Source: Rhodospirillaceae bacterium (GTDB lineage Bacteria > Pseudomonadota > Alphaproteobacteria > GCA-2731375). Taken from it: DNA of 64,000 nucleotides. The position numbers and the translations under genes were made by a program. Each line of letters opens with the position of its first letter. Positions within the stretch are counted from its first letter, which is position 1. Shown one piece after another: positions 1-64,000 of the stretch. The DNA lies in assembly GCA_018660265.1 (NCBI GenBank), contig JABJKS010000011.1, forward strand, positions 1 to 64,000. Reading direction: 5' to 3'. The notes under the pieces were generated by a model, which did no database searches, was not told the origin of the DNA, and saw only the letters and a program-made list of their open reading frames with translations.

Positions 1-66
1 CCAGTCGCGAAGATCGGGCGGTAACAGAAAAGCTTGGCTGCGGTCGTAGGGAATGAAATTTGCCAT
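1..66 (-). CDS. IS1182-like transposase, N-terminal fragment cut by window edge
   Basis: Reading leftward from an ATG at 64-66, the frame gives MANFIPYDRSQAFLLPPDLR and then runs off the window. A start of the type 'FxPYxxxQxxLLPPxLxDW' is characteristic of IS1182-family (DDE) transposases. Only 22 residues are visible, so the family call rests on this N-terminal signature alone and no catalytic residue can be checked. Its neighbour is a truncated recombinase, which fits a mobile-DNA scar at this edge. Confidence 0.55.
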   Translation of the reverse strand, partial: MANFIPYDRSQAFLLPPDLRDW

Positions 67-141
67 GCAGAGAGTATAACATAAATGCAGTGCTAATCCG
101 ACAGACTGTTAGAGCGAAACCAGGACTACACTCTCAGAAAT

Positions 142-426
142 CTACTTTGGCGATTGCCCCAACAGCGCCTCCGCCAGGGTTTCACTCACATTATCAGCCG
201 CTTGCCGTAACGGATCAGCGGCCAGGTGGGCGTAGCGGCTTGTGGTTTGTGCTGAGGCGTGCCCAAGTAGGCCGCCGGTCATGAAGAGGGTTTGGCCGCC
301 CATGACGGACCATGACGCAAAAGTGTGGCGCAGATCGTGCAGGCGGACGTCGGGCAGTTCTGCTATTAATCGAATGCGCTTCCAGGCTTTTTCCATGGCG
401 TGTTTGGATAGGCACTTGTCGGCCAA
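142..426 (-). pseudogene. tyrosine recombinase/phage integrase, C-terminal stub
   Basis: About 94 residues match only the end of the catalytic domain of a tyrosine recombinase. They contain the HDLRHTFAS box (H-x-x-R), the LLGH motif and the nucleophile tyrosine in TTSRYAHL. The N-terminal DNA-binding domain and the first catalytic arginine are absent, and a stop codon lies immediately upstream in frame, so the protein cannot be a working integrase. It ends about 75 bases from an IS1182-like transposase start, and a complete unrelated gene abuts its broken end. It is best read as a fragment left by a past integration and deletion. No attachment site could be assigned to it. Confidence 0.8.
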
Positions 427-455
427 TCAGTGGTGCGTTGGCGCAAATATTTGCT

Positions 456-755
456 TCAATTCTTCGCCGACACTTCATTACAGGTGTGTAAAATGACCTC
501 ACCGTCGAGGATCGGCTCGGCGATACTGAAGAAGGATGCAACCGTGTTCGAATTATTGTGTTGGTCCATCGCCGTCTGATCCGTGAAACGCTCATATGTC
601 GTAAAGATACATGGGTCCGAAGAATCCTGCGAAATGAAGAACCCCTTCGTATCAGGCTCATTTTTCGCCACGTTCTCGGCGACCGTAAGGAGTGCTTGAC
701 GCATCGTTTCCTCATGTCCCGGTTTCGTTCTGATGACTGCGGTGATGGTCAGCAT
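456..755 (-). CDS. antibiotic biosynthesis monooxygenase (ABM) domain protein
   Basis: A single ABM/YgiN-type ferredoxin-like domain of about 99 residues, the usual length for this dimeric family. It starts MLTITAVIRTKPGHEETMRQ and contains the typical FISQDSSDP and FTTYERF strands. Such proteins are cofactor-independent quinol or polyketide monooxygenases, or small stress proteins, so the substrate cannot be inferred. The start at 755 is preferred over an upstream ATG because a GGGAG ribosome-binding site sits directly before it. It stands between the integrase stub and a gene-poor stretch and has no operon partner. Confidence 0.8.
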   Translation of the reverse strand: MLTITAVIRTKPGHEETMRQALLTVAENVAKNEPDTKGFFISQDSSDPCIFTTYERFTDQTAMDQHNNSNTVASFFSIAEPILDGEVILHTCNEVSAKN

Positions 756-1211
756 GGCTTTCTCCCTAGGTGTTGATGTTTGGCGGGCTGGCCGCCAGGC
801 CGGCAAATTCGTGGACCAGATCGGCTTATGCAATTGCCTCAGGCTGGCGTTCTCAGGCGATGCACCTGATTGGGGGTCATTGAGTGGTCCAGTTTGAATG
901 TTAGTGCATGACCGGCCTGGTTGCCATCGGCACGATAATTCAGGTGTAAATCATGGAAACCGCATTTCCGCTTTTGCTGCAATGGACTGGCTTGACCCCC
1001 TGGTCTGACGCGCTATTTCTTTATGTGTGTTGAAGTCTAGAGCAATTCTGATCCGACGTGAATCGCCCTAAGCACTGGGGCGATTCTAAGTGATTGGAAA
1101 AATTGCTCTATTCTTAAGAGTCTGAGCATTTCTTGATCGGAAATGCTCTGGGATTGCGCCGCAAGCTCGTGGGAAACGAAACTCGGCGCCAAAGTGGTGG
1201 TGGTGGGGATA
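756..1211. other. gene-poor stretch with nested palindromes
   Basis: No credible coding region is visible. The right half carries an imperfect palindrome at 1039-1109 (arms AGAGCAATT/AATTGCTCT enclosing GAATCGCCC/GGGCGATTC) and a perfect 9-bp inverted repeat at 1124-1148 (GAGCATTTC/GAAATGCTC). The first part (756-1030) shows nothing I recognise. Confidence 0.6.
1039..1148. repeat. dispersed palindromic repeat, copy 1
   Basis: Nested inverted repeats span 1039-1109 and a second palindrome spans 1124-1148. Several modules recur in another intergenic copy at 4982-5040: GAGCAT-TC...GAAATGC, AGC-CTGGG and GAAAAATTGCTC or GAAAATTGCTC. Two partial copies suggest a short intergenic repeat family. 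The palindromes could also act as transcription stops or operators for the gene that follows. Confidence 0.5.
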
Positions 1212-2090
1212 GTGGCTGTCAATTTCGCAGAGTTATATCGAAGACTGTTTAGACCACTGCTGTTGTTAATTGTGCTGGCGGCTTGCGAACCGGCCAATGA
1301 AGTGCCAACGGTCCTGCGCATCGGCGTTTTACCCGATCAATCACGCGCGGCGCTCGAGCGCCGCTATACCCCACTGTTTGATTACCTTTCGAATAAACTG
1401 GATATCAAATACGAATTGGTGATCCCGCGCAGCTATGGCCACTTGCTGGCCCTGTTTCATGAGAAAAAGGTCGAACTTGCCTACTTCGGCGGTCTGACTT
1501 TCATTAAGGCAAGGCATGCCGACGGTGCCGTGCCCATTGTCATGCGCGATGTCGATGCCCGATTTTCTAGCTATCTACTGGTGCGCACGAACGATACCGC
1601 GAAATCCGTACAAGATTTGCGCCAGCGGGTGCTGACTTTTGGACCAAAATTATCTACCTCAGGGCATTTGATGCCGCGCCACTATCTAATGGATATGGGG
1701 ATATTGCCGGAGACCCACTTTGCCGAGGTCTGGCATTCCAACGCACATGACGAAACGGCACGCTTGGTCCGCGATGGCGTGGTGGACGCCGGCGCGATAA
1801 ACGGCCTTATCGCCGAGGCGATGTTCGCTGATGGTCGTTTGCGCCGGGATGAGGTACGCGTACTTTGGAACACCCCACCCTATCCGGATTATGTTTGGGC
1901 CATGCGCAAGGAAATCGCCCAACCGCTGCGGGCTGCAGTGCAGGATGCCTTTCTCGCTCTGTCAATCCAAGATGCCGAACATGCTGATGTCCTGGTTGGT
2001 ATTGGCGCAGGCCGGTTTCTACCTGTGCCGCTTCCGGAATTTGAGAGACTCGAGCGGATCGCCGACAAACTCGGCCTGATTGAGGGATAG
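1212..2090 (+). CDS. PhnD-like phosphate/phosphonate-type binding lipoprotein
   Basis: A periplasmic-binding protein of the PhnD/PtxB type. After a hydrophobic stretch and lipobox (LIVLAAC) the mature part opens RIGVLPDQSRAALERRY and has the family's LAYFGGLTF segment and DAGAINGL hinge. The start is uncertain. An ATG at 1143 lies inside a palindrome and would place 47 residues before the lipobox cysteine, whereas the GTG at 1212 follows GGGGAT and gives a normal-length lipoprotein signal. No ABC permease or ATPase is nearby. The next gene, 13 bases downstream, is a membrane histidine kinase, so a ligand-sensing role is more likely than transport. The ligand is unknown. Confidence 0.8.
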   Translation: MAVNFAELYRRLFRPLLLLIVLAACEPANEVPTVLRIGVLPDQSRAALERRYTPLFDYLSNKLDIKYELVIPRSYGHLLALFHEKKVELAYFGGLTFIKARHADGAVPIVMRDVDARFSSYLLVRTNDTAKSVQDLRQRVLTFGPKLSTSGHLMPRHYLMDMGILPETHFAEVWHSNAHDETARLVRDGVVDAGAINGLIAEAMFADGRLRRDEVRVLWNTPPYPDYVWAMRKEIAQPLRAAVQDAFLALSIQDAEHADVLVGIGAGRFLPVPLPEFERLERIADKLGLIEG

Positions 2091-2103
2091 TAGGCGAGGA
2101 TCA

Positions 2104-3903
2104 ATGGCTTGGACCCGAAGCATTGCCGGAACATTCTTTTGGCTCGTAACTTTTTTGGTCATGGTTTGGGGTGCCACGGCCGGGTTATTGCTGTGGGAAG
2201 GGAAGAACGAAGCCCGCCGCTTTGAAGTCTTGAGTAACTATTACATCGTGGCATACGAAGCGGCGGATCGAATTGGTTCCGAACTTGCTTCATTCGACCA
2301 TGAACATGGTCACGCTGATGGTGTCGTGCCGCCTGATGTGCGGCGGTTACTTTCGGGAAGTATCCATGTCATCCGTCATAGGATCGAAGAAATCCAAATT
2401 GCCGAACAAAAGTACGGTGATACTAATTCCGGCGCATATCGCCGCATGATTGCCGAAAATAATGCCTTCGTGGCGGCAGCCGTGCGGGATGCTGTAGAAA
2501 CGCCTGGAGGCGATACCTTACGGAAGGTAACCGAACGGTTCCGAAATCGGGCGGATCAGTATTCTCGTTTGCGAAAGTCTGAGTTTTTCTCGGCACGGGA
2601 AGACGGTCGTGTCGCTGCGAACGTCGAGCACTATGGTGCCTTGATGTTCTTGGCGGTCGTCCTGGCGGTCGGTTTCTTGGCCGTTCGGCTGGCACGAAAA
2701 GAAATTCGAATTCTTGAGGGCCGCAGCCATGCTGCCGAGCAGGCCATGCGTAAGAGCGAAGAGCGTCTGCGCCAGTCCCAGAAGATGGAGGCGGTCGGCC
2801 AGCTGACGGGGGGCATTGCCCATGAATTCAACAATCTTTTGCAGGTCATCATGGGTAATCTAGAGTTGCTGCAGGGTGACCTGCCGGCTGGCGGCGAGAC
2901 GGGGCGCAGATTTCAGGCGATAAGCAGAAACGTGTCACGCGGTGCCGACCTGACGGACCGTTTGTTGTCGTTTTCCCGGCAGCAGCCTTTGGCACCCAGT
3001 ACCGTGGAGATGGCGACGGTGCTGGCGGAGATGCGGGGCATGCTGGGGCAAACCCTGGGCGAGACGATCGAGGTGAAAGTCGAACCGGCAGGTGATGTCT
3101 GGCGGGCGGTGGCCGACCTTGGCCAGTTGGAAAACGCCTTGCTCAATCTTGCTATCAATGCCCGTGACGCCATGCCCAACGGCGGTGTCATCACTCTGTC
3201 GGCCAACAACATTCGGCTTGACGAGCAGGCGGTGGTAGACGAGGAGGCAACGCCCGGCGATTACGTCGTGCTGAGCGTGACCGATACCGGCAGCGGCATG
3301 ACGGACGAAAATATCAGCCATGCCTTCGAGCCCTTCTTTACCACCAAGGATGTCGGTAAGGGGACCGGCCTTGGCCTTAGCATGGTCTATGGTTTTGCCC
3401 GGCAGTCGGGCGGCTTTGCCGAAATCAAAAGTGAGGTCGGGCGCGGTACTTCGGTGCGTCTGTACTTGCCCCGCTTGATCCGAGCCGAGGATGATGAAAT
3501 CGCCCCCCAGGATAGGCAGACCGAGGCCGCATTGCCCGGTAGCGGCACCATTCTTGTGGTCGAGGACGATGCTGATGTACGGGAATCTCTGACCGATCAG
3601 CTGATCGGTATGGGGTACCGGGTGATTGAGGCCGAGGACGGGGACGCGGCCCTGGCCGTTCTGGCAGGTGTACCGCAGATCGATCTGCTGTTCACGGACG
3701 TGGTGATGCCCGGGGGCATGAGCGGCCTTGAGTTGGCACGCCAAATCCAGTCGCTTCGGCCCGAAATTAGGGTTCTCTACAGCACTGGCTACAGTGACGA
3801 TATCGTCTCCGAAGCGGAACATTTCGATAACGATCTCATAATGCTGCGCAAGCCTTTTGCCAAAGCCGAATTGGCCGCCATGATTTCAAAAGTTCTGAAT
3901 TAG
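2104..3903 (+). CDS. hybrid sensor histidine kinase with receiver domain
   Basis: About 599 residues. A membrane segment near residues 8-30, a periplasmic helical region of about 150 residues, and a second membrane segment near 180-200 precede a HisKA domain with phospho-acceptor His240 (GGIAHEFNNLL). The HATPase follows (N-box LNLAINARDAM, DTGSGM, GKGTGLGLSMVYG), then a C-terminal receiver with VVEDDADV, acceptor Asp532 (LLFTDVVMP) and KPF lysine. The start at 2104 follows GGCGAGGA, while a start at 2080 would overlap the previous gene. It probably forms a sensing unit with the upstream binding lipoprotein. No DNA-binding response regulator is adjacent, so the output path is unknown. Confidence 0.92.
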   Translation: MAWTRSIAGTFFWLVTFLVMVWGATAGLLLWEGKNEARRFEVLSNYYIVAYEAADRIGSELASFDHEHGHADGVVPPDVRRLLSGSIHVIRHRIEEIQIAEQKYGDTNSGAYRRMIAENNAFVAAAVRDAVETPGGDTLRKVTERFRNRADQYSRLRKSEFFSAREDGRVAANVEHYGALMFLAVVLAVGFLAVRLARKEIRILEGRSHAAEQAMRKSEERLRQSQKMEAVGQLTGGIAHEFNNLLQVIMGNLELLQGDLPAGGETGRRFQAISRNVSRGADLTDRLLSFSRQQPLAPSTVEMATVLAEMRGMLGQTLGETIEVKVEPAGDVWRAVADLGQLENALLNLAINARDAMPNGGVITLSANNIRLDEQAVVDEEATPGDYVVLSVTDTGSGMTDENISHAFEPFFTTKDVGKGTGLGLSMVYGFARQSGGFAEIKSEVGRGTSVRLYLPRLIRAEDDEIAPQDRQTEAALPGSGTILVVEDDADVRESLTDQLIGMGYRVIEAEDGDAALAVLAGVPQIDLLFTDVVMPGGMSGLELARQIQSLRPEIRVLYSTGYSDDIVSEAEHFDNDLIMLRKPFAKAELAAMISKVLN

Positions 3904-3957
3904 ACCATGCAGTGAACGCCATCTGATGGCGCAAAGCGGTTGTGACATAGGTTGTCG

Positions 3958-4926
3958 TTAAATAACAGACAAATAATGCAGGCTGAACAGGCTGTTGGCG
4001 TCCGTCCAGGCGCGCATCGGTTCGCAGCCGGCGCGCCGGGCCAGGTCCTGAAACTCGGGCACCGAATATTTGTAGGAATTCTCGGTGTGGATGGTTTCAC
4101 CTTCGGCGAAGGTGATCGTCTGCGCGCCGAGGGTAATCGACTGAGCCCGCCGGCTCACTAAATGCATCTCGACGCGCCCGGCGTTGGCATTGTAGAAGGC
4201 CCGGTGGCTGAAGGCGTCGAGGTCGAAGTCCGCGCCGCATTCCCGGTTCAGGCGCCGCAGCAGGTTAAGATTGAATTCCGCCGTCACCCCCGCGGCATCG
4301 TCATAGGCGGCATCGAGTATGGCCGCGTCCTTTTTCAGGTCGATACCAAACAACATGCCGCCGCCCGGCCCAATCAGGCGGGCCGCGTTCGCAATGAAAT
4401 CAACTGACTGCTCGGGGTTGAAATTGCCCAGTGACGAGCCGGGAAAAAACACCACCCGCCGGCCCTGACCGGACATCGCTGGTAGCGTGAAAGGCTGGGT
4501 GAAGTCGGCGCAGACCGCGTGCACGGCGAGATCGGGAAAATTACCTGCCAGGGTTTCCGCGACGCCGCGCAGGGCAACACTGGATATGTCGACGCCGACA
4601 AAGGCCGCGGGTCGGTCAAGGGCGGCGAGGAGGAGAGCGATCTTTTCCGATGAACCGGTGCCGTATTCGATAATGCAGGCATCCGCGCCAATCATCTCCG
4701 CGGCCTGTCCGGCAATGTCGCCAAGCAGCGCCGTTTCGACGCGGGTTACGTAATATTCGGGCACCTCGCAAATACGCTCGAACAGTTTGGAGCCCCGTTC
4801 ATCGTAGAAAAACTTGCTCGGCAAAGTCTTCGGCGTCGCGCCGAGTCCGGCCAGGGCCTGGCCCAGGACACTCTCCCGGTCCGGATGAATATCGGCGAAG
4901 GAGGCGATGGTGGAGCCATCATTCAT
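3958..4926 (-). CDS. egtD: L-histidine N(alpha)-methyltransferase EgtD
   Basis: SAM-dependent enzyme that trimethylates histidine to hercynine, the first step of ergothioneine synthesis. The 322-residue length is typical. The N-terminal block reads PSKFFYDERGSKLFERI then PEYYVTR, the SAM loop is IIEYGTGSSEKIALLL, and FFPGSSLGNF and GIDLKKD follow, all hallmarks of the family. The usual partner egtB is not next to it, so the sulfoxide synthase must be elsewhere or the gene acts alone. It is convergent with the upstream kinase gene, with a short CGCCATC/GATGGCG hairpin near 3915-3930 between them. Confidence 0.9.
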   Translation of the reverse strand: MNDGSTIASFADIHPDRESVLGQALAGLGATPKTLPSKFFYDERGSKLFERICEVPEYYVTRVETALLGDIAGQAAEMIGADACIIEYGTGSSEKIALLLAALDRPAAFVGVDISSVALRGVAETLAGNFPDLAVHAVCADFTQPFTLPAMSGQGRRVVFFPGSSLGNFNPEQSVDFIANAARLIGPGGGMLFGIDLKKDAAILDAAYDDAAGVTAEFNLNLLRRLNRECGADFDLDAFSHRAFYNANAGRVEMHLVSRRAQSITLGAQTITFAEGETIHTENSYKYSVPEFQDLARRAGCEPMRAWTDANSLFSLHYLSVI

Positions 4927-4981
4927 AGTGCTTTAGTCCAACAGGTTAGGAAATTCTAGGTTCGCGAAGAAGATTAGCCAA

Positions 4982-5040
4982 GAGCATGTCACTTTTGAAA
5001 TGCCCAAAGCGCTGGGACTCTTAAGAATTGAAAATTGCTC
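4982..5040. repeat. dispersed palindromic repeat, copy 2
   Basis: Shares modules with 1039-1148: GAGCATGTC...GAAATGC, AAGCGCTGGG, CTTAAGA and GAAAATTGCTC. It lies in the 277-base gap between egtD and the secreted-protein gene. The copies are diverged, so this is a tentative repeat family. Confidence 0.4.
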
Positions 5041-5203
5041 CAATCATATCGGGCCGAAAATAGTCCTAAAACGGCAATCGGACAACAGCGATGAACACGG
5101 GCTGTTCGGTGCGGTCTTTATCACCGCAACTTGGTATTACCCGCCCGGTTCAACACTTTGCCGTAGGCCTTATCTTCTAAGGTCTGGAAACGCTCCCGCC
5201 GCT

Positions 5204-5860
5204 TTAGTCCGCCGCGAAACAGTACAAAAGGCCCGCCCCGCCGGTGGATTTCAAGTTATCCTGGCTGCAGCCGCGTGAATGATGCGCTGCGGTCCAGGAT
5301 ATGTTGCCGCCGCCGTGGCGGTCGTGGTGTCCCAGGCTGGCGCTGCCTTTGTCGTTGGAGGTCCAGTTACCGCAGGTATGATCACCTTTTTCCCAGGGGA
5401 AATAGGCCGTGCCGTCATCTTTGGAGCCGGTCAGAATGTCATGCCGGTTGGGCTTGTCGCCACGGCCATTGACCACGTTACCATTTTCATCCACCGCCGT
5501 GCGCTTGACGAGGTTGGGACTGATATGCAGCTGATCAAGATCAGAGGCGATGAGATCGCCCTTGGCATTGTACCAGGGTCCTTGGCCAATTCTGTCCCGG
5601 GCCGCGATGCCGCGCCCTTTGGTCACTTGCGTGGAAAGATAGGCCCGCCAGGTTCGGCCTTTCGAGCCCGCTGCCGTCGCCAGCTTTAGGCAATGGGCAT
5701 CGGCTCCCGCCAAACCGCCAAGGTTGCCGCCGTCACCGATGCCAACGGAGGTGACGAAAAACCCCATGGAATGATCTGCGGCCAGCGCCCCCGGGCCGCT
5801 AAGCGCAACCATCGAGCCAACAACGATCGCACCTGTGGTCAATAATTTACGGATGTTCAT
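5204..5860 (-). CDS. secreted lectin-like (endostatin/C-type-lectin-like) protein
   Basis: 218 residues with a clear Sec signal (MNIRKLLTTGAIVVGSMVAL, cleavage likely after GALAAD). The mature part begins FFVTSVGIGDGGNLGGLAGAD then HC, and has four cysteines, the pattern CGNWTSND, and a C-terminal SWTAAHHSRGCSQDNL...YCFAAD. I associate this arrangement with small alphaproteobacterial proteins usually labelled 'lectin' because of an endostatin-like fold. The ligand is unknown. A GGAAAGGG ribosome-binding site precedes the ATG. It is monocistronic and precedes no obvious partner. The function beyond 'extracytoplasmic, disulfide-stabilised' is inference. Confidence 0.6.
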   Translation of the reverse strand: MNIRKLLTTGAIVVGSMVALSGPGALAADHSMGFFVTSVGIGDGGNLGGLAGADAHCLKLATAAGSKGRTWRAYLSTQVTKGRGIAARDRIGQGPWYNAKGDLIASDLDQLHISPNLVKRTAVDENGNVVNGRGDKPNRHDILTGSKDDGTAYFPWEKGDHTCGNWTSNDKGSASLGHHDRHGGGNISWTAAHHSRGCSQDNLKSTGGAGLLYCFAAD

Positions 5861-5980
5861 TTCGAAGCCCTTTCCCCAATATCTAATGGCACGTCTGAAT
5901 GCGTAGGTGAAATTCTAGAGCCGCCATTGCTGTCTGCCTAGGTACATGCAGCTGACTTCACGGTTAAATGAACAAATCGA

Positions 5981-6622
5981 TTATTTCGTGACCCGGCCGA
6001 TTGTGGTGATTTTCACCGATTTTGGTTCGGTGATGCAGGCTTCCCGACACAGGGCGCATCCGGTGCAGGTGTTTTGATCAATACTGGGTTTGGGGCCTTG
6101 CCAGGTGAGGGCACCGGGGACGGGGCAGGCATGGGCGCAAGCCCCGCATTCGGGCCCCGCATAGGGCAGGCAGCTTTCTTGATCAATCCATGCGACGGCG
6201 AGTTTGGGCAGCGATGGCGCGTCATCTGGGTCATCGCCAAGATTACTATCGGGATCACGGTCGGGTTCATGGTCGGGATCATCATCCGGTGCAACCGGCA
6301 GCGCCAAAGCATCCGGCTCGCAGGCGGTGACACAGGGCCAGTCCTGGCACAGATGGCAGCCCTTGTTGGCCAGGTCCAGGGCGGGGGTGCCCAACACCTG
6401 GATACCCAGCTTCGCGGGCAGTTTGAAGATCACATCATGGGGACAGGCGGCAACACAGTCGTCACAACGGGTGCAGGCCAGTAGAAAGTCCAGCTCCCGC
6501 TTGGCAAATGGCGGGCGGATCCAGCTGGCGGCGCGCTGTTCGGCGCTGTCCGCCAATGTATCGACCACGGCACCGGCCGCCCGGCGCGCGCCTGTTTTGA
6601 AAAAATCCCGCCTTTTCATCAC
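5981..6622 (-). CDS. NapF-like ferredoxin-type protein with Tat signal
   Basis: Last gene of the respiratory cluster. The N-terminus MMKRRDFFKTGARRAAG is a twin-arginine-type signal. Four cysteine groups follow: CTRCDDCVAACPH, CHLCQDWPCVTACEPD, the C-x-ECGACAHACP group, and CTGCALCREACI, consistent with four [4Fe-4S] clusters as in NapF/NapG. Between the second and third groups is an unusual Asp/Pro-rich insert (DPDHEPDRDPDSNLGDDPDD) made of near-repeated codons. It starts four bases after the preceding gene. It probably assists maturation of, or electron transfer to, the molybdoenzyme. Confidence 0.8.
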   Translation of the reverse strand: MMKRRDFFKTGARRAAGAVVDTLADSAEQRAASWIRPPFAKRELDFLLACTRCDDCVAACPHDVIFKLPAKLGIQVLGTPALDLANKGCHLCQDWPCVTACEPDALALPVAPDDDPDHEPDRDPDSNLGDDPDDAPSLPKLAVAWIDQESCLPYAGPECGACAHACPVPGALTWQGPKPSIDQNTCTGCALCREACITEPKSVKITTIGRVTK

Positions 6623-6626
6623 GCCC

Positions 6627-7250
6627 CTATCTTTGCGCCGATTGGGAGGATTGGGCAGTGCGAATTTTGGCGGTGATCGCCTGGCGTCGCCTGACGACCG
6701 CGATGACGATCAGCAACAATAATACACCGGCCCCTACATAGGCGAAGGGACCCAGCAAAGGCGGGATACCAACGCGCAAGGGGAAGTCCACCACATAGGG
6801 TTCGCCGTTGCCTTCGAACCGCGCGGTAACGAGGTAGTCGCCGGCCTCCGGAACCGTAAAACCTTGGCGGTAGACTTTGTCGTCCGGGGGCTGGGTGCCC
6901 AGGTGATCTTCATGGCCATCGTCGCCCAGAAATGATGCCCAGGGCATTTCCCGGATCGTGAAGGCCACCTTGCCGTCATAGGGCACACCGTCGTCGATGC
7001 CAATAATGTACAGGCTGACCCGCGCGCCTTCGCCGGGCTGGGGAAAGGCAGGATAAATCATGTAGGTCATCTGGTACTGGCCCACTTGAACCTCTGCCTG
7101 CATGCTGGGCGGGGTGTTGCTGTCTTCGTTTAGGTTATAGGCGGGCCGGCCCAGGATGTGATGGGCTGTCGCCTGTCCGGACAGACCTAGGAAGCCCGGT
7201 AGCATAGCAAAGAGTGTACTGGCCAACATGATCAGGAATACAACGCGCAT
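6627..7250 (-). CDS. membrane-anchored His-rich periplasmic protein of the nap-like cluster
   Basis: 207 residues. An N-terminal signal is followed by a mature region starting AHHILGRPAYNLNED, a beta-rich domain resembling FixH/YtkA-type Ig folds (VTARFEGNGEPYVVDFPL), one C-terminal membrane helix (PFAYVGAGVLLLLIVIAVV) and a basic tail. Several histidines (AHH, GHEDH) could bind metal. I do not recognise it as any Nap subunit. It sits between two Fe-S protein genes with gaps of three and four bases, so it is almost certainly co-expressed with the cluster. A role in metal delivery or complex assembly is a guess. Confidence 0.7.
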   Translation of the reverse strand: MRVVFLIMLASTLFAMLPGFLGLSGQATAHHILGRPAYNLNEDSNTPPSMQAEVQVGQYQMTYMIYPAFPQPGEGARVSLYIIGIDDGVPYDGKVAFTIREMPWASFLGDDGHEDHLGTQPPDDKVYRQGFTVPEAGDYLVTARFEGNGEPYVVDFPLRVGIPPLLGPFAYVGAGVLLLLIVIAVVRRRQAITAKIRTAQSSQSAQR

Positions 7251-7253
7251 TTT

Positions 7254-7891
<638 letters not shown>

Positions 7892-7892
<1 letters not shown>

Positions 7893-8911
7893 CAGGCGGC
7901 TGCCTCGTCTACATCCCTATCAAGATGCTCATGTTCGCGACGGTATTGGCGACCCAAATGGCCCGGGCCCTGTGGGGCCAGGTCAACCAGACGAAGGTTA
8001 AAGGTCAGCGCATCGGTCGGACAGATTGCAATGCAGGCAGCACAATTGGTGCATTCCTGGCCGAAGCCGTCATGCCAGGGGTCCAGTTCAAATTCGCAGA
8101 CCGCATTGCATTTCTGACAATCGTTGCAGGTTTGCACTTGCCGTTGGATACGCACCAGGCGATAGCGGCCCAGCAATGAATAAAGGGCCCCGCCCGGACA
8201 AAGATATCGGCAAAAACCACGGCGGGAAACGAAGAAGTCAAACAGCAGGGTGGCGGCGAAAAACACCATGCCGACGCCGAAGCCACCCTGGGCAATGGCA
8301 TAGTACAGCTCGCGCCCGATGATGGCTGGGGGATAGATGGCGGCGACCATGATAGATCCGCTCAAAATCGACAAACCCAAGCCCACGGCCAGGACGACGT
8401 ATTTGATGCGGCGGTCAAATCGGCGCATACCGGTTTTCAATCCGATTAATTGTAACCAGGCCGCAAGATTGGAGTTGAGCTCGTACAGAAAATTGGCCGG
8501 GCAGATCCAGCCGCAAAATATCCGCCCGAAAAACGCGGTAACAACAATGGGTATCAATGCGGTCAGCAGGAACGGCCAATACAAGGTCATGCCGGCTGCC
8601 GCCTGACCCACCGCCGCCAGGGGGTCCGACAGCTTCAGGCCCCAAAAATTACCCGACCAGGTGTTGCCCTTCACGGCATCAAGGTCCGTTGCCGGGTCAT
8701 TGGTCAGCGGCGATGTCAGGGCTTCCATGACATCGTAGAACTGTTTCTCGGACGGTGCGATCAGATCATAGGCGTGGGCTGCCACATAGGTTTGATAGAC
8801 GTGCAGACAAGGCAGGGCAATCAACATGGCAAAGACCAGGCTAAGGCTTAACCAACGCAACTTGTTTAAATGCCGGGATATGCTGAAGGACCGTTGTGGC
8901 GTCATGCTCAA
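7892..8911 (-). CDS. napH: NapH-like membrane ferredoxin-type quinol dehydrogenase
   Basis: 339 residues with about five membrane helices and the NapH/NosR-type cytoplasmic motifs FCGWICPANFLYE and CRYLCPGGALYS, followed by two C-terminal ferredoxin groups (CNDCQKCNAVCEFELDP and CTNCAACIAICPTDAL). In Nap systems NapH with NapG takes electrons from the quinol pool. A periplasmic loop of about 90 residues after the first helix is longer than in textbook NapH. It overlaps the upstream napG-like gene by four bases and the downstream napG-like gene by one base, so the three are probably one translation unit. Confidence 0.85.
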
Positions 8912-9495
8912 CCCCGATCCGGTATAATGCGGATAGCCTGGGGCATCTGGATACAGGAACGTTCACACAGGCCGCAACCAACGCATTTGTCGGTAACGTG
9001 GGGTTGTTCCAGGCGGGCCACATAGATGGCCACATCGGGCAGCGGGCAGGCCCGGTAACAGACGCCGCAGGTTTTGCCCTGAAAAGACAGGCACAGGTTT
9101 TCGTCCACCACCGCATGGCCCATATGGACGTCTTCCAGTATCGCCTCGGCCTCGCGGGGGATTGGCTTGATCGCCCCGGTGGGGCAGACATCGCCGCATT
9201 TCATACAAAGGATGCAGCTTTTTTCCCGGGGGATGATGTAGGGGGTATCAATGGCCTCGGTACCATTTTCAATGCCGAAGTACTTGATGCACCGGTTCGG
9301 GCAGATCTCCCCACATTGGCCGCAGTGAATGCAACGGCTCAGGAATTCCGCCTCCGGCAAGGCCCCGGGGGGACGCAGATAACGCAGCGGTGAAGAAGAT
9401 GCCGCCCCGGCGGTTGACACATTGCCAGCCGCCATGGCGACCAGGGCACCTAAGGTGCCGGTCCCCATCTTCCCCATGAATGTTCGCCGCCGCAT
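8908..9495 (-). CDS. napG: NapG-like ferredoxin-type protein
   Basis: 195 residues. Tat-like start MRRRTFMGKMGTGTLGALVA followed by a hydrophobic core, then LRPPGALPEAEFLSRC and four cysteine groups (CIHCGQCGEICPNRC, CILCMKCGDVCPTGA, CGVCYRACP, CVGCGLCERSC). Order and spacing match NapG, the periplasmic four-cluster protein that works with NapH in quinol oxidation. The gene lies between the molybdoenzyme gene (45-base gap) and the NapH-like gene (four-base overlap). Having a second NapG-like paralogue two genes downstream is unusual. Confidence 0.88.
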   Translation of the reverse strand: MRRRTFMGKMGTGTLGALVAMAAGNVSTAGAASSSPLRYLRPPGALPEAEFLSRCIHCGQCGEICPNRCIKYFGIENGTEAIDTPYIIPREKSCILCMKCGDVCPTGAIKPIPREAEAILEDVHMGHAVVDENLCLSFQGKTCGVCYRACPLPDVAIYVARLEQPHVTDKCVGCGLCERSCIQMPQAIRIIPDRG

Positions 9496-9540
9496 GACCC
9501 GCGACCTATTCCCCTATAATCCGACCCGTGGCCTAGGCCA

Positions 9541-12249
9541 CTAAATTTTTTCAATCCGTGCCGCGCACTTCTTGAAATCGACCTGCCCCGACACCGGATC
9601 CCAAACCCGGGAGGTGATGCCGTTGGCCAGCCATTTGTTCTTCTTCGGATCCGCACTATCAGCCACGGATAGATTCCACGGGCCGAACATATAGCCCCGT
9701 GGCACAGAGTTACGGGCCGGTTTGACCAAAGAATTGGTGCCGACCTGGGCCCGTGCCTCTAACGAGCCGCGCCGGGTAACGACGCGGACCATATCGCCAT
9801 CCTTGATGCCCAGATCCTTGGCGTCATCGTCGTGCATTTCCACATACATCTCGGGCACCAGACGCCGTGTCGTGGGGCTGCGGTTGGACTTGGCGGTGTG
9901 GAAATGTTCATAAACCACGCCCAGGCCCATCCAATAGGGATATTTATCCTCGGGCACTTTGTCCCAGGTCATACCGCGAAAATCCTCGTCCGGAATATCC
10001 GGCGTCAGACCCTTGTCCCGGGCCTCCACGATCAGGTCCATATTATCGATGGTGTAGTGGTCGTCTTTGCCCTTGGCACCGAACTCCATCAATTTCCTGG
10101 TCAGTTCCTCCCGGCCTTTATAGTCCTGCAGGCACAGCTTCATGTGTACCTTGCCGTCCTTGGTCCGGAAATAGCCGTAGGGCCGGTTTTCCCAGGCCCC
10201 TTCCTGGGACATAAAGCGGCGCTTGGTGCCGCCCCGTTGGGCAATTTCATAGGTCGGTGCGGGCCATTGGATGCCGCGCAGTTCCGCCAATTGCTCATAA
10301 GGCGTCATCTTGTCCAGTTTCTCGACTTCAAGAATACCGGTCAGATCCGTATCCGTCCCGGCAGAGGCCTTGATGATATCCCGGAAGATTTCCTCGGCAC
10401 TGTAAAAACCATCGTCCTTGCGCTCATAGGGCAAAGCTTTTTTCATATCCAGCCCCAGAAGAGTGCCGATTTCCTTCGCCTTGTCGATCACCATGTCCAG
10501 GTCAGGCAGGCAGCCCTTTGGCGGTTCAGCCGCTTTTTGGCAAATATTGATGCGCCGCTCTGAACTGATGTAGACGCCCTCAACCTCACCCCAGGTGGCG
10601 GCGGGGAAGATCACGTCGGCATACAGATTGTTGGGCGCATGGCGATAGATTTCCTGCACCACATTGAAAGTTTTCGATAATGCCGGTCGGACCAGATTGT
10701 GCACATCGGGCAGATCGATATGGGTGGCATAGACCAGGAACATGGCCTTCACCTCCCCCTTCAGGGCCCGTTCCATCATACCAACTGCATAGCCTGGGTT
10801 TTTTGCCTTCATGGCGTTGATCAGGTTCTGCTCGGGCACCCCCCAATGTTTCGCCATATGCTTGCGATGGGAGGCGTTTTTGAGGGGCTGGTTAAACGGT
10901 AAACGTCCCGTCAGCCCGCCCGTGAACCGCTCCCCCATGGCGTTCGGTTGTCCGGTCATGGAGAACGGGCCGCAACCTGGCTTGGCCAGGTTACCGGTCA
11001 GGGTCAGCAGATTAATGATCGAGATAACGTTGTGCTGGCCGTGCATGTGTTGGTTATAGCCGATGCCCCACATGATGATGACGCCGCCATAGCCGCCGCC
11101 GTCATGCTTGCCCTTGCCCCGCGCCAGGCGTTTGCGGGTGGCGTCCGCGAACATGCCCGCCACTTTGCGGATCAATGCGGGTGAGACGTCATGGTTGGGT
11201 CCGCCCATGCGGTCCTGAACCTGTTCCGGGCTGTAATCAGCCAGAACACCATCGACATATTCTTTCCAACCAGCGGCGTGTTCCTTCACGAAATCCCAAT
11301 CGATCACGTCCTTATGTTCGTTCAACAGGACATGGGCGATGGCATTCAGGAAGCTGATATCACCATTCAGGATCGGTACGTGGACCGAATTGTCGGGGTT
11401 GATATCTTCATAGCCCATGGCGGTGCCGGTGTGGCGGGGGTCCACAACGACGGTGGGTATATCTTTCTTGCGTTTGTGATCAGCGGCACGCCAGAAAATG
11501 ATCGGGTGGGATTCCCGCGCGTTATGGCCGAAATGCATGATCATGTCCGCCATCTCAATATCTTCATAGGCCAATGGCGGGGTATCAGACCCCAAAGTGG
11601 CGAAATAGCCCGTCACCGCAGAGGTCATGCACATCCGCGCGTTGGCCTCAATCGTGTTGGAGCCCAAGACACCTTTAAGGAATAAATTCTCCAGATACTG
11701 GCCTTCCATGGTCAGCTGGCCGGAACCATAAAGCGCTACGGAATTGCCGGTGTATTTCTTGGCGAAATGGGCAACTTTGTGGGCCACCATTTCAGAGGCA
11801 TCGTGATAAGGCACGCGGGTGAAATGCTCCTCATCGAAGGAGCCCTTGGTCTTGGAGGTAAATTCCATGTCGCCATGGCCGGGCTTGTTCCATTCCGCCC
11901 AGACATCCTTGCGGACATAGCTGTCACCTTCCATGCGGTCCACGTACATAGGCTCGGCCGCAGTCAGGCCTTTGATACATTGCAGGCCAAAATTGGTCGG
12001 ATGGTCCTTGTCCGGGCGCATGGAGACGATTTTGCCCTTTTCCACCTGGATGATGGTGCCGCAGCCAACGCCGCAATAGGGGCATTGGGCGAGCGCCGTC
12101 GTCCGCTCATCCTCATTTGGCGTCTCGGCGGCGGAAACCAGTTCCGGATTGGCCCCAACCATCAGCCCGGCAGAGGCTGCCGATCCGGTTACGAAGCTGG
12201 AGTTTTTCAGAAAGTTGCGACGGCTCATAGCATTCTTGAAGCGTTTCAT
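9541..12249 (-). CDS. NapA-like periplasmic molybdoenzyme (probable nitrate reductase)
   Basis: 902 residues, longer than typical NapA (about 830). A Tat signal (SRRNFLKNSSF) precedes an N-terminal [4Fe-4S] site, Cys56, Cys59, Cys63 and Cys91 (CPYCGVGCG...QC). The molybdenum ligand is predicted to be Cys207 in NARMCMTSAVTG, after an insertion of some 25-30 residues. The middle carries GIGYNQHMHGQHN, LTGNLAKPGCGPFSMTGQP and AMGERFTGGLTGRLP, then ADVIFPAATWGEVEG and SERR, all close to NapA and NasA. A GGAGAAAAG ribosome-binding site precedes the ATG. Nitrate as substrate is the best guess, but the divergence and non-standard partners leave other oxyanions open. Confidence 0.8.
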   Translation of the reverse strand: MKRFKNAMSRRNFLKNSSFVTGSAASAGLMVGANPELVSAAETPNEDERTTALAQCPYCGVGCGTIIQVEKGKIVSMRPDKDHPTNFGLQCIKGLTAAEPMYVDRMEGDSYVRKDVWAEWNKPGHGDMEFTSKTKGSFDEEHFTRVPYHDASEMVAHKVAHFAKKYTGNSVALYGSGQLTMEGQYLENLFLKGVLGSNTIEANARMCMTSAVTGYFATLGSDTPPLAYEDIEMADMIMHFGHNARESHPIIFWRAADHKRKKDIPTVVVDPRHTGTAMGYEDINPDNSVHVPILNGDISFLNAIAHVLLNEHKDVIDWDFVKEHAAGWKEYVDGVLADYSPEQVQDRMGGPNHDVSPALIRKVAGMFADATRKRLARGKGKHDGGGYGGVIIMWGIGYNQHMHGQHNVISIINLLTLTGNLAKPGCGPFSMTGQPNAMGERFTGGLTGRLPFNQPLKNASHRKHMAKHWGVPEQNLINAMKAKNPGYAVGMMERALKGEVKAMFLVYATHIDLPDVHNLVRPALSKTFNVVQEIYRHAPNNLYADVIFPAATWGEVEGVYISSERRINICQKAAEPPKGCLPDLDMVIDKAKEIGTLLGLDMKKALPYERKDDGFYSAEEIFRDIIKASAGTDTDLTGILEVEKLDKMTPYEQLAELRGIQWPAPTYEIAQRGGTKRRFMSQEGAWENRPYGYFRTKDGKVHMKLCLQDYKGREELTRKLMEFGAKGKDDHYTIDNMDLIVEARDKGLTPDIPDEDFRGMTWDKVPEDKYPYWMGLGVVYEHFHTAKSNRSPTTRRLVPEMYVEMHDDDAKDLGIKDGDMVRVVTRRGSLEARAQVGTNSLVKPARNSVPRGYMFGPWNLSVADSADPKKNKWLANGITSRVWDPVSGQVDFKKCAARIEKI

Positions 12250-12276
12250 AATTCTTTTCTCCGGTCTCTATCGGCT

Positions 12277-12963
12277 CTATTCGTCGGATTTTGTCTTGGC
12301 CAATTGGCGCAGATAGACAATGACATCGTCAATTTCCTGATCGTTCAGATCGGCCAGCGCGGCGGGCCCCTGGAACGCCAGCATGCGTGTGTTGGAGCGG
12401 CCTTTCTTGATGGTTTCGCGCAGGAAGCCATCGGAGACTTTGTTCAAAAAGCCCGGCAGGCCGATCGCCGTGCCGGTGCCGCCCGCTTCATAGCCGTCAC
12501 CAGCGACGCCGTGACAGGTGGAGCAGATGTTGTCGTACCATTGTTGGCCCAGGCGTGGGTCGCCATGAGCGTCTGCCTGGCTGTCAACTTCAGCGGCCAT
12601 ATTCGGTCCAACCGCATGAGACCGCAAAAAGGCGACAATGGCGCGAATATTGCCGCGGCCCAGATGCGCGAAAGGTGGCATGCCGGTGTCTTCCCGGCCA
12701 TCGCGAATGGTGCCGGCGAAATACTTATCAGAGGCCAGGGCAAGCAATTCCGGATTGGTAAGCGAGGGCGCGACGCCCGGTTCGCCAATAGCATCCGCCC
12801 GATGGCAGACTTCACAATTCTCTGCAAAGAGCGCCTTGCCTTTTTTCAAAGCAGCCGGCGTGGACCCGGCAGCGAATGCGCTTGAAGAAACCGCCAGAAA
12901 TGCCAATCCCGCCAATCCGGCAATTCCGGATAATCTAGCGAGAATTTTCAGACTTTTGACCAT
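12277..12963 (-). CDS. diheme class I cytochrome c of the nap-like cluster
   Basis: 228 residues with a Sec signal (AFLAVSSSAFA) and two CXXCH sites, Cys50-His54 (CEVCHRADA) and Cys147-His151 (CSTCHGVAGDG), each opening a mono-heme class I domain. Met95 in TGMPPF is a likely axial ligand of the first heme. It resembles cytochrome c4/c553-type electron carriers and not NapB. The start at 12963 is chosen because AAGGAGAT lies seven bases before it, and an ATG 15 bases upstream has none. It sits between the NapC-like and NapA-like genes, where it probably replaces NapB as electron donor to the catalytic subunit. Confidence 0.87.
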   Translation of the reverse strand: MVKSLKILARLSGIAGLAGLAFLAVSSSAFAAGSTPAALKKGKALFAENCEVCHRADAIGEPGVAPSLTNPELLALASDKYFAGTIRDGREDTGMPPFAHLGRGNIRAIVAFLRSHAVGPNMAAEVDSQADAHGDPRLGQQWYDNICSTCHGVAGDGYEAGGTGTAIGLPGFLNKVSDGFLRETIKKGRSNTRMLAFQGPAALADLNDQEIDDVIVYLRQLAKTKSDE

Positions 12964-13029
12964 GTTGATCTCCTTCATTGTTTGAAAGCAAGTTACGTCC
13001 TGTTTCTCTTGTTCAGCAATGCGACATAT

Positions 13030-13698
13030 TTACCCGTCTTCGGAATGGCCCCCGGCCATGCCCTTGTGGCATTGACGGCAATCGGCTTTTTCAGCTTCCA
13101 GGCGGTCATGGATCAGGTCCAGCACAGCGTCGGGATCGAAATCTTCGGGCAAGGCGTGCGCAATTCCCTTGTGGCAGTCGATGCAGGTCATTTGCCAATC
13201 CTTGGTTATTTCGTGCATCCGGCCCGCGACCTTGCGCTGGTCCCCGGGTGCCATGAAAGTGATATCGTGGCAATTGCGGCATTCCCGGGACTTTGTTTCT
13301 TCCATGCTGGCCCATACCTTCTTCGCCAGGGCCAATCGTTTGGCTTCGAATTTCTCTGCCGTGTTGATTGAGCCTTTGAGCCAGTGAAACAGTTCCTGGC
13401 TGGCCTGTATTTTGCGGATGACCTTGTGGTTCCATTCCTGTGGCACATGACAATCGGGGCAGGAAGCGCGGACGCCGGTGCGATTGCGGTAATGGATGGT
13501 GGTTTTGTATTCCTGATAGACGAATTTCTGCATCACGTGGCAGGAAATGCAAAATTCCTCTGTGTTGGACAGTTCCATGGACCAATTGAAGCCGCCCCAG
13601 AAAATCACGCCGGCAAGAAATATCCCGATGATTGCGACAAAGGGCTGGCGCGTGAAGGCTTTGCGCAGAAACATATATGCCGCCAATTGTCGCATCAT
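13030..13698 (-). CDS. NapC/NirT-family cytochrome c with five heme sites
   Basis: 222 residues with one N-terminal membrane helix (FVAIIGIFLAGVIFW) and five CXXCH motifs: Cys50, Cys80, Cys140, Cys172 (CIDCHKGIAHALPE, the hallmark end of NapC/NirT) and an additional Cys207 (CRQCHKG) in a short C-terminal extension. NapC has four hemes. TorC has a fifth, but in a much longer C-terminal domain. The family oxidises membrane quinol and passes electrons to periplasmic reductases. It is the first confident gene of the cluster and lies downstream of an FNR-type site. Confidence 0.9.
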   Translation of the reverse strand: MMRQLAAYMFLRKAFTRQPFVAIIGIFLAGVIFWGGFNWSMELSNTEEFCISCHVMQKFVYQEYKTTIHYRNRTGVRASCPDCHVPQEWNHKVIRKIQASQELFHWLKGSINTAEKFEAKRLALAKKVWASMEETKSRECRNCHDITFMAPGDQRKVAGRMHEITKDWQMTCIDCHKGIAHALPEDFDPDAVLDLIHDRLEAEKADCRQCHKGMAGGHSEDG

Positions 13699-13872
13699 CT
13701 TTCCTGATGCGCGATGCCGAGCATTTTAGCGACCTGTGATCGCCAAAACACCAAAACGGGTCCGCATGACCGAACATTTTTGATGCCGTCGTGCGCGGAT
13801 TGCCGGTTAACCAATTGATGAAGGACCCCCATCCCAAACAGCTGCGAAACGCCCTTTGCGCCCAGCTTCAGT

Positions 13873-13914
13873 ACCGTATTCAATTTAAGCTAATTTGACA
13901 TTGATCTATGTCAA
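13873..13914 (-). promoter_or_regulatory. FNR/NNR-type box and candidate -10 for the nap-like cluster
   Basis: Read on the minus strand, TTGACATAGATCAA at 13901-13914 matches the FNR consensus TTGAT-N4-ATCAA in nine of ten positions and is itself inside a longer palindrome. About 30 bases downstream is TACGGT (13878-13873), spaced as the -10 of a class II promoter with the box near -41. This would place the transcript start near 13866, about 170 bases before the NapC-like start. Anaerobic or nitrogen-oxide control is inferred. Confidence 0.6.
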
Positions 13915-13931
13915 GCTGGGGTCTGGCGCAC

Positions 13932-15188
13932 TTATGGGATGATTTTGACCGGCATGGTGGCAAAGCTGCGGATGAAGTTGGAATAGACACGTTCGGGCTG
14001 TTGTAAAACCTCCAACCTGATGTCCTGTGCCAGGATTTCTTCCCATAAGATGCGCAGCTGCAGTTCAGCCAGGCCGTCACCGACGCAACGATGAATGCCG
14101 GCACCAAAGGATAGATGCCGCCGCGCATTGGTGCGGTCGACCTGGAATTCGTAGGGGTCTTCGAAAACTGTATCATCAAAATTGCCGGATATGTACCACA
14201 GGGCAACTTTGTCGCCCTTTGCTATCTGCTGTCCGTTCAGCGCTGTATCCTCCAACACGGTGCGACGCATATGAATGACCGGGGTCTGAAAACGGATGGT
14301 CTCCTGAACCATGTTCGGTACCAGATCGGGGTCGCTGCGTAACTTTTCCATCTCACCAGGGTTGTTATGCAGGGCAAGCAGGCCGCCGGTCATGGAGTTC
14401 CGGGTTGTGTCGTTGCCACCGACGATCAACAGAAACAACGTGCCGATAAATTCTTCCCGGTCCATATTCTTGGTTGCATCATTGTTGGCTAGCATGGTGA
14501 TTAGATCAAAGCCCATCTCGCCTCCCGCCCCGCCATTCATCCTTTCATGCCACAGGGGCGTGAAGGCATCGGCCATACGCTCCAACTCGGTGTAGCGTTC
14601 TTCCTCCGTCTTCACCAAAGGGTTGGGGGCGTTCAGGTTTGCCGTTGCCACATCAGACCAATGGATCAAATCCCGACGGCCTTCCTGGGGGTAGTCGAAC
14701 ATGGTCGCCAGCATCATGGAGGTCAGCTCAGTTGAGACCAGATCCACCCAATCGAAGACTTCGTTTCGCGGCAATGCCGCCAATACTTTGACCGTGCGTT
14801 CCCGGATCAAACCGGTCAGGTCCTTCAGGCTGGAACGGTTGGCGATCGGTGCCACGGCACGGCGTCGGCCGGTATGTTCGGGCGGGTCCATGGAGACGAA
14901 GCTGGGTCGATCCATATTCGGTGCGATGTCCTGTAGCTGGATGCCGCCGAATTTGGCCTGATTGGAAAAAACCTTATGGTTCAATTCAACCTGATTGATC
15001 AGGTCATAGGTGGACACGGACCAATAAGGTCCATAGGCGCTATCACGGCATCGATGCACAGGGGCCTGTTGCCGCAGCTTCTCAAAATAGGGTGGCCAGA
15101 TATCTGCCCGGTAAAGCTCCGGGTCGGCGACGTTATAGCTTTCCAGAGGTATTTCGCCGACGCTGCCGGTAGGCTTGCCTTGAGCCAT
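13932..15188 (-). CDS. cytochrome P450
   Basis: 418 residues, the normal size of a soluble bacterial class I P450. The I-helix reads FLLIVGGNDTTRN, the ExxR motif is ETIRFQ, and the heme loop is LSFGAGIHRCVGDG with the cysteine thiolate ligand. GGGGAGAGGATAG gives a strong ribosome-binding site. No ferredoxin or ferredoxin reductase gene is adjacent, so the redox partner is elsewhere. It runs in the same direction as the respiratory cluster, but an FNR-type site lies just beyond its stop, so the two are probably separate transcripts. The substrate cannot be told; related CYPs hydroxylate terpenoids or alkyl groups. Confidence 0.93.
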   Translation of the reverse strand: MAQGKPTGSVGEIPLESYNVADPELYRADIWPPYFEKLRQQAPVHRCRDSAYGPYWSVSTYDLINQVELNHKVFSNQAKFGGIQLQDIAPNMDRPSFVSMDPPEHTGRRRAVAPIANRSSLKDLTGLIRERTVKVLAALPRNEVFDWVDLVSTELTSMMLATMFDYPQEGRRDLIHWSDVATANLNAPNPLVKTEEERYTELERMADAFTPLWHERMNGGAGGEMGFDLITMLANNDATKNMDREEFIGTLFLLIVGGNDTTRNSMTGGLLALHNNPGEMEKLRSDPDLVPNMVQETIRFQTPVIHMRRTVLEDTALNGQQIAKGDKVALWYISGNFDDTVFEDPYEFQVDRTNARRHLSFGAGIHRCVGDGLAELQLRILWEEILAQDIRLEVLQQPERVYSNFIRSFATMPVKIIP

Positions 15189-15441
15189 CTATCCTCTCCC
15201 CCCGCTTGCCGCAGCAAAGCCATTAAATCATTTGCCCATATTGTGTAGCATAGCGCATATGTAGATTTTGCGGCTGGGAGATTTAGCGGATGTCGGATGG
15301 GAACACAGGCTCTGGGCCACGGCTAAATAGCGGCGTTCTGGTCGTTTTGGACCGGTTTCCCACCTTTGGCATTATTGCCCCAATCAACGCTCCAGCCAAC
15401 GCGACAACAACCCAGTCTACTTCCAATCGGGCGGCGGAATA

Positions 15442-15993
15442 ATGGTCGGGATGATGAACACGCCGGAAGGGAACGAATTGGTGCGCCGGTTGCTCCGCCG
15501 CTATGAGGTGGAACAATTCTATAACGCCGAGGCGGATTTGCTGGACAGCCGCCGGTTCGATGCCTGGCTGGACTTGCTGGCAGACGATATTCGCTATTGC
15601 ATGCCGCTTGCCAGCAATCAGGAAGCCGATACCCGGACGGCAGAATTCAGTGCCGAGGGCAAGGACCTGAACCGGTTTGACGAAGGTAAGTTTGAACTGG
15701 AACAACGGGTCAAACAGATCCACACCGGGCCGCACGGGGCCAAAGAACCTGTTTCCCGCACCACGCACATGATTTCGAACCTCAACGTGGATGCCGGCGA
15801 TGTGGGTATTCTTCACGCGACTTGCCGCTTTTTGGTCTATCGCAACCGTGGGGAGGTGGAGACGGATTTCTATGTCGGTAAGCGCCGGGACCAGTTGCGC
15901 CGGGACACCGACGGCAGCCTGAAAATCACCCGCCGGGAAATACTGCTGGATCAGCCCGTCCTGCCGGCGAAAAATCTGACGACGTTTTTTTAA
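15442..15993 (+). CDS. aromatic-ring-hydroxylating dioxygenase, beta (small) subunit
   Basis: 183 residues with the SnoaL/NTF2-like fold signature of ring-hydroxylating dioxygenase beta subunits: RRYEVEQFYNAEADLLDSRR, WLDLLADDIRYCMP, TTHMISNLNV and the C-terminal RREILLDQPVLP. GGGCGGCGG precedes the ATG. The beta subunit is structural and normally follows its Rieske alpha gene, but none is adjacent. The nearest alpha genes are at 21428-22555 and 44787-46052, the second already paired with its own beta. The next gene starts on the last base of the stop codon. Confidence 0.88.
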   Translation: MVGMMNTPEGNELVRRLLRRYEVEQFYNAEADLLDSRRFDAWLDLLADDIRYCMPLASNQEADTRTAEFSAEGKDLNRFDEGKFELEQRVKQIHTGPHGAKEPVSRTTHMISNLNVDAGDVGILHATCRFLVYRNRGEVETDFYVGKRRDQLRRDTDGSLKITRREILLDQPVLPAKNLTTFF

Positions 15994-16961
15994 TGGAAAA
16001 TATAATGAAAAGATGTAGCCTGCGCGGCCCCAAAATGGCCTCAACGACCTCAATGGTCTTGCTGATCTCTGCTCTGTGTCTCTGCCTCCCGGCAATTGCG
16101 GTGGCGGATGCTTATACAGATGCCCAGGCCGCCTATAAGGCAAAAAAGTTCGACCAGGCCATCAAGCTTTATACCCAGGCCGCCGTTCAGGGCCATGGGC
16201 CGTCCCAGACTGACCTGGCGGTGATGTATTTCTTTGGCCGCGGGGTGAAACGGGATTTTGCCGCGGCCGGAAAATGGCACCGTATGGCGGCGGATCAAGG
16301 CCAGGTTCTCTCTCAAACCAATCTGGCCGTGATGTATGATAACGGTCAGGGCGTGCCCCGCGACTATGGCGAAGCAGCCATTTGGTATGCAAAGGCCGCC
16401 ATGCAAGGTGATGCCTACGCCCAAAACGCCCTGGGTGCCCGCTATCAATACGGCAAGGGCGTGGCCCAGGATCTTACCCAGGCGGTGCATTGGTATGGGA
16501 AGGCGGGCGCACAGGGCGTGGCCATGGCGCAGTTCAACCTGGCCTATTTGCATGAAACCGGCCAGGGCACGGCACAAAGTTTCGCAAGTGCGGCGACATG
16601 GTATCAAAAGGCCGCCGAGCGGGGGGAGGTGGAGGCGCAATACAGGCTGGGTCTGCTTTATACCCGTGGCCAGGGCGTCGAACAAAGCTTTGTCGAGGCG
16701 CGAAAATGGTATCTGAAAGCCGCCGCGCAAAACCACGCCATCTCCCAAACCAATCTGGGTATATTCTATGCCAAGGGTGAGGGCGTGGCAGCGGATTATA
16801 TCCAGGCCTTTAAGTATTTCGCCCAGGCCGGTGATAACGGCGATGAGGTGGCCCATAAATACCGCGTCCTGATCGCCAAACGCTTGTCCCCGGATGAGCT
16901 GGCGAAAGCCAAAAAACTGGTCCGTGCCGGGCAGGAGGCCCACCGGGTGCAAAGAAAATAG
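15993..16961 (+). CDS. Sel1-repeat (TPR-like) periplasmic protein
   Basis: 322 residues with a Sec signal (LLISALCLCLPAIAVA) and six Sel1 repeats of about 36 residues, each of the form LAVMYxxGxGVxxDxxxAxxWYxKAAxQG, between about residues 65 and 285. Such solenoids bind proteins and are used in envelope assembly, signalling or host interaction. The ATG overlaps the stop of the dioxygenase beta gene (TAATG), suggesting coupled translation, though the functions look unrelated. A second ATG at 16005 is an equally possible start because neither has a clear ribosome-binding site. Confidence 0.88.
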   Translation: MENIMKRCSLRGPKMASTTSMVLLISALCLCLPAIAVADAYTDAQAAYKAKKFDQAIKLYTQAAVQGHGPSQTDLAVMYFFGRGVKRDFAAAGKWHRMAADQGQVLSQTNLAVMYDNGQGVPRDYGEAAIWYAKAAMQGDAYAQNALGARYQYGKGVAQDLTQAVHWYGKAGAQGVAMAQFNLAYLHETGQGTAQSFASAATWYQKAAERGEVEAQYRLGLLYTRGQGVEQSFVEARKWYLKAAAQNHAISQTNLGIFYAKGEGVAADYIQAFKYFAQAGDNGDEVAHKYRVLIAKRLSPDELAKAKKLVRAGQEAHRVQRK

Positions 16962-16990
16962 GACCGAGCACCATAGAATGGAAATATTAG

Positions 16991-18373
16991 ATGGCTGACT
17001 ATCTCGATACGCTGGCGGATTTTGCGGCTAACTTTGCCACCGACGAATTGCCGGATCGGGTCAGCGCCCATACCAAATTGATCATGGCGGATACCTTCGG
17101 GGCCATCGTCGGCGGTTCGGTTGAGCCCGAAGTGCGCGCCCTGGCGGATAATTTGTGCGCTGGGCCAAAAGAACCCGGCGGCAGCGCCACGGTTTTAGGT
17201 ATAGGCAAAACCGCTGATCCTGCCACTGCCGCCTTAATTAATGGAGCCGCTGGCACATTTTTGGAAATGGATGAAGGCAACGGCCCGGCCATGGGCCATC
17301 CCGCCATCCACACCATTCCCGCAACCTTTGCCGCTGCTGAAAAATACCATTTAAGCGGTCGCGATTTTGTAACGGCAGTCGCCATCGGCTATGAAATCGG
17401 CGGGCGCATCGGCGGGGCGGCGCGCCTGCGGGGGGAAATGCATCCCCACGGCACCTGGGGCACCATTTGCGCCGCCGTCGGTGTCGGCCGCGTGCTGTGT
17501 TTCGATGCGGGGCAAATGCGCGCCGTGATCAACATCGCCTCCAACCTGTGCCTGGCGACGTCGCGGCCCACGATGTTGCAGGGTGCCACCGTGCGCAACG
17601 CCTATGCGGGCATCTCCGGCCAAATGGGGCATTTATCCTGCAACCTGGTGCGGGCGGGTTTTACCGGTGAGCAGGACGGCATTGCCAATGTCTACGGCAA
17701 TGTGGTCTCCACCAACTTCGACCCCGCCGGTGCCATAAAGGACCTGGGCGATGATTGGATCGTCGCCCGCAACTATTTCAAACTGCACGCCTGCTGCCGC
17801 TATAACCACGGCGCTCTTGATGCCTTGGCAGAGATCACCCAGGCCCACTCCCAGGTCGGCCCCGAAACAGTGGACAATATCGCCCGCATCGACATCGCCT
17901 CCTACGACCTGGCCGCCGAATTGGATGACCAGGCTCCCGATAACATGCTGGCGGGAAAATTCAGCGTGCCCTTTGCCGTCGCCACCACCCTGATCAACGG
18001 CACTTCCGATGTGGAGGCTTTCACCCTGGACATGGTCCGTACCGAGGCGATCCAAAACCTAACCAAGCGCGTCTTCATCACCGAGGACCCCGCCATGACC
18101 GCCCAACGATCCGACCTGGAAGCCCGCCCCGCATCCCTCAAAATCACCATGCGCGATGGCCAAACCTTCGAAGCCAGCAACCAAATCAACCGCGGCAGCC
18201 CCAGTGATCCGTACTCAGCGGACGAGCTACGCCGAAAATACAACAGCCTCACCGCACGGGCCTGGAGCGCGGCGGACGCTGCGGCGGTGCATAATATCAT
18301 CATGGGTTTGGATGAGTTGGGCGGTGTGGCGACGTTGCAGGCGGTATTGCGGCAGGCGGATCAAAACGTTTGA
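16991..18373 (+). CDS. MmgE/PrpD family protein
   Basis: 460 residues spanning both domains of the MmgE/PrpD fold (2-methylcitrate dehydratase-like). Diagnostic stretches are VSAHTKLIMADTFGAIVGGS, the EMDEGNGPAMGHPAIHTIPA helix and KLHACCRYNHGALDALAEI near residue 262. Members dehydrate 2-methylcitrate or isomerise related acids, but most in this clade are uncharacterised, so a 2-methylcitrate role is not claimed. No prpB or prpC is nearby. It follows the Sel1 gene by 29 bases on the same strand. A second, distant MmgE/PrpD gene is at 35271-36662. Confidence 0.87.
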   Translation: MADYLDTLADFAANFATDELPDRVSAHTKLIMADTFGAIVGGSVEPEVRALADNLCAGPKEPGGSATVLGIGKTADPATAALINGAAGTFLEMDEGNGPAMGHPAIHTIPATFAAAEKYHLSGRDFVTAVAIGYEIGGRIGGAARLRGEMHPHGTWGTICAAVGVGRVLCFDAGQMRAVINIASNLCLATSRPTMLQGATVRNAYAGISGQMGHLSCNLVRAGFTGEQDGIANVYGNVVSTNFDPAGAIKDLGDDWIVARNYFKLHACCRYNHGALDALAEITQAHSQVGPETVDNIARIDIASYDLAAELDDQAPDNMLAGKFSVPFAVATTLINGTSDVEAFTLDMVRTEAIQNLTKRVFITEDPAMTAQRSDLEARPASLKITMRDGQTFEASNQINRGSPSDPYSADELRRKYNSLTARAWSAADAAAVHNIIMGLDELGGVATLQAVLRQADQNV

Positions 18374-18472
18374 ACCGTTATTGGAAAACCTGGATGAAGC
18401 TGTTTTTGGTATCAGGGAAATTAGGAAGAAAGACCTGATCCCGATGTGCTGCCCCCGATGTATAGGCCGCCT

Positions 18473-18508
18473 GAAAATTGGAATGGCCCCGCCGGAGCGA
18501 GGCCATTC
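18473..18508 (-). terminator. hairpin terminator of the Gly-rich gene
   Basis: On the minus strand GAATGGCC...GGCCATTC (18508-18481) forms an eight-pair stem followed by CAATTTTC. It lies 46 bases past the stop of the glycine-rich gene. The T run is short, so efficiency is uncertain. Confidence 0.55.
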
Positions 18509-18554
18509 TGGGTAGCGGAGGTTAATATAAACTCAGTTTAGGACGATGGCAGGT

Positions 18555-18833
18555 CTAATTGCTGCCGCCGCCGCCGCTGCCGCCACCGGGACCGCCGCTG
18601 CCGCCGCCGCCACCGCCTTGGCCATCGGGACCGCAACCGGCACCGCCGCCGCCGCCGCCAGCGGAGCTGCCGCCGCCGCCGCCTCCAGGGGCATCACCGC
18701 CACCAGACCAGGCATATGCGCTGTTGGTATCTAGTGACATGTTACTAAGGTTAACCTGGACTGGGCTTAGCGCGAGCGCGAAGCCAAAAACACTCGCCGT
18801 GGCGAGCAGAGCAAATTGTCGTTTCGTTTTCAT
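18555..18833 (-). CDS. small secreted glycine-rich protein
   Basis: 92 residues from the ATG at 18833, which has GGGATG nine bases upstream (three codons inside a slightly longer frame). The first 40 or so residues form a Sec signal and spacer (FALLATASVFGFALALSP) with likely cleavage at AYA. The rest is almost pure glycine with Ser, Pro, Ala and Asp and a single cysteine (GAGCGPDGQGG). No domain is recognisable. Glycine-rich secreted peptides act as adhesins, matrix or wall components, but no function is claimed. A hairpin terminator follows. Confidence 0.65.
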   Translation of the reverse strand: MKTKRQFALLATASVFGFALALSPVQVNLSNMSLDTNSAYAWSGGGDAPGGGGGGSSAGGGGGGAGCGPDGQGGGGGGSGGPGGGSGGGGSN

Positions 18834-18974
18834 TTTACACATCCCTTTTGATTTTTTTTCAATCCCTCGGAACTACCCTGATCGGCCAGCGTCAATTGGT
18901 GCCGATCAAGATGAGACAAGATCGGCGATCTGGCTCCAACCCAATTAGGTTATCAATAAATTCGACAATGTACT

Positions 18975-19007
18975 TGCAATTATCGTGCAATTATCGTGCA
19001 ATTTTCG
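18975..19007. repeat. 11-bp tandem repeat upstream of fic
   Basis: Three head-to-tail copies of TGCAATTATCG, the third with one change (TGCAATTTTCG). They sit about 105 bases upstream of the Fic start codon. Spacing of one helical turn makes them plausible protein-binding iterons, but this is inference. Confidence 0.7.
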
Positions 19008-19036
19008 AACTCCAGTGGTCGGACGGCTGCCGCGAT

Positions 19037-19071
19037 TAATGATGCATAGAAAATCTTCCTATGCATCATTA
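19037..19071. promoter_or_regulatory. 13-bp perfect inverted repeat upstream of fic
   Basis: TAATGATGCATAG and CTATGCATCATTA are separated by nine bases. The dyad lies about 40 bases before the Fic start codon, where an operator would be expected. A dimeric repressor site is inferred. Confidence 0.6.
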
Positions 19072-19083
19072 TTTGCGATATAT

Positions 19084-19112
19084 TGAGTTATAGAGAGGAA
19101 TTCTATAACTCA
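19084..19112 (+). promoter_or_regulatory. hairpin placing the fic ribosome-binding site in its loop
   Basis: TGAGTTATAGA and TCTATAACTCA are perfect 11-bp arms. The loop GAGGAAT contains the Shine-Dalgarno, and the 3' arm ends on the A of the ATG. The hairpin could control translation initiation, or the dyad could be a second DNA operator. Confidence 0.6.
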
Positions 19113-20212
19113 TGACCTGGAATTGGGAACATTCTGACTGGCCCGCATTCACCTGGGATGACGGCGCGCTCAATGAGCTTGAGGCGCGGTTTTTGCGTCA
19201 GGCTGGGATGTTGAGTGGCGCGTTGCGCCATGTGGATGCCGATGATACGGCGGCGCTGACAGTTGAAGTGATCAGTGCGGAGGCGATGAAGACGTCTGAG
19301 ATTGAGGGCGAGATCCTTAATCGAAACTCTGTGCAATCTTCAATCCGACGGCATTTTGGCTTGACCACGGATAATGCCCGCGCCACCCCGGCGGAGCGGG
19401 GGATCGCCGATATGATGGTCGATCTATACCGGACCTATGGCGCATCCCTGTCTCATGAAACATTGTTTAAATGGCATGGCATGCTGGCCATGGGGCGGCG
19501 GGATTTGACGGATGTTGGCTGCTATCGCACACATGAGGATGCTATGCAGGTGGTATCCGGTGCGGCGCACAATCCAACCATTCATTTTGAGGCACCACCA
19601 TCCCACCAAATGACGGCGGAAATGGCCCGGTATATTGCCTGGTTCAATGACAGCGGGGCCGGTGGAGGTGAGCCATTGCCTGGCCTGACCCGCGCCGGTC
19701 TGGCGCATTTGTACTTCATTTCCATCCATCCGTTTGAAGATGGCAATGGGCGCATTGGGCGGGCGATTTCGGACATGGCGTTGTCGCAATGTCTGGGCCA
19801 TCCGTCACTGCTGGCCTTATCCCACGTTATTCAGGCGGGGCGAAAGACCTATTATGATGCCTTGGCACACCACAATAAGGGCCTGGAGGTCACCGGCTGG
19901 CTGGTCTATTTCGCCGAAACTGTTTTGCAGGCTCAGGACTATTCCCTGGCGCTAGTCGAATTCCTGATTGCCAAGACCAAATTTTTTGATCGCCTGAGCG
20001 GCAACCTCAACCCCCGCCAGGAAAAAACCCTGGTCCGCATGTTCCGCGAAGGCCTGGAAGGCTTCAAGGGCGGTTTAAGCGCTGAAAACTACATCTCTAT
20101 CACCGATGCCGCGCGGGCCACGGCGTCCAGGGACTTGGCCGATCTGGTCGCCAAAGGCGCTCTGACCCGTACAGGTGAGCGGCGTTATACTAGATATCAG
20201 CTTGGTATTTAA
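19112..20212 (+). CDS. Fic family protein (AMPylase-type, class II)
   Basis: 366 residues. An N-terminal DUF4172-like segment (WNWEHSDWPAFTWD) carries the inhibitory helix TSEIEGE, Thr61 to Glu65-Gly66, matching the (S/T)xxxE(G/N) autoinhibition motif. The Fic core has HPFEDGNGRIGRA with catalytic His206, and a winged-helix C-terminus ends RTGERRYTRYQLGI. Fic enzymes transfer AMP or other phosphate groups from nucleotides to target hydroxyls. Class II members are held off by the N-terminal glutamate. No separate antitoxin gene is next to it, as expected for class II. Two strong palindromes and tandem repeats precede it. Confidence 0.92.
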   Translation: MTWNWEHSDWPAFTWDDGALNELEARFLRQAGMLSGALRHVDADDTAALTVEVISAEAMKTSEIEGEILNRNSVQSSIRRHFGLTTDNARATPAERGIADMMVDLYRTYGASLSHETLFKWHGMLAMGRRDLTDVGCYRTHEDAMQVVSGAAHNPTIHFEAPPSHQMTAEMARYIAWFNDSGAGGGEPLPGLTRAGLAHLYFISIHPFEDGNGRIGRAISDMALSQCLGHPSLLALSHVIQAGRKTYYDALAHHNKGLEVTGWLVYFAETVLQAQDYSLALVEFLIAKTKFFDRLSGNLNPRQEKTLVRMFREGLEGFKGGLSAENYISITDAARATASRDLADLVAKGALTRTGERRYTRYQLGI

Positions 20213-20325
20213 ATACGGGGACACAATATCTATATCGCCAGTATAATTCTGGTAAAACTCTTTTCGGCAACAGGAAAAAACCTGACCCCTATGTGTTGAG
20301 GGGGCCGGAAGGTCAGTTTGTGGAG

Positions 20326-20859
20326 CTAACGTATGCTGTACTTTGAAGCGACCAAACCGGATTGGAAGGCCATCGTTTCAATGTGCGCAAGATCGATGTC
20401 TTGCTGCAGGGGACCGAACAACGGAATGCCTCCGCCTAGCAGAATGGGAACACGAGTGAGGGTCAGATCTTTGATGAGCCCGGCTGAGAGAAACGACTGA
20501 ACAATCTTGCCACCATCAATATAGGCGCGTTTCCAGCCTTTCCCGTCCAGTTCCGCCATCAGTTCTTCTGGCGTCTGATTTGAGAGTCTCACATCATCCT
20601 TCAGCTTATCTGGGATGTCGTCATCTGTTAGCGTTCGACTCATCACCACAACAGGTTTGGTGTAAAACCATTCGCCAAACGTGAGAACGTTCTGATAGGA
20701 GGCGCGTCCCATGACAAGCCCATCGACGGAAGCCATAAATGCATCAAAGCCGTGGTCTTCTTTGCCGCTTTGATACTTGTTGAGCCAGTCAACGCTACTA
20801 TCACTGCGTGCTATAAAACCATCAAGGCTCAGCGCCATAAATACATGTCCGGTTGTCAT
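20326..20859 (-). CDS. dihydrofolate reductase family protein (RibD C-terminal type)
   Basis: 177 residues with the DHFR-like fold of the RibD C-terminal domain/YwjB group: HVFMALSLDGFIARSD, DGLVMGRASYQNV, AYIDGGKIVQSFL and RVPILLGGGIPLFG. These NADPH-dependent reductases are mostly uncharacterised, and true folate reduction is unlikely from sequence alone. It lies between the fic gene and a fragment resembling the end of a second fic gene, and is followed by a stretch with GGGGACACAAT and CCTGACCCC elements like those near transposases. It may therefore have arrived as a small insertion. Confidence 0.88.
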   Translation of the reverse strand: MTTGHVFMALSLDGFIARSDSSVDWLNKYQSGKEDHGFDAFMASVDGLVMGRASYQNVLTFGEWFYTKPVVVMSRTLTDDDIPDKLKDDVRLSNQTPEELMAELDGKGWKRAYIDGGKIVQSFLSAGLIKDLTLTRVPILLGGGIPLFGPLQQDIDLAHIETMAFQSGLVASKYSIR

Positions 20860-20897
20860 TATTGGAGCCTAACATATCCGATTATTTCGGGAAGGGC

Positions 20898-20969
20898 ATG
20901 GACGGTTCCAAAAGTGGCTTGACCCGTGCCGGCACCCGACGTTACACCCGCTATCAGCTCAATATCTAA
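20898..20969 (+). pseudogene. 3' remnant of a second fic gene
   Basis: The frame ending TAA at 20967-20969 reads GLTRAGTRRYTRYQLNI, close to the Fic C-terminus ALTRTGERRYTRYQLGI at 20160-20212. Codons differ at many third positions, so this is an old paralogue tail and not a recent duplicate. Only about 22 codons remain, and the upstream part has been replaced by the DHFR-like gene. Confidence 0.65.
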
Positions 20970-21398
20970 CTACTGGCCCAGAATGCGCATTGTCGCCGGC
21001 GTCCAGTTTTTGGCGCGGCGTTGCCATTTGCCCAATTCGTCTTCCCCATCCAGATGCACCGGGCCGGGTGCGGGGAACTGGGCGCGGGCGTCCAGCACAT
21101 TGACCATGACGTTGGCATAGGCTTCGCTGTCACGCTGGCTATAGGCAGAGACGTAGACGCCACATTTTCGGCACAGCAAATAATCCGTTACGCCCAGTTC
21201 GAAGCGGTAGCGTTCCAGCAGATCGGGCTGGTTCACAATAATCTCAATCGTGCCGTCCGGATCGGAAATGGCGCGGGCATCGTGCTTGCGGCAAAACGAA
21301 CACTGGCAGGCCCGCACGGCGGAATCTGCGGGCGCAATGGCGGTGCTATAGTCAACCTCGAGGTTGCCGCAATGACAGCTACCGTGAAAATGATGCAT
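20970..21398 (-). CDS. GFA/CENP-V-type zinc protein
   Basis: 142 residues with the glutathione-dependent-formaldehyde-activating (GFA) fold. Zinc ligands appear as CHCGN near the N-terminus, CQCSFCRKH and CRKCGVYV. The family includes Gfa and many uncharacterised small zinc proteins, so S-hydroxymethylglutathione chemistry is not assured. Its stop codon is directly next to the end of the fic remnant. It is followed on its own strand by no gene for several hundred bases. Two other GFA genes occur at 46-47 kb but are not close relatives of this one. Confidence 0.85.
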   Translation of the reverse strand: MHHFHGSCHCGNLEVDYSTAIAPADSAVRACQCSFCRKHDARAISDPDGTIEIIVNQPDLLERYRFELGVTDYLLCRKCGVYVSAYSQRDSEAYANVMVNVLDARAQFPAPGPVHLDGEDELGKWQRRAKNWTPATMRILGQ

Positions 21399-21427
21399 TA
21401 GATCAGCCGCGAGATCAGCCGCGCCCT

Positions 21428-22555
21428 CTAATTCATCTTGGCCAGCATTCGGTCCATGCTTTTATGGAAATGCACGATGGCTTTTTCGAACCGGCCATAG
21501 GTGAAGTGGCTGTTGGCACCGCTGGCAATGCCTTGTTGGATTTTCAGAGTGATGTCCCGGTCTTCGATATTGCCGGTGTTGGCGACGAATTCGGCGTCTC
21601 GCTTCGCCTTTGCAATGACCTCCGGGGAGCCGTCGGTGCCCCGGTTGGTCAGGCGATAGCGGATATATTTCGTATGGGTCGGCGAAATCGGCTCGGCGAT
21701 CTGCACCGCTGTGTGATGCGACAGCATGACCACCATGACGTTGGGGAACAGGTGGTAGCCAGAGCTGACCAGACCGTCGATTTTCCAGTCTTCCCGTGGC
21801 ACATCGCGCAGTTTTTCGATGCGTTTGAACGGGAAGATGATGCGCGAATTGGGGCCGTATGTTTCGATCACGTTCAAATTGTCAAAGCCATAGGGGTAGA
21901 AGCTTTCCCGATGGGTCATCTTAATGTGATAGCCTTCCATCCCCGCCTCGGCGAACAGCTTCCAGTTCACATCGAATTCGAACTCCACCGCATCGATCAT
22001 CACCTGCTCCGGCCCGATCAGGTCCGGCAGGTCGGCGAAGGCTCCATCCGTCACCGGCTCCTCCTGGGTGACCCAGATCAGGCCCGCCCGTTCGGTTACC
22101 GTCACCGGGACCAGGCCGTGGGCTTCCCGGTCCAGGCCGGGGAAGCCGCCTTTTTCGGCTGGGATATGGCGCAAGCGGCCGTCGAGGTGATACATCCAGC
22201 CGTGATAGCCGCAGACAAAGGATTTGGTGCAGCCCTGGCCCTCGGCCAGTTTGACGCCGCGATGGCGGCAGGCATTGCGAAAGGCGCGAATGACGCCGTC
22301 CTCGCCCCGCACGGCGACAATGGGCACACCGGCTGCCAGGCGGGCCACGTATGATCCCACATCGGGCAATGCGGCGACGGGGCAGAACGGCAGGGGCAGG
22401 CGTTTGAACAGCGCCTGTTCCCGGGCGAAACGGTCCGGGCAGCTGTAATTCGACGTCGGTTCCTGCCAGTCATTGTCACCAAGATCCGTGGTCTTGTTGT
22501 CAATGTGGTGGAAAATCCGGTCGATGACTTCCACATCAGAGAGAATATTTGCCAT
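21428..22555 (-). CDS. Rieske ring-hydroxylating oxygenase, alpha subunit
   Basis: 375 residues. The N-terminal Rieske [2Fe-2S] site is CRHRGVKL and CGYHGWMYH, about residues 90-115. The catalytic domain begins near WKLFAEAGMEGYHIKMTHRES, which supplies the 2-His part of the non-heme iron site. The size and lack of an adjacent beta gene suggest an alpha-only oxygenase of the carnitine/choline or vanillate-demethylase type, which oxidises or demethylates small substrates. No reductase gene is visible nearby. The stop lies 29 bases upstream of the GFA start on the same strand, so the two may be co-transcribed. Confidence 0.9.
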   Translation of the reverse strand: MANILSDVEVIDRIFHHIDNKTTDLGDNDWQEPTSNYSCPDRFAREQALFKRLPLPFCPVAALPDVGSYVARLAAGVPIVAVRGEDGVIRAFRNACRHRGVKLAEGQGCTKSFVCGYHGWMYHLDGRLRHIPAEKGGFPGLDREAHGLVPVTVTERAGLIWVTQEEPVTDGAFADLPDLIGPEQVMIDAVEFEFDVNWKLFAEAGMEGYHIKMTHRESFYPYGFDNLNVIETYGPNSRIIFPFKRIEKLRDVPREDWKIDGLVSSGYHLFPNVMVVMLSHHTAVQIAEPISPTHTKYIRYRLTNRGTDGSPEVIAKAKRDAEFVANTGNIEDRDITLKIQQGIASGANSHFTYGRFEKAIVHFHKSMDRMLAKMN

Positions 22556-22720
22556 ACCTATTTGCGCTCGCCTGCTATTATTCGAACCTATACCTTGTTA
22601 GGCGGACGGAATTGGAAAAACAAGCCCCCACATAGATAAGACGGAGCACCCAATGACCGCGTACAGCCAACAACGCACTCCCTGCCGGATAAGTTACGGT
22701 ATGCGGTGGACAGAATGGAT

Positions 22721-22750
22721 GCTTGGGGATGCCAGGGGATGCCAGGGGAT
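22721..22750. repeat. 10-bp tandem repeat
   Basis: Three head-to-tail copies of TGCCAGGGGA (the first TGCTTGGGGA) followed by a partial fourth. They lie in the 254-base divergent gap between the oxygenase and the aminotransferase, about 60 bases before the latter's start. Confidence 0.7.
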
Positions 22751-22809
22751 GCCTGGCTGCGCGAGCAGGATTTCCGGGCCTAGTTGAGACCAATTAAAGG
22801 ATACGGCAG

Positions 22810-24003
22810 ATGCGACAATCAAGATTGCCAGCCGGTGGCGCAAACATATTCATGAAAATCCGTGGCAAGCGGGCCGAGGCTGAAGCACAGGGACAGCGGC
22901 TGCTGGATCTGTCGATAGGGGAGCCGAAGGGTCCGGCATTGTTAAGCGCGCGCAGGGCGGCGGCGGATGCCGTGCTGTCGGAGGCCGAGGTTATGCACGC
23001 CTATCAATATAACGATAGCGCCGCCGTGCCGGATTTCTCCCGCCGTTTCGTGCGCGCGCATCTTGATACAGATTTGCCCGACGACCTCGCGGACGACGGC
23101 ATCGACTATCTGCCCATCTCAGGCATCAAACCAATCCTGGGTCTGCTGCCGTTGGCCTGTGGCTGTGCAACGGGCCCCGTCAAGGTGGCGACCATGACAA
23201 AGCCCGGCTATCCCATTCCCGCCGATTGGTGCGCCTATCACGTCAATGTAGGCCATTATGCCCTGACCCTGAATGCCGCCAACGAATTTCGTTTTGGCCC
23301 CGGCGATGTGCAATCCGGCACCAACCTGATCATGACCAATTACCCGCATAACCCCTCGGGCCAGATCGCCGATCGGGCCTGGCTGGAAAGCCTGTGCCAC
23401 TATTGCAGCGACAACGATATCCGCCTGTTCAACGATGCCGCCTATATCTCGTTAAGCCACGATGACGCCTCCATCACCCTGGCCCAGGTCGCCGTTGCTT
23501 ACCCCAACCTGTCCTGGGCCGAGGGCTATACAGCCGCCAAGTTGATCGGCAACGGCACCGGCTGGCATGTGGGTGCCCTGGTAGGATCGTCCGACTTCAT
23601 CGCCGATATGAAAGAAGTAAAAGGCAAAACAGACGCCGGTTTCGTAGCCCCCATGGCCGCCGGCGTCCTGGCCGCATTGGAAACGGACCAGACAGGCATC
23701 GCGGAATTTCGCGAGATGTACCGCACCCGCCTCAACCTGTTGATGGCCCTGATGCAGGATTGCGGTATGCGCCCCGCCTCCCAGCCCAAAGCAGGTTTTT
23801 ATACCCTGTGGGAAACCCCCAAAACAGCCTTTGGCGAGGCCATGGCCAGCGGCGAACAGTTCAACTTCACCATGATAGAACGCACCGGCGTCGTCGGCGT
23901 CCACTTCGGCGATTTCCTGCGCTACGCAGTTTGCGCGGACGTGAGTGCCATTGCCGATGATCTGCGGGCGGCGTTTACGGAAGCGACGGTGTCTTACGTC
24001 TGA
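22810..24003 (+). CDS. class I/II PLP-dependent aminotransferase
   Basis: 397 residues of fold-type I. Recognisable parts are LLDLSIGEPKGPALL, PISGIKPIL, the pyridoxal contact MTNYPHNPSGQIAD, LFNDAAYISLSH and the Schiff-base lysine region WAEGYTAAKLIGNGTGW. It resembles succinyldiaminopimelate or LL-diaminopimelate aminotransferases, but the substrate cannot be set from sequence. AAAGGA precedes the ATG at a slightly long spacing. It stands alone on the plus strand between minus-strand genes, with palindromic repeats after its stop. Confidence 0.9.
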   Translation: MRQSRLPAGGANIFMKIRGKRAEAEAQGQRLLDLSIGEPKGPALLSARRAAADAVLSEAEVMHAYQYNDSAAVPDFSRRFVRAHLDTDLPDDLADDGIDYLPISGIKPILGLLPLACGCATGPVKVATMTKPGYPIPADWCAYHVNVGHYALTLNAANEFRFGPGDVQSGTNLIMTNYPHNPSGQIADRAWLESLCHYCSDNDIRLFNDAAYISLSHDDASITLAQVAVAYPNLSWAEGYTAAKLIGNGTGWHVGALVGSSDFIADMKEVKGKTDAGFVAPMAAGVLAALETDQTGIAEFREMYRTRLNLLMALMQDCGMRPASQPKAGFYTLWETPKTAFGEAMASGEQFNFTMIERTGVVGVHFGDFLRYAVCADVSAIADDLRAAFTEATVSYV

Positions 24004-24042
24004 TTTGAAACTTGCTGCGGACGCTTGTGCGGGTTGCTCTGG

Positions 24043-24126
24043 ATTGCCGGGTCAAGCCCGGCAATGACGGATAGCAGAATTACTGGCCAAAAACAGCCAA
24101 TTTGTCATGCCCGTGCTTGACACGGG
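24043..24126. repeat. two REP-like palindromes in a convergent gap
   Basis: ATTGCCGGG-TCAAG-CCCGGCAAT (24043-24065) and CCCGTG-CTTGA-CACGGG (24110-24126) lie between converging genes. Both resemble short extragenic palindromes common in alphaproteobacteria and may serve as bidirectional terminators. Confidence 0.6.
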
Positions 24127-24167
24127 TATCCATGTGGAGGGCAGGCGGTGTCGCCTCAATCAAACTA

Positions 24168-24518
24168 TCAATCTATGGGCACAAAGATGCGGTGGCGGAT
24201 TCTTTCGCCTACGGCTTTTGATAAATGGCCCTTGCCGTTGATGTCTTCCACCAAAACCACTTCGCCTGCGCCGATGATGCGGGCTTCGCCGTCGGATGCT
24301 GTGATTTGCACGCCGGCGTCCAGGTTGATGATGTATTGCCGCCTGGGCGCGCTGTGCCAGTCCAGCTCGTAGGTGGGTGGGACTTTGCGGAAGATAATGC
24401 CGGTGGCGGGCAGGCGGGCGGATAATTGGCCGCCGCGGCCTTCCTCCACCCATTCAACCTCGATATCGCGAAAATGCGATTGGCCGTCTTCGTCTTCGTA
24501 CAGATTGTGGATGCGCAT
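24168..24518 (-). CDS. small cupin-domain protein
   Basis: About 116 residues from the ATG at 24518, which is preceded by GGAGGAG. The sequence fits a single beta-barrel cupin: TGIIFRKVPPTYELDWHSAPRRQYIINLDAGVQI is the ascending part (positions about 43-76) and IIGAGEVVLVEDINGKGHLS the descending part. Only one or two histidines remain in the metal-site positions (WHSAP, KGHLS), so catalysis is uncertain. It follows the DapA-like gene by 20 bases and is probably in its operon. Small cupins beside aldolases often handle sugar acids or hydroxyproline-derived acids, but no specific role is claimed. Confidence 0.7.
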   Translation of the reverse strand: MRIHNLYEDEDGQSHFRDIEVEWVEEGRGGQLSARLPATGIIFRKVPPTYELDWHSAPRRQYIINLDAGVQITASDGEARIIGAGEVVLVEDINGKGHLSKAVGERIRHRIFVPID

Positions 24519-24538
24519 GGGTGGGGTCTCCTCCAAAT

Positions 24539-25426
24539 TCAGAAAGGTTTTAAATCTTTCGACCAACGTTCCGTGATCTCCATCCCGAAATCACTGGGTT
24601 GCAGGGCCGGGATGCGGTCGTAGACCTCCGCAAATCCCAAACGCCGGGCGGTCAGGCGCTTGCCGTAGCACAGCAAATGATCGATGGAGCCCATGAGAAA
24701 CGACAACAGCGGCAGGATCTCGGCAAAGGCGCGGTCAGCCTCCGCCTCGTCACCGGCCCGAAAGGCGTTATAGATCGCCACTTGGCGGTCACAGGCATCG
24801 ACCCCGGGGATCATGCCGTGACAGCCCGCGCGCAGGCTATCCACCAGTTCCATGCCATTGCGGCCATTGAACAAGGTGTAGGCATTGTTGGTCGCCTCCC
24901 GCAGGGCGTTGATATAGGTGGCGGGGCCTTCGGCCTTCAGGATCGAGATGTTGGGATGGCGTCGGTGCAGTTCGGCAAAGCCCGCATTTGAAACCCCAAT
25001 GCCGATATATTCCGGCGCGTTCTGAATGCCCACGGGCAGGGATGACGCATCCGCCACGGCACCATAAAATTCGATCAAGCCCGCCTCTGTCGCGCCTTTG
25101 ACGGGGGGCGGTTGCAGAACGACCCAGGCAGCACCCAGATCGGCGGCGTATTGCGCCATGGCCCTTTGGCCGGCCACGTTGGTTTCCGCGATGGTGACCG
25201 ACAATGGCACCTGGCCGTCAATGTCCGCTGCCGCCCAGGCCATCAGGTCGCGGCGTTCTTCCGTTGACAGTTTGTTGGTTTCCGTGGCCAGGCCGCCTAC
25301 CGCGATACCGTGTACGCCCTGGGCCAAAGCACCCTGCACCTGGGCCCGCATGGCACCCCGGTCAAGGTTTCCGCTTTCGTCAAAGAAGGCATAGAGCATG
25401 GGGTAAATACCGTGAATGCCGCTCAT
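24539..25426 (-). CDS. dihydrodipicolinate synthase (DapA)-family aldolase/hydrolase
   Basis: 295 residues, a TIM barrel of the NAL/DapA family. The Schiff-base lysine is in NISILKAEGPA. The glycine-rich GIAVGGLATETNKLS corresponds to the usual GTTGE carboxylate site, here changed. The conserved YNxP tyrosine that relays protons in DapA is replaced: this protein reads IQNAPEY. It is therefore unlikely to make dihydrodipicolinate for lysine synthesis and more likely a catabolic aldolase or dehydratase. It is followed by a cupin gene in the same direction and preceded by a methyltransferase gene. Confidence 0.85.
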   Translation of the reverse strand: MSGIHGIYPMLYAFFDESGNLDRGAMRAQVQGALAQGVHGIAVGGLATETNKLSTEERRDLMAWAAADIDGQVPLSVTIAETNVAGQRAMAQYAADLGAAWVVLQPPPVKGATEAGLIEFYGAVADASSLPVGIQNAPEYIGIGVSNAGFAELHRRHPNISILKAEGPATYINALREATNNAYTLFNGRNGMELVDSLRAGCHGMIPGVDACDRQVAIYNAFRAGDEAEADRAFAEILPLLSFLMGSIDHLLCYGKRLTARRLGFAEVYDRIPALQPSDFGMEITERWSKDLKPF

Positions 25427-25451
25427 AATTTATGCTCCTATTTTGCGGGCC

Positions 25452-26258
25452 TTACTTTTGGGCCCCACTTTTCGGGCCCACCTTTCGGGCAAGTACTTTC
25501 AGGCCCGGTTTAAAGGCCCATTGCCGTTTGTAGATCTCCAGCCCGTTGCGGGAAAACAACTGCCGCAGATTGTTCATAGAGAAAAACAGACAATGATGGG
25601 GCGGGGTAAAGACATCCCAGTGCAACAGATTTTTCGGCCTGCGCCAATGGCCAATATCCGGCGTGGTCAGATACAGCACGCCGCCAGGGGCCATCAGGGA
25701 GGATACAGCAGCCATGAAAGCGTTGGCATCAGGCACATGTTCCAACACTTCCGAGCAATAGGCTGCATCGAAAAGCCTGTGACCCTGCGACAGATAGTCT
25801 TCGGAAAATTCGATCAAACCGCCCGTGCGATAGATGGCACCAGGATAATGCGCTTCCGCATGGGCGACTGCATCACCGTCGGGGTCGATACCCCAGGTGG
25901 TGAAGCCTGCCTGTAGAGCGGCTTGGGTCATAAAGCCGCCCGAACAACCAATATCCAGGAATAGGCGGTCTTTCGTGCCGCCCACCATTGCACCAGATAG
26001 ATGGCGCACCCGGCCACGGGCCCGACGCAGTTTCGAGGCTTCCTTGCGGAAATAGGCCCTGGTGCCGCCACTATCGGGATTGGCGTACAGATCAGACAAG
26101 GCCGCGTCCGTCAGCATAGGCGAGAGAAAAACCAAACCGCAGTTGCCGCAACGGCGATAATGCCATTGCCCCTTTGCAATGAGGGCCGGGCAATCGGTGC
26201 TGTCACAGACCTGACAGCGTGTTTCCGTGCTTTGGGTTTCTTTAGGGGCGGCATCCAT
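25452..26258 (-). CDS. class I SAM methyltransferase with N-terminal zinc motif
   Basis: 268 residues. The N-terminus has CQVCDSTDC and CGNCGLVFLSP, the small zinc-ribbon seen in Methyltransf_13/23-type enzymes. The SAM loop follows (LFLDIGCSGGFMTQAAL), then YCSEVLEHVPD and GGVLYLTTPD. The C-terminus is rich in basic and Gly/Pro codons because of a short quasi-repeat (TTTCGGGCCCA-like units, 25445-25505), so the exact end of the ancestral gene is unclear. Enzymes of this type often methylate sugars or natural products. It lies 25 bases upstream of the DapA-like gene. Confidence 0.85.
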   Translation of the reverse strand: MDAAPKETQSTETRCQVCDSTDCPALIAKGQWHYRRCGNCGLVFLSPMLTDAALSDLYANPDSGGTRAYFRKEASKLRRARGRVRHLSGAMVGGTKDRLFLDIGCSGGFMTQAALQAGFTTWGIDPDGDAVAHAEAHYPGAIYRTGGLIEFSEDYLSQGHRLFDAAYCSEVLEHVPDANAFMAAVSSLMAPGGVLYLTTPDIGHWRRPKNLLHWDVFTPPHHCLFFSMNNLRQLFSRNGLEIYKRQWAFKPGLKVLARKVGPKSGAQK

Positions 26259-26394
26259 GCACTAGCCATAGGTCAAAGCGGCGCGGGACGCAACGGCAGG
26301 TATTGCCCTATTCTAAGATGTCGGCATCGGGTATATCTAATGTCCCGGTGCCACCTTTTCGTTGACCCGGATTTTTATGCGGGTTCCAAAATAT

Positions 26395-27669
26395 ATGTCC
26401 CAGACTGAAACGACAGGTTCGATCGAGTCCCGCTATGGTTGGATCGTGGTCATTATTTCCACCTTGATGATTACGGTGGCGTTTGGGGCCACTTATCTTG
26501 TGGTCGTGGGCCTGAAACCCATCGCGGCGGAGTTCGATTGGCCGCGGCAAATTCCCTCTGCCGGCTACGCGGCCGCTCTACTGGGTTCGGGCATCGGCGG
26601 CATTCTTATGGGGCTATGGTCCGACCGGCGGGGCATGGCGGGGCCGGCCCTGACGGGGGCCATATTCGTTGGCGTCGGCCTGATCGCCGTATCCTACAGT
26701 AACTCCATAGTCACTTTTCTTGGGGCGCAATTCCTGTTTCTCGGGCTGTTGGGCAACGGCACGATGTTTTCCCCCTTGTTGACCAACGTCACCCACTGGT
26801 TCGACCGGCGCATGGGCATTGCCGTCGCCGTTGTCTCCAGCGGGCAAAGCCTGGCCGGTGCCGTCTGGCCGCCGTTGTTCGGCTATCTGATCGAGCAGTA
26901 TGGCTGGCGGGAGACCATGTTCGGCTATGGCCTGTTCTGTATGGCAACCTTGCTGCCACTGTCTATGTTTATGCGCCGTCCCAGCCCCCGCATGGCCCGC
27001 GGCGGGGCAGCAGCGGACAAGGCGACCCGTGCCGCCCAGGTGGGAAAGGTGCAAGACCTTGTGCTGGGCCTGAAACCCAATGCGACATTTACGCTTTTGT
27101 GCCTGGCGATCCTTGGTTGTTGCGTGGCCATGTCCATGCCCATGGTGCATATCGTGGCCTATTGCTCGGACCTTGGTTTCGCGACCGCACGGGGAACGGA
27201 AATGCTGTCGATCCTGCTGTTCTGCGCTTTCCTCTCGCGCATCGGCTATGGCTGGTTGGCGGATCGTATCGGCGGGTTAAAGGCCCTGCTGCTGGGCTCG
27301 TCCCTGCAATTGCTCGGCCTGGCCTGCTTTATGTATGCGGACACACTGGAAAGCCTGTACGTCGTCTCGATCTTCTATGGTTTGGGCTATGGCGGTATCG
27401 TACCCATGTATGCCTTGATCATCCGGCAGCTGTTCCCCGCCTCCCAGGCGGGCTGGCGCATTGGTGTGATTTTTCTATTCGGCACGACGGGCATGGCCGC
27501 CGGCGGCTATCTGGGCGGCTTCATCTTTGATCTGACGGCGACCTATGTTCTGGCCTTTTTGACCGGTGTCATCTTCAATTTGTTTAATCTGATCCTGGTT
27601 GTTTTCATGGTTTGGCGTCATCGGGATAAAAATCGCCATGACACCAATTTGGTCACTATACCGGCGTAG
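26395..27669 (+). CDS. MFS transporter (oxalate/formate or monocarboxylate antiporter type)
   Basis: About 425 residues with twelve predicted membrane helices. The first begins WIVVIISTLMITVAFGATYL, and the A-motif loop after helix 2 is GLWSDRRG. The layout, including the FWxxGxGYGGxxPxYA-like segment in the second half, fits the MCT/OFA branch of the major facilitator superfamily, which moves small carboxylates. The start is uncertain: ATG codons at 26377 and 26395 are both possible and neither has a strong ribosome-binding site. It is preceded by a divergent methyltransferase gene and followed at 57 bases by mtnP. The substrate is unknown. Confidence 0.85.
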   Translation: MSQTETTGSIESRYGWIVVIISTLMITVAFGATYLVVVGLKPIAAEFDWPRQIPSAGYAAALLGSGIGGILMGLWSDRRGMAGPALTGAIFVGVGLIAVSYSNSIVTFLGAQFLFLGLLGNGTMFSPLLTNVTHWFDRRMGIAVAVVSSGQSLAGAVWPPLFGYLIEQYGWRETMFGYGLFCMATLLPLSMFMRRPSPRMARGGAAADKATRAAQVGKVQDLVLGLKPNATFTLLCLAILGCCVAMSMPMVHIVAYCSDLGFATARGTEMLSILLFCAFLSRIGYGWLADRIGGLKALLLGSSLQLLGLACFMYADTLESLYVVSIFYGLGYGGIVPMYALIIRQLFPASQAGWRIGVIFLFGTTGMAAGGYLGGFIFDLTATYVLAFLTGVIFNLFNLILVVFMVWRHRDKNRHDTNLVTIPA

Positions 27670-27726
27670 TGTCCTGATGCATTTGCGGCTATGTTGAGGT
27701 ACCTAATCCTGTAAGGGGAAGCGTTT

Positions 27727-28614
27727 ATGAGTGAGATCCATGCAGCGCCCGTGTTGGGCGTGATCGGTGGTAGTGGCGTATACGACATCGACGGTTTAAG
27801 CAATACCCGCTGGGAAGCGGTTGCGGGCCCCTGGGGCGCGCCGTCGGATAAACTATTGTTCGGTAATCTGGACGGTGTCGAGATGGTTTTTCTGCCCCGT
27901 CATGGCCGCGGGCATGTGCAGTCGCCATCCTCGATCAATTATCGCGCCAATATCGATGCCATGAAACGGGCCGGGGTCACGGATATTATTTCGCTGTCCG
28001 CCTGTGGCTCGTTCGAGGAAGACCTGCCGCCGGGCACTTTCGTCATCATTGATCAATTCATCGACCGCACCTTCGCGCGGGAGAAAAGCTTTTTTGGCCC
28101 CGGCATGGTGGCGCATGTCTCCATGGCCCATCCGGTCAATGCCCGCCTTGGCGATTGGTGCGAACAGGCCGCCCGCGATATTAGCGTGCCCGTGCACCGG
28201 GGCGGCACTTATTTATGTATGGAGGGGCCGCAATTCTCCTCGTTGGCGGAAAGCAACCTGTATCGGCAATGGGGCTGTCAGGTCATCGGCATGACCAATA
28301 TGCCCGAGGCGAAACTGGCCCGCGAGGCGGAGATCCCCTATGCCACCGTGGCCATGGTCACGGATTTTGACTGCTGGCATCCTGATCACGACGCGGTTGA
28401 AGTGGATGACGTCATCCGGGTGCTGATGGGCAACGCGGATCATGCCCGCGCCCTGGTAAAGGCGGTGGCACCGCGCATGGCGGAACGTCCGGCCATATGT
28501 CCCTCAGGCAACGATCAGGCCTTGGAAATGGCCCTTATCACCAGTCCCGATTGCCGGGACCCGGAGGTAATGGCGAAGCTGGATGCGGTCGCGGGCCGTG
28601 TCCTGAAGGCCTAA
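27727..28614 (+). CDS. mtnP: S-methyl-5'-thioadenosine phosphorylase
   Basis: 295 residues of the trimeric MTA phosphorylase/PNP family. VIGGSGVYDIDGL is the phosphate-binding start, followed by LPRHGRGHVQSPSSINYRAN, LSACGSFEED, YLCMEGPQFSSLAES, IGMTNMPEAKLAREAEI and the catalytic VTDFDCWH. It cleaves methylthioadenosine from polyamine synthesis or quorum-signal synthesis to adenine and methylthioribose-1-phosphate. AAGGGGAAG precedes the ATG. The next gene is apt, which recycles the adenine, so the pair forms a purine and methylthio salvage unit. Confidence 0.95.
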   Translation: MSEIHAAPVLGVIGGSGVYDIDGLSNTRWEAVAGPWGAPSDKLLFGNLDGVEMVFLPRHGRGHVQSPSSINYRANIDAMKRAGVTDIISLSACGSFEEDLPPGTFVIIDQFIDRTFAREKSFFGPGMVAHVSMAHPVNARLGDWCEQAARDISVPVHRGGTYLCMEGPQFSSLAESNLYRQWGCQVIGMTNMPEAKLAREAEIPYATVAMVTDFDCWHPDHDAVEVDDVIRVLMGNADHARALVKAVAPRMAERPAICPSGNDQALEMALITSPDCRDPEVMAKLDAVAGRVLKA

Positions 28615-28639
28615 AGGCCCAAAGGAAGAGTAATCGATC

Positions 28640-29167
28640 ATGGATATCAAAGATCTGGTGCGCACCATTCCCGACTATCCCAAAGAAGGCATCATGTTTC
28701 GCGATATCACCACCTTGTTGGAACATCCCGCCGGCTTCCGCCGTACGGTGGATGAACTGGTGCAGCCCTTTGCCGGCAGCGCCATTACGCGTGTTGCCGG
28801 GATTGAGGCGCGGGGCTTTATCCTGGGCGGCGCGGTGGCGCATCAGCTTTCCCTCGGCTTTGTCGCCATACGAAAAAAGGGCAAGCTGCCGTGGCAGACT
28901 ATATCTGTGGAGTACGAATTGGAATACGGCACGGACGAGGTTGAAATTCATATCGACAGTGTGGAAGCCGGCGATCAGATCCTGATCATCGATGACCTGA
29001 TCGCCACGGGCGGCACCGCCGCTGCAAGTGTGCAATTGATACGCGAAGCCGGCGGCGAAGTCGTCGGGGCATCCTTCATTGTCGATCTGCCCGACCTGGG
29101 CGGCCGTGCCAGGTTGGAGGAAATGGGCGTCCCGGTTCGGACCCTGATGTCCTTTGAAGGGGATTAA
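28640..29167 (+). CDS. apt: adenine phosphoribosyltransferase
   Basis: 175 residues, the standard length. It has the N-terminal [19 protein letters not shown], the adenine-binding [14 protein letters not shown] region, and the PRPP loop [16 protein letters not shown]. It converts adenine and PRPP to AMP in the cytoplasm. The gene starts 25 bases after mtnP with GGAAGAG upstream, so both are likely on one transcript and use the adenine released by MtnP. The next gene follows after nine bases. Confidence 0.95.
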
Positions 29168-29176
29168 ATTCATATC

Positions 29177-30148
29177 ATGACGGCAGATACCGCCCTCAGC
29201 GCCGGCTGGCGTGACCACCCCCGTTATCCCGATCCCGCCATCGAAGCGCTGGATGAGCGCTTTGCGCCCTATATGATTTTTAGCGCGGCGGTGGAGCGGC
29301 TCTATACCGGCTGCCGCTGGGCCGAGGGGCCGGTGTGGTTTGGCGATGGCCGCTATCTGTTGTGGAGCGATATTCCCAACAACCGCATTTTGAAGTGGGA
29401 AGAGGAAACCGGTGCCGTCAGCGTCTTTCGCAAGCCAACGGATTTCGGCAATGGCAATACCCGGGATCGCCAGGGCCGGCTGATCACCTGCGAACATGGG
29501 GCTAGGCGGGTCACCCGCACGGAATATGACGGCAGTATCACCGTGTTGATGGATCAATGGCAGGGCAAGCCCCTGAATTCCCCCAACGATGTCGTGGTGA
29601 AATCCGACGGCTCAATCTGGTTCACGGACCCGCCGTTTGGTATTTTGGGCAATTACGAGGGCCACAGGGCGGAGCCGGAGGTCGCCCAGGCGGTCTATCG
29701 TATTGATGGCGCGGATGGCGGCATCACGGTCGTGGCCGATGATGTGCTGGGGCCCAATGGCCTGTGTTTTTCGCCCGATGAAAGCATACTGTACGTGGTG
29801 GAATCCCGTGGTCTGCCGAACCGCAAGATTCTCGCCTATGATGTATCAGCCGACGGTCAGAGAATTGCCAACAAGCGGGTGCATATTGATGCGGGACCGG
29901 GCGGCACCCCTGACGGTATGCGCTGTGATGTGGATGGCAATCTGTGGTGCGGTTGGGGCATGGGGACGGCGGATCTGGATGGCGTGCTGATCTTTGCCCC
30001 CGACGGCGATAAAATAGGGCGCATCGCCTTGCCCGAACGTTGCGCCAATGTCTGCTTTGGCGGCATTAAACGGAACCGCCTGTTCATGGCTGCCAGCCAG
30101 TCCCTCTATGCGGTCTATGTGAACACCCAAGGCGCATCTGGAGGTTAG
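29177..30148 (+). CDS. SMP-30/gluconolactonase/LRE family protein
   Basis: 323 residues forming a six-bladed propeller of the SMP-30 lactonase type: CRWAEGPVWFGDGRYLLWSD, LNSPNDVVVKSDGSIWFTDPP and LGPNGLCFSPDESILYVVES carry the conserved metal ligands Glu, Asn and Asp. These enzymes hydrolyse sugar lactones or related esters in the cytoplasm. It starts nine bases after apt on the same strand, so it is probably a third gene of that transcript, although its chemistry is not obviously linked to purine salvage. Confidence 0.9.
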   Translation: MTADTALSAGWRDHPRYPDPAIEALDERFAPYMIFSAAVERLYTGCRWAEGPVWFGDGRYLLWSDIPNNRILKWEEETGAVSVFRKPTDFGNGNTRDRQGRLITCEHGARRVTRTEYDGSITVLMDQWQGKPLNSPNDVVVKSDGSIWFTDPPFGILGNYEGHRAEPEVAQAVYRIDGADGGITVVADDVLGPNGLCFSPDESILYVVESRGLPNRKILAYDVSADGQRIANKRVHIDAGPGGTPDGMRCDVDGNLWCGWGMGTADLDGVLIFAPDGDKIGRIALPERCANVCFGGIKRNRLFMAASQSLYAVYVNTQGASGG

Positions 30149-30202
30149 GGTTGGGGGGTCGCTAGCGGCCAGCGCGTTTCCGCCCCCATGCTGTTATAGG
30201 CG

Positions 30203-30232
30203 GCTATGCGCTGCTATGCGCTGCTAAGCGCT
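30203..30232. repeat. 10-bp tandem repeat after the SMP-30 gene
   Basis: Three copies of GCTATGCGCT, the last with one change (GCTAAGCGCT). They lie in the convergent gap before the YggT gene. Confidence 0.7.
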
Positions 30233-30253
30233 ATTATATCTGGGTTCAGGGGC

Positions 30254-30547
30254 CTAAAATCCGGGCACACAGCCGGATATTTCGCGGATAAAATTCTGCA
30301 CAAAGACCAAAAGCAGGATCAAAACCACGGGCGATAGGTCAATACCGCCCAGGCTTGGCAGAATACGCCGGATGGGGCCCAGGGCCGGTTCGGTAATCTT
30401 ATGCAGGAAATCACCCACCATATAGACGAAGCGATTTTGCGTATTTATCACATTGAAAACCACCAGCCAGGACATCACGACCTGGATCAGGATCATCCAG
30501 AAATACAACATGATGACGCTTGTAACCAATCCGACAATGGAACACAT
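30254..30547 (-). CDS. YggT family membrane protein
   Basis: 97 residues with two hydrophobic segments, the first IMLYFWMILIQVVMSWLVVF and the second LSPVVLILLLVFVQNFI, and the family motif ITEPALGPIRRILPSLGGIDLSP. YggT proteins are small inner-membrane proteins of unclear function that often lie near cell-division or proline-synthesis genes and have been linked to osmotic tolerance. Here it sits alone on the minus strand, divergent from tRNA-Ala. Confidence 0.9.
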   Translation of the reverse strand: MCSIVGLVTSVIMLYFWMILIQVVMSWLVVFNVINTQNRFVYMVGDFLHKITEPALGPIRRILPSLGGIDLSPVVLILLLVFVQNFIREISGCVPGF

Positions 30548-30697
30548 GCGAAACCCCAGCCTCTCTCAAATGACAATCCGGCAACAGCCCCACATGTAAT
30601 GCCCCACCGCCCCTAACGCAAGCGTGCAAGTCGCGGATATGCCAATTCAAACCCTTGACAGCCGCCGCCGCAGGTTCCTATATGCCAGCGGAATTTC

Positions 30698-30773
30698 GGG
30701 GCCGTAGCTCAGTTGGGAGAGCGCCACGTTCGCAACGTGGAGGTCAGCGGTTCGATCCCGCTCGGCTCCACCA
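30698..30773 (+). tRNA. tRNA-Ala(CGC)
   Basis: A 76-base cloverleaf. The acceptor GGGGCCG pairs with CGGCTCC (one G-U), the D-arm is GCTC...GAGC, the anticodon stem CCACG/CGTGG encloses TTCGCAA (anticodon CGC at 30731-30733), and the T-arm is around GGTTCGATC. CCA is encoded. Its 3' part is exactly duplicated at 33393-33443, marking it as an integration site. Confidence 0.95.
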
Positions 30774-30779
30774 AAACCC
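30729..30779 (+). repeat. attL-like 51-bp direct repeat, tRNA copy
   Basis: Runs from the anticodon loop of tRNA-Ala to six bases past its CCA. It is identical over 51 bases to 33393-33443. Integrases of islands and phages commonly use tRNA 3' ends in this way, so it marks one border of a 2.66-kb insert. No integrase remains inside the insert. Confidence 0.8.
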
Positions 30780-30921
30780 CCAGATAAATGCGTCACCAAC
30801 AAAAGAAAACGGCAGCCCCTAAGAACCGCCGCTCTTTAAGGTCTGGTTGTTGCCTTGGCCGTTACGGTGATAATGCATTCAATTGCCTTCTGCTAAGCTT
30901 CGCGACAAACTATAGAGATTA

Positions 30922-30986
30922 AGTGCACTGTCGCCGTAACCAATAGAATGCACTGTCACCGTAATCCGTGTGTCACCGTAATCCGT
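30922..30986. repeat. REP-like repeats, left cluster
   Basis: Three units related to GCACTGTCACCGTAATCC: 30922-30940 (with GCCGTAAC), 30946-30966 and 30971-30986. This is the reverse complement of the units at 31381-31450. The RHS fragment begins directly at the last unit. Confidence 0.75.
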
Positions 30987-31274
30987 GGGCAATGATCCAC
31001 TGAACTTGATTGATCCATTTGGTTACGCGGCGGCGGACATAGCGAGTAAGGCGCGAAATGTGACCGGCGTTGCGAACCAGGGTCGCGATCCTTTTGGCGA
31101 CAGCTTCATTTGTTCAAATTCTACGATGACACGACAACTTGGCGATCCCATGCGGATTGGCTGGACGAGTTGTGTTCTCAGACCAGAGGCGTCTTCTCGA
31201 AGAGCAGCGTATTGGAAACTACTGCCGGGGTTGAGGATTTCGAAGAGTATCTGGACATCATGGATCAGTGGTAG
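30985..31274 (+). pseudogene. RHS core fragment joined to a truncated immunity-gene 3' end
   Basis: The first part reads GNDPLNLIDPFGYAAADIAS, the hallmark that closes the RHS/YD-repeat core just before the variable toxin tip. Its 5' side stops at a REP-like unit. From 31099 the sequence instead matches, without gaps and with scattered substitutions, the last part of the gene at 32375-33097 (in another frame: FYDDTTTWRSHADWLDELC, ending DIMDQW at 31274). The toxin tip and the start of the immunity gene are therefore missing. This looks like a deletion scar of a toxin-immunity cassette. Confidence 0.75.
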
Positions 31275-31322
31275 CTGCCTCCGTCGGAACAAGTTCTAAG
31301 CCGAATAGGCTCGGAACTGGTG
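31099..31322 (+). repeat. 224-bp imperfect direct repeat, copy 1
   Basis: Aligns without gaps to 32922-33145, covering the 3' end of the candidate immunity gene and about 48 bases beyond its stop. Differences are single-base substitutions scattered along the length, so the duplication is not recent. Confidence 0.85.
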
Positions 31323-31380
31323 ATTTTGAAAGGCGGGGGTCAGAAAGGCGGGGGTCAGGTCTTTCTTTTTGCACACAAGA

Positions 31381-31450
31381 ATTACGGTGACAGTGCACTT
31401 GAATTACGGTGACAGAATTACTGTGGAATAACGGTGACAGTGCACTTTAT
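31381..31450. repeat. REP-like repeats before the RAYT gene
   Basis: Units of (A)ATTACGGTGACAGTGCACTT at 31381-31400, 31402-31415 (partial) and 31430-31450, in the plus orientation and ending about 35 bases before the transposase start. An inverted unit lies just after the gene at 32177-32196. Confidence 0.8.
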
Positions 31451-31484
31451 TGACATTCATTGAACACCTTGCCAGTATCCGTCT

Positions 31485-32165
31485 ATGGCCCGCCTCGCCC
31501 GGATCGTTTTGCCCTATCTGCCGCACCATGTCACCCAACGGGGCAATGGTCGGCAACAGACTTTCTTTGGCTCGGACGACTATGCGCTGTATCGTGATTT
31601 GCTTGGCCGTGAGTGCCGCGCTGCCAGCGTCGAGGTCTGGGCTTGGTGCCTGATGCCCAATCATGTCCATCTGATCTTGGTGCCGCAAGACGCGGATGGT
31701 TTGCGGCGGGCGCTGTCGAAGGTGCACCGCCGCTATGCCGGTGCCATTCATGCGCGTGAGAAGCGAACCGGGCATTTTTGGCAGGGCCGGTTTGGCGCGG
31801 TGGCCATGGACGAGGCTCATCTGGCTGCCGCTCTGCGCTATGTGATGCTCAATCCGGTGCGTGCCGGGCTGGTCTACCACGCACAGGATTGGCCCTGGTC
31901 GAGCGTTCATAGCCATCTTTCAGGCAACGATGACGGCGTCACCACGTTGGCACCGCTCAAAGCCCGGCTGCCCGACTTGGCCAGCCTCCTTGACGGAGAT
32001 GGGGATGGCGATGTGGACGAAGACGAGGTCCATGACCGGCTGCGCCGAGCGGAAAGCATCGGCCGGCCATTGGGCACTCCAGAGTTTCTGAAGAAAGTCG
32101 AGGCCACGCTTGGCCGCCAAGTCCTAGCGCGAAAGCGCGGCCCAAAGCCAAAACAGCTGGAATAG
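31485..32165 (+). CDS. REP-associated tyrosine transposase (RAYT)
   Basis: 226 residues of the Y1 (IS200-like) transposase family. It has HHVTQRGN near the start, the metal-binding HUH motif LMPNHVHLILVP, GHFWQGRF, and the catalytic tyrosine region ALRYVMLNPVRAGLV with WPWSS after it, the standard RAYT order. Inverted REP-like repeats flank it, as expected for RAYTs, which process REP sequences. The C-terminal part contains an acidic loop DGDGDGDVDEDE that fits the EF-hand calcium-binding consensus and is not usual in this family. It lies inside the tRNA-bounded island. Confidence 0.93.
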   Translation: MARLARIVLPYLPHHVTQRGNGRQQTFFGSDDYALYRDLLGRECRAASVEVWAWCLMPNHVHLILVPQDADGLRRALSKVHRRYAGAIHAREKRTGHFWQGRFGAVAMDEAHLAAALRYVMLNPVRAGLVYHAQDWPWSSVHSHLSGNDDGVTTLAPLKARLPDLASLLDGDGDGDVDEDEVHDRLRRAESIGRPLGTPEFLKKVEATLGRQVLARKRGPKPKQLE

Positions 32166-32176
32166 AAGGCGAATAG

Positions 32177-32196
32177 AATGCACTGTCACCGTAATC
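32177..32196 (-). repeat. REP-like repeat after the RAYT gene
   Basis: GAATGCACTGTCACCGTAAT, the inverse of the units at 31381-31450. It lies 12 bases after the transposase stop, so the gene sits between inverted copies. Confidence 0.8.
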
Positions 32197-32198
32197 CC

Positions 32199-32360
32199 AT
32201 TAGTGTATCCTGTACACGGCAAGTCCGAATTCAAACAGGCGCGGCAAAGAATTCAGGACAGAAGTCGTATCTATACACAGGCGAGAACACGCGCGTTCCC
32301 GACAGTGTATTTCGGGCCTATGACTATGTCTTTCGCCGCAGTGATCTCGGTCCAAATTGA
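32199..32360 (+). pseudogene. possible tail of a polymorphic toxin, upstream of its immunity gene
   Basis: An open frame of about 53 codons ends YTGENTRVPDSVFRAYDYVF and then RRSDLGPN before a TGA at 32358-32360. A good ribosome-binding site (AAGGA) and the start of the candidate immunity gene follow at once. Toxin tips and immunity genes are normally this close. The 5' side is cut at a REP-like unit, so only the tail would remain. I do not recognise the toxin family, and the coding nature is inferred from context. Confidence 0.35.
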
Positions 32361-32374
32361 TAAAGGAATTTTCG

Positions 32375-33097
32375 TTGTTGTGGTTCGAAGCACATTTTTC
32401 GGAGATTGACTTGGATAAGCTCTTGAATGCAATTTTTCGTTTGCCGGATGCAATCCGGCCCATCTATTTCAGTGATAATGATTCTAAAAGAAACAAAAAA
32501 AATCTTGTTACAAATACTAAGCTCTTCGACGCGTTTATCGAGAAGAATCGAATTGGGTTTTTCCTGCGTGGGGAAAAGGGTTTGTATGACATTCACACCT
32601 ATCCTGGATTATCGCCGCATATCAATTTTGATGCGCCCAACGAGTTTCAACAGTACATCATGCCGTTATTCGAGGCAGTGGCACCGTTTGATCCCTGTTT
32701 CGCTTATGCCGCCGACCGCGAAGAACGCATTCATCGCAATCGTTGTTTCAAGACCATCGGCATTAACCACATCGAATCCTGGGTTGGGCGAGACTTCAAG
32801 GGCTTCTTGCCCGGCCTGTATTGCCATACGCTGATATCTGACCGTCTTGTCGAAAAATTCAATGTTGATCTAGCCGAGCTTGTTTCCGCTGCGCCGTCAC
32901 ACATTGAGATAGGCGATCAGGGACAGCTTCATTTGTTTAAATTCTATGATGACACGACAACGTGGCGCTCCCATACAGATTGGCTGGACGAGTTGTGTTC
33001 TCAGACCAGAGGCGTTTTTTCGAAGCGCCGGGTATTGGAAGCAACTGCCGGGGTTGAAGATTTCGAAGAGTATCTGGACATCATGGATCAGTGGTAG
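32375..33097 (+). CDS. candidate polymorphic-toxin immunity protein (Imm52-like)
   Basis: About 240 acidic residues without signal or membrane segments, in keeping with cytoplasmic immunity proteins. It contains IGFFLRGEKGLYDIHTYPG, LPGLYCHTLISDRLVEKFN and the C-terminal EDFEEYLDIMDQW. The layout reminds me of the Imm52 group, but I cannot confirm the family. No ATG is present. The TTG at 32375 is preferred because AAGGA lies seven bases before it, and a TTG at 32357 has no such site. A shortened copy of its 3' end is fused to an RHS core fragment at 31099-31274, which supports a toxin-immunity origin. AT content is higher than in flanking genes, suggesting transfer. Confidence 0.6.
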   Translation: MLWFEAHFSEIDLDKLLNAIFRLPDAIRPIYFSDNDSKRNKKNLVTNTKLFDAFIEKNRIGFFLRGEKGLYDIHTYPGLSPHINFDAPNEFQQYIMPLFEAVAPFDPCFAYAADREERIHRNRCFKTIGINHIESWVGRDFKGFLPGLYCHTLISDRLVEKFNVDLAELVSAAPSHIEIGDQGQLHLFKFYDDTTTWRSHTDWLDELCSQTRGVFSKRRVLEATAGVEDFEEYLDIMDQW

Positions 33098-33145
33098 CTG
33101 CCTTCGTTGGAACAAGTTCTAAGCCGAATAAACTCGGAACTGGTG
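32922..33145 (+). repeat. 224-bp imperfect direct repeat, copy 2
   Basis: Partner of 31099-31322. It covers the end of the candidate immunity gene and bases beyond its stop. Confidence 0.85.
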
Positions 33146-33392
33146 TTGTTGAGTAGAGCATGAAATATTCTGACTTTTTAGCGTCAATAGGGTTACGGTG
33201 GGGTTACGGTGACAGTGCACTTTATCGAAGGGAGAGACCGCAGGCAGCTGGTTCACTGTGGCCAAATTGTGCCATCCCTATTCCGGTTCGTTCGGTTTTA
33301 ACCGGCTTTATTCGGGCTCAGTGTGCGACAGCGCCCGAACAACCTGTTGATAACCTATTGATATTATTGGGAATTAAATTCCCGTAAGCTCC
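33146..33392. other. right end of the island, no gene
   Basis: Contains one REP-like unit (33202-33225, GGTTACGGTGACAGTGCACT plus TTAT) and AT-richer sequence, but no credible coding region. It ends at the 51-bp tRNA repeat. Confidence 0.6.
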
Positions 33393-33443
33393 TTCGCAAC
33401 GTGGAGGTCAGCGGTTCGATCCCGCTCGGCTCCACCAAAACCC
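33393..33443 (+). repeat. attR-like 51-bp direct repeat (tRNA-Ala 3' half)
   Basis: Exact copy of 30729-30779: anticodon loop through CCA and six bases beyond. It lacks the 5' half of the tRNA, so it is not a functional tRNA gene. Confidence 0.85.
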
Positions 33444-33482
33444 TCTCAAATGCAGACTCTTGGAAAACGTCGCCTCTGCGAC

Positions 33483-33788
33483 CTATTCCATGCCCGCTGT
33501 GTTGCGGGTGACCTGGCGGTTGATGGGGCGGTCCTGGCTGTCGGCGCGGTCGTAGCAGTCGACGCCGCCGATGGTGCGATAGCAATAGGCCACCGGCATG
33601 ACGGCCTGGTTGCCTTCGGTGCGGCAGACGTCCATGCCATGGATGATGCGGACCAGCTGGCAATCGGATTGCGCCAGTTTCGAGGTGGCGTTGTCCATCT
33701 CGTCCACCAGCTTAACCGCCACGGCGGTACACCCGGTGGCTTGCACCGCCACCGCGACCAACAGTATTGCTCTCAGCCAGTTTAACAT
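33483..33788 (-). CDS. small hypothetical lipoprotein
   Basis: 101 residues. A lipoprotein signal ends in the lipobox QATGC, giving a mature protein of about 81 residues that begins TAVAVKLVDEMDNATSKLAQ. It has four further cysteines (DCQLV, DVCRTEG, AYCYRT, VDCYD), probably two disulfides. No family is recognised. It lies just outside the island on the side away from the tRNA and is transcribed toward it. The membrane-attachment prediction is firm, the function unknown. Confidence 0.7.
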   Translation of the reverse strand: MLNWLRAILLVAVAVQATGCTAVAVKLVDEMDNATSKLAQSDCQLVRIIHGMDVCRTEGNQAVMPVAYCYRTIGGVDCYDRADSQDRPINRQVTRNTAGME

Positions 33789-33879
33789 TTCTGGCGCGCT
33801 CCATGGTTATTGAGACCTAATTGCAGGCCCAATAAAGCATGGCCGTAATAAATGAAGTGTTAAGAACCGGGTAAGAAAC

Positions 33880-35160
33880 TTAACCGCCCATGCGAAGACG
33901 TTGTTGCCGCCATTGTCGTTGCAGATCGTCCTGAAAAGACGGATCGGCAATGGCGATCAGGGCTTCGGCCCGTTCGTCCACGGATTTATCCTTCAGCCGC
34001 GCGGCACCGAATTCCGTGACCACATAGTCGATATCGGCACGGGGGCAGCTGACCACCGCGCCGTCTGATAATGTCGGCACGATACGGCTGATCTTGCCCC
34101 GCGCCGCCGTGGCGGACAGGGCCAATACGGAACGGCTGTTGTTGCCCATGCGCGCGCCACGGACAAAATCAACCAAGCCGCCGGTGCCGCTGATCTGCCG
34201 CCCGCCCACGGTTTCGGAATTCGCCTGTCCCGTCAGGTCAACCTCCAGGGTGGAGTTGATGGAGACGAAATTATCCACTTGGGCGATTATCGGCACGTTA
34301 TGGGTATAGTCGGCCCCCTTGAATATGATGTCGTCCCGATCTGCGGCCCAATCGAACACCCGCCGGGTGCCCATGGCGGCACCGCAAATCATATAATTGG
34401 TGTCGATCGATTTTTTGCTGCCGTCCAAGGCACCGGCGTCCACCAGATCAGCCACTTCATCCGTGGCCATGCCGCCATGCAGGCCAAGATGCCTGCGATC
34501 CTTCAGGCTGCCCAGAATGGCGGCAGGCACTTTGCCGATGCCGATCTGGATGCAATCACCATCGTTGATCAGCGCGGCCACATTGCGGCCAATGGTCGAG
34601 ATTACCTCCGGCAGATCGCCGGTGGGCATTTCCGGCAGGGCGCGGTTGGTCTCCACCACATAATCCAGGCGGTCATAGGGAATTTTCGGGCTGCCGGGCG
34701 GTGACGGCATGGCGGCATTGACCTCGGCCACGACGATTTTCGCCTGATTCAGGATCAGCGGTATAAAATCCAAGGACAAACCAAGGCTGCACATACCGTC
34801 GGCATCCGGCGGGGCGACCTGCATCAGGACAATATCCATCGGCTCATGGCGCTGCATATAGCTGCAAATGCCGCTGTAATGCAGGGGTAGGAACCTGATC
34901 TTGCCTAGCGCGAAAGACTCCCGCAATTCCGCCTGCACGAAAAAGGCGGTCAGCCTGGCCTCGTCATGAAAGGCGGCGAAATCCGTGCGGTTGATGCCCG
35001 GCACCAGGCAGGAGACATAATGCACCCCGCGGCTTGCCTCCCCCGCCTCGGCCAGGGCCTGGCCCAATGCCAAGGGTTCCCCCACCGCGCCTTGGACGAA
35101 TACGGTCAGGCCCGGTTGCAGCAGGTTGGCTAGGTCGGTGGCAGCAATAATTTTCGGCAT
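33880..35160 (-). CDS. acetyl-CoA hydrolase/transferase family CoA-transferase
   Basis: 426 residues from the ATG at 35160 (AGGAT upstream; an earlier start would extend into the divergent promoter). Family I CoA-transferase of the 4-hydroxybutyrate/acetate CoA-transferase type: TVFVQGAVGEP, VDVVLMQVAPPDADGMCSLG-like segment (here MDIVLMQVAPPDADGMCSLG), LGLHGGMATDEVADLV near the catalytic glutamate region, and ISGTGGLVDFVRGA. It moves CoA between short acyl-CoAs and free acids. It is divergent from an MmgE/PrpD gene, with 110 bases between the starts. Confidence 0.9.
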   Translation of the reverse strand: MPKIIAATDLANLLQPGLTVFVQGAVGEPLALGQALAEAGEASRGVHYVSCLVPGINRTDFAAFHDEARLTAFFVQAELRESFALGKIRFLPLHYSGICSYMQRHEPMDIVLMQVAPPDADGMCSLGLSLDFIPLILNQAKIVVAEVNAAMPSPPGSPKIPYDRLDYVVETNRALPEMPTGDLPEVISTIGRNVAALINDGDCIQIGIGKVPAAILGSLKDRRHLGLHGGMATDEVADLVDAGALDGSKKSIDTNYMICGAAMGTRRVFDWAADRDDIIFKGADYTHNVPIIAQVDNFVSINSTLEVDLTGQANSETVGGRQISGTGGLVDFVRGARMGNNSRSVLALSATAARGKISRIVPTLSDGAVVSCPRADIDYVVTEFGAARLKDKSVDERAEALIAIADPSFQDDLQRQWRQQRLRMGG

Positions 35161-35270
35161 GATAATCCTATAACGCAGAACAAATGCGCCCGTCAGGGCA
35201 CCCATATGTTGAAAGCATGCTAGAATATAGCCCACAGAGCACGTACATGGGAACGATAAGGACTGAAACT

Positions 35271-36662
35271 ATGACTTCGCAGGATGCAATTGATGACTTT
35301 GTCGCGCATGTAACGGCGACCAGCCTGGACGATGTGCCGGCAGAGGCCATCCGTGCGGCGAAAACCTTTATTCTGGACTGTTTCGGTGTTGGCCTGTCAG
35401 GTGGTTCCGGGCCCTGGGCCGATGAAATGATTGCCCTGTCGGCGCAATGGGGACAGGGCAACGATGCCCGTGTCTGGGGCCATGGCCAGCCATTGCCCGC
35501 ACCCGCCGCTGCCCTTTGTAATGCCTATCAGATCCACAATGCGGAATTTGATTGCGTGCATGAGGGCGCGGTGGTGCATTCCATGACCGTGCTGCTGGGC
35601 AGCGCCATGGCCGTCGCCGAACGCCAGCATGGCATGGGGCAGGCTATCAGCGGCAAGGACTTGCTGTTGGCCGCCATATTGGGGGTGGATGTGGCCTGCC
35701 ATATCTCGGTCGGGGTATCCACCGGCCTGAAGTTTTTCCGCCCCGGCACCGCCGGTGCATTCGCCGCCGTCACCGCAATCGGCAAGATGTTGAAGTTTGA
35801 TGCTGACACCCTGCGGCATGCCTATTCGGTTGCCTATGGACAGATGTGCGGCACCATGCAGGCCCATACCGAAGGCTCCATGCTGCTGGGTATGCAGGTG
35901 GGTTTCAATGCCCGTAACGCCGTCGTCGCCTGTGATATGGCCGCTGCCGGTCTTCAGGGCCCGCGCAATATTCTCGAAGGTCCGTTCGGATTTCTAAATC
36001 TGTTCGAAGGTGATTACGACCGGGATGTGCTGTTGGGCTCCATCGGCAAGACCTGGCGTATCACAGAGCTTTCCCACAAACCGTTCCCTTCGGGGCGGGC
36101 CACGCACGGCATTGTCGATGGTTGTCTGCGCCTGCAGAAAGACCACGGCTTCACCGCCGACGAGGTGGAAAGCATTGTCGCCACAGTGCCGCCCCTGATC
36201 CATCACCTGGTGGGCCGGCCGGTGCAGGACGAGATGTCGACCAATTACGCCCGCCTGTGCGCCACCTATGTGACGGCCCATGCCCTGCGTCACAAAGGCA
36301 TCGGTGTTGATGCCTATGATGCTGGCAACCTGACCCAGCCTGACAGCCAGGATCTGGCCCGGCGCATCCGCATCGATATAGACGATAACCCGGACCCCAA
36401 CGCCCTGGTACCCGTGACCATGAACGTGACCTTGAAAAGTGGCGCGGTCCACGACATCACCGTTCAAGACGTCTATGGTGCCCCGGCCAATCCCATGACC
36501 CACGCAGCGCATTTGGACAAATTCCGTAACAACTGCGCCGTCGCCCCGCGCCCCATTGGAGAAGCGGCTGCACAAGCATTGATCGATCAGGTAGAGGATC
36601 TGGAAAATCTGGATGATGTCACCCGCCTGGTGGATCTGATGATGCCAAATCCGGCCACATAA
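35271..36662 (+). CDS. MmgE/PrpD family protein
   Basis: 463 residues from the ATG at 35271, which follows AAGGA; upstream in-frame ATG codons would run into the promoter region. It shows AAKTFILDCFGVGLSGGSGP, NAYQIHNAEFDCVHEGAVVH, and KPFPSGRATHGIVDGCLRL in place of the cysteine- and histidine-rich segment of the copy at 17 kb. The two are distant paralogues. The reaction is not determined; family members dehydrate or isomerise tricarboxylic acids. It is followed after 14 bases by an amidase gene, so a joint degradative transcript is likely. Confidence 0.88.
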   Translation: MTSQDAIDDFVAHVTATSLDDVPAEAIRAAKTFILDCFGVGLSGGSGPWADEMIALSAQWGQGNDARVWGHGQPLPAPAAALCNAYQIHNAEFDCVHEGAVVHSMTVLLGSAMAVAERQHGMGQAISGKDLLLAAILGVDVACHISVGVSTGLKFFRPGTAGAFAAVTAIGKMLKFDADTLRHAYSVAYGQMCGTMQAHTEGSMLLGMQVGFNARNAVVACDMAAAGLQGPRNILEGPFGFLNLFEGDYDRDVLLGSIGKTWRITELSHKPFPSGRATHGIVDGCLRLQKDHGFTADEVESIVATVPPLIHHLVGRPVQDEMSTNYARLCATYVTAHALRHKGIGVDAYDAGNLTQPDSQDLARRIRIDIDDNPDPNALVPVTMNVTLKSGAVHDITVQDVYGAPANPMTHAAHLDKFRNNCAVAPRPIGEAAAQALIDQVEDLENLDDVTRLVDLMMPNPAT

Positions 36663-36676
36663 AGGGGTAAGGCAGT

Positions 36677-38065
36677 ATGACCGATCTGACAAAATTGGAC
36701 ATTACAGATGCCGCTGCCGCTTTGGCGGCCGGTGATTTCACGGCGGAGGACCTGCTGGCAGCCTACCTGGACCGGATCGAACGCTTTGATGGTACCCTGC
36801 ACGCCTTCATCACTGTTTTGGCGGAACCGGCCCTGGTCCAGGCCCGGGCCTCGGATCAGCGGCGCGCAAATGGCGATTGCCTCTCGTCCCTGGACGGTAT
36901 TCCCATTGGCCTGAAGGACAATATCGACCTGGCCGGCGTTCCAACCACCAACGGCATGGCAAAATTTCGTGATCCGGACAGGGACGCGGAAGCCACCCGG
37001 CGTTTGCGCGCGGCAGGCGCGGTTATTATCGGCAAACTGAATATGCACGAAGGGGCCTTGGGTGCGACGACCCGCAACCTGCACCACGGCATATGCGAGA
37101 ACCCATGGCGGATCGGCTATACGCCCGGGGGTTCCTCTGGCGGGTCTGCGTCTGCCGTCGCGGCCCGTCTTTGCGCCGGTGCCTTGGGCTCTGACACCAT
37201 GGGGTCTGTCCGCCTGCCCGCTGCCTATTGCGGCTTGGCGGGATTAAAGCCGACTTTTGGCCTGATCTCCACCCGCGGCGTGGTGCCGCTTAGTTATGGC
37301 CTGGATCATGTGGGCCCTATGTGCCGATCAAGCCGGGATCTATCGCTCATGCTGGATGTGTTGGCGGGATACGATCCCGAATGCACGGAATCCGTCCACC
37401 CCCACAGGGCATTGGATGGTGCATTACGGGCCGATACCATGCCTTTGAAAGGCCTGCGCTTTGCCGTGCCCATGAATAATGATGCGGTTCTCTGCGAACC
37501 TGGTATCTGGGAAGATTTTACAAGCCACGTGGCCATGTTGGTGGAACAGGGCGCGGTGCAGGTCGATATTAAACTGCCGGACACGGATGCCACCGGCACC
37601 CGGCGCGCCGGTTTGTTGATTTCCGAGGCTGAGGCCGGTTACGCGTTGGCGGCGGAATTGGCCGCCAGTCCGGGCGATTTTTCCGAGGAATTCCGCCAAA
37701 TGCTGGATTATGGCCGGGCTGCCCCCGCCCACCGTTTGGTCGCGGCCCAACGGCATCTTTTGGCGGTCGGCCATCAGGTTCGAAAACTGTTTGATCAGGT
37801 GGATCTACTTGTACTGCCGACCACATCACAGGCTGCCTTTGCCCATGATGCAGAAGCCCCTGTTGGTCAGGCCGATTTCTGCCAATGGGCCAATCACGGC
37901 GGCTGCCCGGCCCTTAGCCTGCCTTGTGGCCTATCGCCTGAGGGCATGCCCTTGGGTTTGCAAATGATTGGCCGGCCCTTGCGGGATGGGCAATTGCTGG
38001 CCGCAGCAGCAGCCGTGCAGCGTCATTTGCCCGTCCTTAGTCCACCCGAGCTTGGTATTAATTGA
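36677..38065 (+). CDS. amidase (amidase-signature family)
   Basis: 462 residues with the Ser-cisSer-Lys triad of the amidase-signature family: lysine in GIPIGLKDNIDLAGVPTT (about residue 80), the cis-serine in YTPGGSSGGSASAVAARL, and the nucleophile serine in GSDTMGSVRLPAAYCG. The methionine in SDTMGS replaces the usual glycine next to the nucleophile. It hydrolyses amides or closely related carbamoyl bonds. The GatA role is unlikely because gatB and gatC are absent. It follows an MmgE/PrpD gene and ends a few bases inside the 3' end of the convergent small membrane-protein gene. Confidence 0.9.
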   Translation: MTDLTKLDITDAAAALAAGDFTAEDLLAAYLDRIERFDGTLHAFITVLAEPALVQARASDQRRANGDCLSSLDGIPIGLKDNIDLAGVPTTNGMAKFRDPDRDAEATRRLRAAGAVIIGKLNMHEGALGATTRNLHHGICENPWRIGYTPGGSSGGSASAVAARLCAGALGSDTMGSVRLPAAYCGLAGLKPTFGLISTRGVVPLSYGLDHVGPMCRSSRDLSLMLDVLAGYDPECTESVHPHRALDGALRADTMPLKGLRFAVPMNNDAVLCEPGIWEDFTSHVAMLVEQGAVQVDIKLPDTDATGTRRAGLLISEAEAGYALAAELAASPGDFSEEFRQMLDYGRAAPAHRLVAAQRHLLAVGHQVRKLFDQVDLLVLPTTSQAAFAHDAEAPVGQADFCQWANHGGCPALSLPCGLSPEGMPLGLQMIGRPLRDGQLLAAAAAVQRHLPVLSPPELGIN

Positions 38066-38228
38066 CAAATAGGCGGTAAGCCAAGGCCAGAACCGCGGCG
38101 ACGGCCAACCAAATGGCGATGTTGCGCAGGATAACCCCGCCGCGCCAATTCCAACGCAGAATGGCGGGGGCAACAACGACAAGTAGGATCAGCAAATAGA
38201 CCAAATGGCTCCATTCGAACTGGTCCAC
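38058..38228 (-). CDS. 56-residue two-helix membrane protein
   Basis: A short gene with a GTG start and a strong AAGGAG ribosome-binding site eight bases before it. The product begins VDQFEWSHLVYLLILLVVVA, then a basic loop (LRWNWRGG), then a second helix within NIAIWLAVAAVLALAYRLF. The length, helix pattern and ribosome-binding site argue that it is real. Its stop overlaps the end of the convergent amidase gene by eight bases. Similar small proteins often precede an aspartic-protease-like gene in alphaproteobacteria, but none is present here. The function is unknown. Confidence 0.75.
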   Translation of the reverse strand: MDQFEWSHLVYLLILLVVVAPAILRWNWRGGVILRNIAIWLAVAAVLALAYRLFVN

Positions 38229-38336
38229 GATTTAAGCTCCTTTCGCCTTGCCCTGGGTCTGTGTGCGGGCTAGATTGGCCGACTTTTTTAAAACGCCCCG
38301 GTAATGGTATCGCGGCAAGTTGTGGAGTGTGCCCGC

Positions 38337-38987
38337 GTGGCAGATATTTTCCAAGAAGTTGATGAAGATGTCAGGCGTGACAAGGCCATGGCGATTTGGC
38401 GCAAGTATGGCACTTACCTCATTATTGCCTGTGTCGCGATCGTGGTTGGCACCGCAGGCCGGGTTGGTTGGCGGGAATATAAGGCCGCCCAGCGGGCCGA
38501 AGACAGTGGCCGCTATGTGGCTGCCATCCAGTTGATGGACAAGGGCGATACAGCCGCCGCCATAACGTCATTCCAATCTTTATCGGCGGATGCCAGTACA
38601 GGTTACGGCGTTATCGCCCGCTTCCAAGGCGCTGCCGCCCGGGTTAAATCAGGCGATAAAAACGGTGCCGTGGTCCTCTACGACAAAATGGCCATTGACG
38701 ATGATTTGGATCCAATTTTTCAGGGGCTGGCCCAATTGCAGGCGATTATGCTGTTGATCGACGACGGCGCGGCGGAGGATCTGGACCGACGCCTGACACC
38801 ATTGCTGGTTGATGGGGCGTCGTGGCGTTATTCGGCACTGGAAATGCAGGCCGTACTGAAACACCGGGATGGGGATACAGCCGGCGCCCGTGCCGCGTTC
38901 AAGGCATTGTCGGAAGATGCCGGCGCGCCAAAAGGTATGCGCAGCCGCGCCACCCAGATGCTTTTAACCTACGGAGGGGAGGGCTAA
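38337..38987 (+). CDS. YfgM-like TPR membrane protein
   Basis: About 216 residues. The start is taken as the GTG at 38337 (VADIFQEVDEDVRRDKAMAI), because this opening is conserved in alphaproteobacterial homologues; an ATG 33 bases upstream is possible. One membrane helix (YLIIACVAIVVGTAGRVGW) is followed by TPR-type helices. YfgM interacts with the Sec translocon and periplasmic chaperones in E. coli. The gene is followed after four bases by bamB and then by der, the same order as yfgM-bamB-der in gammaproteobacteria, which supports the identification. Confidence 0.88.
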   Translation: MADIFQEVDEDVRRDKAMAIWRKYGTYLIIACVAIVVGTAGRVGWREYKAAQRAEDSGRYVAAIQLMDKGDTAAAITSFQSLSADASTGYGVIARFQGAAARVKSGDKNGAVVLYDKMAIDDDLDPIFQGLAQLQAIMLLIDDGAAEDLDRRLTPLLVDGASWRYSALEMQAVLKHRDGDTAGARAAFKALSEDAGAPKGMRSRATQMLLTYGGEG

Positions 38988-38991
38988 CCGC

Positions 38992-40338
38992 GTGACAGTG
39001 CGCGGCCGCCTCTCTGCATCCGCTATTCTGGCGGTTGCCATATTGCTTTTAGGTTCGCTTTCAGCCTGTGAGCTGCCCGACTGGTTGGGTGATGCGCCGC
39101 AACCGTCCCTGCCGGGCGAGCGTATTTCGATCCTGCAACTGGACAAGGCGTTGGAACCTGATGCGGCCATCGCGGACCTGGATGTCCGCCTGCCCCGCCC
39201 CTGGCGCAATCCCGCTTGGCCCCAGGCTGCCGGATTTGCCAACCACGCCATGCATCATCTGGAAATCGGTGAAAATTTGCAGCAGGCCTGGAAAATCGAT
39301 ATCGGCGAAGGTTCAGGCAGCGAAAGCAAGCTGTTGAGCCGGCCCGTGGTCTCGGAAGGGCGCATCGTCGCAATGGATGCAGAGGCCGAGGTTTCCGCCT
39401 TTGACGTTGCCGATGGCCGTCATCTGTGGAGCCGGGAATTAACCCCGGAAGACGAAGATGCAGGGGTGATCGGCGGCGGCGTCAGTATTGATAACGGCGT
39501 CGTCTATGCCAGTACCGGCTACGGTTATGTTCATGCCATGTCGTTGGAAGACGGCAAGGAAATTTGGCAGCGGCGTATTGGCATCCCCATTCGCGGCGCG
39601 CCCACGGCGATAGGTGGTCGGGTTTTCGTCATCACCTACGACAATCAACTGCACGCCCTGGCCAGCAGTGATGGCCGCACCCTGTGGAACCACAGCGGTA
39701 TTCCTGAAGACGCTGGTTTGATCGGGGCCCCCAGCGCAGCGGTTGGCGGCGGTTTGGTTGTGGTGCCGTATTCATCGGGTGAGCTATTTGCCCTTCGCCT
39801 GGAAAATGGCAGCATGGTGTGGAGTGATCAGCTGATCCGCACCCGGCGTCTGGCACCGTTGTCCTCGCTCAGTGAAATTCGCGGCAGCCCGGTGATCGAC
39901 CGCGGTATGGTGCTGGCGGTTAGTTTCTCAGGCCGCGTGGCGGCAGTTGATCTGGCCAGTGGCCGGCGTATCTGGGATCGGGATATTGCCGGCATGGAAA
40001 CGCCGTGGGTGGCGGGTGACTTTATTTTCCTGGTTACCGCCCAGGCGGAAGTGATTTGCCTGGCCCGTAAAAGCGGCCGCATTCGTTGGGTCGCGCAGCT
40101 GCCGCGTTTCAAGGATGAGGAGGAAAAGGTCGGTGCCCTGCATTGGAGCGGACCTGTCCTGGCCTCCGACCGTCTGGTTCTGGTTTCCTCCGACGGTTAT
40201 GCGGTTGCCATTTCGCCTTATTCCGGGCATATGCTGGGGCGCATTGATCTGCCAGACAATACCTTGATCCCGCCTGTTGTGGCGGATGGTTCGATTTATG
40301 TCTTATCCGACAACGGCGCATTAATCGCCTTAAGGTAA
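38992..40338 (+). CDS. bamB: outer membrane assembly lipoprotein BamB
   Basis: 448 residues. GTG start with a lipoprotein signal ending LLLGSLSAC, then an eight-bladed PQQ-like propeller with repeated blade signatures (SAFDVADGRHLWSREL, HAMSLEDGKEIWQRRIG, VAAVDLASGRRIWDRDI). BamB is part of the BAM complex that inserts outer-membrane beta barrels and binds BamA. It is somewhat longer than the E. coli protein at the N-terminus. The conserved order with the YfgM-like gene and der supports the call. It lies four bases after the preceding gene. Confidence 0.93.
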   Translation: MTVRGRLSASAILAVAILLLGSLSACELPDWLGDAPQPSLPGERISILQLDKALEPDAAIADLDVRLPRPWRNPAWPQAAGFANHAMHHLEIGENLQQAWKIDIGEGSGSESKLLSRPVVSEGRIVAMDAEAEVSAFDVADGRHLWSRELTPEDEDAGVIGGGVSIDNGVVYASTGYGYVHAMSLEDGKEIWQRRIGIPIRGAPTAIGGRVFVITYDNQLHALASSDGRTLWNHSGIPEDAGLIGAPSAAVGGGLVVVPYSSGELFALRLENGSMVWSDQLIRTRRLAPLSSLSEIRGSPVIDRGMVLAVSFSGRVAAVDLASGRRIWDRDIAGMETPWVAGDFIFLVTAQAEVICLARKSGRIRWVAQLPRFKDEEEKVGALHWSGPVLASDRLVLVSSDGYAVAISPYSGHMLGRIDLPDNTLIPPVVADGSIYVLSDNGALIALR

Positions 40339-40354
40339 TACCAACGGTATAGCC

Positions 40355-41821
40355 ATGACGTTCACTATTGCAATTGTCGGCCGCCCCAACGTAGGCAAGT
40401 CGACCCTGTTTAACCGTTTGGTCGGCAAGCGCCTGGCCCTGGTCGATGACCAGCCAGGTGTTACCCGTGACCGGCGCGAGGGACAGGGCCGTATTGCCGG
40501 CCTTGAATTTCGCCTGTTTGATACCGCCGGTCTGGAAGATGCCGACGCCGCCACGATGGAAGGGCGGATGCAGCGCCAGACGGAGACCGCCCTGGATGAT
40601 GCGGACCTCGCCCTGATGCTGATTGACGGCCGTGCCGGGGTCACGCCCCTGGATCAGCATTTCGCTGATTGGATGCGCCGCCGCAATAAACCGATCTTGT
40701 TGCTGGCTAATAAATGCGAGGGCGCTGCCGGTGACGGCGGTCTTGCCGAATCCTGGGCCCTGGGCCTGGGTGAACCGCTGCCTGTGTCGGCTGCTCATGG
40801 CGAGGGGCTGGCCGGTCTGCACAACGCTATCCTTGAGGCGATGGAAGAGCACGCGGCAAAGAATTATGTGCCGCCCGCACCTGCAGCAGCTGTACAAGAA
40901 GATACAGATACCGCAGCCGAGGGCGACGACGAATTCAGCGATGGTATCGACGACGATATCGATGGTGAATTTGCCGACGAATTTGAGGATGACGGCGAAG
41001 GCGACGGCATTTTACAGCTGGCCATTCTGGGCCGGCCCAATGCGGGCAAGTCAACACTGGTCAATCGCCTGTTGGGAGAGGAACGTCAAATCACCGGTCC
41101 TGAACCCGGCCTAACCCGGGATTCCATCGGGACGGCGTGGCAGTGGGGCGAACAAACGGTTCGCCTGATCGACACAGCCGGTTTGCGAAAGCAGGCCAGG
41201 GTCTCGGAAAAACTTGAAAAGCTGGCCGCTGATGATGCCGTGCGGGCCATGGAATATGCCCAGGTCGTGGTCCTGATGCTGGATGCCCGGGCACCGTTGG
41301 AACGCCAGGATCTGTCCATCGCCCGGCGTACCTTGGAGGAGGGGCGGGCATTGGTGGTCGCGGCCAACAAGTGGGATTTGGTATCCGACCGCAATGCGGC
41401 CATGGGGCAACTACGCGATCGCCTGGAAACATCCCTGACCCAGGCCCGGGGCGTTCCCGTGGTCACATTCTCGGCCCTGACAGGCCGGGGGGTTGAGAAA
41501 TTGATGCCGGCGGTGACGAAAACTTATAAATGCTGGCAAACCCGTATTTCCACCGCCGCCCTGAACCGCTGGCTAAAACATATGGTAGAGGCCCATCCAC
41601 CGCCCCTGGGCCCCCATGGCCGGCGCATTCGGCTGCGTTATATGACCCAGGCGAAAACCCGCCCGCCGACCTTTGTAATTTTCACCAATTTAACGGAAGA
41701 TTTGCCAGCCGCTTACGAACGCTATCTGCAAAATGGCCTGCGGGAACAATTTGATCTGCCCGGCGTGCCCCTGCGTTTCCTGATGCGCAAACAGGATAAT
41801 CCATACGTCAAAGGCGGTTAG
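40355..41821 (+). CDS. der: ribosome biogenesis GTPase Der
   Basis: 488 residues with two tandem GTPase domains: G1 sites GRPNVGKSTLFNRL near residue 8 and GRPNAGKSTLVNRL near residue 228, DTAG switches in both, NKCEG and NKWDL as G4, and a C-terminal KH-like domain starting near 390. Der acts in assembly of the 50S subunit. The linker between the domains is unusually acidic (about residues 178-218, with DDEFSDGIDDDIDGEFADEF). That is longer and more charged than in textbook Der and may modulate ribosome binding. It follows bamB by 16 bases. Confidence 0.95.
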   Translation: MTFTIAIVGRPNVGKSTLFNRLVGKRLALVDDQPGVTRDRREGQGRIAGLEFRLFDTAGLEDADAATMEGRMQRQTETALDDADLALMLIDGRAGVTPLDQHFADWMRRRNKPILLLANKCEGAAGDGGLAESWALGLGEPLPVSAAHGEGLAGLHNAILEAMEEHAAKNYVPPAPAAAVQEDTDTAAEGDDEFSDGIDDDIDGEFADEFEDDGEGDGILQLAILGRPNAGKSTLVNRLLGEERQITGPEPGLTRDSIGTAWQWGEQTVRLIDTAGLRKQARVSEKLEKLAADDAVRAMEYAQVVVLMLDARAPLERQDLSIARRTLEEGRALVVAANKWDLVSDRNAAMGQLRDRLETSLTQARGVPVVTFSALTGRGVEKLMPAVTKTYKCWQTRISTAALNRWLKHMVEAHPPPLGPHGRRIRLRYMTQAKTRPPTFVIFTNLTEDLPAAYERYLQNGLREQFDLPGVPLRFLMRKQDNPYVKGG

Positions 41822-41849
41822 GCCTGAAATTTCATAACCTGCGGCTACC

Positions 41850-42620
41850 CTAGTTTCGGTAGGACGGGTCTGCCGCGTCCAGCATACGCAACAAAGGTGC
41901 CCAGGCCAGGTCGGCGATGTTCATGCTCATATTTGCCATTTGGTTGTGGACGTTCTCTATCGCCGCGTTCGAGGGCATGTTCAGTTTCACGCCGCCCGAC
42001 AGGGCGCGTATTTGCATGCTGCAGGCCCGTTCCATCGCAAACATGCGCAAAAAGGCGGCCTGGATATTTTCGCCGCAGGTCATGGTGCCGTGGTTGCGCA
42101 GGATCATGTTGTTGGCAGTGCCCAGGTTCGCGACCAGCCGCGCCCGCTCGTCAAGGTCAAGGGCGATACCTTCATAGTCGTGATAGGCCAGATCACCAAT
42201 CAATGTCATGGCGGTTTGGGTTATGGGCAATAAACCGTCTGCCTGGGCCGATACAGCCGTGCCGTCATCGGTGTGCAAATGCATGACGCAACCAGCATCC
42301 GGGCGGGCTGCATGTACGGCACTGTGAATGGTGAAGCCGGCGGGATTGATATCGTAATCGGTTTCGGAAAGAACCTTGCCGTCGATATCGACCTTAACCA
42401 GGGAAGATGCCGTAATCTCGTGGAACATGTAGCCCAGGGGGTTGATCAAAAAGACTTCGCCACCGTCAGGGCCGGTTTCGCCTGGGACACGGGCGGAAAG
42501 ATGCGTGAAGATCAAATCCGTCCAGCCATAATGGGCGACCAGACGATAGCAGGCTGCCAGATCAGTTCTGGTCTGCCATTCGGTTTCGCTGACATTTTCC
42601 TTCATTCGAACGACGTTCAT
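41850..42620 (-). CDS. class II aldolase/adducin family protein
   Basis: 256 residues of the class II aldolase fold. The zinc site is shown by the HLHTDD cluster in GCVMHLHTDDGTAVSA and the second pair near ILRNHGTMTCG. Other landmarks are LIFTHLSARVPG and FLINPLGYMFHEI. Family members cleave phosphorylated sugars (FucA, AraD) or act on related compounds. Here the metal-binding histidines are present but the substrate is unknown. It shares its strand with the ligase and dioxygenase genes upstream and may be the last gene of that catabolic transcript. Confidence 0.87.
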   Translation of the reverse strand: MNVVRMKENVSETEWQTRTDLAACYRLVAHYGWTDLIFTHLSARVPGETGPDGGEVFLINPLGYMFHEITASSLVKVDIDGKVLSETDYDINPAGFTIHSAVHAARPDAGCVMHLHTDDGTAVSAQADGLLPITQTAMTLIGDLAYHDYEGIALDLDERARLVANLGTANNMILRNHGTMTCGENIQAAFLRMFAMERACSMQIRALSGGVKLNMPSNAAIENVHNQMANMSMNIADLAWAPLLRMLDAADPSYRN

Positions 42621-42697
42621 GACATTTCCCCATTTTTTCGATCGCGCCCTTTGTGCGGGCGATGCCTGGCCAGGATAATGCCTGATGACAAATTTGG

Positions 42698-44245
42698 CTA
42701 GTCCCGCGCCGGGCCCGGAAACTGTTCACGCAATACGCGCTTCAGGGGTTTGCCGGTTGGATTGCGGGGAATTTCATCGACAAAGACCGTGCCCTTGGGC
42801 TGTTTGAAGCGGGCCATCTTGCCGTCGCAAAATTGCAGCAGGTCCGCTTCCGTCAGCGTCTCATCCTTGCGTACAACGACCGCGAAGGGGCTTTCCACCC
42901 AGCGTTCACTGGGCTGGCCGATCACAGCCACGTCGGCCACGCCCGGATGTTTGAGGATAACGTTCTCCAGTTCGGCGGGATAAACGTTCTCCCCGCCCGA
43001 GATGATCATGTCTTTGACCCGGTCATGAATGGTGATGAAACCATCTTCATCCCTAAGGGCGATATCGCCCGTATGCAGCCAGCCATCGCGAATGGTTTCC
43101 GCCGTCGCCTTCGGATTGTTCCAATAGCACTTCATATTGTGGGCGGCCTTGACCAACAATTCCCCCGGCTCACCCGGGGAAACGTCATTATCGTTTTCGT
43201 CCACCACACGGATCGATGCATGGAAGAAGCCCTTGCCGGCGGAACCGATCTTGACCATGGCATCGTCTGGACTGAGAACGGTGGCGGTGCCGCCCGCTTC
43301 CGTCAGGCCATAGGCCTGATGGATTTCAATGCCGATCTCCTTGTAGCGTTCGATCAGGCTGACGGGCACGGGTGAGGCGCCCGAGAGGATGGAGCGTAGG
43401 CTGGAGACGTCATATTTCTCAAACTCCGGCACCATCAGCATAAAATTCAACATCGCCGGCACCATCAACGACGTGGTGATCTTTTCCGTTTCGGTGACCT
43501 CCCACATCAATTTGGGGTCGAACTGACGCAGCAATACCGCCGTGCCACCGGAGTACAAGGTGAACATTATCGGCAGCAGGGCACCCACATGGAACATGGG
43601 CAGGGCAATGGAATAACGATCCCGGATCCTGATATCGGTGGAGGCAGTGAAAGACAAAATGGCCCAGGTCATGGAATTGTGGGTGTGCAAGGCCCCCTTG
43701 GGCAGCCCGGTGGTGCCGGATGTGTACATGATAAAAAGATCATCATCATCACCGGTATCCGTGGCCGGCGCATCGGCGGAGCTTTGTTGAGTGATGTCTT
43801 CGTAGTCCTGGGCGAAGGGGTTCCGCGCTTTCCCTTCACTCAACTCTATCCAATGTTTGATCTCGGTGGCGTCCCTCCCACGGCTGTGGAGTTCGGTCGC
43901 TACTTCAGCAAAATCACTGCCATAGATCATGGCAATGGCACCGGCATCCTTCAGGATAAAGCTCAACTCGTCCGCCACCAGGCGCCAGTTCAATGGCACG
44001 ATAATGGCACCGATCTTGGCCAGACCGTAAAAGCTTTCCACATATTCCGTGCTGTTCATCATCAGGATGGCCACGCGGTCACCTTTTTTGATGCCCAGGT
44101 CTGACATGGCGTTGGCAAGTTTGTTGGCGCGCCGATCAAGCGCCTGAAAGGTAAAGCGCTGCCCGCTTGCTGTATCGACCACCGCTTCCATATGCGGGGT
44201 CACATGGGCCCGCTTGCCCAGGTAAAGACCAATATTGTTCTGCAC
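42698..44245 (-). CDS. AMP-forming acyl-CoA synthetase (long-chain/aryl type)
   Basis: 515 residues of the ANL superfamily. The P-loop is MYTSGTTGLPKGALHTH (about residue 170), followed by HQAYGLTEAGGT, WLHTGDIALRDEDGFITIHDR and the catalytic lysine region NPTGKPLKRVL. It activates a carboxylic acid to its CoA ester with ATP. Position between an aldolase-family gene and the ring-hydroxylating oxygenase genes suggests an aromatic or medium-chain acid substrate, but this is inference. It starts 67 bases after the beta-subunit gene. Confidence 0.9.
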   Translation of the reverse strand: MQNNIGLYLGKRAHVTPHMEAVVDTASGQRFTFQALDRRANKLANAMSDLGIKKGDRVAILMMNSTEYVESFYGLAKIGAIIVPLNWRLVADELSFILKDAGAIAMIYGSDFAEVATELHSRGRDATEIKHWIELSEGKARNPFAQDYEDITQQSSADAPATDTGDDDDLFIMYTSGTTGLPKGALHTHNSMTWAILSFTASTDIRIRDRYSIALPMFHVGALLPIMFTLYSGGTAVLLRQFDPKLMWEVTETEKITTSLMVPAMLNFMLMVPEFEKYDVSSLRSILSGASPVPVSLIERYKEIGIEIHQAYGLTEAGGTATVLSPDDAMVKIGSAGKGFFHASIRVVDENDNDVSPGEPGELLVKAAHNMKCYWNNPKATAETIRDGWLHTGDIALRDEDGFITIHDRVKDMIISGGENVYPAELENVILKHPGVADVAVIGQPSERWVESPFAVVVRKDETLTEADLLQFCDGKMARFKQPKGTVFVDEIPRNPTGKPLKRVLREQFPGPARD

Positions 44246-44312
44246 CCTACATACTCCCTGTCAGACAAAGGCTTTTCGCCTATCGCGTTTTTGTAATTTT
44301 GTTTTTCCAGAA

Positions 44313-44786
44313 TTATAGGGGAATGGCCAACAGGGTGTCGATCTTGTCACTATCGAGCACGACCAATTTCCTGGCGAACAAAGGCTGGCTGCCGGAGACA
44401 TCAATCTCATCCAGGTAACGGCCACTGACGAACAGATCCTGGCTACCATCGATCATGGTGCGGACCACCAAAAACGCCGCTTCAGCCTGAACCAGGCCGT
44501 CCGCCGCACCGGTTATGCGCGGGTTGGAAATAATATGGCGATAGCGCTGGGGTTCGTAGATATTGGCCTTGCGCAGGGCGGTAATCCGGTCTTCCATCAT
44601 GTTGCGGTTACGGGCATCGATGATACCGATGGGCAGGCCGCGGGCATGATTGAATTCTGTGCTGATGCGATAGCTCGCCGTTTCCGTAAACAGCGCCGGC
44701 CAGCGTTCCAGATCATCGCTGTCGATACAGTGGGCATAGTCCGCCAGTAAACCGGCGACAACACCATGATATGCCGCGCTGTCCAT
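44313..44786 (-). CDS. aromatic-ring-hydroxylating dioxygenase beta subunit
   Basis: 157 residues with the NTF2-like small-subunit fold: LLADYAHCIDSDDLERWPALF, YRISTEFNH, RHIISNPRITGA and SGRYLDEIDV. It starts directly after the stop of the alpha gene, the normal alpha-beta order, so this pair makes a complete terminal oxygenase. A reductase and ferredoxin are not visible in the window. A separate beta gene without alpha is at 15442-15993. Confidence 0.9.
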   Translation of the reverse strand: MDSAAYHGVVAGLLADYAHCIDSDDLERWPALFTETASYRISTEFNHARGLPIGIIDARNRNMMEDRITALRKANIYEPQRYRHIISNPRITGAADGLVQAEAAFLVVRTMIDGSQDLFVSGRYLDEIDVSGSQPLFARKLVVLDSDKIDTLLAIPL

Positions 44787-46052
44787 TCAGATATCCATGA
44801 TCTTGCGATAGGCTTTCCAGAAGCCCCGGATCGAGGTTTCCGTGGCCCGGCTTTCCTGGGATGCCGCGCCATCGCCGCCCATCTTCACGACGGATGTCTC
44901 ACCCCCCGTGCCCGGCAATGCGCGCTGGATCATGGCACCGACGGCACCGTCCTCCATGGAAATATAGCCGGCTGGGCCAATAAAGTTGGCTTGCAACAGA
45001 CGCAGATCCGCCAGTTCGTCGTCGTCATCTTCGAAACCATAGTTGGTCCAGACAATATCCGTGCGATCCACGCCACGGGGTACGATCTGACGCACCACCA
45101 ACGAATTGCGCACCTGTTGCAGGACAAGGCCGGGGAAGACGGTAAGAATTTGTAGGGTGATGCCGTCGTCAAATTCATCCCGGCCGCCCAGCAATGCCGG
45201 TGCCTTCAACCCGAACTCATCCGTATCCGCGCGCAGCTTGGCGTTGTCGTAATCGCCATCGCCACTATCGTCCTTGGGGTTATTGGCGGTCTTATCCAGC
45301 ATGGAATAGCTGACATGATGGCCGCCGCTTTCATCCACAATGATGCCGCCCTTTTGCGACAGGCGGTTGAGGCGGAAGGTGGTAAAGAACAGATGCAGGA
45401 TCGATGCATGATAAGGGTCTTTGACGTTCTCGAAATATAGTTTCCAATTATTGCGCATGGTTTGGGTGTAGTACCCCAGCACCTTCAAGGGCCTGGGCAG
45501 GACGCGATGGATGCGCGACACAATATCGGGGCCCAGATAATCCTCCAGGGGCGGGACCTTTGCATCGAAGCTGCCGAATACCAGGCCGGCCAGCGTGGCG
45601 ATGTACAGGCGTTGCAGGCCATGCTCTTCGCGCTTGAAATCATCGGGCATGCCGCCTTCACCGTTGACCCCGTTCTGGAAGGCGACGCCCGTTAGGTCGC
45701 CGTCTTCATTGTAAGACCAGGCGTGATAGACACAGGTAAAAGCCCGCGCATTGCCAAATCGTTCCAGGCACAACAGGGCCCCGCGATGGGCGCAACGGTT
45801 TTCAAACCCCTTGAGGCTGCCGTCCTTGCCCCGCACCAGCACTACCGGCACATCGCCCACGAATGTGGTTTTGTAGTCACCGGGATTTGGAACCTCGCAT
45901 TCAAGTCCCAGAACATTCCAGGTCGGTCCCATGAACAGGCGTTCCCGTTCCCGTTGGTAAATCTCGTCGTCGTCGTACAGGCTATAGGGCACTTCCGTCA
46001 GGCCATCATTGGGCCAGAACGTTGTAGCCTTATAAGTCGATGCTTTCGTCAT
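44787..46052 (-). CDS. aromatic-ring-hydroxylating dioxygenase alpha subunit
   Basis: 421 residues. The Rieske cluster motif is CAHRGALLC and CVYHAWSYNEDG, and the catalytic iron site is in NVKDPYHASILHLFFTTF with the histidine pair. The region after the iron site has acidic insertions (NPKDDSGDGDYDN and EDDDDELAD) that are not common in the family. It probably hydroxylates an aromatic or benzoate-like substrate together with the beta subunit directly downstream. Its start overlaps the stop of a GFA gene by four bases, tying the oxygenase to the zinc proteins and LLM enzyme upstream. Confidence 0.93.
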   Translation of the reverse strand: MTKASTYKATTFWPNDGLTEVPYSLYDDDEIYQRERERLFMGPTWNVLGLECEVPNPGDYKTTFVGDVPVVLVRGKDGSLKGFENRCAHRGALLCLERFGNARAFTCVYHAWSYNEDGDLTGVAFQNGVNGEGGMPDDFKREEHGLQRLYIATLAGLVFGSFDAKVPPLEDYLGPDIVSRIHRVLPRPLKVLGYYTQTMRNNWKLYFENVKDPYHASILHLFFTTFRLNRLSQKGGIIVDESGGHHVSYSMLDKTANNPKDDSGDGDYDNAKLRADTDEFGLKAPALLGGRDEFDDGITLQILTVFPGLVLQQVRNSLVVRQIVPRGVDRTDIVWTNYGFEDDDDELADLRLLQANFIGPAGYISMEDGAVGAMIQRALPGTGGETSVVKMGGDGAASQESRATETSIRGFWKAYRKIMDI

Positions 46053-46519
46053 TCGATGGCCGCATGAAATCTTGCTAGGCTGTCTGGTGGCCAGACGTCT
46101 TCCCGGCGGTAATATTGTTCGAAAACCGGGTTACCATCAGGCAACTGCAGCCAGGGCTGTTTCGATTGGGTCCAAATATGGATGTCCGGCGAAAATGCCT
46201 GTTGGTTATCAAGAGTGGTGGTGCGGACGAACCAAAATTTTGGCGATGAATATTCCGTCCAGATAGAGGTGCCGCATTGGGGGCAGAAATGAGTGGTGCT
46301 GGTTGCTCTTCCCGCCGGTAATGTGTGCGATGACAGCTCCCCCGACAACAATTCCACGCGATCTTTCTCAATCCAGGCATTCGTGGCAAAGGCGCTACCA
46401 GTGATGCGCTGGCAATCGGTGCAATGGCAGGCGTGTACGGTGATCGGCGCGCCGGCCATGACATAGCGCACCGCGCCGCAGGCACAGCCGCCCGGTTCTT
46501 TGGCATCTGATTTCGTCAT
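46049..46519 (-). CDS. GFA family zinc protein, tandem copy 2
   Basis: 156 residues of the GFA fold: GGCACGAVRYV, ACHCTDCQRITGS and FCPQCGTSIWTEYS give the two zinc sites. It is a clear paralogue of the gene directly upstream (46516-47010), sharing these motifs and the FVRTTTLDN-type and W-L-LxDxxPVFExYY blocks. The two overlap by four bases (ATGA). The reaction is not known; GFA members include glutathione-formaldehyde enzymes, which could fit demethylation by the adjacent oxygenase, but this is speculation. Confidence 0.87.
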   Translation of the reverse strand: MTKSDAKEPGGCACGAVRYVMAGAPITVHACHCTDCQRITGSAFATNAWIEKDRVELLSGELSSHTLPAGRATSTTHFCPQCGTSIWTEYSSPKFWFVRTTTLDNQQAFSPDIHIWTQSKQPWLQLPDGNPVFEQYYRREDVWPPDSLARFHAAIE

Positions 46520-47010
46520 CCCGCAACCGCCTCAGCAACCGCCCTATAACGTGCCAGTTTCTCCGCCGGCCAATCCGTTTCCCGATCATAATAGTTTTCG
46601 AATACCGGCACAGCATCCGATAAATTCAGCCACGGCTGCTTTGATCTGGTGAAGATATGCATATCCGGGGGATAGGCGGTTTGATTATCAAGCGTGGTCA
46701 GGCGAACAAACCAAAAGCCGGGTGAATATTCCGTCCAGATAGATGTGCCGCAACGGGGGCAGAAATGCACCGTGCTGCCGTGCTCTCCCGTCGACAGTTT
46801 GCACGCCGTTAGGTCACCGGACAGTAATTCTACCTCTGTCTTCTCTATCCAGGCGCTCAGTATGAAGGCGCTGCCGGTCAGGTGTTGGCAATCCGTGCAA
46901 TGGCAGGCATAGGACAGAATTGGCGTTGCGTTCATGACATAGCGCACCGCGCCACAGGCACAGCCGCCCAGTTCTCTTGCCTCCGCTGCCTGTAGCTTAG
47001 TCGTCACCAC
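46516..47010 (-). CDS. GFA family zinc protein, tandem copy 1
   Basis: About 164 residues from the GTG at 47010, which overlaps the end of the LLM gene; a longer frame upstream would lie entirely inside that gene. Zinc sites are GGCACGAVRYVMN, ACHCTDCQHLTGS and FCPRCGTSIWTEYS. The strong likeness to the next gene shows a tandem duplication. Overlap at both ends points to translational coupling with the LLM oxidoreductase upstream and the second GFA gene downstream. Confidence 0.85.
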   Translation of the reverse strand: MVTTKLQAAEARELGGCACGAVRYVMNATPILSYACHCTDCQHLTGSAFILSAWIEKTEVELLSGDLTACKLSTGEHGSTVHFCPRCGTSIWTEYSPGFWFVRLTTLDNQTAYPPDMHIFTRSKQPWLNLSDAVPVFENYYDRETDWPAEKLARYRAVAEAVAG

Positions 47011-48154
47011 CGGCGACCTTTTTGCTGTGGCGGTCGATCTCGTCCTCCACCGCTGCCTGGGCTGCGCCGACAAAAACTTCCCGGTTCTTGTGGCTGTAAC
47101 TATACGAGGTGCGGCGCAGGTCGTTCTTTTTGTTGAAATGGGGGATCACATAACGGGCCATCAATTCAAAATGCTCCAACGTCGCGTCGAAGTCGGCCCA
47201 GTTGTGGGCCAGCTCCAAAAACACGCCAAAGCCGCCCGAACCTTTGATCAGCTTCTCAATATGGCGGATGGCATCATCAGGATCGCCGATCACCGCCATA
47301 CCTTCCGTGGTCAGATATTCATAGGCATCGTCAATCTCTGCCGGCACGATGGGGAAGGTGGCGATGTCGCGAAAATATTGCGCCCAGGGCTCCAGGCCAT
47401 GTTCCACGTTCTTCTTTGCCTGTTCCCGGCTGCGGGCCACATGGGCCAGGGTGACCACGCGCCATTTGTCCCTGTTCACCGTATGGCCGTTCTCTCGCGC
47501 CGTATCCTCGCACAGCTTCCAATTGCTGGCGTGCGCCGCCAGCGCCTCATCCGATGTGCCGCCGATGGACAGCATGCCCAGGCCGTGCTTGCCCGCCGCC
47601 AAAGCACCGGCAGGTGATCGGGCGCAGGCCACGGCCATTTCGATGCGCGGGTGGGTATAACAGGGCAGCTGCATTTGGGCATCGCGCAGCTCGAACCAAT
47701 CCGTCTTCATGCTGATCTGTTCGCCGTCCAGCAAGGGGATAATGGCATCCAGCGCCTCGTTCATCATGCGCCGTTGGTTTGCCGGTTCAATGCCCATGCG
47801 AAAGGCATCGCCCACCAGCGCACCAGGGCCGACGCCAAACATGGCCCGCCCCTTGGTCATATGATCCAGCTGCACCATGCGCCCGGCATTGGTAAAGGGA
47901 TGATGATAGGGCAACGATGATACACCCGTGCCCAGGCGGATATGCTTGGTCCGCTCTGCCGCAGCGGCAATGAACAGATCCGGTGCGGCAATAATCTCAT
48001 AGCCGCCCGAATGATGCTCCCCGATCCAGGCTTCGTTGTAACCAAGGTGGTCCAGATGCTCCACCAACGCCATGTCCCGATCCAGGGCCGCCGTGGGGTC
48101 TTCATCCACTGTGTGAAATGGTGCCAGAAAAATGCCGAAATCCAACTTGCTCAT
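46997..48154 (-). CDS. LLM class flavin-dependent oxidoreductase
   Basis: 385 residues of the bacterial luciferase-like monooxygenase family: FGIFLAPFHTVDEDPTAALD, LVEHLDHLGYNEAWIGEHHSGGYE (residues about 30-53), LGTGVSSLPYHHPF and FGVGPGALVGDAFRMG. These enzymes use reduced flavin from a partner reductase to oxidise or cleave substrates, including Baeyer-Villiger and C-S oxidation. It is the first gene of a minus-strand run with two GFA genes and an oxygenase, so it probably belongs to the same pathway. It is divergent from an acyl-CoA synthetase. Confidence 0.9.
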   Translation of the reverse strand: MSKLDFGIFLAPFHTVDEDPTAALDRDMALVEHLDHLGYNEAWIGEHHSGGYEIIAAPDLFIAAAAERTKHIRLGTGVSSLPYHHPFTNAGRMVQLDHMTKGRAMFGVGPGALVGDAFRMGIEPANQRRMMNEALDAIIPLLDGEQISMKTDWFELRDAQMQLPCYTHPRIEMAVACARSPAGALAAGKHGLGMLSIGGTSDEALAAHASNWKLCEDTARENGHTVNRDKWRVVTLAHVARSREQAKKNVEHGLEPWAQYFRDIATFPIVPAEIDDAYEYLTTEGMAVIGDPDDAIRHIEKLIKGSGGFGVFLELAHNWADFDATLEHFELMARYVIPHFNKKNDLRRTSYSYSHKNREVFVGAAQAAVEDEIDRHSKKVAGGDD

Positions 48155-48328
48155 GCTCGTTACCTCTTATCTGAATAAATTTCTCTGAATAATTTTCCTT
48201 TATCATAGCCAATTCCGGGCCAGTTCCATCGGCATTTTTCTTGTTCATCTGAAACGATTGCTTCCCGCTTTCATCTGCGCGGCAAGTGACGCTATTCTAA
48301 GGTCAGTGTTTTTTGTGGGAGCGGTCGA

Positions 48329-50305
48329 ATGAGCGGGTTTGTCTGGCGGGCGGAACCTTCCGTAATCGCCGAGAGTAATATTCAACGGTTCATCGAAACC
48401 CTGGGCGCGGGGGACTATGATGATCTGTTGGCCAAGGCCGCCGCCGACCCCGACTGGTTCTGGGATCAGACCATCCGCTTCATGGATTACCGATTTGAAA
48501 AACCTTATGACCAGGTCCGTGATCTGTCTGACGGTGCCCCTTGGGCCAAATGGTGCAAGGGTGGCACCACCAATGCCACGCTGAATTTTCTGGACAAACA
48601 CCGGGGCACGCCGACCTATCAAAAAGACGCGGTTCGTTTTGAGGCGGAGTCGGGCGCGGTGCGTGCCTGGACCTACCAGGAACTGGACCGTCAGACCTGT
48701 CGCCTGGCAGCCGGCTTGCAATCGTTGGGCCTGGGGCCCGGCGACAAGGTTGGCATCTATATGCCCATGGTGCCCGAAGTGGTCGCCGCATTTTTTGCCA
48801 CGGTCAGAATTGGTGCCGTGGCGGTACCGCTGTTTTCAGGCTTTGGTCACGAGGCCATTGCCACCCGTTTGAATGACGCGGGTGCGACCGCCGTCATCAC
48901 CATTGATGGCACCGTGCGCCGTGGCCGGCCCATTCCCATGAAGCCGGTGATGGATGATGCCCTGGCCAATGTGCCGACGGTGCGCCACCAGGTCGTGCTG
49001 CGCAGCAATGATGAGGAGCTCGAAGACCTCGAAGACCTCGAAGACCTCCCCTGGCAGGACGACCGGGATCATGACTGGGCCAGTCTGGTTGCGGATAAGC
49101 CAGACGATGTGCCCGCCGTCATCGTCGATGCCGAACATCCTCTTCTTCTGGTCTATACCTCCGGCACCTCGGGCAAACCCAAGGGCACGATCCTGACCCA
49201 TGTTGGTTTCCCGGTAAAAATCGGCTTTGATCTGTTAGTCTGCATGGACCTGAAGCCGGAAGACAAGATGATGTGGATCAGTGATTTCGGCTGGGTTGTC
49301 GGGCCCATGATCACCACGGTCTGCACCATGGCGGGGGCTACAATGGTGCTGGTGGAAGGTACGCCCGACTATCCCGAGCCGGACCGCATGTGGCGCTTAT
49401 GTCAGGAGCAGGAGGTCAGCTTCCTGGGCGTTGCCCCGACCACCATTCGCGGCCTGATGCGGGGCGGTACGGATGATATTGAGAAATGGGATCTCTCCGG
49501 CCTGCACGTCGTTGCCTCGACCGGCGAGCCTTGGACCGATGAAGCCTGGAACTGGTGCTTTGAACATGTCTGCCACCGCCGCGTGCCGTTGTTCAATTGG
49601 ATTGGCGGTACGGAAATTTCAGGCGGCATTCTGGTCTCCACCATGGTGCATCCCCTTAAACCATGTTGTTTCGGCGGTTCCGTTCCGGGCATGGAAGCAG
49701 ATATTCTGGATGAGGCGGGCCAGCCCACGGCAGCGGGTGAGGTCGGCGAATTGGTTCTACGCGCGCCTTCCATCGGGTTAACACGGGGCGTCTGGGGGGA
49801 CCCGGAGCGTTATATTGAAACTTATTGGAGCCAGTATCCCGGCATCTGGCGGCACGGCGATTGGGCCAGCCGGGATGAAGACGGGCTGTGGTATATCCAT
49901 GGCCGGTCTGATGACACCATGAAGATCGGCGGCAAGCGGACGGGCCCGGCAGAGATTGAGGGCCTGGTCATGGCCACGGGTTTGATAACAGAGGCCGCCG
50001 CCATCGGCCTGCCGGACCCCCGCGCCGGTCAATCGGTGATGTGCGTTTGTATCCCCGCCCCCGGCGTTGCCTGGGATGATGCCACCGCCAATCAGGTTCG
50101 CGATGCGGTCGCTGCCGGTCTTGGCCATGCTTTTCGCCCCAAAGACGTTATTTTCGTGGCCGACCTGCCGAAAACCCGCAACATGAAAATCATGCGCCGG
50201 GTGGTGAAAGCTGCGGTGCAGGGCCAGGACCCCGGTGACCTGACAGCCCTGGTCAACCCGGACGCTGTTGACGAAGTGGCGCGGGCGGCGGGTGCAGCTG
50301 GGTAG
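48329..50305 (+). CDS. acyl-CoA synthetase (acetyl/acetoacetyl type)
   Basis: 658 residues of the ANL superfamily with an N-terminal acetyl-CoA-synthetase-like cap. The P-loop is VYTSGTSGKPKGTILTH, then ISDFGWVVGPM, NWIGGTEISGG, WRHGDWASRDEDG and the C-terminal lysine in KTRNMKIMRRVVKA. GGGAGCGG lies before the ATG. A (LED)-type insert, EELEDLEDLEDLPW, is encoded by a 9-bp tandem repeat at 49019-49045. It is divergent from the LLM gene by 174 bases and may be co-regulated with that cluster. Substrate chain length is not clear. Confidence 0.9.
   Translation: MSGFVWRAEPSVIAESNIQRFIETLGAGDYDDLLAKAAADPDWFWDQTIRFMDYRFEKPYDQVRDLSDGAPWAKWCKGGTTNATLNFLDKHRGTPTYQKDAVRFEAESGAVRAWTYQELDRQTCRLAAGLQSLGLGPGDKVGIYMPMVPEVVAAFFATVRIGAVAVPLFSGFGHEAIATRLNDAGATAVITIDGTVRRGRPIPMKPVMDDALANVPTVRHQVVLRSNDEELEDLEDLEDLPWQDDRDHDWASLVADKPDDVPAVIVDAEHPLLLVYTSGTSGKPKGTILTHVGFPVKIGFDLLVCMDLKPEDKMMWISDFGWVVGPMITTVCTMAGATMVLVEGTPDYPEPDRMWRLCQEQEVSFLGVAPTTIRGLMRGGTDDIEKWDLSGLHVVASTGEPWTDEAWNWCFEHVCHRRVPLFNWIGGTEISGGILVSTMVHPLKPCCFGGSVPGMEADILDEAGQPTAAGEVGELVLRAPSIGLTRGVWGDPERYIETYWSQYPGIWRHGDWASRDEDGLWYIHGRSDDTMKIGGKRTGPAEIEGLVMATGLITEAAAIGLPDPRAGQSVMCVCIPAPGVAWDDATANQVRDAVAAGLGHAFRPKDVIFVADLPKTRNMKIMRRVVKAAVQGQDPGDLTALVNPDAVDEVARAAGAAG
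49019..49045 (+). repeat. in-frame 9-bp tandem repeat in the acyl-CoA synthetase gene
   Basis: Three copies of CTCGAAGAC encode LED three times in a row. Because the unit is a multiple of three, gain or loss would keep the frame. Confidence 0.85.
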
Positions 50306-50334
50306 TCAAGAGCGTGGCGCGACACACTCTAACG

Positions 50335-51249
50335 TTATTCGGCTGCCATGTTGCCCGCTGCCCGCCCTTCGAACAGGTCGGCGTCCCGGCGGATGGCTTC
50401 GACGAACCAGGTCAGAATTGACTGCACTTTGGCTGAGGCGATCATGTCCTTGTGGGTTGCGACCCAGAGGGAGGTCGTCAGGGTTTCCGGGAAGGCGTTG
50501 GCGCGCACCAGATGTGGAGAAGGATCGCCGATACCACAGGGCAGCAAGGCCAGGCCCAAGCCGGCCTCCGCCACGTTGAGCAAGCCGACGAAGGAATTGG
50601 ATTTTAGGACAATGTCCGCCTCCGCCAGGTTTTGCCGCTGCCATTCCCCCACCATGGTCGAGGCGATGGGCGGGCCAACGCCCAGCCATTTGTGTCCGCC
50701 ATATTTTCGCCCCCGGTTATGCTCCAGATACTGCGGCGTGGCGTAGACGCGCATCAGCAATTCACAGGCGCGTTCCCCGGCCAGTTCCGGTGACAAGGCT
50801 TGCGCCGGGCGAATTGTAATATCCGCATCCAACTTCGAAAAATTGACATAGCTGTTGGAGATATTCAGATCCACCGTTGTATCAGGATGTTCGGCCTGAA
50901 AGGCCGCCACATAGCGGGTCAGGCCGGCGGCCGCGATACTGTCAGAGGTGGTGATACGGACGGGGCCGTCCAGTTCCAGGTTCTGCTTGGCGATGGCCCG
51001 GTCAAGGCCACTGACTTGATCGTTGATCGCTTGCAAGGCGCTCAACAGATGGCGGCTTTCCGGTGTCAGGACATAGCCGGTGGCCGTGCGCTCAAACACC
51101 TGCACGCCCTTTTTCTCTTCAAAGCCCGAGATGCGCCGCAGAACGGTGGAATGGTTCACACCAAGGGCCCGCGCGGCACCGCTTAACGTGCCCTGTTCCG
51201 CCACCGCCAGGACATAACGCAGGTCATCCCACATCGCATTGGGTCTCAA
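50335..51249 (-). CDS. LysR-type transcriptional regulator
   Basis: 304 residues. The N-terminal winged helix (WDDLRYVLAVAEQGTLSGAARALGVNHSTVLRRISG, residues about 6-41) has the usual LysR scaffold, and the effector domain begins near residue 90 (PVRITTSDSIAAAGL). The ATG at 51249 is chosen; a second ATG lies five codons in. Its own strand faces away from a cytochrome c'-like gene, and it is convergent with the acyl-CoA synthetase, so either neighbour could be a target. The inducer is unknown. Confidence 0.9.
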   Translation of the reverse strand: MRPNAMWDDLRYVLAVAEQGTLSGAARALGVNHSTVLRRISGFEEKKGVQVFERTATGYVLTPESRHLLSALQAINDQVSGLDRAIAKQNLELDGPVRITTSDSIAAAGLTRYVAAFQAEHPDTTVDLNISNSYVNFSKLDADITIRPAQALSPELAGERACELLMRVYATPQYLEHNRGRKYGGHKWLGVGPPIASTMVGEWQRQNLAEADIVLKSNSFVGLLNVAEAGLGLALLPCGIGDPSPHLVRANAFPETLTTSLWVATHKDMIASAKVQSILTWFVEAIRRDADLFEGRAAGNMAAE

Positions 51250-51408
51250 TTAATTGATGAGCTGTGCATTTTTGCATGGATATCCCTGCAATTATTCGGA
51301 ATACCCAAGCATTGTCGCACAGGATAGGCTAGGACTTCAAAGGCCAAATACAGAGCCTCACCCGAAGCCAAATCGGAACCGAATAGCCAACAAAAAGGGG
51401 AGCGTAGA

Positions 51409-51891
51409 ATGTTGAAAGTACTAAAAAAGACAGGGATCGCCGCAGGGATCGCCCTGGCGATTGTGGCCTTGCAGATGGGCAGCGTACAAGCTGCGGAGAT
51501 GGATAAACCAGTCGCATCCCGCCAGGCGGTGATGAAATTGTACAGTTATTACATGGGACAGCTTGGCGGCATGGCCAAAGGTAAAATGCCCTACGATGCG
51601 AAGAAGGCACAAGGGGCCGCGACCAGTCTACAGGCCATGGCCAATTTGGATACGAGTGGCATGTGGCTGCCAGGTTCCGGCAACGACAAACTTGGCACCC
51701 AAACACGAGCCAAACCTGAAATTTGGAGCACTTATCCAGAAGTTTCCAAAAAATCCAAAGCCCTAAAGATGGCTCTTGTGGACTTCGTCAAGGTCGCGGG
51801 CACAGGCCTAGATGGATTGCGCAGTGGGATCGGCCCCGTCGGCAAAGCATGCGGTGCGTGCCACAAACCGTTCCGCGCCGAAAAGAAATAA
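51409..51891 (+). CDS. cytochrome c'-type heme protein
   Basis: 160 residues with a Sec signal (GIALAIVALQMGSVQA) and a single CXXCH near the C-terminus (GKACGACHKPFRAEKK), the class II arrangement of cytochrome c'. The body is alpha-helical (VMKLYSYYMGQLGGMAKGKM, ATSLQAMANLD), as in the four-helix bundle. These proteins bind NO or act as electron carriers in the periplasm. A GGGGAG ribosome-binding site precedes the ATG. It is divergent from a LysR regulator and followed by a terminator-like hairpin. Confidence 0.88.
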   Translation: MLKVLKKTGIAAGIALAIVALQMGSVQAAEMDKPVASRQAVMKLYSYYMGQLGGMAKGKMPYDAKKAQGAATSLQAMANLDTSGMWLPGSGNDKLGTQTRAKPEIWSTYPEVSKKSKALKMALVDFVKVAGTGLDGLRSGIGPVGKACGACHKPFRAEKK

Positions 51892-51925
51892 GACAAAGCT
51901 TACTTTGCGGCCCTTAGCCCGACTG

Positions 51926-51960
51926 ACGCCGCCACAAATTCGGTGAACTTGTGGCGGCGT
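51926..51960. terminator. 12-bp stem-loop between convergent genes
   Basis: ACGCCGCCACAA and TTGTGGCGGCGT enclose an 11-base loop. The hairpin stands between the stop of the cytochrome gene and the stop of the YchJ-like gene, where it can serve both strands. There is no strong T run. Confidence 0.6.
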
Positions 51961-51975
51961 TGATCGTTCCATTTC

Positions 51976-52479
51976 CTATGCCGCGCAGCATTTCTTGTAT
52001 TTTTTGCCCGAACCACAGGGGCAAGGATCATTGCGACCGACCTTCTGCACTCTGACGGTCGGTGCTTTCGGGTTCATTTCACAGCCCGAGAAGACCCAAC
52101 GGCCATCTTCGCGGCTAAAATAAGACAATTCGTGGTGGGAGACCTGTTGCGTTCCCGTGCGATAGCGGGCTACGAATTCGACCTCTCCCCGTTCATCATC
52201 TTCCCCGCCTTGCGAGGTTTTGCGGATATCCAGGCCCAGCCATTTGGTATCCGCGAAGGATTGTTCCGCTTCCTCCTTGTCGTAATCAGCGCGTTGATCT
52301 TCCGACAGAGTGGCAACGAGGTAGTCAGCATTTCCCAACACATGGGCGCTATAGCGGGAACGCATGGTCGCCTCTGCCGTCGGTGCCCAGACCTCATCCT
52401 CGCCGTCCAGATAGGGGCCGCAGCAGGCTGCCAGTTGTTTCGCGGATCCACAGGGACATTCACTGGGGCATTCACTCAT
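51976..52479 (-). CDS. YchJ-like SEC-C motif protein
   Basis: 167 residues. An N-terminal SEC-C motif ([19 protein letters not shown]) is followed by a YchJ-type NTF2-like middle ([35 protein letters not shown]) and a second, C-terminal SEC-C motif ([17 protein letters not shown]). SEC-C motifs bind zinc and mediate contacts with SecB and ribosomes in SecA. The function of the YchJ family is unknown. It precedes the RidA gene's stop side, and both run on the minus strand with the RidA gene upstream. Confidence 0.92.
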
Positions 52480-52523
52480 GATCTTGCTTTCTTTTCCTAT
52501 GAGACCGGATAAACCGGCGTTTC

Positions 52524-52916
52524 CTAAGCAGCCGGATCTATATATGCGGTCACTTCCACCTCGACATCAATGGCCGGGTCGAAGAAACCACTGACGCCGA
52601 CAAACGACAATCCTGGGCGAATTTCGCTGAACACCTCCGCATGGGCCTTGGCCGCCTCGGCCCAGCGCTTTGTGTCCAGCATCATGATGTTGGTTTTGAT
52701 CACGTCATCGAAGGAGGCCCCGGCCTCTTCCAGCGCTTCGCCCACGATGCGCAGCGACAGCTGGGTTTGCAGGTACACATCACCCGCATGCAGGATCGTG
52801 CCGTCCGGTGCCGAGGGTGAGGTCAAACCGATTTCGATCATGTTGCCAACCCGGACAGCGCGGGAATAGCCGGCGATCATTTCCCAGGGACGGCCGCTTG
52901 AGATGAGTTTGCGCAT
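52524..52916 (-). CDS. RidA family (YjgF/UK114) protein
   Basis: 130 residues from the ATG at 52916, which follows GGAGA; an earlier start would lie in the divergent promoter. Landmarks are [39 protein letters not shown] and the C-terminal [19 protein letters not shown]. RidA hydrolyses reactive imines or enamines released by PLP enzymes. It is divergent from an amino-acid-type ABC importer, with 126 bases between the two starts, and may act on the imported compound. Confidence 0.9.
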
Positions 52917-53041
52917 AAGTTTCTCCGATGAGGTATTGCAATTCAAACTATCCCACTACCATTGGCGAAACAAATATTCTAGGCTGTCGCGCAAGATCAA
53001 CCGCCCGAAACGGGCAAAATTGGAAAGCAGGGGAGAAGCCA

Positions 53042-53866
53042 ATGTCCTTCAAACGAAATGTTCTCGGCGTTATTGCCGCGATAGCGATTGCCTTCGGGGT
53101 CGCTGGCACCGCTGGGCAGGCCATGGCGGCAAGCGTGGTCGACGATATTCTAAAGCGGGGGAAAATTGTTGTCGGCCTGTCGACATTTGTGCCCTGGGCC
53201 ATGCGGGACCGGAATGGCGAAGTCATCGGCTTTGAAGTTGATGTCATCAATAAATTGGCCAAGGACATGGGCGTTAAGGTCGAATTGGTGCCGACGGCAT
53301 TTGACGGCATTATCCCGGCCCTGCTGGCGAAAAAATTCGATGTCATCATCACCGGTATGGTGATCAAGCCAAAGCGGAACCTGACGGTCAACTTTTCCCA
53401 CCCCTACGCATATCTGACGGTCGGCATGGCAGCCAACAAGAAGATGGCCGCGAAAGACGGCCTGAAAACCAAGGAAGATTGGAACAGCCGCAGCGTTACC
53501 CTGACCATCAAGCGTGGCACCGCGCCGGGTGAAACCGCGCGCCGGAACTTCCCCAAGGCCCGCGTTCGTCAGTTCGATGATGACGCCCAGGCCCTGCAGG
53601 ACGTGCTGAACGGCAACGCGCACGCCTTCCTGACGTCAGAGCCGAAGCCGACCCATTATGTGCTCGACAACCCGGATGTCCTCTACCATCCCTTTGGCCG
53701 GGGGCCGTTCGATCCCTCCGCCTCCGCCTTCGCTGTGCGTAAGGGTGATCCGGATGCGCTGAACTTCTTCAACAATTGGATCCTTTATCACGAGCTGAAT
53801 GGCTGGTTGAAGGAAACACACGACAAGTGGTTCAAGGGTCGGGATTGGAAGTCCCGGCTTAAATAG
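53042..53866 (+). CDS. polar amino-acid-type ABC transporter substrate-binding protein
   Basis: 274 residues with a Sec signal (VIAAIAIAFGVAGTAGQAMA) and the SBP_bac_3 fold: GKIVVGLSTFVPWAMRDRNG, GFEVDVINKLAKDMGVKV, FDGIIPALLAKKFDVIITGM and the lobe-crossing TIKRGTAPGE. The family binds histidine, glutamine, arginine, opines and similar compounds. AGGGGAGA precedes the ATG at 53042; a longer frame starts inside the divergent promoter. A strong hairpin follows the stop, then two permeases and an ATPase. Confidence 0.93.
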   Translation: MSFKRNVLGVIAAIAIAFGVAGTAGQAMAASVVDDILKRGKIVVGLSTFVPWAMRDRNGEVIGFEVDVINKLAKDMGVKVELVPTAFDGIIPALLAKKFDVIITGMVIKPKRNLTVNFSHPYAYLTVGMAANKKMAAKDGLKTKEDWNSRSVTLTIKRGTAPGETARRNFPKARVRQFDDDAQALQDVLNGNAHAFLTSEPKPTHYVLDNPDVLYHPFGRGPFDPSASAFAVRKGDPDALNFFNNWILYHELNGWLKETHDKWFKGRDWKSRLK

Positions 53867-53877
53867 GTCCGCGTCCA

Positions 53878-53913
53878 CCGCAAGACGCGATGCAGATCCA
53901 TCGCGTCTTGCGG
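53878..53913 (+). promoter_or_regulatory. 15-bp perfect stem-loop between binding-protein and permease genes
   Basis: CCGCAAGACGCGATG pairs with CATCGCGTCTTGCGG around CAGATC. In ABC importer operons such hairpins stabilise the binding-protein mRNA or cause partial termination, so that this subunit is made in excess. There is no T run after it, which favours mRNA stabilisation. Confidence 0.7.
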
Positions 53914-53957
53914 CTCGCGTTTGACAATATGATCACGGTTATGATCCCGGCTCGCCG

Positions 53958-54797
53958 ATGACGCTTCGTGACGCTGAAGCGGCTTTGCCGCCCCCGGACG
54001 GCGGGCGGCGGATACAGTGGTGGAATTCCAAGCCCTTTGATATCGTCCAGTTCGTGCTGTTGTCCGGCCTGTTGGCCTGGCTGGTCTGGCGCGGTGCCGA
54101 GACCATGGACTACCGCTGGCAGTGGCATCGCCTGCCGCAATATTTCTATGAAGTCATTGATGGTGAATTGCTGTGGGGCCCGCTGATATACGGCCTTATG
54201 GTGACCATCGAAATCGCCGCCTGGGGCATGTTGCTGGCCATGATCATCGGCCTGGTCACGGCTGTATTGCGCCTTTCGGGGTCTTTTGCGGGCCGCATCG
54301 TCGCAACCGTATATCTTGAAATTATCCGCAACACGCCTTTGCTGGTGCAGGTTTCCATCTTCTATTTCGTGCTGCAACCGATCCTGGGCATTAACAATCC
54401 AATCTGGACCGGCATTCTGTGCCTGGCCTTTTTTGAAGGCACCTTCGCCTCGGAAATTATCCGGGCCGGCATCAACTCCGTGCCAAAGGGACAGTGGGAG
54501 GCCGGCACCAGCATCGGCCTCAGCCGGGCCAAGACCTATATCTATATTATCCTGCCCCAGGCGATCCCGTTGATGCTGCCGCCCATGACCGGGATCCTGG
54601 TCAACCTGATCAAGCATTCGGCGATCCTCAGCTTCATTGCCGTTTTCGAATTGACCACCGAGGCACGCAATCTTATCGGCGATACCTTCATGAGCTTTGA
54701 GGTTTGGTTTGTGGTCGGGCCCATGTATCTGGTTCTGACCATAAGCCTTTCGACACTTGTCGCCTGGATGGAACGCCGCATTCGGCGGCGGCGGTGA
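53958..54797 (+). CDS. amino-acid-type ABC transporter permease 1
   Basis: 279 residues of the HisM/GlnP family. A first helix (FDIVQFVLLSGLLAWLVW) is followed by the binding-protein-dependent transport domain from about residue 75, with the EAA loop EAGTSIGLSRAKTYIYIILPQAIPLMLP that contacts the ATPase. The protein makes a heterodimeric channel with the next permease. It starts 45 bases after the hairpin and five bases before the second permease. Confidence 0.92.
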   Translation: MTLRDAEAALPPPDGGRRIQWWNSKPFDIVQFVLLSGLLAWLVWRGAETMDYRWQWHRLPQYFYEVIDGELLWGPLIYGLMVTIEIAAWGMLLAMIIGLVTAVLRLSGSFAGRIVATVYLEIIRNTPLLVQVSIFYFVLQPILGINNPIWTGILCLAFFEGTFASEIIRAGINSVPKGQWEAGTSIGLSRAKTYIYIILPQAIPLMLPPMTGILVNLIKHSAILSFIAVFELTTEARNLIGDTFMSFEVWFVVGPMYLVLTISLSTLVAWMERRIRRRR

Positions 54798-54802
54798 GGC
54801 CG

Positions 54803-55681
54803 ATGCGATTACCACGCCTCACCCTGATCGACCTTGTCATCTTCGCCGCCGTTATCGCAGGGGTGGCCTATGTGGGCTATCGGGTCGAAACAGTCCTGAT
54901 CTATAAATGGGATTGGTCGGTGATCCCGAACTACCTGTTCCGCTGGGATGAGGGGCAGGGTAGTTACGTCCCCAACCTGTTGATCAAAGGGCTGGCGACC
55001 ACCATCCGGATCGCCATCTGGACCATGCTTGTCGCCTCGATCATTGGCATCATCCTGGGCGTTGCCAGAACCTCCAACAGGTTATTTCCCCGTCTGGTCA
55101 GCTGGGCCTATGTGGAGTTCATCCGAAACATACCCCCGGTGCCGTTCCTGTTTCTGTTCTATTTCTTCATTGCCAGCCAGATCATGCCGCTGCTGGGTAT
55201 AGACGAGGCGATCAACGGCGCCTCGCCGGGTACCCTGGCAGTTGCCGAATTCCTTTTCGGGCCGGCCAACCTGATGACCAATTTCGCCGCTGGCGTGATC
55301 AGCCTGTCCATGATGTCGGCGGCCTATATCGCCGAGATTATCCGCGCCGGCATTCAGGCGGTACCCAAGGGCCAGCGTGAGGCGGGCCAAAGTATCGGCC
55401 TCTCCCGCCTCGCTTTAATGCGCTATGTGGTGCTACCTCAGGCCATCGCCCGTGTGGTGCCGCCTCTGGCCGGGCAGTTTATCACCCTGATCAAGGATTC
55501 TTCCCTGGTCGCGCTGATATCGATCCAGGAGCTTTCGTTCATGGCTATGGAGATCGCCATATCAGAGCAGCGTTTCTTTGAGGTTTGGATCGTCACGGGG
55601 GCGATGTATTTTGTCGTGTGCTATGCCTGCGCCCTGATGTTTGGGCAACTGGAACGCCGTATCGGCGTGCATATGCGTTGA
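54803..55681 (+). CDS. amino-acid-type ABC transporter permease 2
   Basis: 292 residues from the ATG at 54803 (a longer frame overlaps the first permease gene). Helix 1 is [19 protein letters not shown], and the EAA loop is [28 protein letters not shown]. Sequence likeness to permease 1 around this loop shows they form the two halves of the channel. It has a longer periplasmic loop after helix 1 and an insertion near [19 protein letters not shown]. It is followed by the ATPase after 16 bases. Confidence 0.92.
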
Positions 55682-55697
55682 GTGGAAGGGACGTAGC

Positions 55698-56486
55698 ATG
55701 AGCAGTAAGACCGGCAAAGCAGCCAGGGATGCAGCCACCGACATAGATGGCGATCCCGTCATCGTCATGGCCGGCGTCAACAAATGGTTTGACGATTTCC
55801 ATGTCCTCAAGGACGTGGATTTTTCCGTCAGGCGGGGGGAGCGGGTGGTTATTTGCGGCCCCTCGGGCTCTGGCAAATCCACCTTGATCCGTTGCATAAA
55901 TCGCCTGGAGGATCATCAGGCAGGCCGCATTGTTTTCAACGGTGTTGAATTGGGGGAAGAGAACCGGCAGACAGCGGAAATCCGGGCCGAGGTCGGCATG
56001 GTCTTTCAGCAGTTCAATCTGTTCCCCCATTTGACGGTGCTGGAAAACTGCACCCTGGGGCCTATGAAAGTGCGCGGTGCCAGCCGGGCCGAGGCCAACC
56101 AGCTGGCCATGGAATATCTGGAGAAAGTGCATATCCCCGAACAGGGCGAAAAATATCCCAGCCAGCTATCTGGCGGTCAGCAACAGCGCGCGGCCATCGC
56201 GCGGTCGTTGTGTATGCGGCCCGAGGTGATGTTGTTCGACGAACCCACATCGTCCCTGGATCCGGAGATGATCAAGGAAGTGCTGGACGTGATGATAGAT
56301 CTGGCGGAGACAGGCATGACGATGATTTGCGTCACCCACGAAATGGGCTTTGCCCGCACGGTCGCGGACAAGATGATTTTCATGGATGAAGGCCGGATCA
56401 TCGAGGAAGGCCCGCCGGAAGAATTCTTCGCCAATACTCAGAATGAGCGGACCAAGCTGTTCTTGGGTCAGATTTTGTCCCATTAG
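55698..56486 (+). CDS. amino-acid-type ABC transporter ATP-binding protein
   Basis: 262 residues. Walker [15 protein letters not shown]-loop [17 protein letters not shown], signature [15 protein letters not shown], Walker [16 protein letters not shown] and H-loop [12 protein letters not shown] are all present. An N-terminal extension of about 25 residues precedes the usual start. GGAAGGGACG precedes the ATG at 55698. It energises the importer encoded with it. It is the last gene of the operon and convergent with the HD-domain gene. Confidence 0.94.
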
Positions 56487-56537
56487 CGCCTTACCGATAG
56501 GGCCGCGTCAAGTGGCTCTGGTTTCCAGCGTCCGCGC

Positions 56538-57176
56538 TTACTTCGGGATTGGTATATCGTTTCGGGGCGTTGCGAACAGGCGTTCGACCATGGGGGCGAA
56601 GGTTTTAAGGCGCGCGTTTTCCATTGCCGGGTTGATCGAGGGAACGTCGTATTTAGCGACCCAATTGGCGGTATATTCAAAGTCCGGATGGCCGCGCCAG
56701 CGCTCACGGATATTGGGGTCCACGTCCGGGTGGGTGGCGCAATGCAGGGCCTGGAAATACATATGCCGCTCCAACATCCAAACGTTCCGGTCCGAGACAT
56801 AGGGTGCCAGGAAGCTGGCGGCGAACTGTCCATGGTTCTCGTTGTTGGTGACAAAGCCAAGGTCGTGGAACAGGGCGACGACGATATCTTCCTCCCCCCC
56901 GCCGTCCTGCAGCACCAGGGTGGCGGTCTGCAGGCAATGTTCATAATTGTTGATCTGATAACCGAAGGTCGGCGCATTCGCTTGTGCGGCCAACATCTCC
57001 AACGCCTGTTTGGCCCGTTGCGCCGCACTGTAAGGGCCACGCTGACTGTCCAGCAGGGCCCAATCCCGGGCCGCGAAATCATCCAGGCTGACGGGTACCG
57101 CATAGGACCAATCGTTCTTCATTAACCGGCTTTTTTCGCCTGCGGCGCGGTGCTTGGGCAATGGTTCAATCTGCAT
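56538..57176 (-). CDS. PhnZ-like HD-domain protein (possible mixed-valent di-iron oxygenase)
   Basis: 212 residues from the ATG at 57176. HD-domain metal ligands are His80 (NNYEHCLQTA), His104-Asp105 (VALFHDLGF), His115 (NENHGQFAASFL), His138 (LERHMYFQAL) and Asp177 (WVAKYDVPS). These match in order the six iron ligands of PhnZ, and HPDFEYTANWV resembles the C-terminal DPLFE block of that enzyme. PhnZ and TmpB cleave a C-P bond oxidatively after a 2OG oxygenase step. The Tyr/Glu substrate residues of PhnZ are not kept, so another substrate is likely. The start overlaps the stop of the 2OG oxygenase gene, and ATG codons at 57182 and 57122 are alternatives. Confidence 0.7.
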   Translation of the reverse strand: MQIEPLPKHRAAGEKSRLMKNDWSYAVPVSLDDFAARDWALLDSQRGPYSAAQRAKQALEMLAAQANAPTFGYQINNYEHCLQTATLVLQDGGGEEDIVVALFHDLGFVTNNENHGQFAASFLAPYVSDRNVWMLERHMYFQALHCATHPDVDPNIRERWRGHPDFEYTANWVAKYDVPSINPAMENARLKTFAPMVERLFATPRNDIPIPK

Positions 57177-58143
57177 CTTCATTCCGATAGGCGAAGGATT
57201 TTTGATAAATGCCATAGATATATTCGGCGCAGCCAATGGCTGCGTGATGCGCGGTCCCGCCTGGCGCGGGCACGGGATCGATCACCGTATCCCAGTTCGG
57301 GTCGACAAAAACCGGAACGGAAAACCGCTCGCCCGGCGAGGCGTTGATGACCCGGTGCGGGTTGGATATGAAGCGGTCATTGCTCCACCGATGCAACAGA
57401 TCCCCCACATTGACCACAAAAGTCCCGGGCATGGGATGGGCGGTCAACCAATCACCGTTTCGGTCCATCACCTGCAGGCCCCCGACGGCATCCTGATACA
57501 AAATAGTAATGCAACCATAATCCGTGTGGGGCGAGACGCCGAACTGACTTTCGCCCATGTCCTCGGGCTGTGGTGGATAATAGACGACCGCCGCGCGGGT
57601 TAGCGGTTTATCAAAATGCCGGACGAAATAATCGTGCGGCAGATCCAGCCCGGCGGCAAAAGCGCGCAACAGGGATATCCCCAGGCCGTTGATGGTTCTG
57701 ATATAATCATCCAGGGCCTCGCGAAGTTCCGGCAAGATATCGGGCCAGCGGTTCGGTGCCAGGATGCGGTTGCTGCTTTCGATGTCGGGATCGCCGGGGT
57801 CTACCTCCCAGCCCCAAATGAAACTTTCCTTGTTATCCGGTTTGCTGGCGCCTGACATGGTCGCCTCACCAATGGGCAGGAAGCCACGGTGATAATCGGC
57901 CACGCGCACGGTTTCTTTCTGTGCGCGGTCCATATGGAAAAATTGTGCGCCGGTTTCAATGGCACGGTCGATTTTCTGTTGCGGGACGCCATGGTTTTTC
58001 ACATAGAAAAACCCAATGCGCTGAACGGTGTCGCGCAGTTGCCGGCCGACGAAACGTTCCCCAGCCGCGCCATCGGACAGCGGCGACAGATCAATCACCG
58101 GGATCGCATCGATATCAATATGTTTTACCTCTGCGTAGGCCAC
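57166..58143 (-). CDS. 2-oxoglutarate/Fe(II) oxygenase, isopenicillin-N-synthase-like
   Basis: 325 residues. The DIOX_N domain begins IPVIDLSPLSDG, with IGFFYVKNHGVPQQKID. The iron site is His-x-Asp in VSPHTDYGCITILYQD and the distal histidine in ISNPHRVINASPGERFS, which also supplies the Arg-x-Ser that holds 2OG. Such enzymes hydroxylate small molecules. The HD-domain gene overlaps its 3' end, which strongly suggests consecutive steps on one substrate. It follows the AhpD-like gene by 16 bases. Confidence 0.9.
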   Translation of the reverse strand: MAYAEVKHIDIDAIPVIDLSPLSDGAAGERFVGRQLRDTVQRIGFFYVKNHGVPQQKIDRAIETGAQFFHMDRAQKETVRVADYHRGFLPIGEATMSGASKPDNKESFIWGWEVDPGDPDIESSNRILAPNRWPDILPELREALDDYIRTINGLGISLLRAFAAGLDLPHDYFVRHFDKPLTRAAVVYYPPQPEDMGESQFGVSPHTDYGCITILYQDAVGGLQVMDRNGDWLTAHPMPGTFVVNVGDLLHRWSNDRFISNPHRVINASPGERFSVPVFVDPNWDTVIDPVPAPGGTAHHAAIGCAEYIYGIYQKSFAYRNEDAD

Positions 58144-58159
58144 GTGGTGTTCCCTTTGC

Positions 58160-58741
58160 TTACGATTTTTCCTGATAATACCCGATCACGTCGCCTTCTG
58201 TCGTGACGCCAAGGCCATTTAGCAAACGGTTGGAATAATTGAAATAGGCACAGACCTGATTGACTTCCAATATCTCCCCATCGTCACAGCCCGCTTGATG
58301 CAAAACGTCGATATCAGATTTTGTCATTCTGCCGACATCCCGGGTCAACTTGGCCGCATAGCGCAGCAAGGCCAGCTCCTTGCCCGCGAACACATCTTCG
58401 GGACGCCCGGCTTTCAAGGCCACAAAGACCGCATCGGCGCGGGCCTCATCATCCATCAACCGGCGCGCATTGGCGAAATGATGGGTCAGGCTGTATTCGC
58501 AGTCGTTTACAATAGAGGTGTAAGAGGCGACGGCTTCCAAAAACACAAAGGGCAGAACATTGTCCGGGTTATGCAGGACGCTGCGGTACAGGACCACATG
58601 GCCTTCCATTGTGTGGGGCCGCAAGGAATGGGCCCGCATGACGTTATCAACGGTACCGCTGGGGGTTGTCACCATTTCATAGAACTCGGTCAGCGGGCCT
58701 TCGGCGGCCTCGGGCGGGATCATCTTTATCCAGGCCGACAT
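58160..58741 (-). CDS. AhpD/carboxymuconolactone-decarboxylase-like protein with CxxS
   Basis: 193 residues of the peroxidase-related, AhpD-like fold: YRSVLHNPDNVLP, FLEAVASYTSIVNDCEYSLT then HHFANA, and the C-terminal VCAYFNYSNRLLNGLGV. The family's redox motif CxxCxxxH (often CEYCxxHH) is CEYSLTHH here, so the second cysteine has become serine and peroxidase cycling by the AhpD mechanism is not possible as such. Redox-free members act as decarboxylases or isomerases. It lies in a minus-strand run before the 2OG oxygenase gene. Confidence 0.8.
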   Translation of the reverse strand: MSAWIKMIPPEAAEGPLTEFYEMVTTPSGTVDNVMRAHSLRPHTMEGHVVLYRSVLHNPDNVLPFVFLEAVASYTSIVNDCEYSLTHHFANARRLMDDEARADAVFVALKAGRPEDVFAGKELALLRYAAKLTRDVGRMTKSDIDVLHQAGCDDGEILEVNQVCAYFNYSNRLLNGLGVTTEGDVIGYYQEKS

Positions 58742-58841
58742 ATTGTGCTCCTTGATTTAGTTGGGGGCGCGATCCTGTCTACGTCATGATCCGTTGTCAA
58801 CCAACCAGCACCTTTGCGCCGGCACCTTGATAAGAGTTGAT

Positions 58842-59615
58842 TTAGCGCATGGCAACGGGCATGCCGCCGTCAACGGTCATGACCTGGCCTGATATGGAGG
58901 TGGAGGCAACGAACGTGAGAACTTGCGCTGCGACGTCTTCGATCTGGCCGACCCGGCCCAGCACCGCTTCCTGCCTGATAAGTTGCGCCATATCGTCGGG
59001 CACGCGCTGGGCCATCCGGGTGTCTTCTACAAGACCCGGGGCGACGCAATTGACGGCGACGTCCGGGGCCATGGCGACGGCAAGGCAGTGTGTCAGATGA
59101 ATAAGGCCGGCCTTGCTGGCGGCATAGGCAATGCTGCTGCCACCCGGTGCGATACCGGCTGCGGAGGCGATATTCACAATGTGGCCTATACGCCCGGCCT
59201 CGTTGGATTTCAGCATTGTCGCGAAAGCACGGGCCAACAGATATGGGCCGCGCAGATTGGTTTCCGAAACCTGATCCCAGATCTCCCCGTTCAGGGCCTC
59301 AAGATCAGGAAAAGCAATACCGATGTTCCAGGCCGCATTGTTGACCAGAATATCCAGAGCCCCCATGCCATCTGCCATTTTTTGCACACAGGCATCGATG
59401 GACGCAGGGTCGCGCTGATCCAGCTGGATCGCGATGCCTTTGCGGCCATGGCCGGCAACCGCTTCCAGCGTGGCGTCCGCGCCGGCGGTATGGCCCATAT
59501 AGGTGATCGCGACATCGGCCCCGGCGCTGGCCAGCAAGGTGGCAATGCCACTACCAATATCACCCGACCCGCCCGTCACCAAAGCCGTACGACCCAACAG
59601 AGGCTGCGTGTTCAT
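58842..59615 (-). CDS. SDR family oxidoreductase
   Basis: 257 residues of the classical short-chain dehydrogenase family: nucleotide motif TGGSGDIGSGIA, NNAAWNIG, and the catalytic Ser-Tyr-Lys in IASAAGIAPGGSSIAYAASKAG. The C-terminus keeps the family's VNCVAPGLVEDTRMA. It oxidises or reduces a hydroxyl or keto group with NAD(P)(H). It lies about 50 bases after the TauD-like gene and 100 bases before the AhpD-like gene, probably in one transcript. Confidence 0.92.
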   Translation of the reverse strand: MNTQPLLGRTALVTGGSGDIGSGIATLLASAGADVAITYMGHTAGADATLEAVAGHGRKGIAIQLDQRDPASIDACVQKMADGMGALDILVNNAAWNIGIAFPDLEALNGEIWDQVSETNLRGPYLLARAFATMLKSNEAGRIGHIVNIASAAGIAPGGSSIAYAASKAGLIHLTHCLAVAMAPDVAVNCVAPGLVEDTRMAQRVPDDMAQLIRQEAVLGRVGQIEDVAAQVLTFVASTSISGQVMTVDGGMPVAMR

Positions 59616-59666
59616 TATTTGGCTTCCTTGGTTGTTGTCATTGATGCTGATCCTATCCGCTATGGT

Positions 59667-60542
59667 TTAGGCTGTGGGCCTGTCTCCTGCCACCGTGGTG
59701 CGGCGCATGACCCGGCGGTATTTGTTGTCGAAAGGGCGGCCCCTGTGCAGGGTGGCGCGGTCATCCCAGATGACCAGGTCGCCGGGCTGCCAGTCATGGT
59801 GATACAACAGGCTGTCCTGGGTGGCCTGGGCGCGCAGTTCCTCCAACAGGGCATCGCTGTCGGCTTTGTTCAGGCCAACAATGCTGGCAACATGGGCCCC
59901 TGCGTAGAGCGCCTTGCGTCCCGTGCGGGGGTTGGTCTGTACCAGTGCCTGGGGCACGGGGGGCACCTCGGCCTTTTCCGCAGCCAGGAACTTGTCTTCA
60001 GCATCATAACCCATGGCGGCCCTGGAATGGGCCAGGCTGTGCATCCCGACCATGCCGTCAATCCGGGCCTGGGTTTCCGCCGACAAGCCATCCCAGGCAG
60101 CGCGCTGATCGGCAAATTCCGTGGCGCCGTCCTCTGGCGGCACTTCCCTGGCGTGAAGCAGGGAGACCAAGGCAGGAATGGCCTTGAACGAGCTGTCTGC
60201 ATGCCACAACTGATTACCCAGATTGTAGGACATATGCTCCCCGTCGATGGGATAGATGGAACCGTCCGGGGCGACATTTGTGATGTCGGAGATTTCATCG
60301 TGGGCCACGGCCCGGGCGCGGTGGCGGCGGATGGATACCTCCAGCTCCCCAAAATGGCGGGAAAAGGCGATTTGGGCCTCCTCATCCAGATCCTGATCAT
60401 GAAACACCAGTACGCCGTATTGGTCCAAGCCGTCCCGGATAGGCAGGAATGTCGCTTCATCCATGGGCTGGCTTAGATCAACACCGCCGACGTCCGCCGC
60501 GAACCCGGCCTCGGTGTTGAGGGTGCTAAAGGTGATGCTCAT
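59667..60542 (-). CDS. TauD/TfdA-family 2OG/Fe(II) dioxygenase
   Basis: 291 residues. The iron ligands are in LWHADSSFKAIPALVSLL (His-x-Asp) and LVIWDDRATLHRGRPFD (distal His), with RRVMRRTTV giving the 2OG arginine. The family oxidises taurine, 2,4-D, alkyl sulfates and many other compounds. The operon thus holds two 2OG oxygenases of different families, which suggests successive oxidations of one substrate. It starts 36 bases after the carboxyltransferase gene. Confidence 0.92.
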   Translation of the reverse strand: MSITFSTLNTEAGFAADVGGVDLSQPMDEATFLPIRDGLDQYGVLVFHDQDLDEEAQIAFSRHFGELEVSIRRHRARAVAHDEISDITNVAPDGSIYPIDGEHMSYNLGNQLWHADSSFKAIPALVSLLHAREVPPEDGATEFADQRAAWDGLSAETQARIDGMVGMHSLAHSRAAMGYDAEDKFLAAEKAEVPPVPQALVQTNPRTGRKALYAGAHVASIVGLNKADSDALLEELRAQATQDSLLYHHDWQPGDLVIWDDRATLHRGRPFDNKYRRVMRRTTVAGDRPTA

Positions 60543-60578
60543 TATCTGATCCTCTTACAAATCGTCAAATTCCAACGA

Positions 60579-62084
60579 CTACCAGGCGTCAATGGCGTGC
60601 TTGCGATGGCTGCGGGCGAGGGGTGTGGGCATGGCCTTTAGGGTCTGGCTCAAAAAATGCCTGGTATCCGCCGGGTCGATTATATCATCAATTTCGAATT
60701 TTTCCGCAACCGCGATGCCTGTGTTCTGGCGTTTCAGTTCGGCCGTGGCACGGGCGTGGATGTCGGCGCGCGTCGCCTCGTCCGGCGCGGCGGCCAGTTC
60801 TTTGCCGTGAATGATATTCACCGCTCCCTCCAAGCCCATGCCGCCGAACTCCGCCGTGGGCCAGCCGACACAAAGGGCAGGGTCCAGGCCACGGGCCCCC
60901 ATGACATAGCCGCCCAAGCCATAGGCCTTGCGTAGAACAATGGTCATGAAAGGCACGGTGGCCGCCGATACGTTCAACAACAAGCGCCCGGAATGGCGCA
61001 CCAGGGCCGTCTTCTCAATCTCCGGCCCGACCATCAGGCCCGGCGTGTCGCACAGGAATAACATGGGTATGTCGTAAGCATCGCACAGCTGAATAAAGCG
61101 GGAGGCTTTGTCGGAAGCCGGGCTGTCGATGGCGCCGGCCAGGAACATGGGCTGATTGGCAATGACGCCGACCGGGCGACCTTCGATACGGATCAGGGAG
61201 GTGACGATTGCGCGCCCGAACTTGGCGCGTAGTTCCAACACCGAGTCGATATCGGCAATACCTTCAATGACCTTGCGCACGTTATAGGCCCGGCGCGGGT
61301 TATCGGGGATGATCTCTCGCAACGCCTCCAGATCAGGCGCCTGATAGGTATCTGAGGGGCCGCGGAAATAGCTGAGATATTTTTTCGCCAGCTCAATCGC
61401 CTCGCCCTGATCCTTGGCCAGAATATCGATCACGCCATTAGGCTCCTGAACCTCTACCGGGCCGATTTCTTCCGGCGTGAAGGTCTCGCCCAACGCCGCC
61501 TCCACCAAAGGCGGGCCGGCCATGCCGATGTTGGCTTTCGGCGTAGCGATCAGAACATCGCACATGCCGGCCAGATTGGCATTGCCCGCAAAACACCGCC
61601 CCGCCACGATGCCAACCACGGGTGCGTTGCCCGACAGCTTTGCAAAGGCCATGAAAGTGGTCAGGTCCAGTCCCAGGCCGGTACCTGCGGACAGGTCATG
61701 GGGCCGGGCACCGCCGCCCTCCAGCCAGCAGATCATGGGCAGGCGCAATTTTTCCGCCACCTCAAATATCCGGTCATGTTTCTTATGATTGATCAGACTT
61801 TGGGTGCCGGCGTAGACCGTATAGTCGTAGGCCATGATGGCGCAGGATTGTCCGTCAACTTCCCCCGTCCCGGTGACCAGGCCGTCGGCGGCACCTGACA
61901 TATCGTTGCGTACAGGGCGGGAAAGGCCGCCATATTCGGCGAAACTGCCTGGGTCCAGAAAGGCGTCAATCTGCTCCCGCGTGGTCCAATGGCCGGTCTT
62001 GCGCCGCTTTGCAACTGCTTCGGGGCGGGCGGCGTCCAGGTTGCCCGCATGCAGCGCACGGATAGTCTCTACGTCTTTACGCAT
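60579..62084 (-). CDS. acyl-CoA carboxylase carboxyltransferase subunit
   Basis: 501 residues of the biotin-dependent carboxyltransferase family (propionyl-CoA carboxylase beta, methylcrotonoyl-CoA carboxylase, geranyl-CoA carboxylase). Landmarks are FAEYGGLSRPVRN, VMAYDYTVYAGTQSLINHKK-like segment (here MAYDYTVYAGTQSLINHKKH), LPMICWLEGGGARPHD and VLRKAYGLGGYVMGARG with the oxyanion residues. A biotin carboxylase or biotin carrier is not visible in the window, so it must pair with a distant gene. It is probably part of the run that includes the EthD gene upstream. Confidence 0.88.
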   Translation of the reverse strand: MRKDVETIRALHAGNLDAARPEAVAKRRKTGHWTTREQIDAFLDPGSFAEYGGLSRPVRNDMSGAADGLVTGTGEVDGQSCAIMAYDYTVYAGTQSLINHKKHDRIFEVAEKLRLPMICWLEGGGARPHDLSAGTGLGLDLTTFMAFAKLSGNAPVVGIVAGRCFAGNANLAGMCDVLIATPKANIGMAGPPLVEAALGETFTPEEIGPVEVQEPNGVIDILAKDQGEAIELAKKYLSYFRGPSDTYQAPDLEALREIIPDNPRRAYNVRKVIEGIADIDSVLELRAKFGRAIVTSLIRIEGRPVGVIANQPMFLAGAIDSPASDKASRFIQLCDAYDIPMLFLCDTPGLMVGPEIEKTALVRHSGRLLLNVSAATVPFMTIVLRKAYGLGGYVMGARGLDPALCVGWPTAEFGGMGLEGAVNIIHGKELAAAPDEATRADIHARATAELKRQNTGIAVAEKFEIDDIIDPADTRHFLSQTLKAMPTPLARSHRKHAIDAW

Positions 62085-62114
62085 AATGTTTTACTGTTCC
62101 AGATTTCTAAATGA

Positions 62115-62789
62115 CTACGCGATAATCACGTGTTCTTTGCTGATGATGAAGTCGATCTCATTCTCGGTATTGAGGAATTTCGGCTCGTCTTCCCGGGCGC
62201 GATCATAGGCGGCGGACTGTGCCGATTGACGCATGGCGGCGATGTCGTCGAACCAGGTGATGGCACAGCCGTCCCAGGCCGGTACCTTACCGTCCCGATA
62301 ACCGCCCAACAACGTATGGCTTTGCACATAGCGGCGGATAACCTCGATCTCCGCTGCGATGGGACCATGCACATCCCGCCAATAGGTCTGAAAGGCTTCA
62401 ACCTCCATGTCGGCCTTGCGCGGTACGAATTCGATATTCTTCAGGGCGCCGTCGGGCACGGCACCGTCTTTGATAATGTGTTCCTGGGTCAGGATCAGGG
62501 CCATTTTGGCCCGGTCGATGAAGTTTTCTTCGTCTGTCTGCACCGCGCCATAGGCCGCTGTTCCCGCCATGGCCCGCAGTGCCGCAACGTCATCAACCCA
62601 GATCTCGGCAATGCCATCATAAATCAATTCGCCCTTACGATAGCCTCCCAGCAATGCATGGGACTGGATATAGCGGCGCAGGCCAGGCAGGCGTTTGACC
62701 ACCTTCGCGTGGTCCGTCCGCCAATAGGTCTGAAAATCTTCCACGGACATGCCGGACTTCCGCTTGATGCAGGTGATGGCCTTAATCAT
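62115..62789 (-). CDS. tandem EthD-domain protein
   Basis: 224 residues made of two EthD/ABM-type ferredoxin-like domains, residues about 1-110 and 115-220. The two halves share the blocks FQTYWR, GLRRYIQSHALLGGYRKGE/IRRYVQSHTLLGGYRDGK (positions about 36-54 and 148-165) and W-DDxAA, so the gene arose by internal duplication. EthD proteins accompany ether- or steroid-degrading enzymes and may be decarboxylases or dehydratases. A good ribosome-binding site (GGAGAG) precedes the ATG. It appears to be the first gene of the minus-strand catabolic run. Confidence 0.87.
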   Translation of the reverse strand: MIKAITCIKRKSGMSVEDFQTYWRTDHAKVVKRLPGLRRYIQSHALLGGYRKGELIYDGIAEIWVDDVAALRAMAGTAAYGAVQTDEENFIDRAKMALILTQEHIIKDGAVPDGALKNIEFVPRKADMEVEAFQTYWRDVHGPIAAEIEVIRRYVQSHTLLGGYRDGKVPAWDGCAITWFDDIAAMRQSAQSAAYDRAREDEPKFLNTENEIDFIISKEHVIIA

Positions 62790-62998
62790 TTTGGGGCTCT
62801 CCTCTGATTTTTTGCAATAATGACTGTCGATGGTGGATCGGGCAAAAGGTTTGTTGCCCCGGCGGCCTGATCTGCAGCCCGATCAACAGCCCGACTGGCT
62901 GCCTGGTAACGCCGCATTAACCATTTATCGCGCATAGTAAGGTCTCGGCAAGGTCGGTATGAGACTTGCGCAGTTTCAAGGTCATACAGGATGGGACG

Positions 62999-64000
62999 AT
63001 GAATCATTCCGTGAAGGGAACGATCGACGGTGTCGAAGGGACAGCGCCCCCTGCCACGCCAAATATACCAGCCCATGAACGCCTGATGCTCCTGGAGCAA
63101 AGCCTGGATCATCTGCCTATCGGCGTCACGGTCTATGATGCGGAATTCCGCCTTTTGACCTGGAACAGCACGGCTGAGGAGATTCTGGACACGCCACCGG
63201 GTTTGTTGCGCAATGACATGCCGGTAACGGATTTGATTGCGCATTTGTTCGCGATGGGATTCTACGGTGAGGGCGAAAGCGACCAACTCGTCGCGCAGCG
63301 TCGTCGGCAATTGGTTGAAGGCGACCTGACCCGGGAAAGCAGGCTCAATGACGGACGGATCCTGGAGCTAAAGGGTTTCCACGCACCTGAAGGGGGCTAC
63401 GTCTATATTTCACAGGACGTAACGGCACAGCGCCGGGCCGAAAGCGCGACCAAGGAATTGGCGGCAATTGTGGCGTCGTCCGACTCTTCGATTTTAAGCC
63501 TCTCAACCGACGGTATCATCGCATCCTGGAACCCAGGCGCGGAAAAACTTTATGGCTACACGGCTGAGGAAGCTGTTGGACAGCCGTTTCAATTATTGAC
63601 CGGCGACAGTGTACAATCCGAAAATCAAGAATCGATTTTGCGACGCGCCTTGCGTGGAGAACAACCACAGCAAACCATCGGGCAACGCACCCACAAGGAT
63701 GGCCACACTTTTTCCATCTCCCTACGGATGTCCCCAATTCTTGGTGACGACGGCTCGGTGGTTGGTGTATCCGGCGTTGCGTACGATGTTACGGAACAGT
63801 TGCGAACTGAACGCGCGTTGGCGGAGCAGCGCGATCAGCTGCAACTGCTCAATGGGCAAAAAAACCGATTGTTTTCCATTATCGCGCATGATTTACGAAC
63901 CCCATTCAATAGTCTGTTGGGTTTTTCGGAAATTCTCAGCCAAAATGTTGAAACATTGTCTCCGGCTGAGATCAGCGAATATGCCGCGATGATGCATGAC
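62999..64000 (+). CDS. PAS-domain sensor histidine kinase, N-terminal part
   Basis: The frame is open from the ATG at 62999 (AGGATGGG upstream) to the window end, at least 334 residues. A PAS-7-type domain covers about residues 33-145 (LPIGVTVYDAEFRLLTWNS, YVYISQDVTAQRRAE), and a second PAS about 150-270 (ILSLSTDGIIASWNPGAEKL, GVSGVAYDVTEQ). The HisKA domain follows with the phospho-acceptor histidine in FSIIAHDLRTPFNSLLGFSE near residue 300. No membrane segment is present, so it is probably a cytoplasmic sensor. The catalytic ATPase domain lies beyond the window. It is divergent from the EthD-headed operon. Confidence 0.9.
   Translation, partial: MNHSVKGTIDGVEGTAPPATPNIPAHERLMLLEQSLDHLPIGVTVYDAEFRLLTWNSTAEEILDTPPGLLRNDMPVTDLIAHLFAMGFYGEGESDQLVAQRRRQLVEGDLTRESRLNDGRILELKGFHAPEGGYVYISQDVTAQRRAESATKELAAIVASSDSSILSLSTDGIIASWNPGAEKLYGYTAEEAVGQPFQLLTGDSVQSENQESILRRALRGEQPQQTIGQRTHKDGHTFSISLRMSPILGDDGSVVGVSGVAYDVTEQLRTERALAEQRDQLQLLNGQKNRLFSIIAHDLRTPFNSLLGFSEILSQNVETLSPAEISEYAAMMHD

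Follow-up and report, generated by a model that had tools for sequence, protein, structure and literature searches.

What reaction is carried out by two overlapping genes, one for an Fe(II)/2-oxoglutarate (2OG) oxygenase and one for an HD-domain protein, in the 64,000-nucleotide stretch of alphaproteobacterial DNA analysed here (hereafter the window)? The earlier note on this DNA had likened the pair to the PhnY/PhnZ and TmpA/TmpB tandems of phosphonate oxidation, with a new substrate and with an amino-acid-type importer facing the pair. The listing of open reading frames places both genes where that note had them, on the minus strand: the 2OG gene at 57166-58143, ending with the stop codon TGA at 57168-57166, and the HD gene running from 56538 to 57182 or 57176, both of which are ATG start candidates. 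The overlap described earlier, 57166-57176, is obtained with the second ATG (11 bp; 17 bp with the first), and L006, L007 and L008, which are close relatives, overlap by the same 11 bp when read from the second start. The two genes are the last of seven tightly spaced minus-strand genes extending from 62789 down to 56538, an apparent operon which encodes, in order, an EthD repeat protein (62115-62789), a carboxyltransferase (60579-62084), a TauD-family 2OG oxygenase (59667-60542), an SDR dehydrogenase (58842-59615), a CMD/AhpD-like 'peroxidase-related' protein (CMD; 58160-58741), the 2OG oxygenase and the HD protein. The importer is indeed present and is convergent on the pair: a plus-strand operon (52928-56486) encodes a complete set of the polar-amino-acid type (PAAT), with an SBP_bac_3 periplasmic amino-acid-type binding protein (SBP; 52928-53866), two ABC permeases (53958-54797 and 54704-55681) and an ABC ATPase (55641-56486). 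A minus-strand gene for a RidA-like protein (52524-52946) adjoins the importer, as it also does in L006 and L009. Elsewhere in the window, open reading frames judged by eye include one resembling a histidine N-alpha-methyltransferase of the EgtD type (3958-4926, minus strand) and what appears to be a nap cluster for a periplasmic nitrate reductase (5981-12978, minus strand).

A review (PMC8177086) names only three HD-domain oxygenases, MIOX, PhnZ and TmpB, two of them acting on phosphonates. At its default threshold, Pfam returns nothing for the HD protein of the window, whose only significant matches in a single-sequence search of the PDB are PhnZ and TmpB, with TmpB the best (E 7e-4). A profile search of the same database returns just these two (E about 1e-8), which are also the best PDB matches of the wider HD family (E about 1e-11). 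When an AF2 model of the protein (pLDDT 78) was compared by Foldseek, all 10 matches at E<=0.001 were PhnZ or TmpB, PhnZ being the best (E 4e-5). Human myo-inositol oxygenase (MIOX), which is alike in HD fold and ligand pattern, follows as the next best match by probability (0.97, above any hydrolase), with an E-value of 0.58 and a TM-score below 0.5; the Pfam MIOX model differs in giving no match to the HD protein at E<=1 and in matching only two of nine relatives, at E 0.028 at best. All six iron ligands of PhnZ have equivalents, as had been read from the sequence, namely H80, H104, D105, H115, H138 and D177 (numbered from the second ATG; positions 82, 106, 107, 117, 140 and 179 of alignment A1). 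They are invariant in the 9 close relatives aligned, where their loss would have counted against the assignment, and in 14/14 members of the cassette clade defined below, while the 56 wider relatives keep all six with the exception of one D to N replacement. The close relatives stem mostly from alphaproteobacterial MAGs, one being labelled SAR324. The structural and profile searches support a protein of the PhnZ/TmpB fold class rather than a recognisable nucleotide hydrolase, and the combination of fold and ligands makes an oxygenase activity probable.

The partner enzyme contains the domains DIOX_N and 2OG-FeII_Oxy and is isopenicillin-N-synthase (IPNS)-like, not PhyH-like, in agreement with the earlier assignment. 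Its HxD...H triad (H206, D208 and H263) and 2OG-binding RxS motif (R273 and S275) are invariant in the eight sequences aligned. The closest solved relatives are 9ovh and 6jyv, the latter a probable iron/ascorbate oxidoreductase, and the names of these entries give no proven substrate that could be transferred. The adjoining CMD protein has a mean column identity of 80% across six cassettes and scores 86.6 bits against TIGR01926 (cut-off 81.8), which places it in the same subfamily as the peroxidase-related/AhpD-like proteins 2oyo and 6k40. The CxxC redox pair of AhpD-like proteins is however not found in the cassette CMD, which reads C81xxS84 in 6/6 cassette members aligned, and since Ser replaces the second Cys in all of them, thiol peroxidase chemistry of the AhpD type is unlikely.

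Neighbourhoods within fetched stretches were compared for the cassette clade (27 loci) and for the wider HD family (53 loci). A 2OG gene is found near HD at 22 loci of the cassette clade, which speaks against the possibility that the pair is rarely co-located, an importer SBP in 21, CMD in 14 and a creatininase-like protein in 13, compared to two, none, none and none of the wider-family loci (Fisher p 7e-13 for 2OG and 3e-14 for SBP, values that ignore the relatedness of the loci). Less frequent in the cassette clade are a HisC-like aminotransferase and SoxA (seven loci each) and RidA and a Rieske oxygenase (five each); the enrichment of SoxA over the wider family, where it occurs at six loci, is not significant (Fisher p 0.12). 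The EthD, carboxyltransferase, TauD and SDR genes of the window are not conserved in other cassettes. Gene order varies between cassettes while the gene set stays, a pattern that descent by itself explains less well than a common function does. Among 385 genomes of the class, seven carry a cassette HD, each of them together with the cassette versions of 2OG (>470 bits) and CMD (>277 bits), and just two further genomes have a 2OG protein above 460 bits; in one order the cassette HD is present in 14 of 23 genomes. Five of the 27 loci lack a nearby 2OG gene, although the contigs of two of them, L010 and L090, are short and end there; at L157 importer, creatininase, GST and RidA are retained on a contig entirely without 2OG. 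An HD gene is present alone at L158 and L159. Participation of HD and 2OG in the same pathway is well supported. The likeness to PhnY/PhnZ and TmpA/TmpB proposed earlier holds for the adjacency and not for a stand-alone tandem, as the pair belongs to a larger cassette with CMD, the importer and often a creatininase-like protein and sarcosine oxidase, and as 2OG, CMD and importer also occur without HD; a strict tandem of the PhnY/PhnZ type is no more than plausible. A second, independent adjacency was seen at L071 (7101-8701, plus strand) and L075 (about 7.7-9.3 kb), where a divergent IPNS-like 2OG protein, scoring about 205 bits against the cassette 2OG profile, lies beside a wider-family HD. 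Tandem duplicate HD genes adjoin GbcA-like Rieske and SDR genes at L070 (8215-9578), L083 (about 3.3-4.8 kb) and L101 (about 2.6-4.2 kb).

The pair is part of a conserved bacterial cassette that probably imports and degrades an amino-acid-like compound, perhaps N-methylated. The reading we favour, to which we give an even chance, is that HD belongs to the di-iron oxygenases of the PhnZ/MIOX fold class and acts in one pathway with the 2OG enzyme, and that this pathway degrades an imported amino-acid-like and probably N-methylated zwitterion. The importer would take up the substrate and the 2OG enzyme would hydroxylate one of its carbons, whereupon a mixed-valent di-iron site in HD would use O2 to cleave the bond adjoining the new hydroxyl (C-C or C-heteroatom) and yield a carboxylate. 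The products would then be processed by CMD and, elsewhere, by creatininase-like, aminotransferase/TPP-decarboxylase and sarcosine-oxidase enzymes. Given the cassettes without HD, the protein may also act later in the pathway or on a side product.

In these HD-less cassettes a protein of about 360 residues commonly takes part. It is present in eight of 11 HD-less genomes with CMD/2OG (one of them, G261, with a weaker match located elsewhere in the genome), in none of 21 HD genomes and in none of 10 other controls. The genes lie at L173 (6476-7558, minus strand), L174 (6407-7492, minus), L175 (11138-12226, plus), L177 (9334-10413, plus) and L181 (6892-8022, minus), and on the plasmids NZ_CP083547, NZ_CP065362 and NZ_CP067131. 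The family shows no Pfam, NCBIfam or PDB match and has a conserved His-rich C-terminus with the motifs SWHAGIHPGC and LHFHTCG; homology to NicX, a 2,5-dihydroxypyridine dioxygenase, was considered and rejected, a profile comparison with annotated orthologues giving a probability of 1.2%. HD-less genomes with the protein carry 2OG, CMD, the importer, creatininase and GST, and CMD, importer, creatininase, GST and the heterotetrameric sarcosine oxidase SoxBDAG are found in both flavours of the cassette. Plasmids from Leisingera, Ruegeria, Paracoccus and Alisedimentitalea carry the protein together with CMD-type proteins and a Rieske oxygenase and variously with the importer, creatininase and SoxBDAG. 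As four annotated plasmid clusters have the Rieske enzyme and no cassette-type 2OG, the 2OG step seems replaceable. From these distributions, related pathways seem to employ either HD or the 360-residue protein. Since the set of 2OG, CMD and importer exists without HD, usually together with the 360-residue protein, the product of the 2OG enzyme is not necessarily what HD acts on directly; the alternation weakens the claim of obligatory direct action and strengthens the notion that HD fills a definite step.

The strongest alternative to the favoured reading builds on this alternation: HD and the 360-residue protein would perform one and the same step by different chemistry, HD being a generic bond-cleaving module, with the hydroxylation entrusted to 2OG, Rieske or PhyH enzymes depending on lineage. 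The mutual exclusion, the components common to both flavours and the Roseobacter plasmids, which pair the protein with Rieske, CMD, importer and SoxBDAG genes, are all in its favour, and we consider it possible, at somewhat below one chance in three. The exclusion could however reflect two related substrates instead of one step, and L170 and L171, both of one genus, combine 2OG, CMD and importer with neither HD nor the 360-residue protein.

Rather doubtful, and slightly less probable again, is that HD is a hydrolase or hydratase, such as a metal-dependent HD hydrolase or a cyanamide-hydratase-like lyase, working on a pathway intermediate or a toxic by-product. This would fit with cassettes that dispense with HD and usually hold an unrelated protein instead, and with the wider family, in which 45 of 56 relatives keep the Arg three positions before the first His (H-3), a phosphohydrolase signature (this residue and the YxxE loop treated below are as defined in PMC8177086), so that a hydrolase role is conceivable for wider-family HD proteins. 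The cassette clade, in contrast, lacks this Arg altogether, having N in 12 and M in two of its 14 members, and no hydrolase is found among the significant Foldseek or profile matches.

Improbable, in turn, is a phosphonate pathway proper, in which the 2OG enzyme would hydroxylate aminoethylphosphonate or an N-methyl form of it and HD would release phosphate together with glycine or betaine. Gene logic and fold are alike: PhnY/PhnZ, which oxidise 2-aminoethylphosphonate, likewise combine genes for a 2OG hydroxylase and an HD di-iron oxygenase with the same ligand set, TmpA/TmpB, which oxidise TMAEP, follow the same logic in a betaine-type context, and the sarcosine oxidase of some cassettes would suit sarcosine or betaine as a product. 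The residues around the substrate differ, however. The YxxE loop is absent in all 14 cassette-clade proteins, which have S, T or G at the position of PhnZ Tyr24 and Y at that of Glu27, as the earlier note had recognised for this Tyr/Glu pair in the window. A Lys four positions after the fourth ligand (H4+4) and an Arg three before the sixth (D6-3), present in every Phn/Tmp row long enough to score, are replaced by Gln in 14/14 and kept in just 2/14, respectively; both presumably take part in phosphonate binding. As residues that every scorable Phn/Tmp row shares are lost here, the new substrate suggested earlier is likely. Against the NCBIfam models Phn-HD, TmpB and PhnZ1 the HD protein also scores far too low to pass (28 bits where 214.6 is needed, and 27 where TmpB requires 300). 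A quick tree with SH-aLRT support, built from 100 sequences, groups 12 of 14 cassette HD proteins in one clade (support 99), with L055 and L056 branching close to it at a position without resolution, and long branches separate the cassette proteins and the wider family from PhnZ/TmpB, with a support of 99 on each side. The PhnZ-like label given earlier is accordingly apt for the fold class and not for membership of the PhnZ/TmpB clade: by sequence and model, the cassette HD protein shares fold and ligands with the HD oxygenases, yet fails to join those two enzymes. Its setting differs as well, with an IPNS-type 2OG partner in place of a PhyH-like one, CMD and a PAAT importer, and no phosphonate or phosphate gene is recognised among the neighbouring genes examined. 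Phosphonates are thus an unlikely substrate.

A merely incidental adjacency, with HD from a general betaine-linked family and 2OG/CMD from another pathway, would account for the 2OG-CMD pairs without HD and for the solitary HD genes of L158 and L159, and is very improbable in view of the co-location (22/27 against 2/53), the 11-bp overlap conserved in four genomes and the retention of the set under varying gene order.

The substrate of the favoured pathway is best approached from the transport and catabolic genes. Since the importer is of the polar-amino-acid type and since N-demethylating enzymes occur in cassettes, we infer an imported amino-acid-like zwitterion, possibly N-methylated, rather than a phosphonate. 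SoxBDAG is present in several cassettes, and a Rieske oxygenase or DAO-type oxidases in some others; within the window, neither sarcosine oxidase nor creatininase lies beside the pair. A Rieske-type oxygenase gene is located about 10 kb beyond the pair (44787-46052, minus strand) and may be the one resembling the Rieske family of other cassettes, as a match to that family of at least 150 bits falls within 40-64 kb of the window. Some wider-family HD genes also have SoxBDAG, a GbdR-type regulator or a GbcA-like Rieske enzyme as neighbours, hinting at a link of the wider family to betaine catabolism: SoxBDAG is near the HD gene at L060, L061, L067, L079, L081 and L082, with a GbdR-like regulator beside some of these and the GbcA-like Rieske gene beside L060. 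Three more specific candidates were set aside. Homarine or trigonelline had been suggested by ring-hydroxylase and GST genes only, and no matching genes are given in two papers which mention homarine, one of them its uptake (PMC12817926, PMC9723723). A sulfonate had been suggested by sulfate permease and TauD neighbours, which are lineage-specific. At L154 (2862-7724, minus strand) the cassette CMD gene is situated between the genes for histidine ammonia-lyase (hutH) and urocanate hydratase (hutU); a histidine-type substrate, considered on this basis, was not generalised beyond the single genus concerned.

In a bolder and rather unlikely version, to be regarded as speculative, the cassette would encode an as yet undescribed pathway degrading an N-methylated zwitterion that is common in the sea, in which the new HD clade cleaves a C-C or C-N bond after hydroxylation in the manner of MIOX, with no phosphonate involved, and in which the 360-residue enzyme performs the same step elsewhere, including in cultured roseobacters. 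If a distinct HD clade combines the same ligands with another substrate pocket, and is set in a conserved cassette for transport and catabolism, the range of reactions known for this cofactor would grow. Such a clade would further suggest that alphaproteobacteria use a nitrogen- or methyl-rich compound which is so far untracked, and the question of the substrate is testable in cultured Leisingera, Ruegeria and Paracoccus, whose plasmids hold the alternative cassettes.
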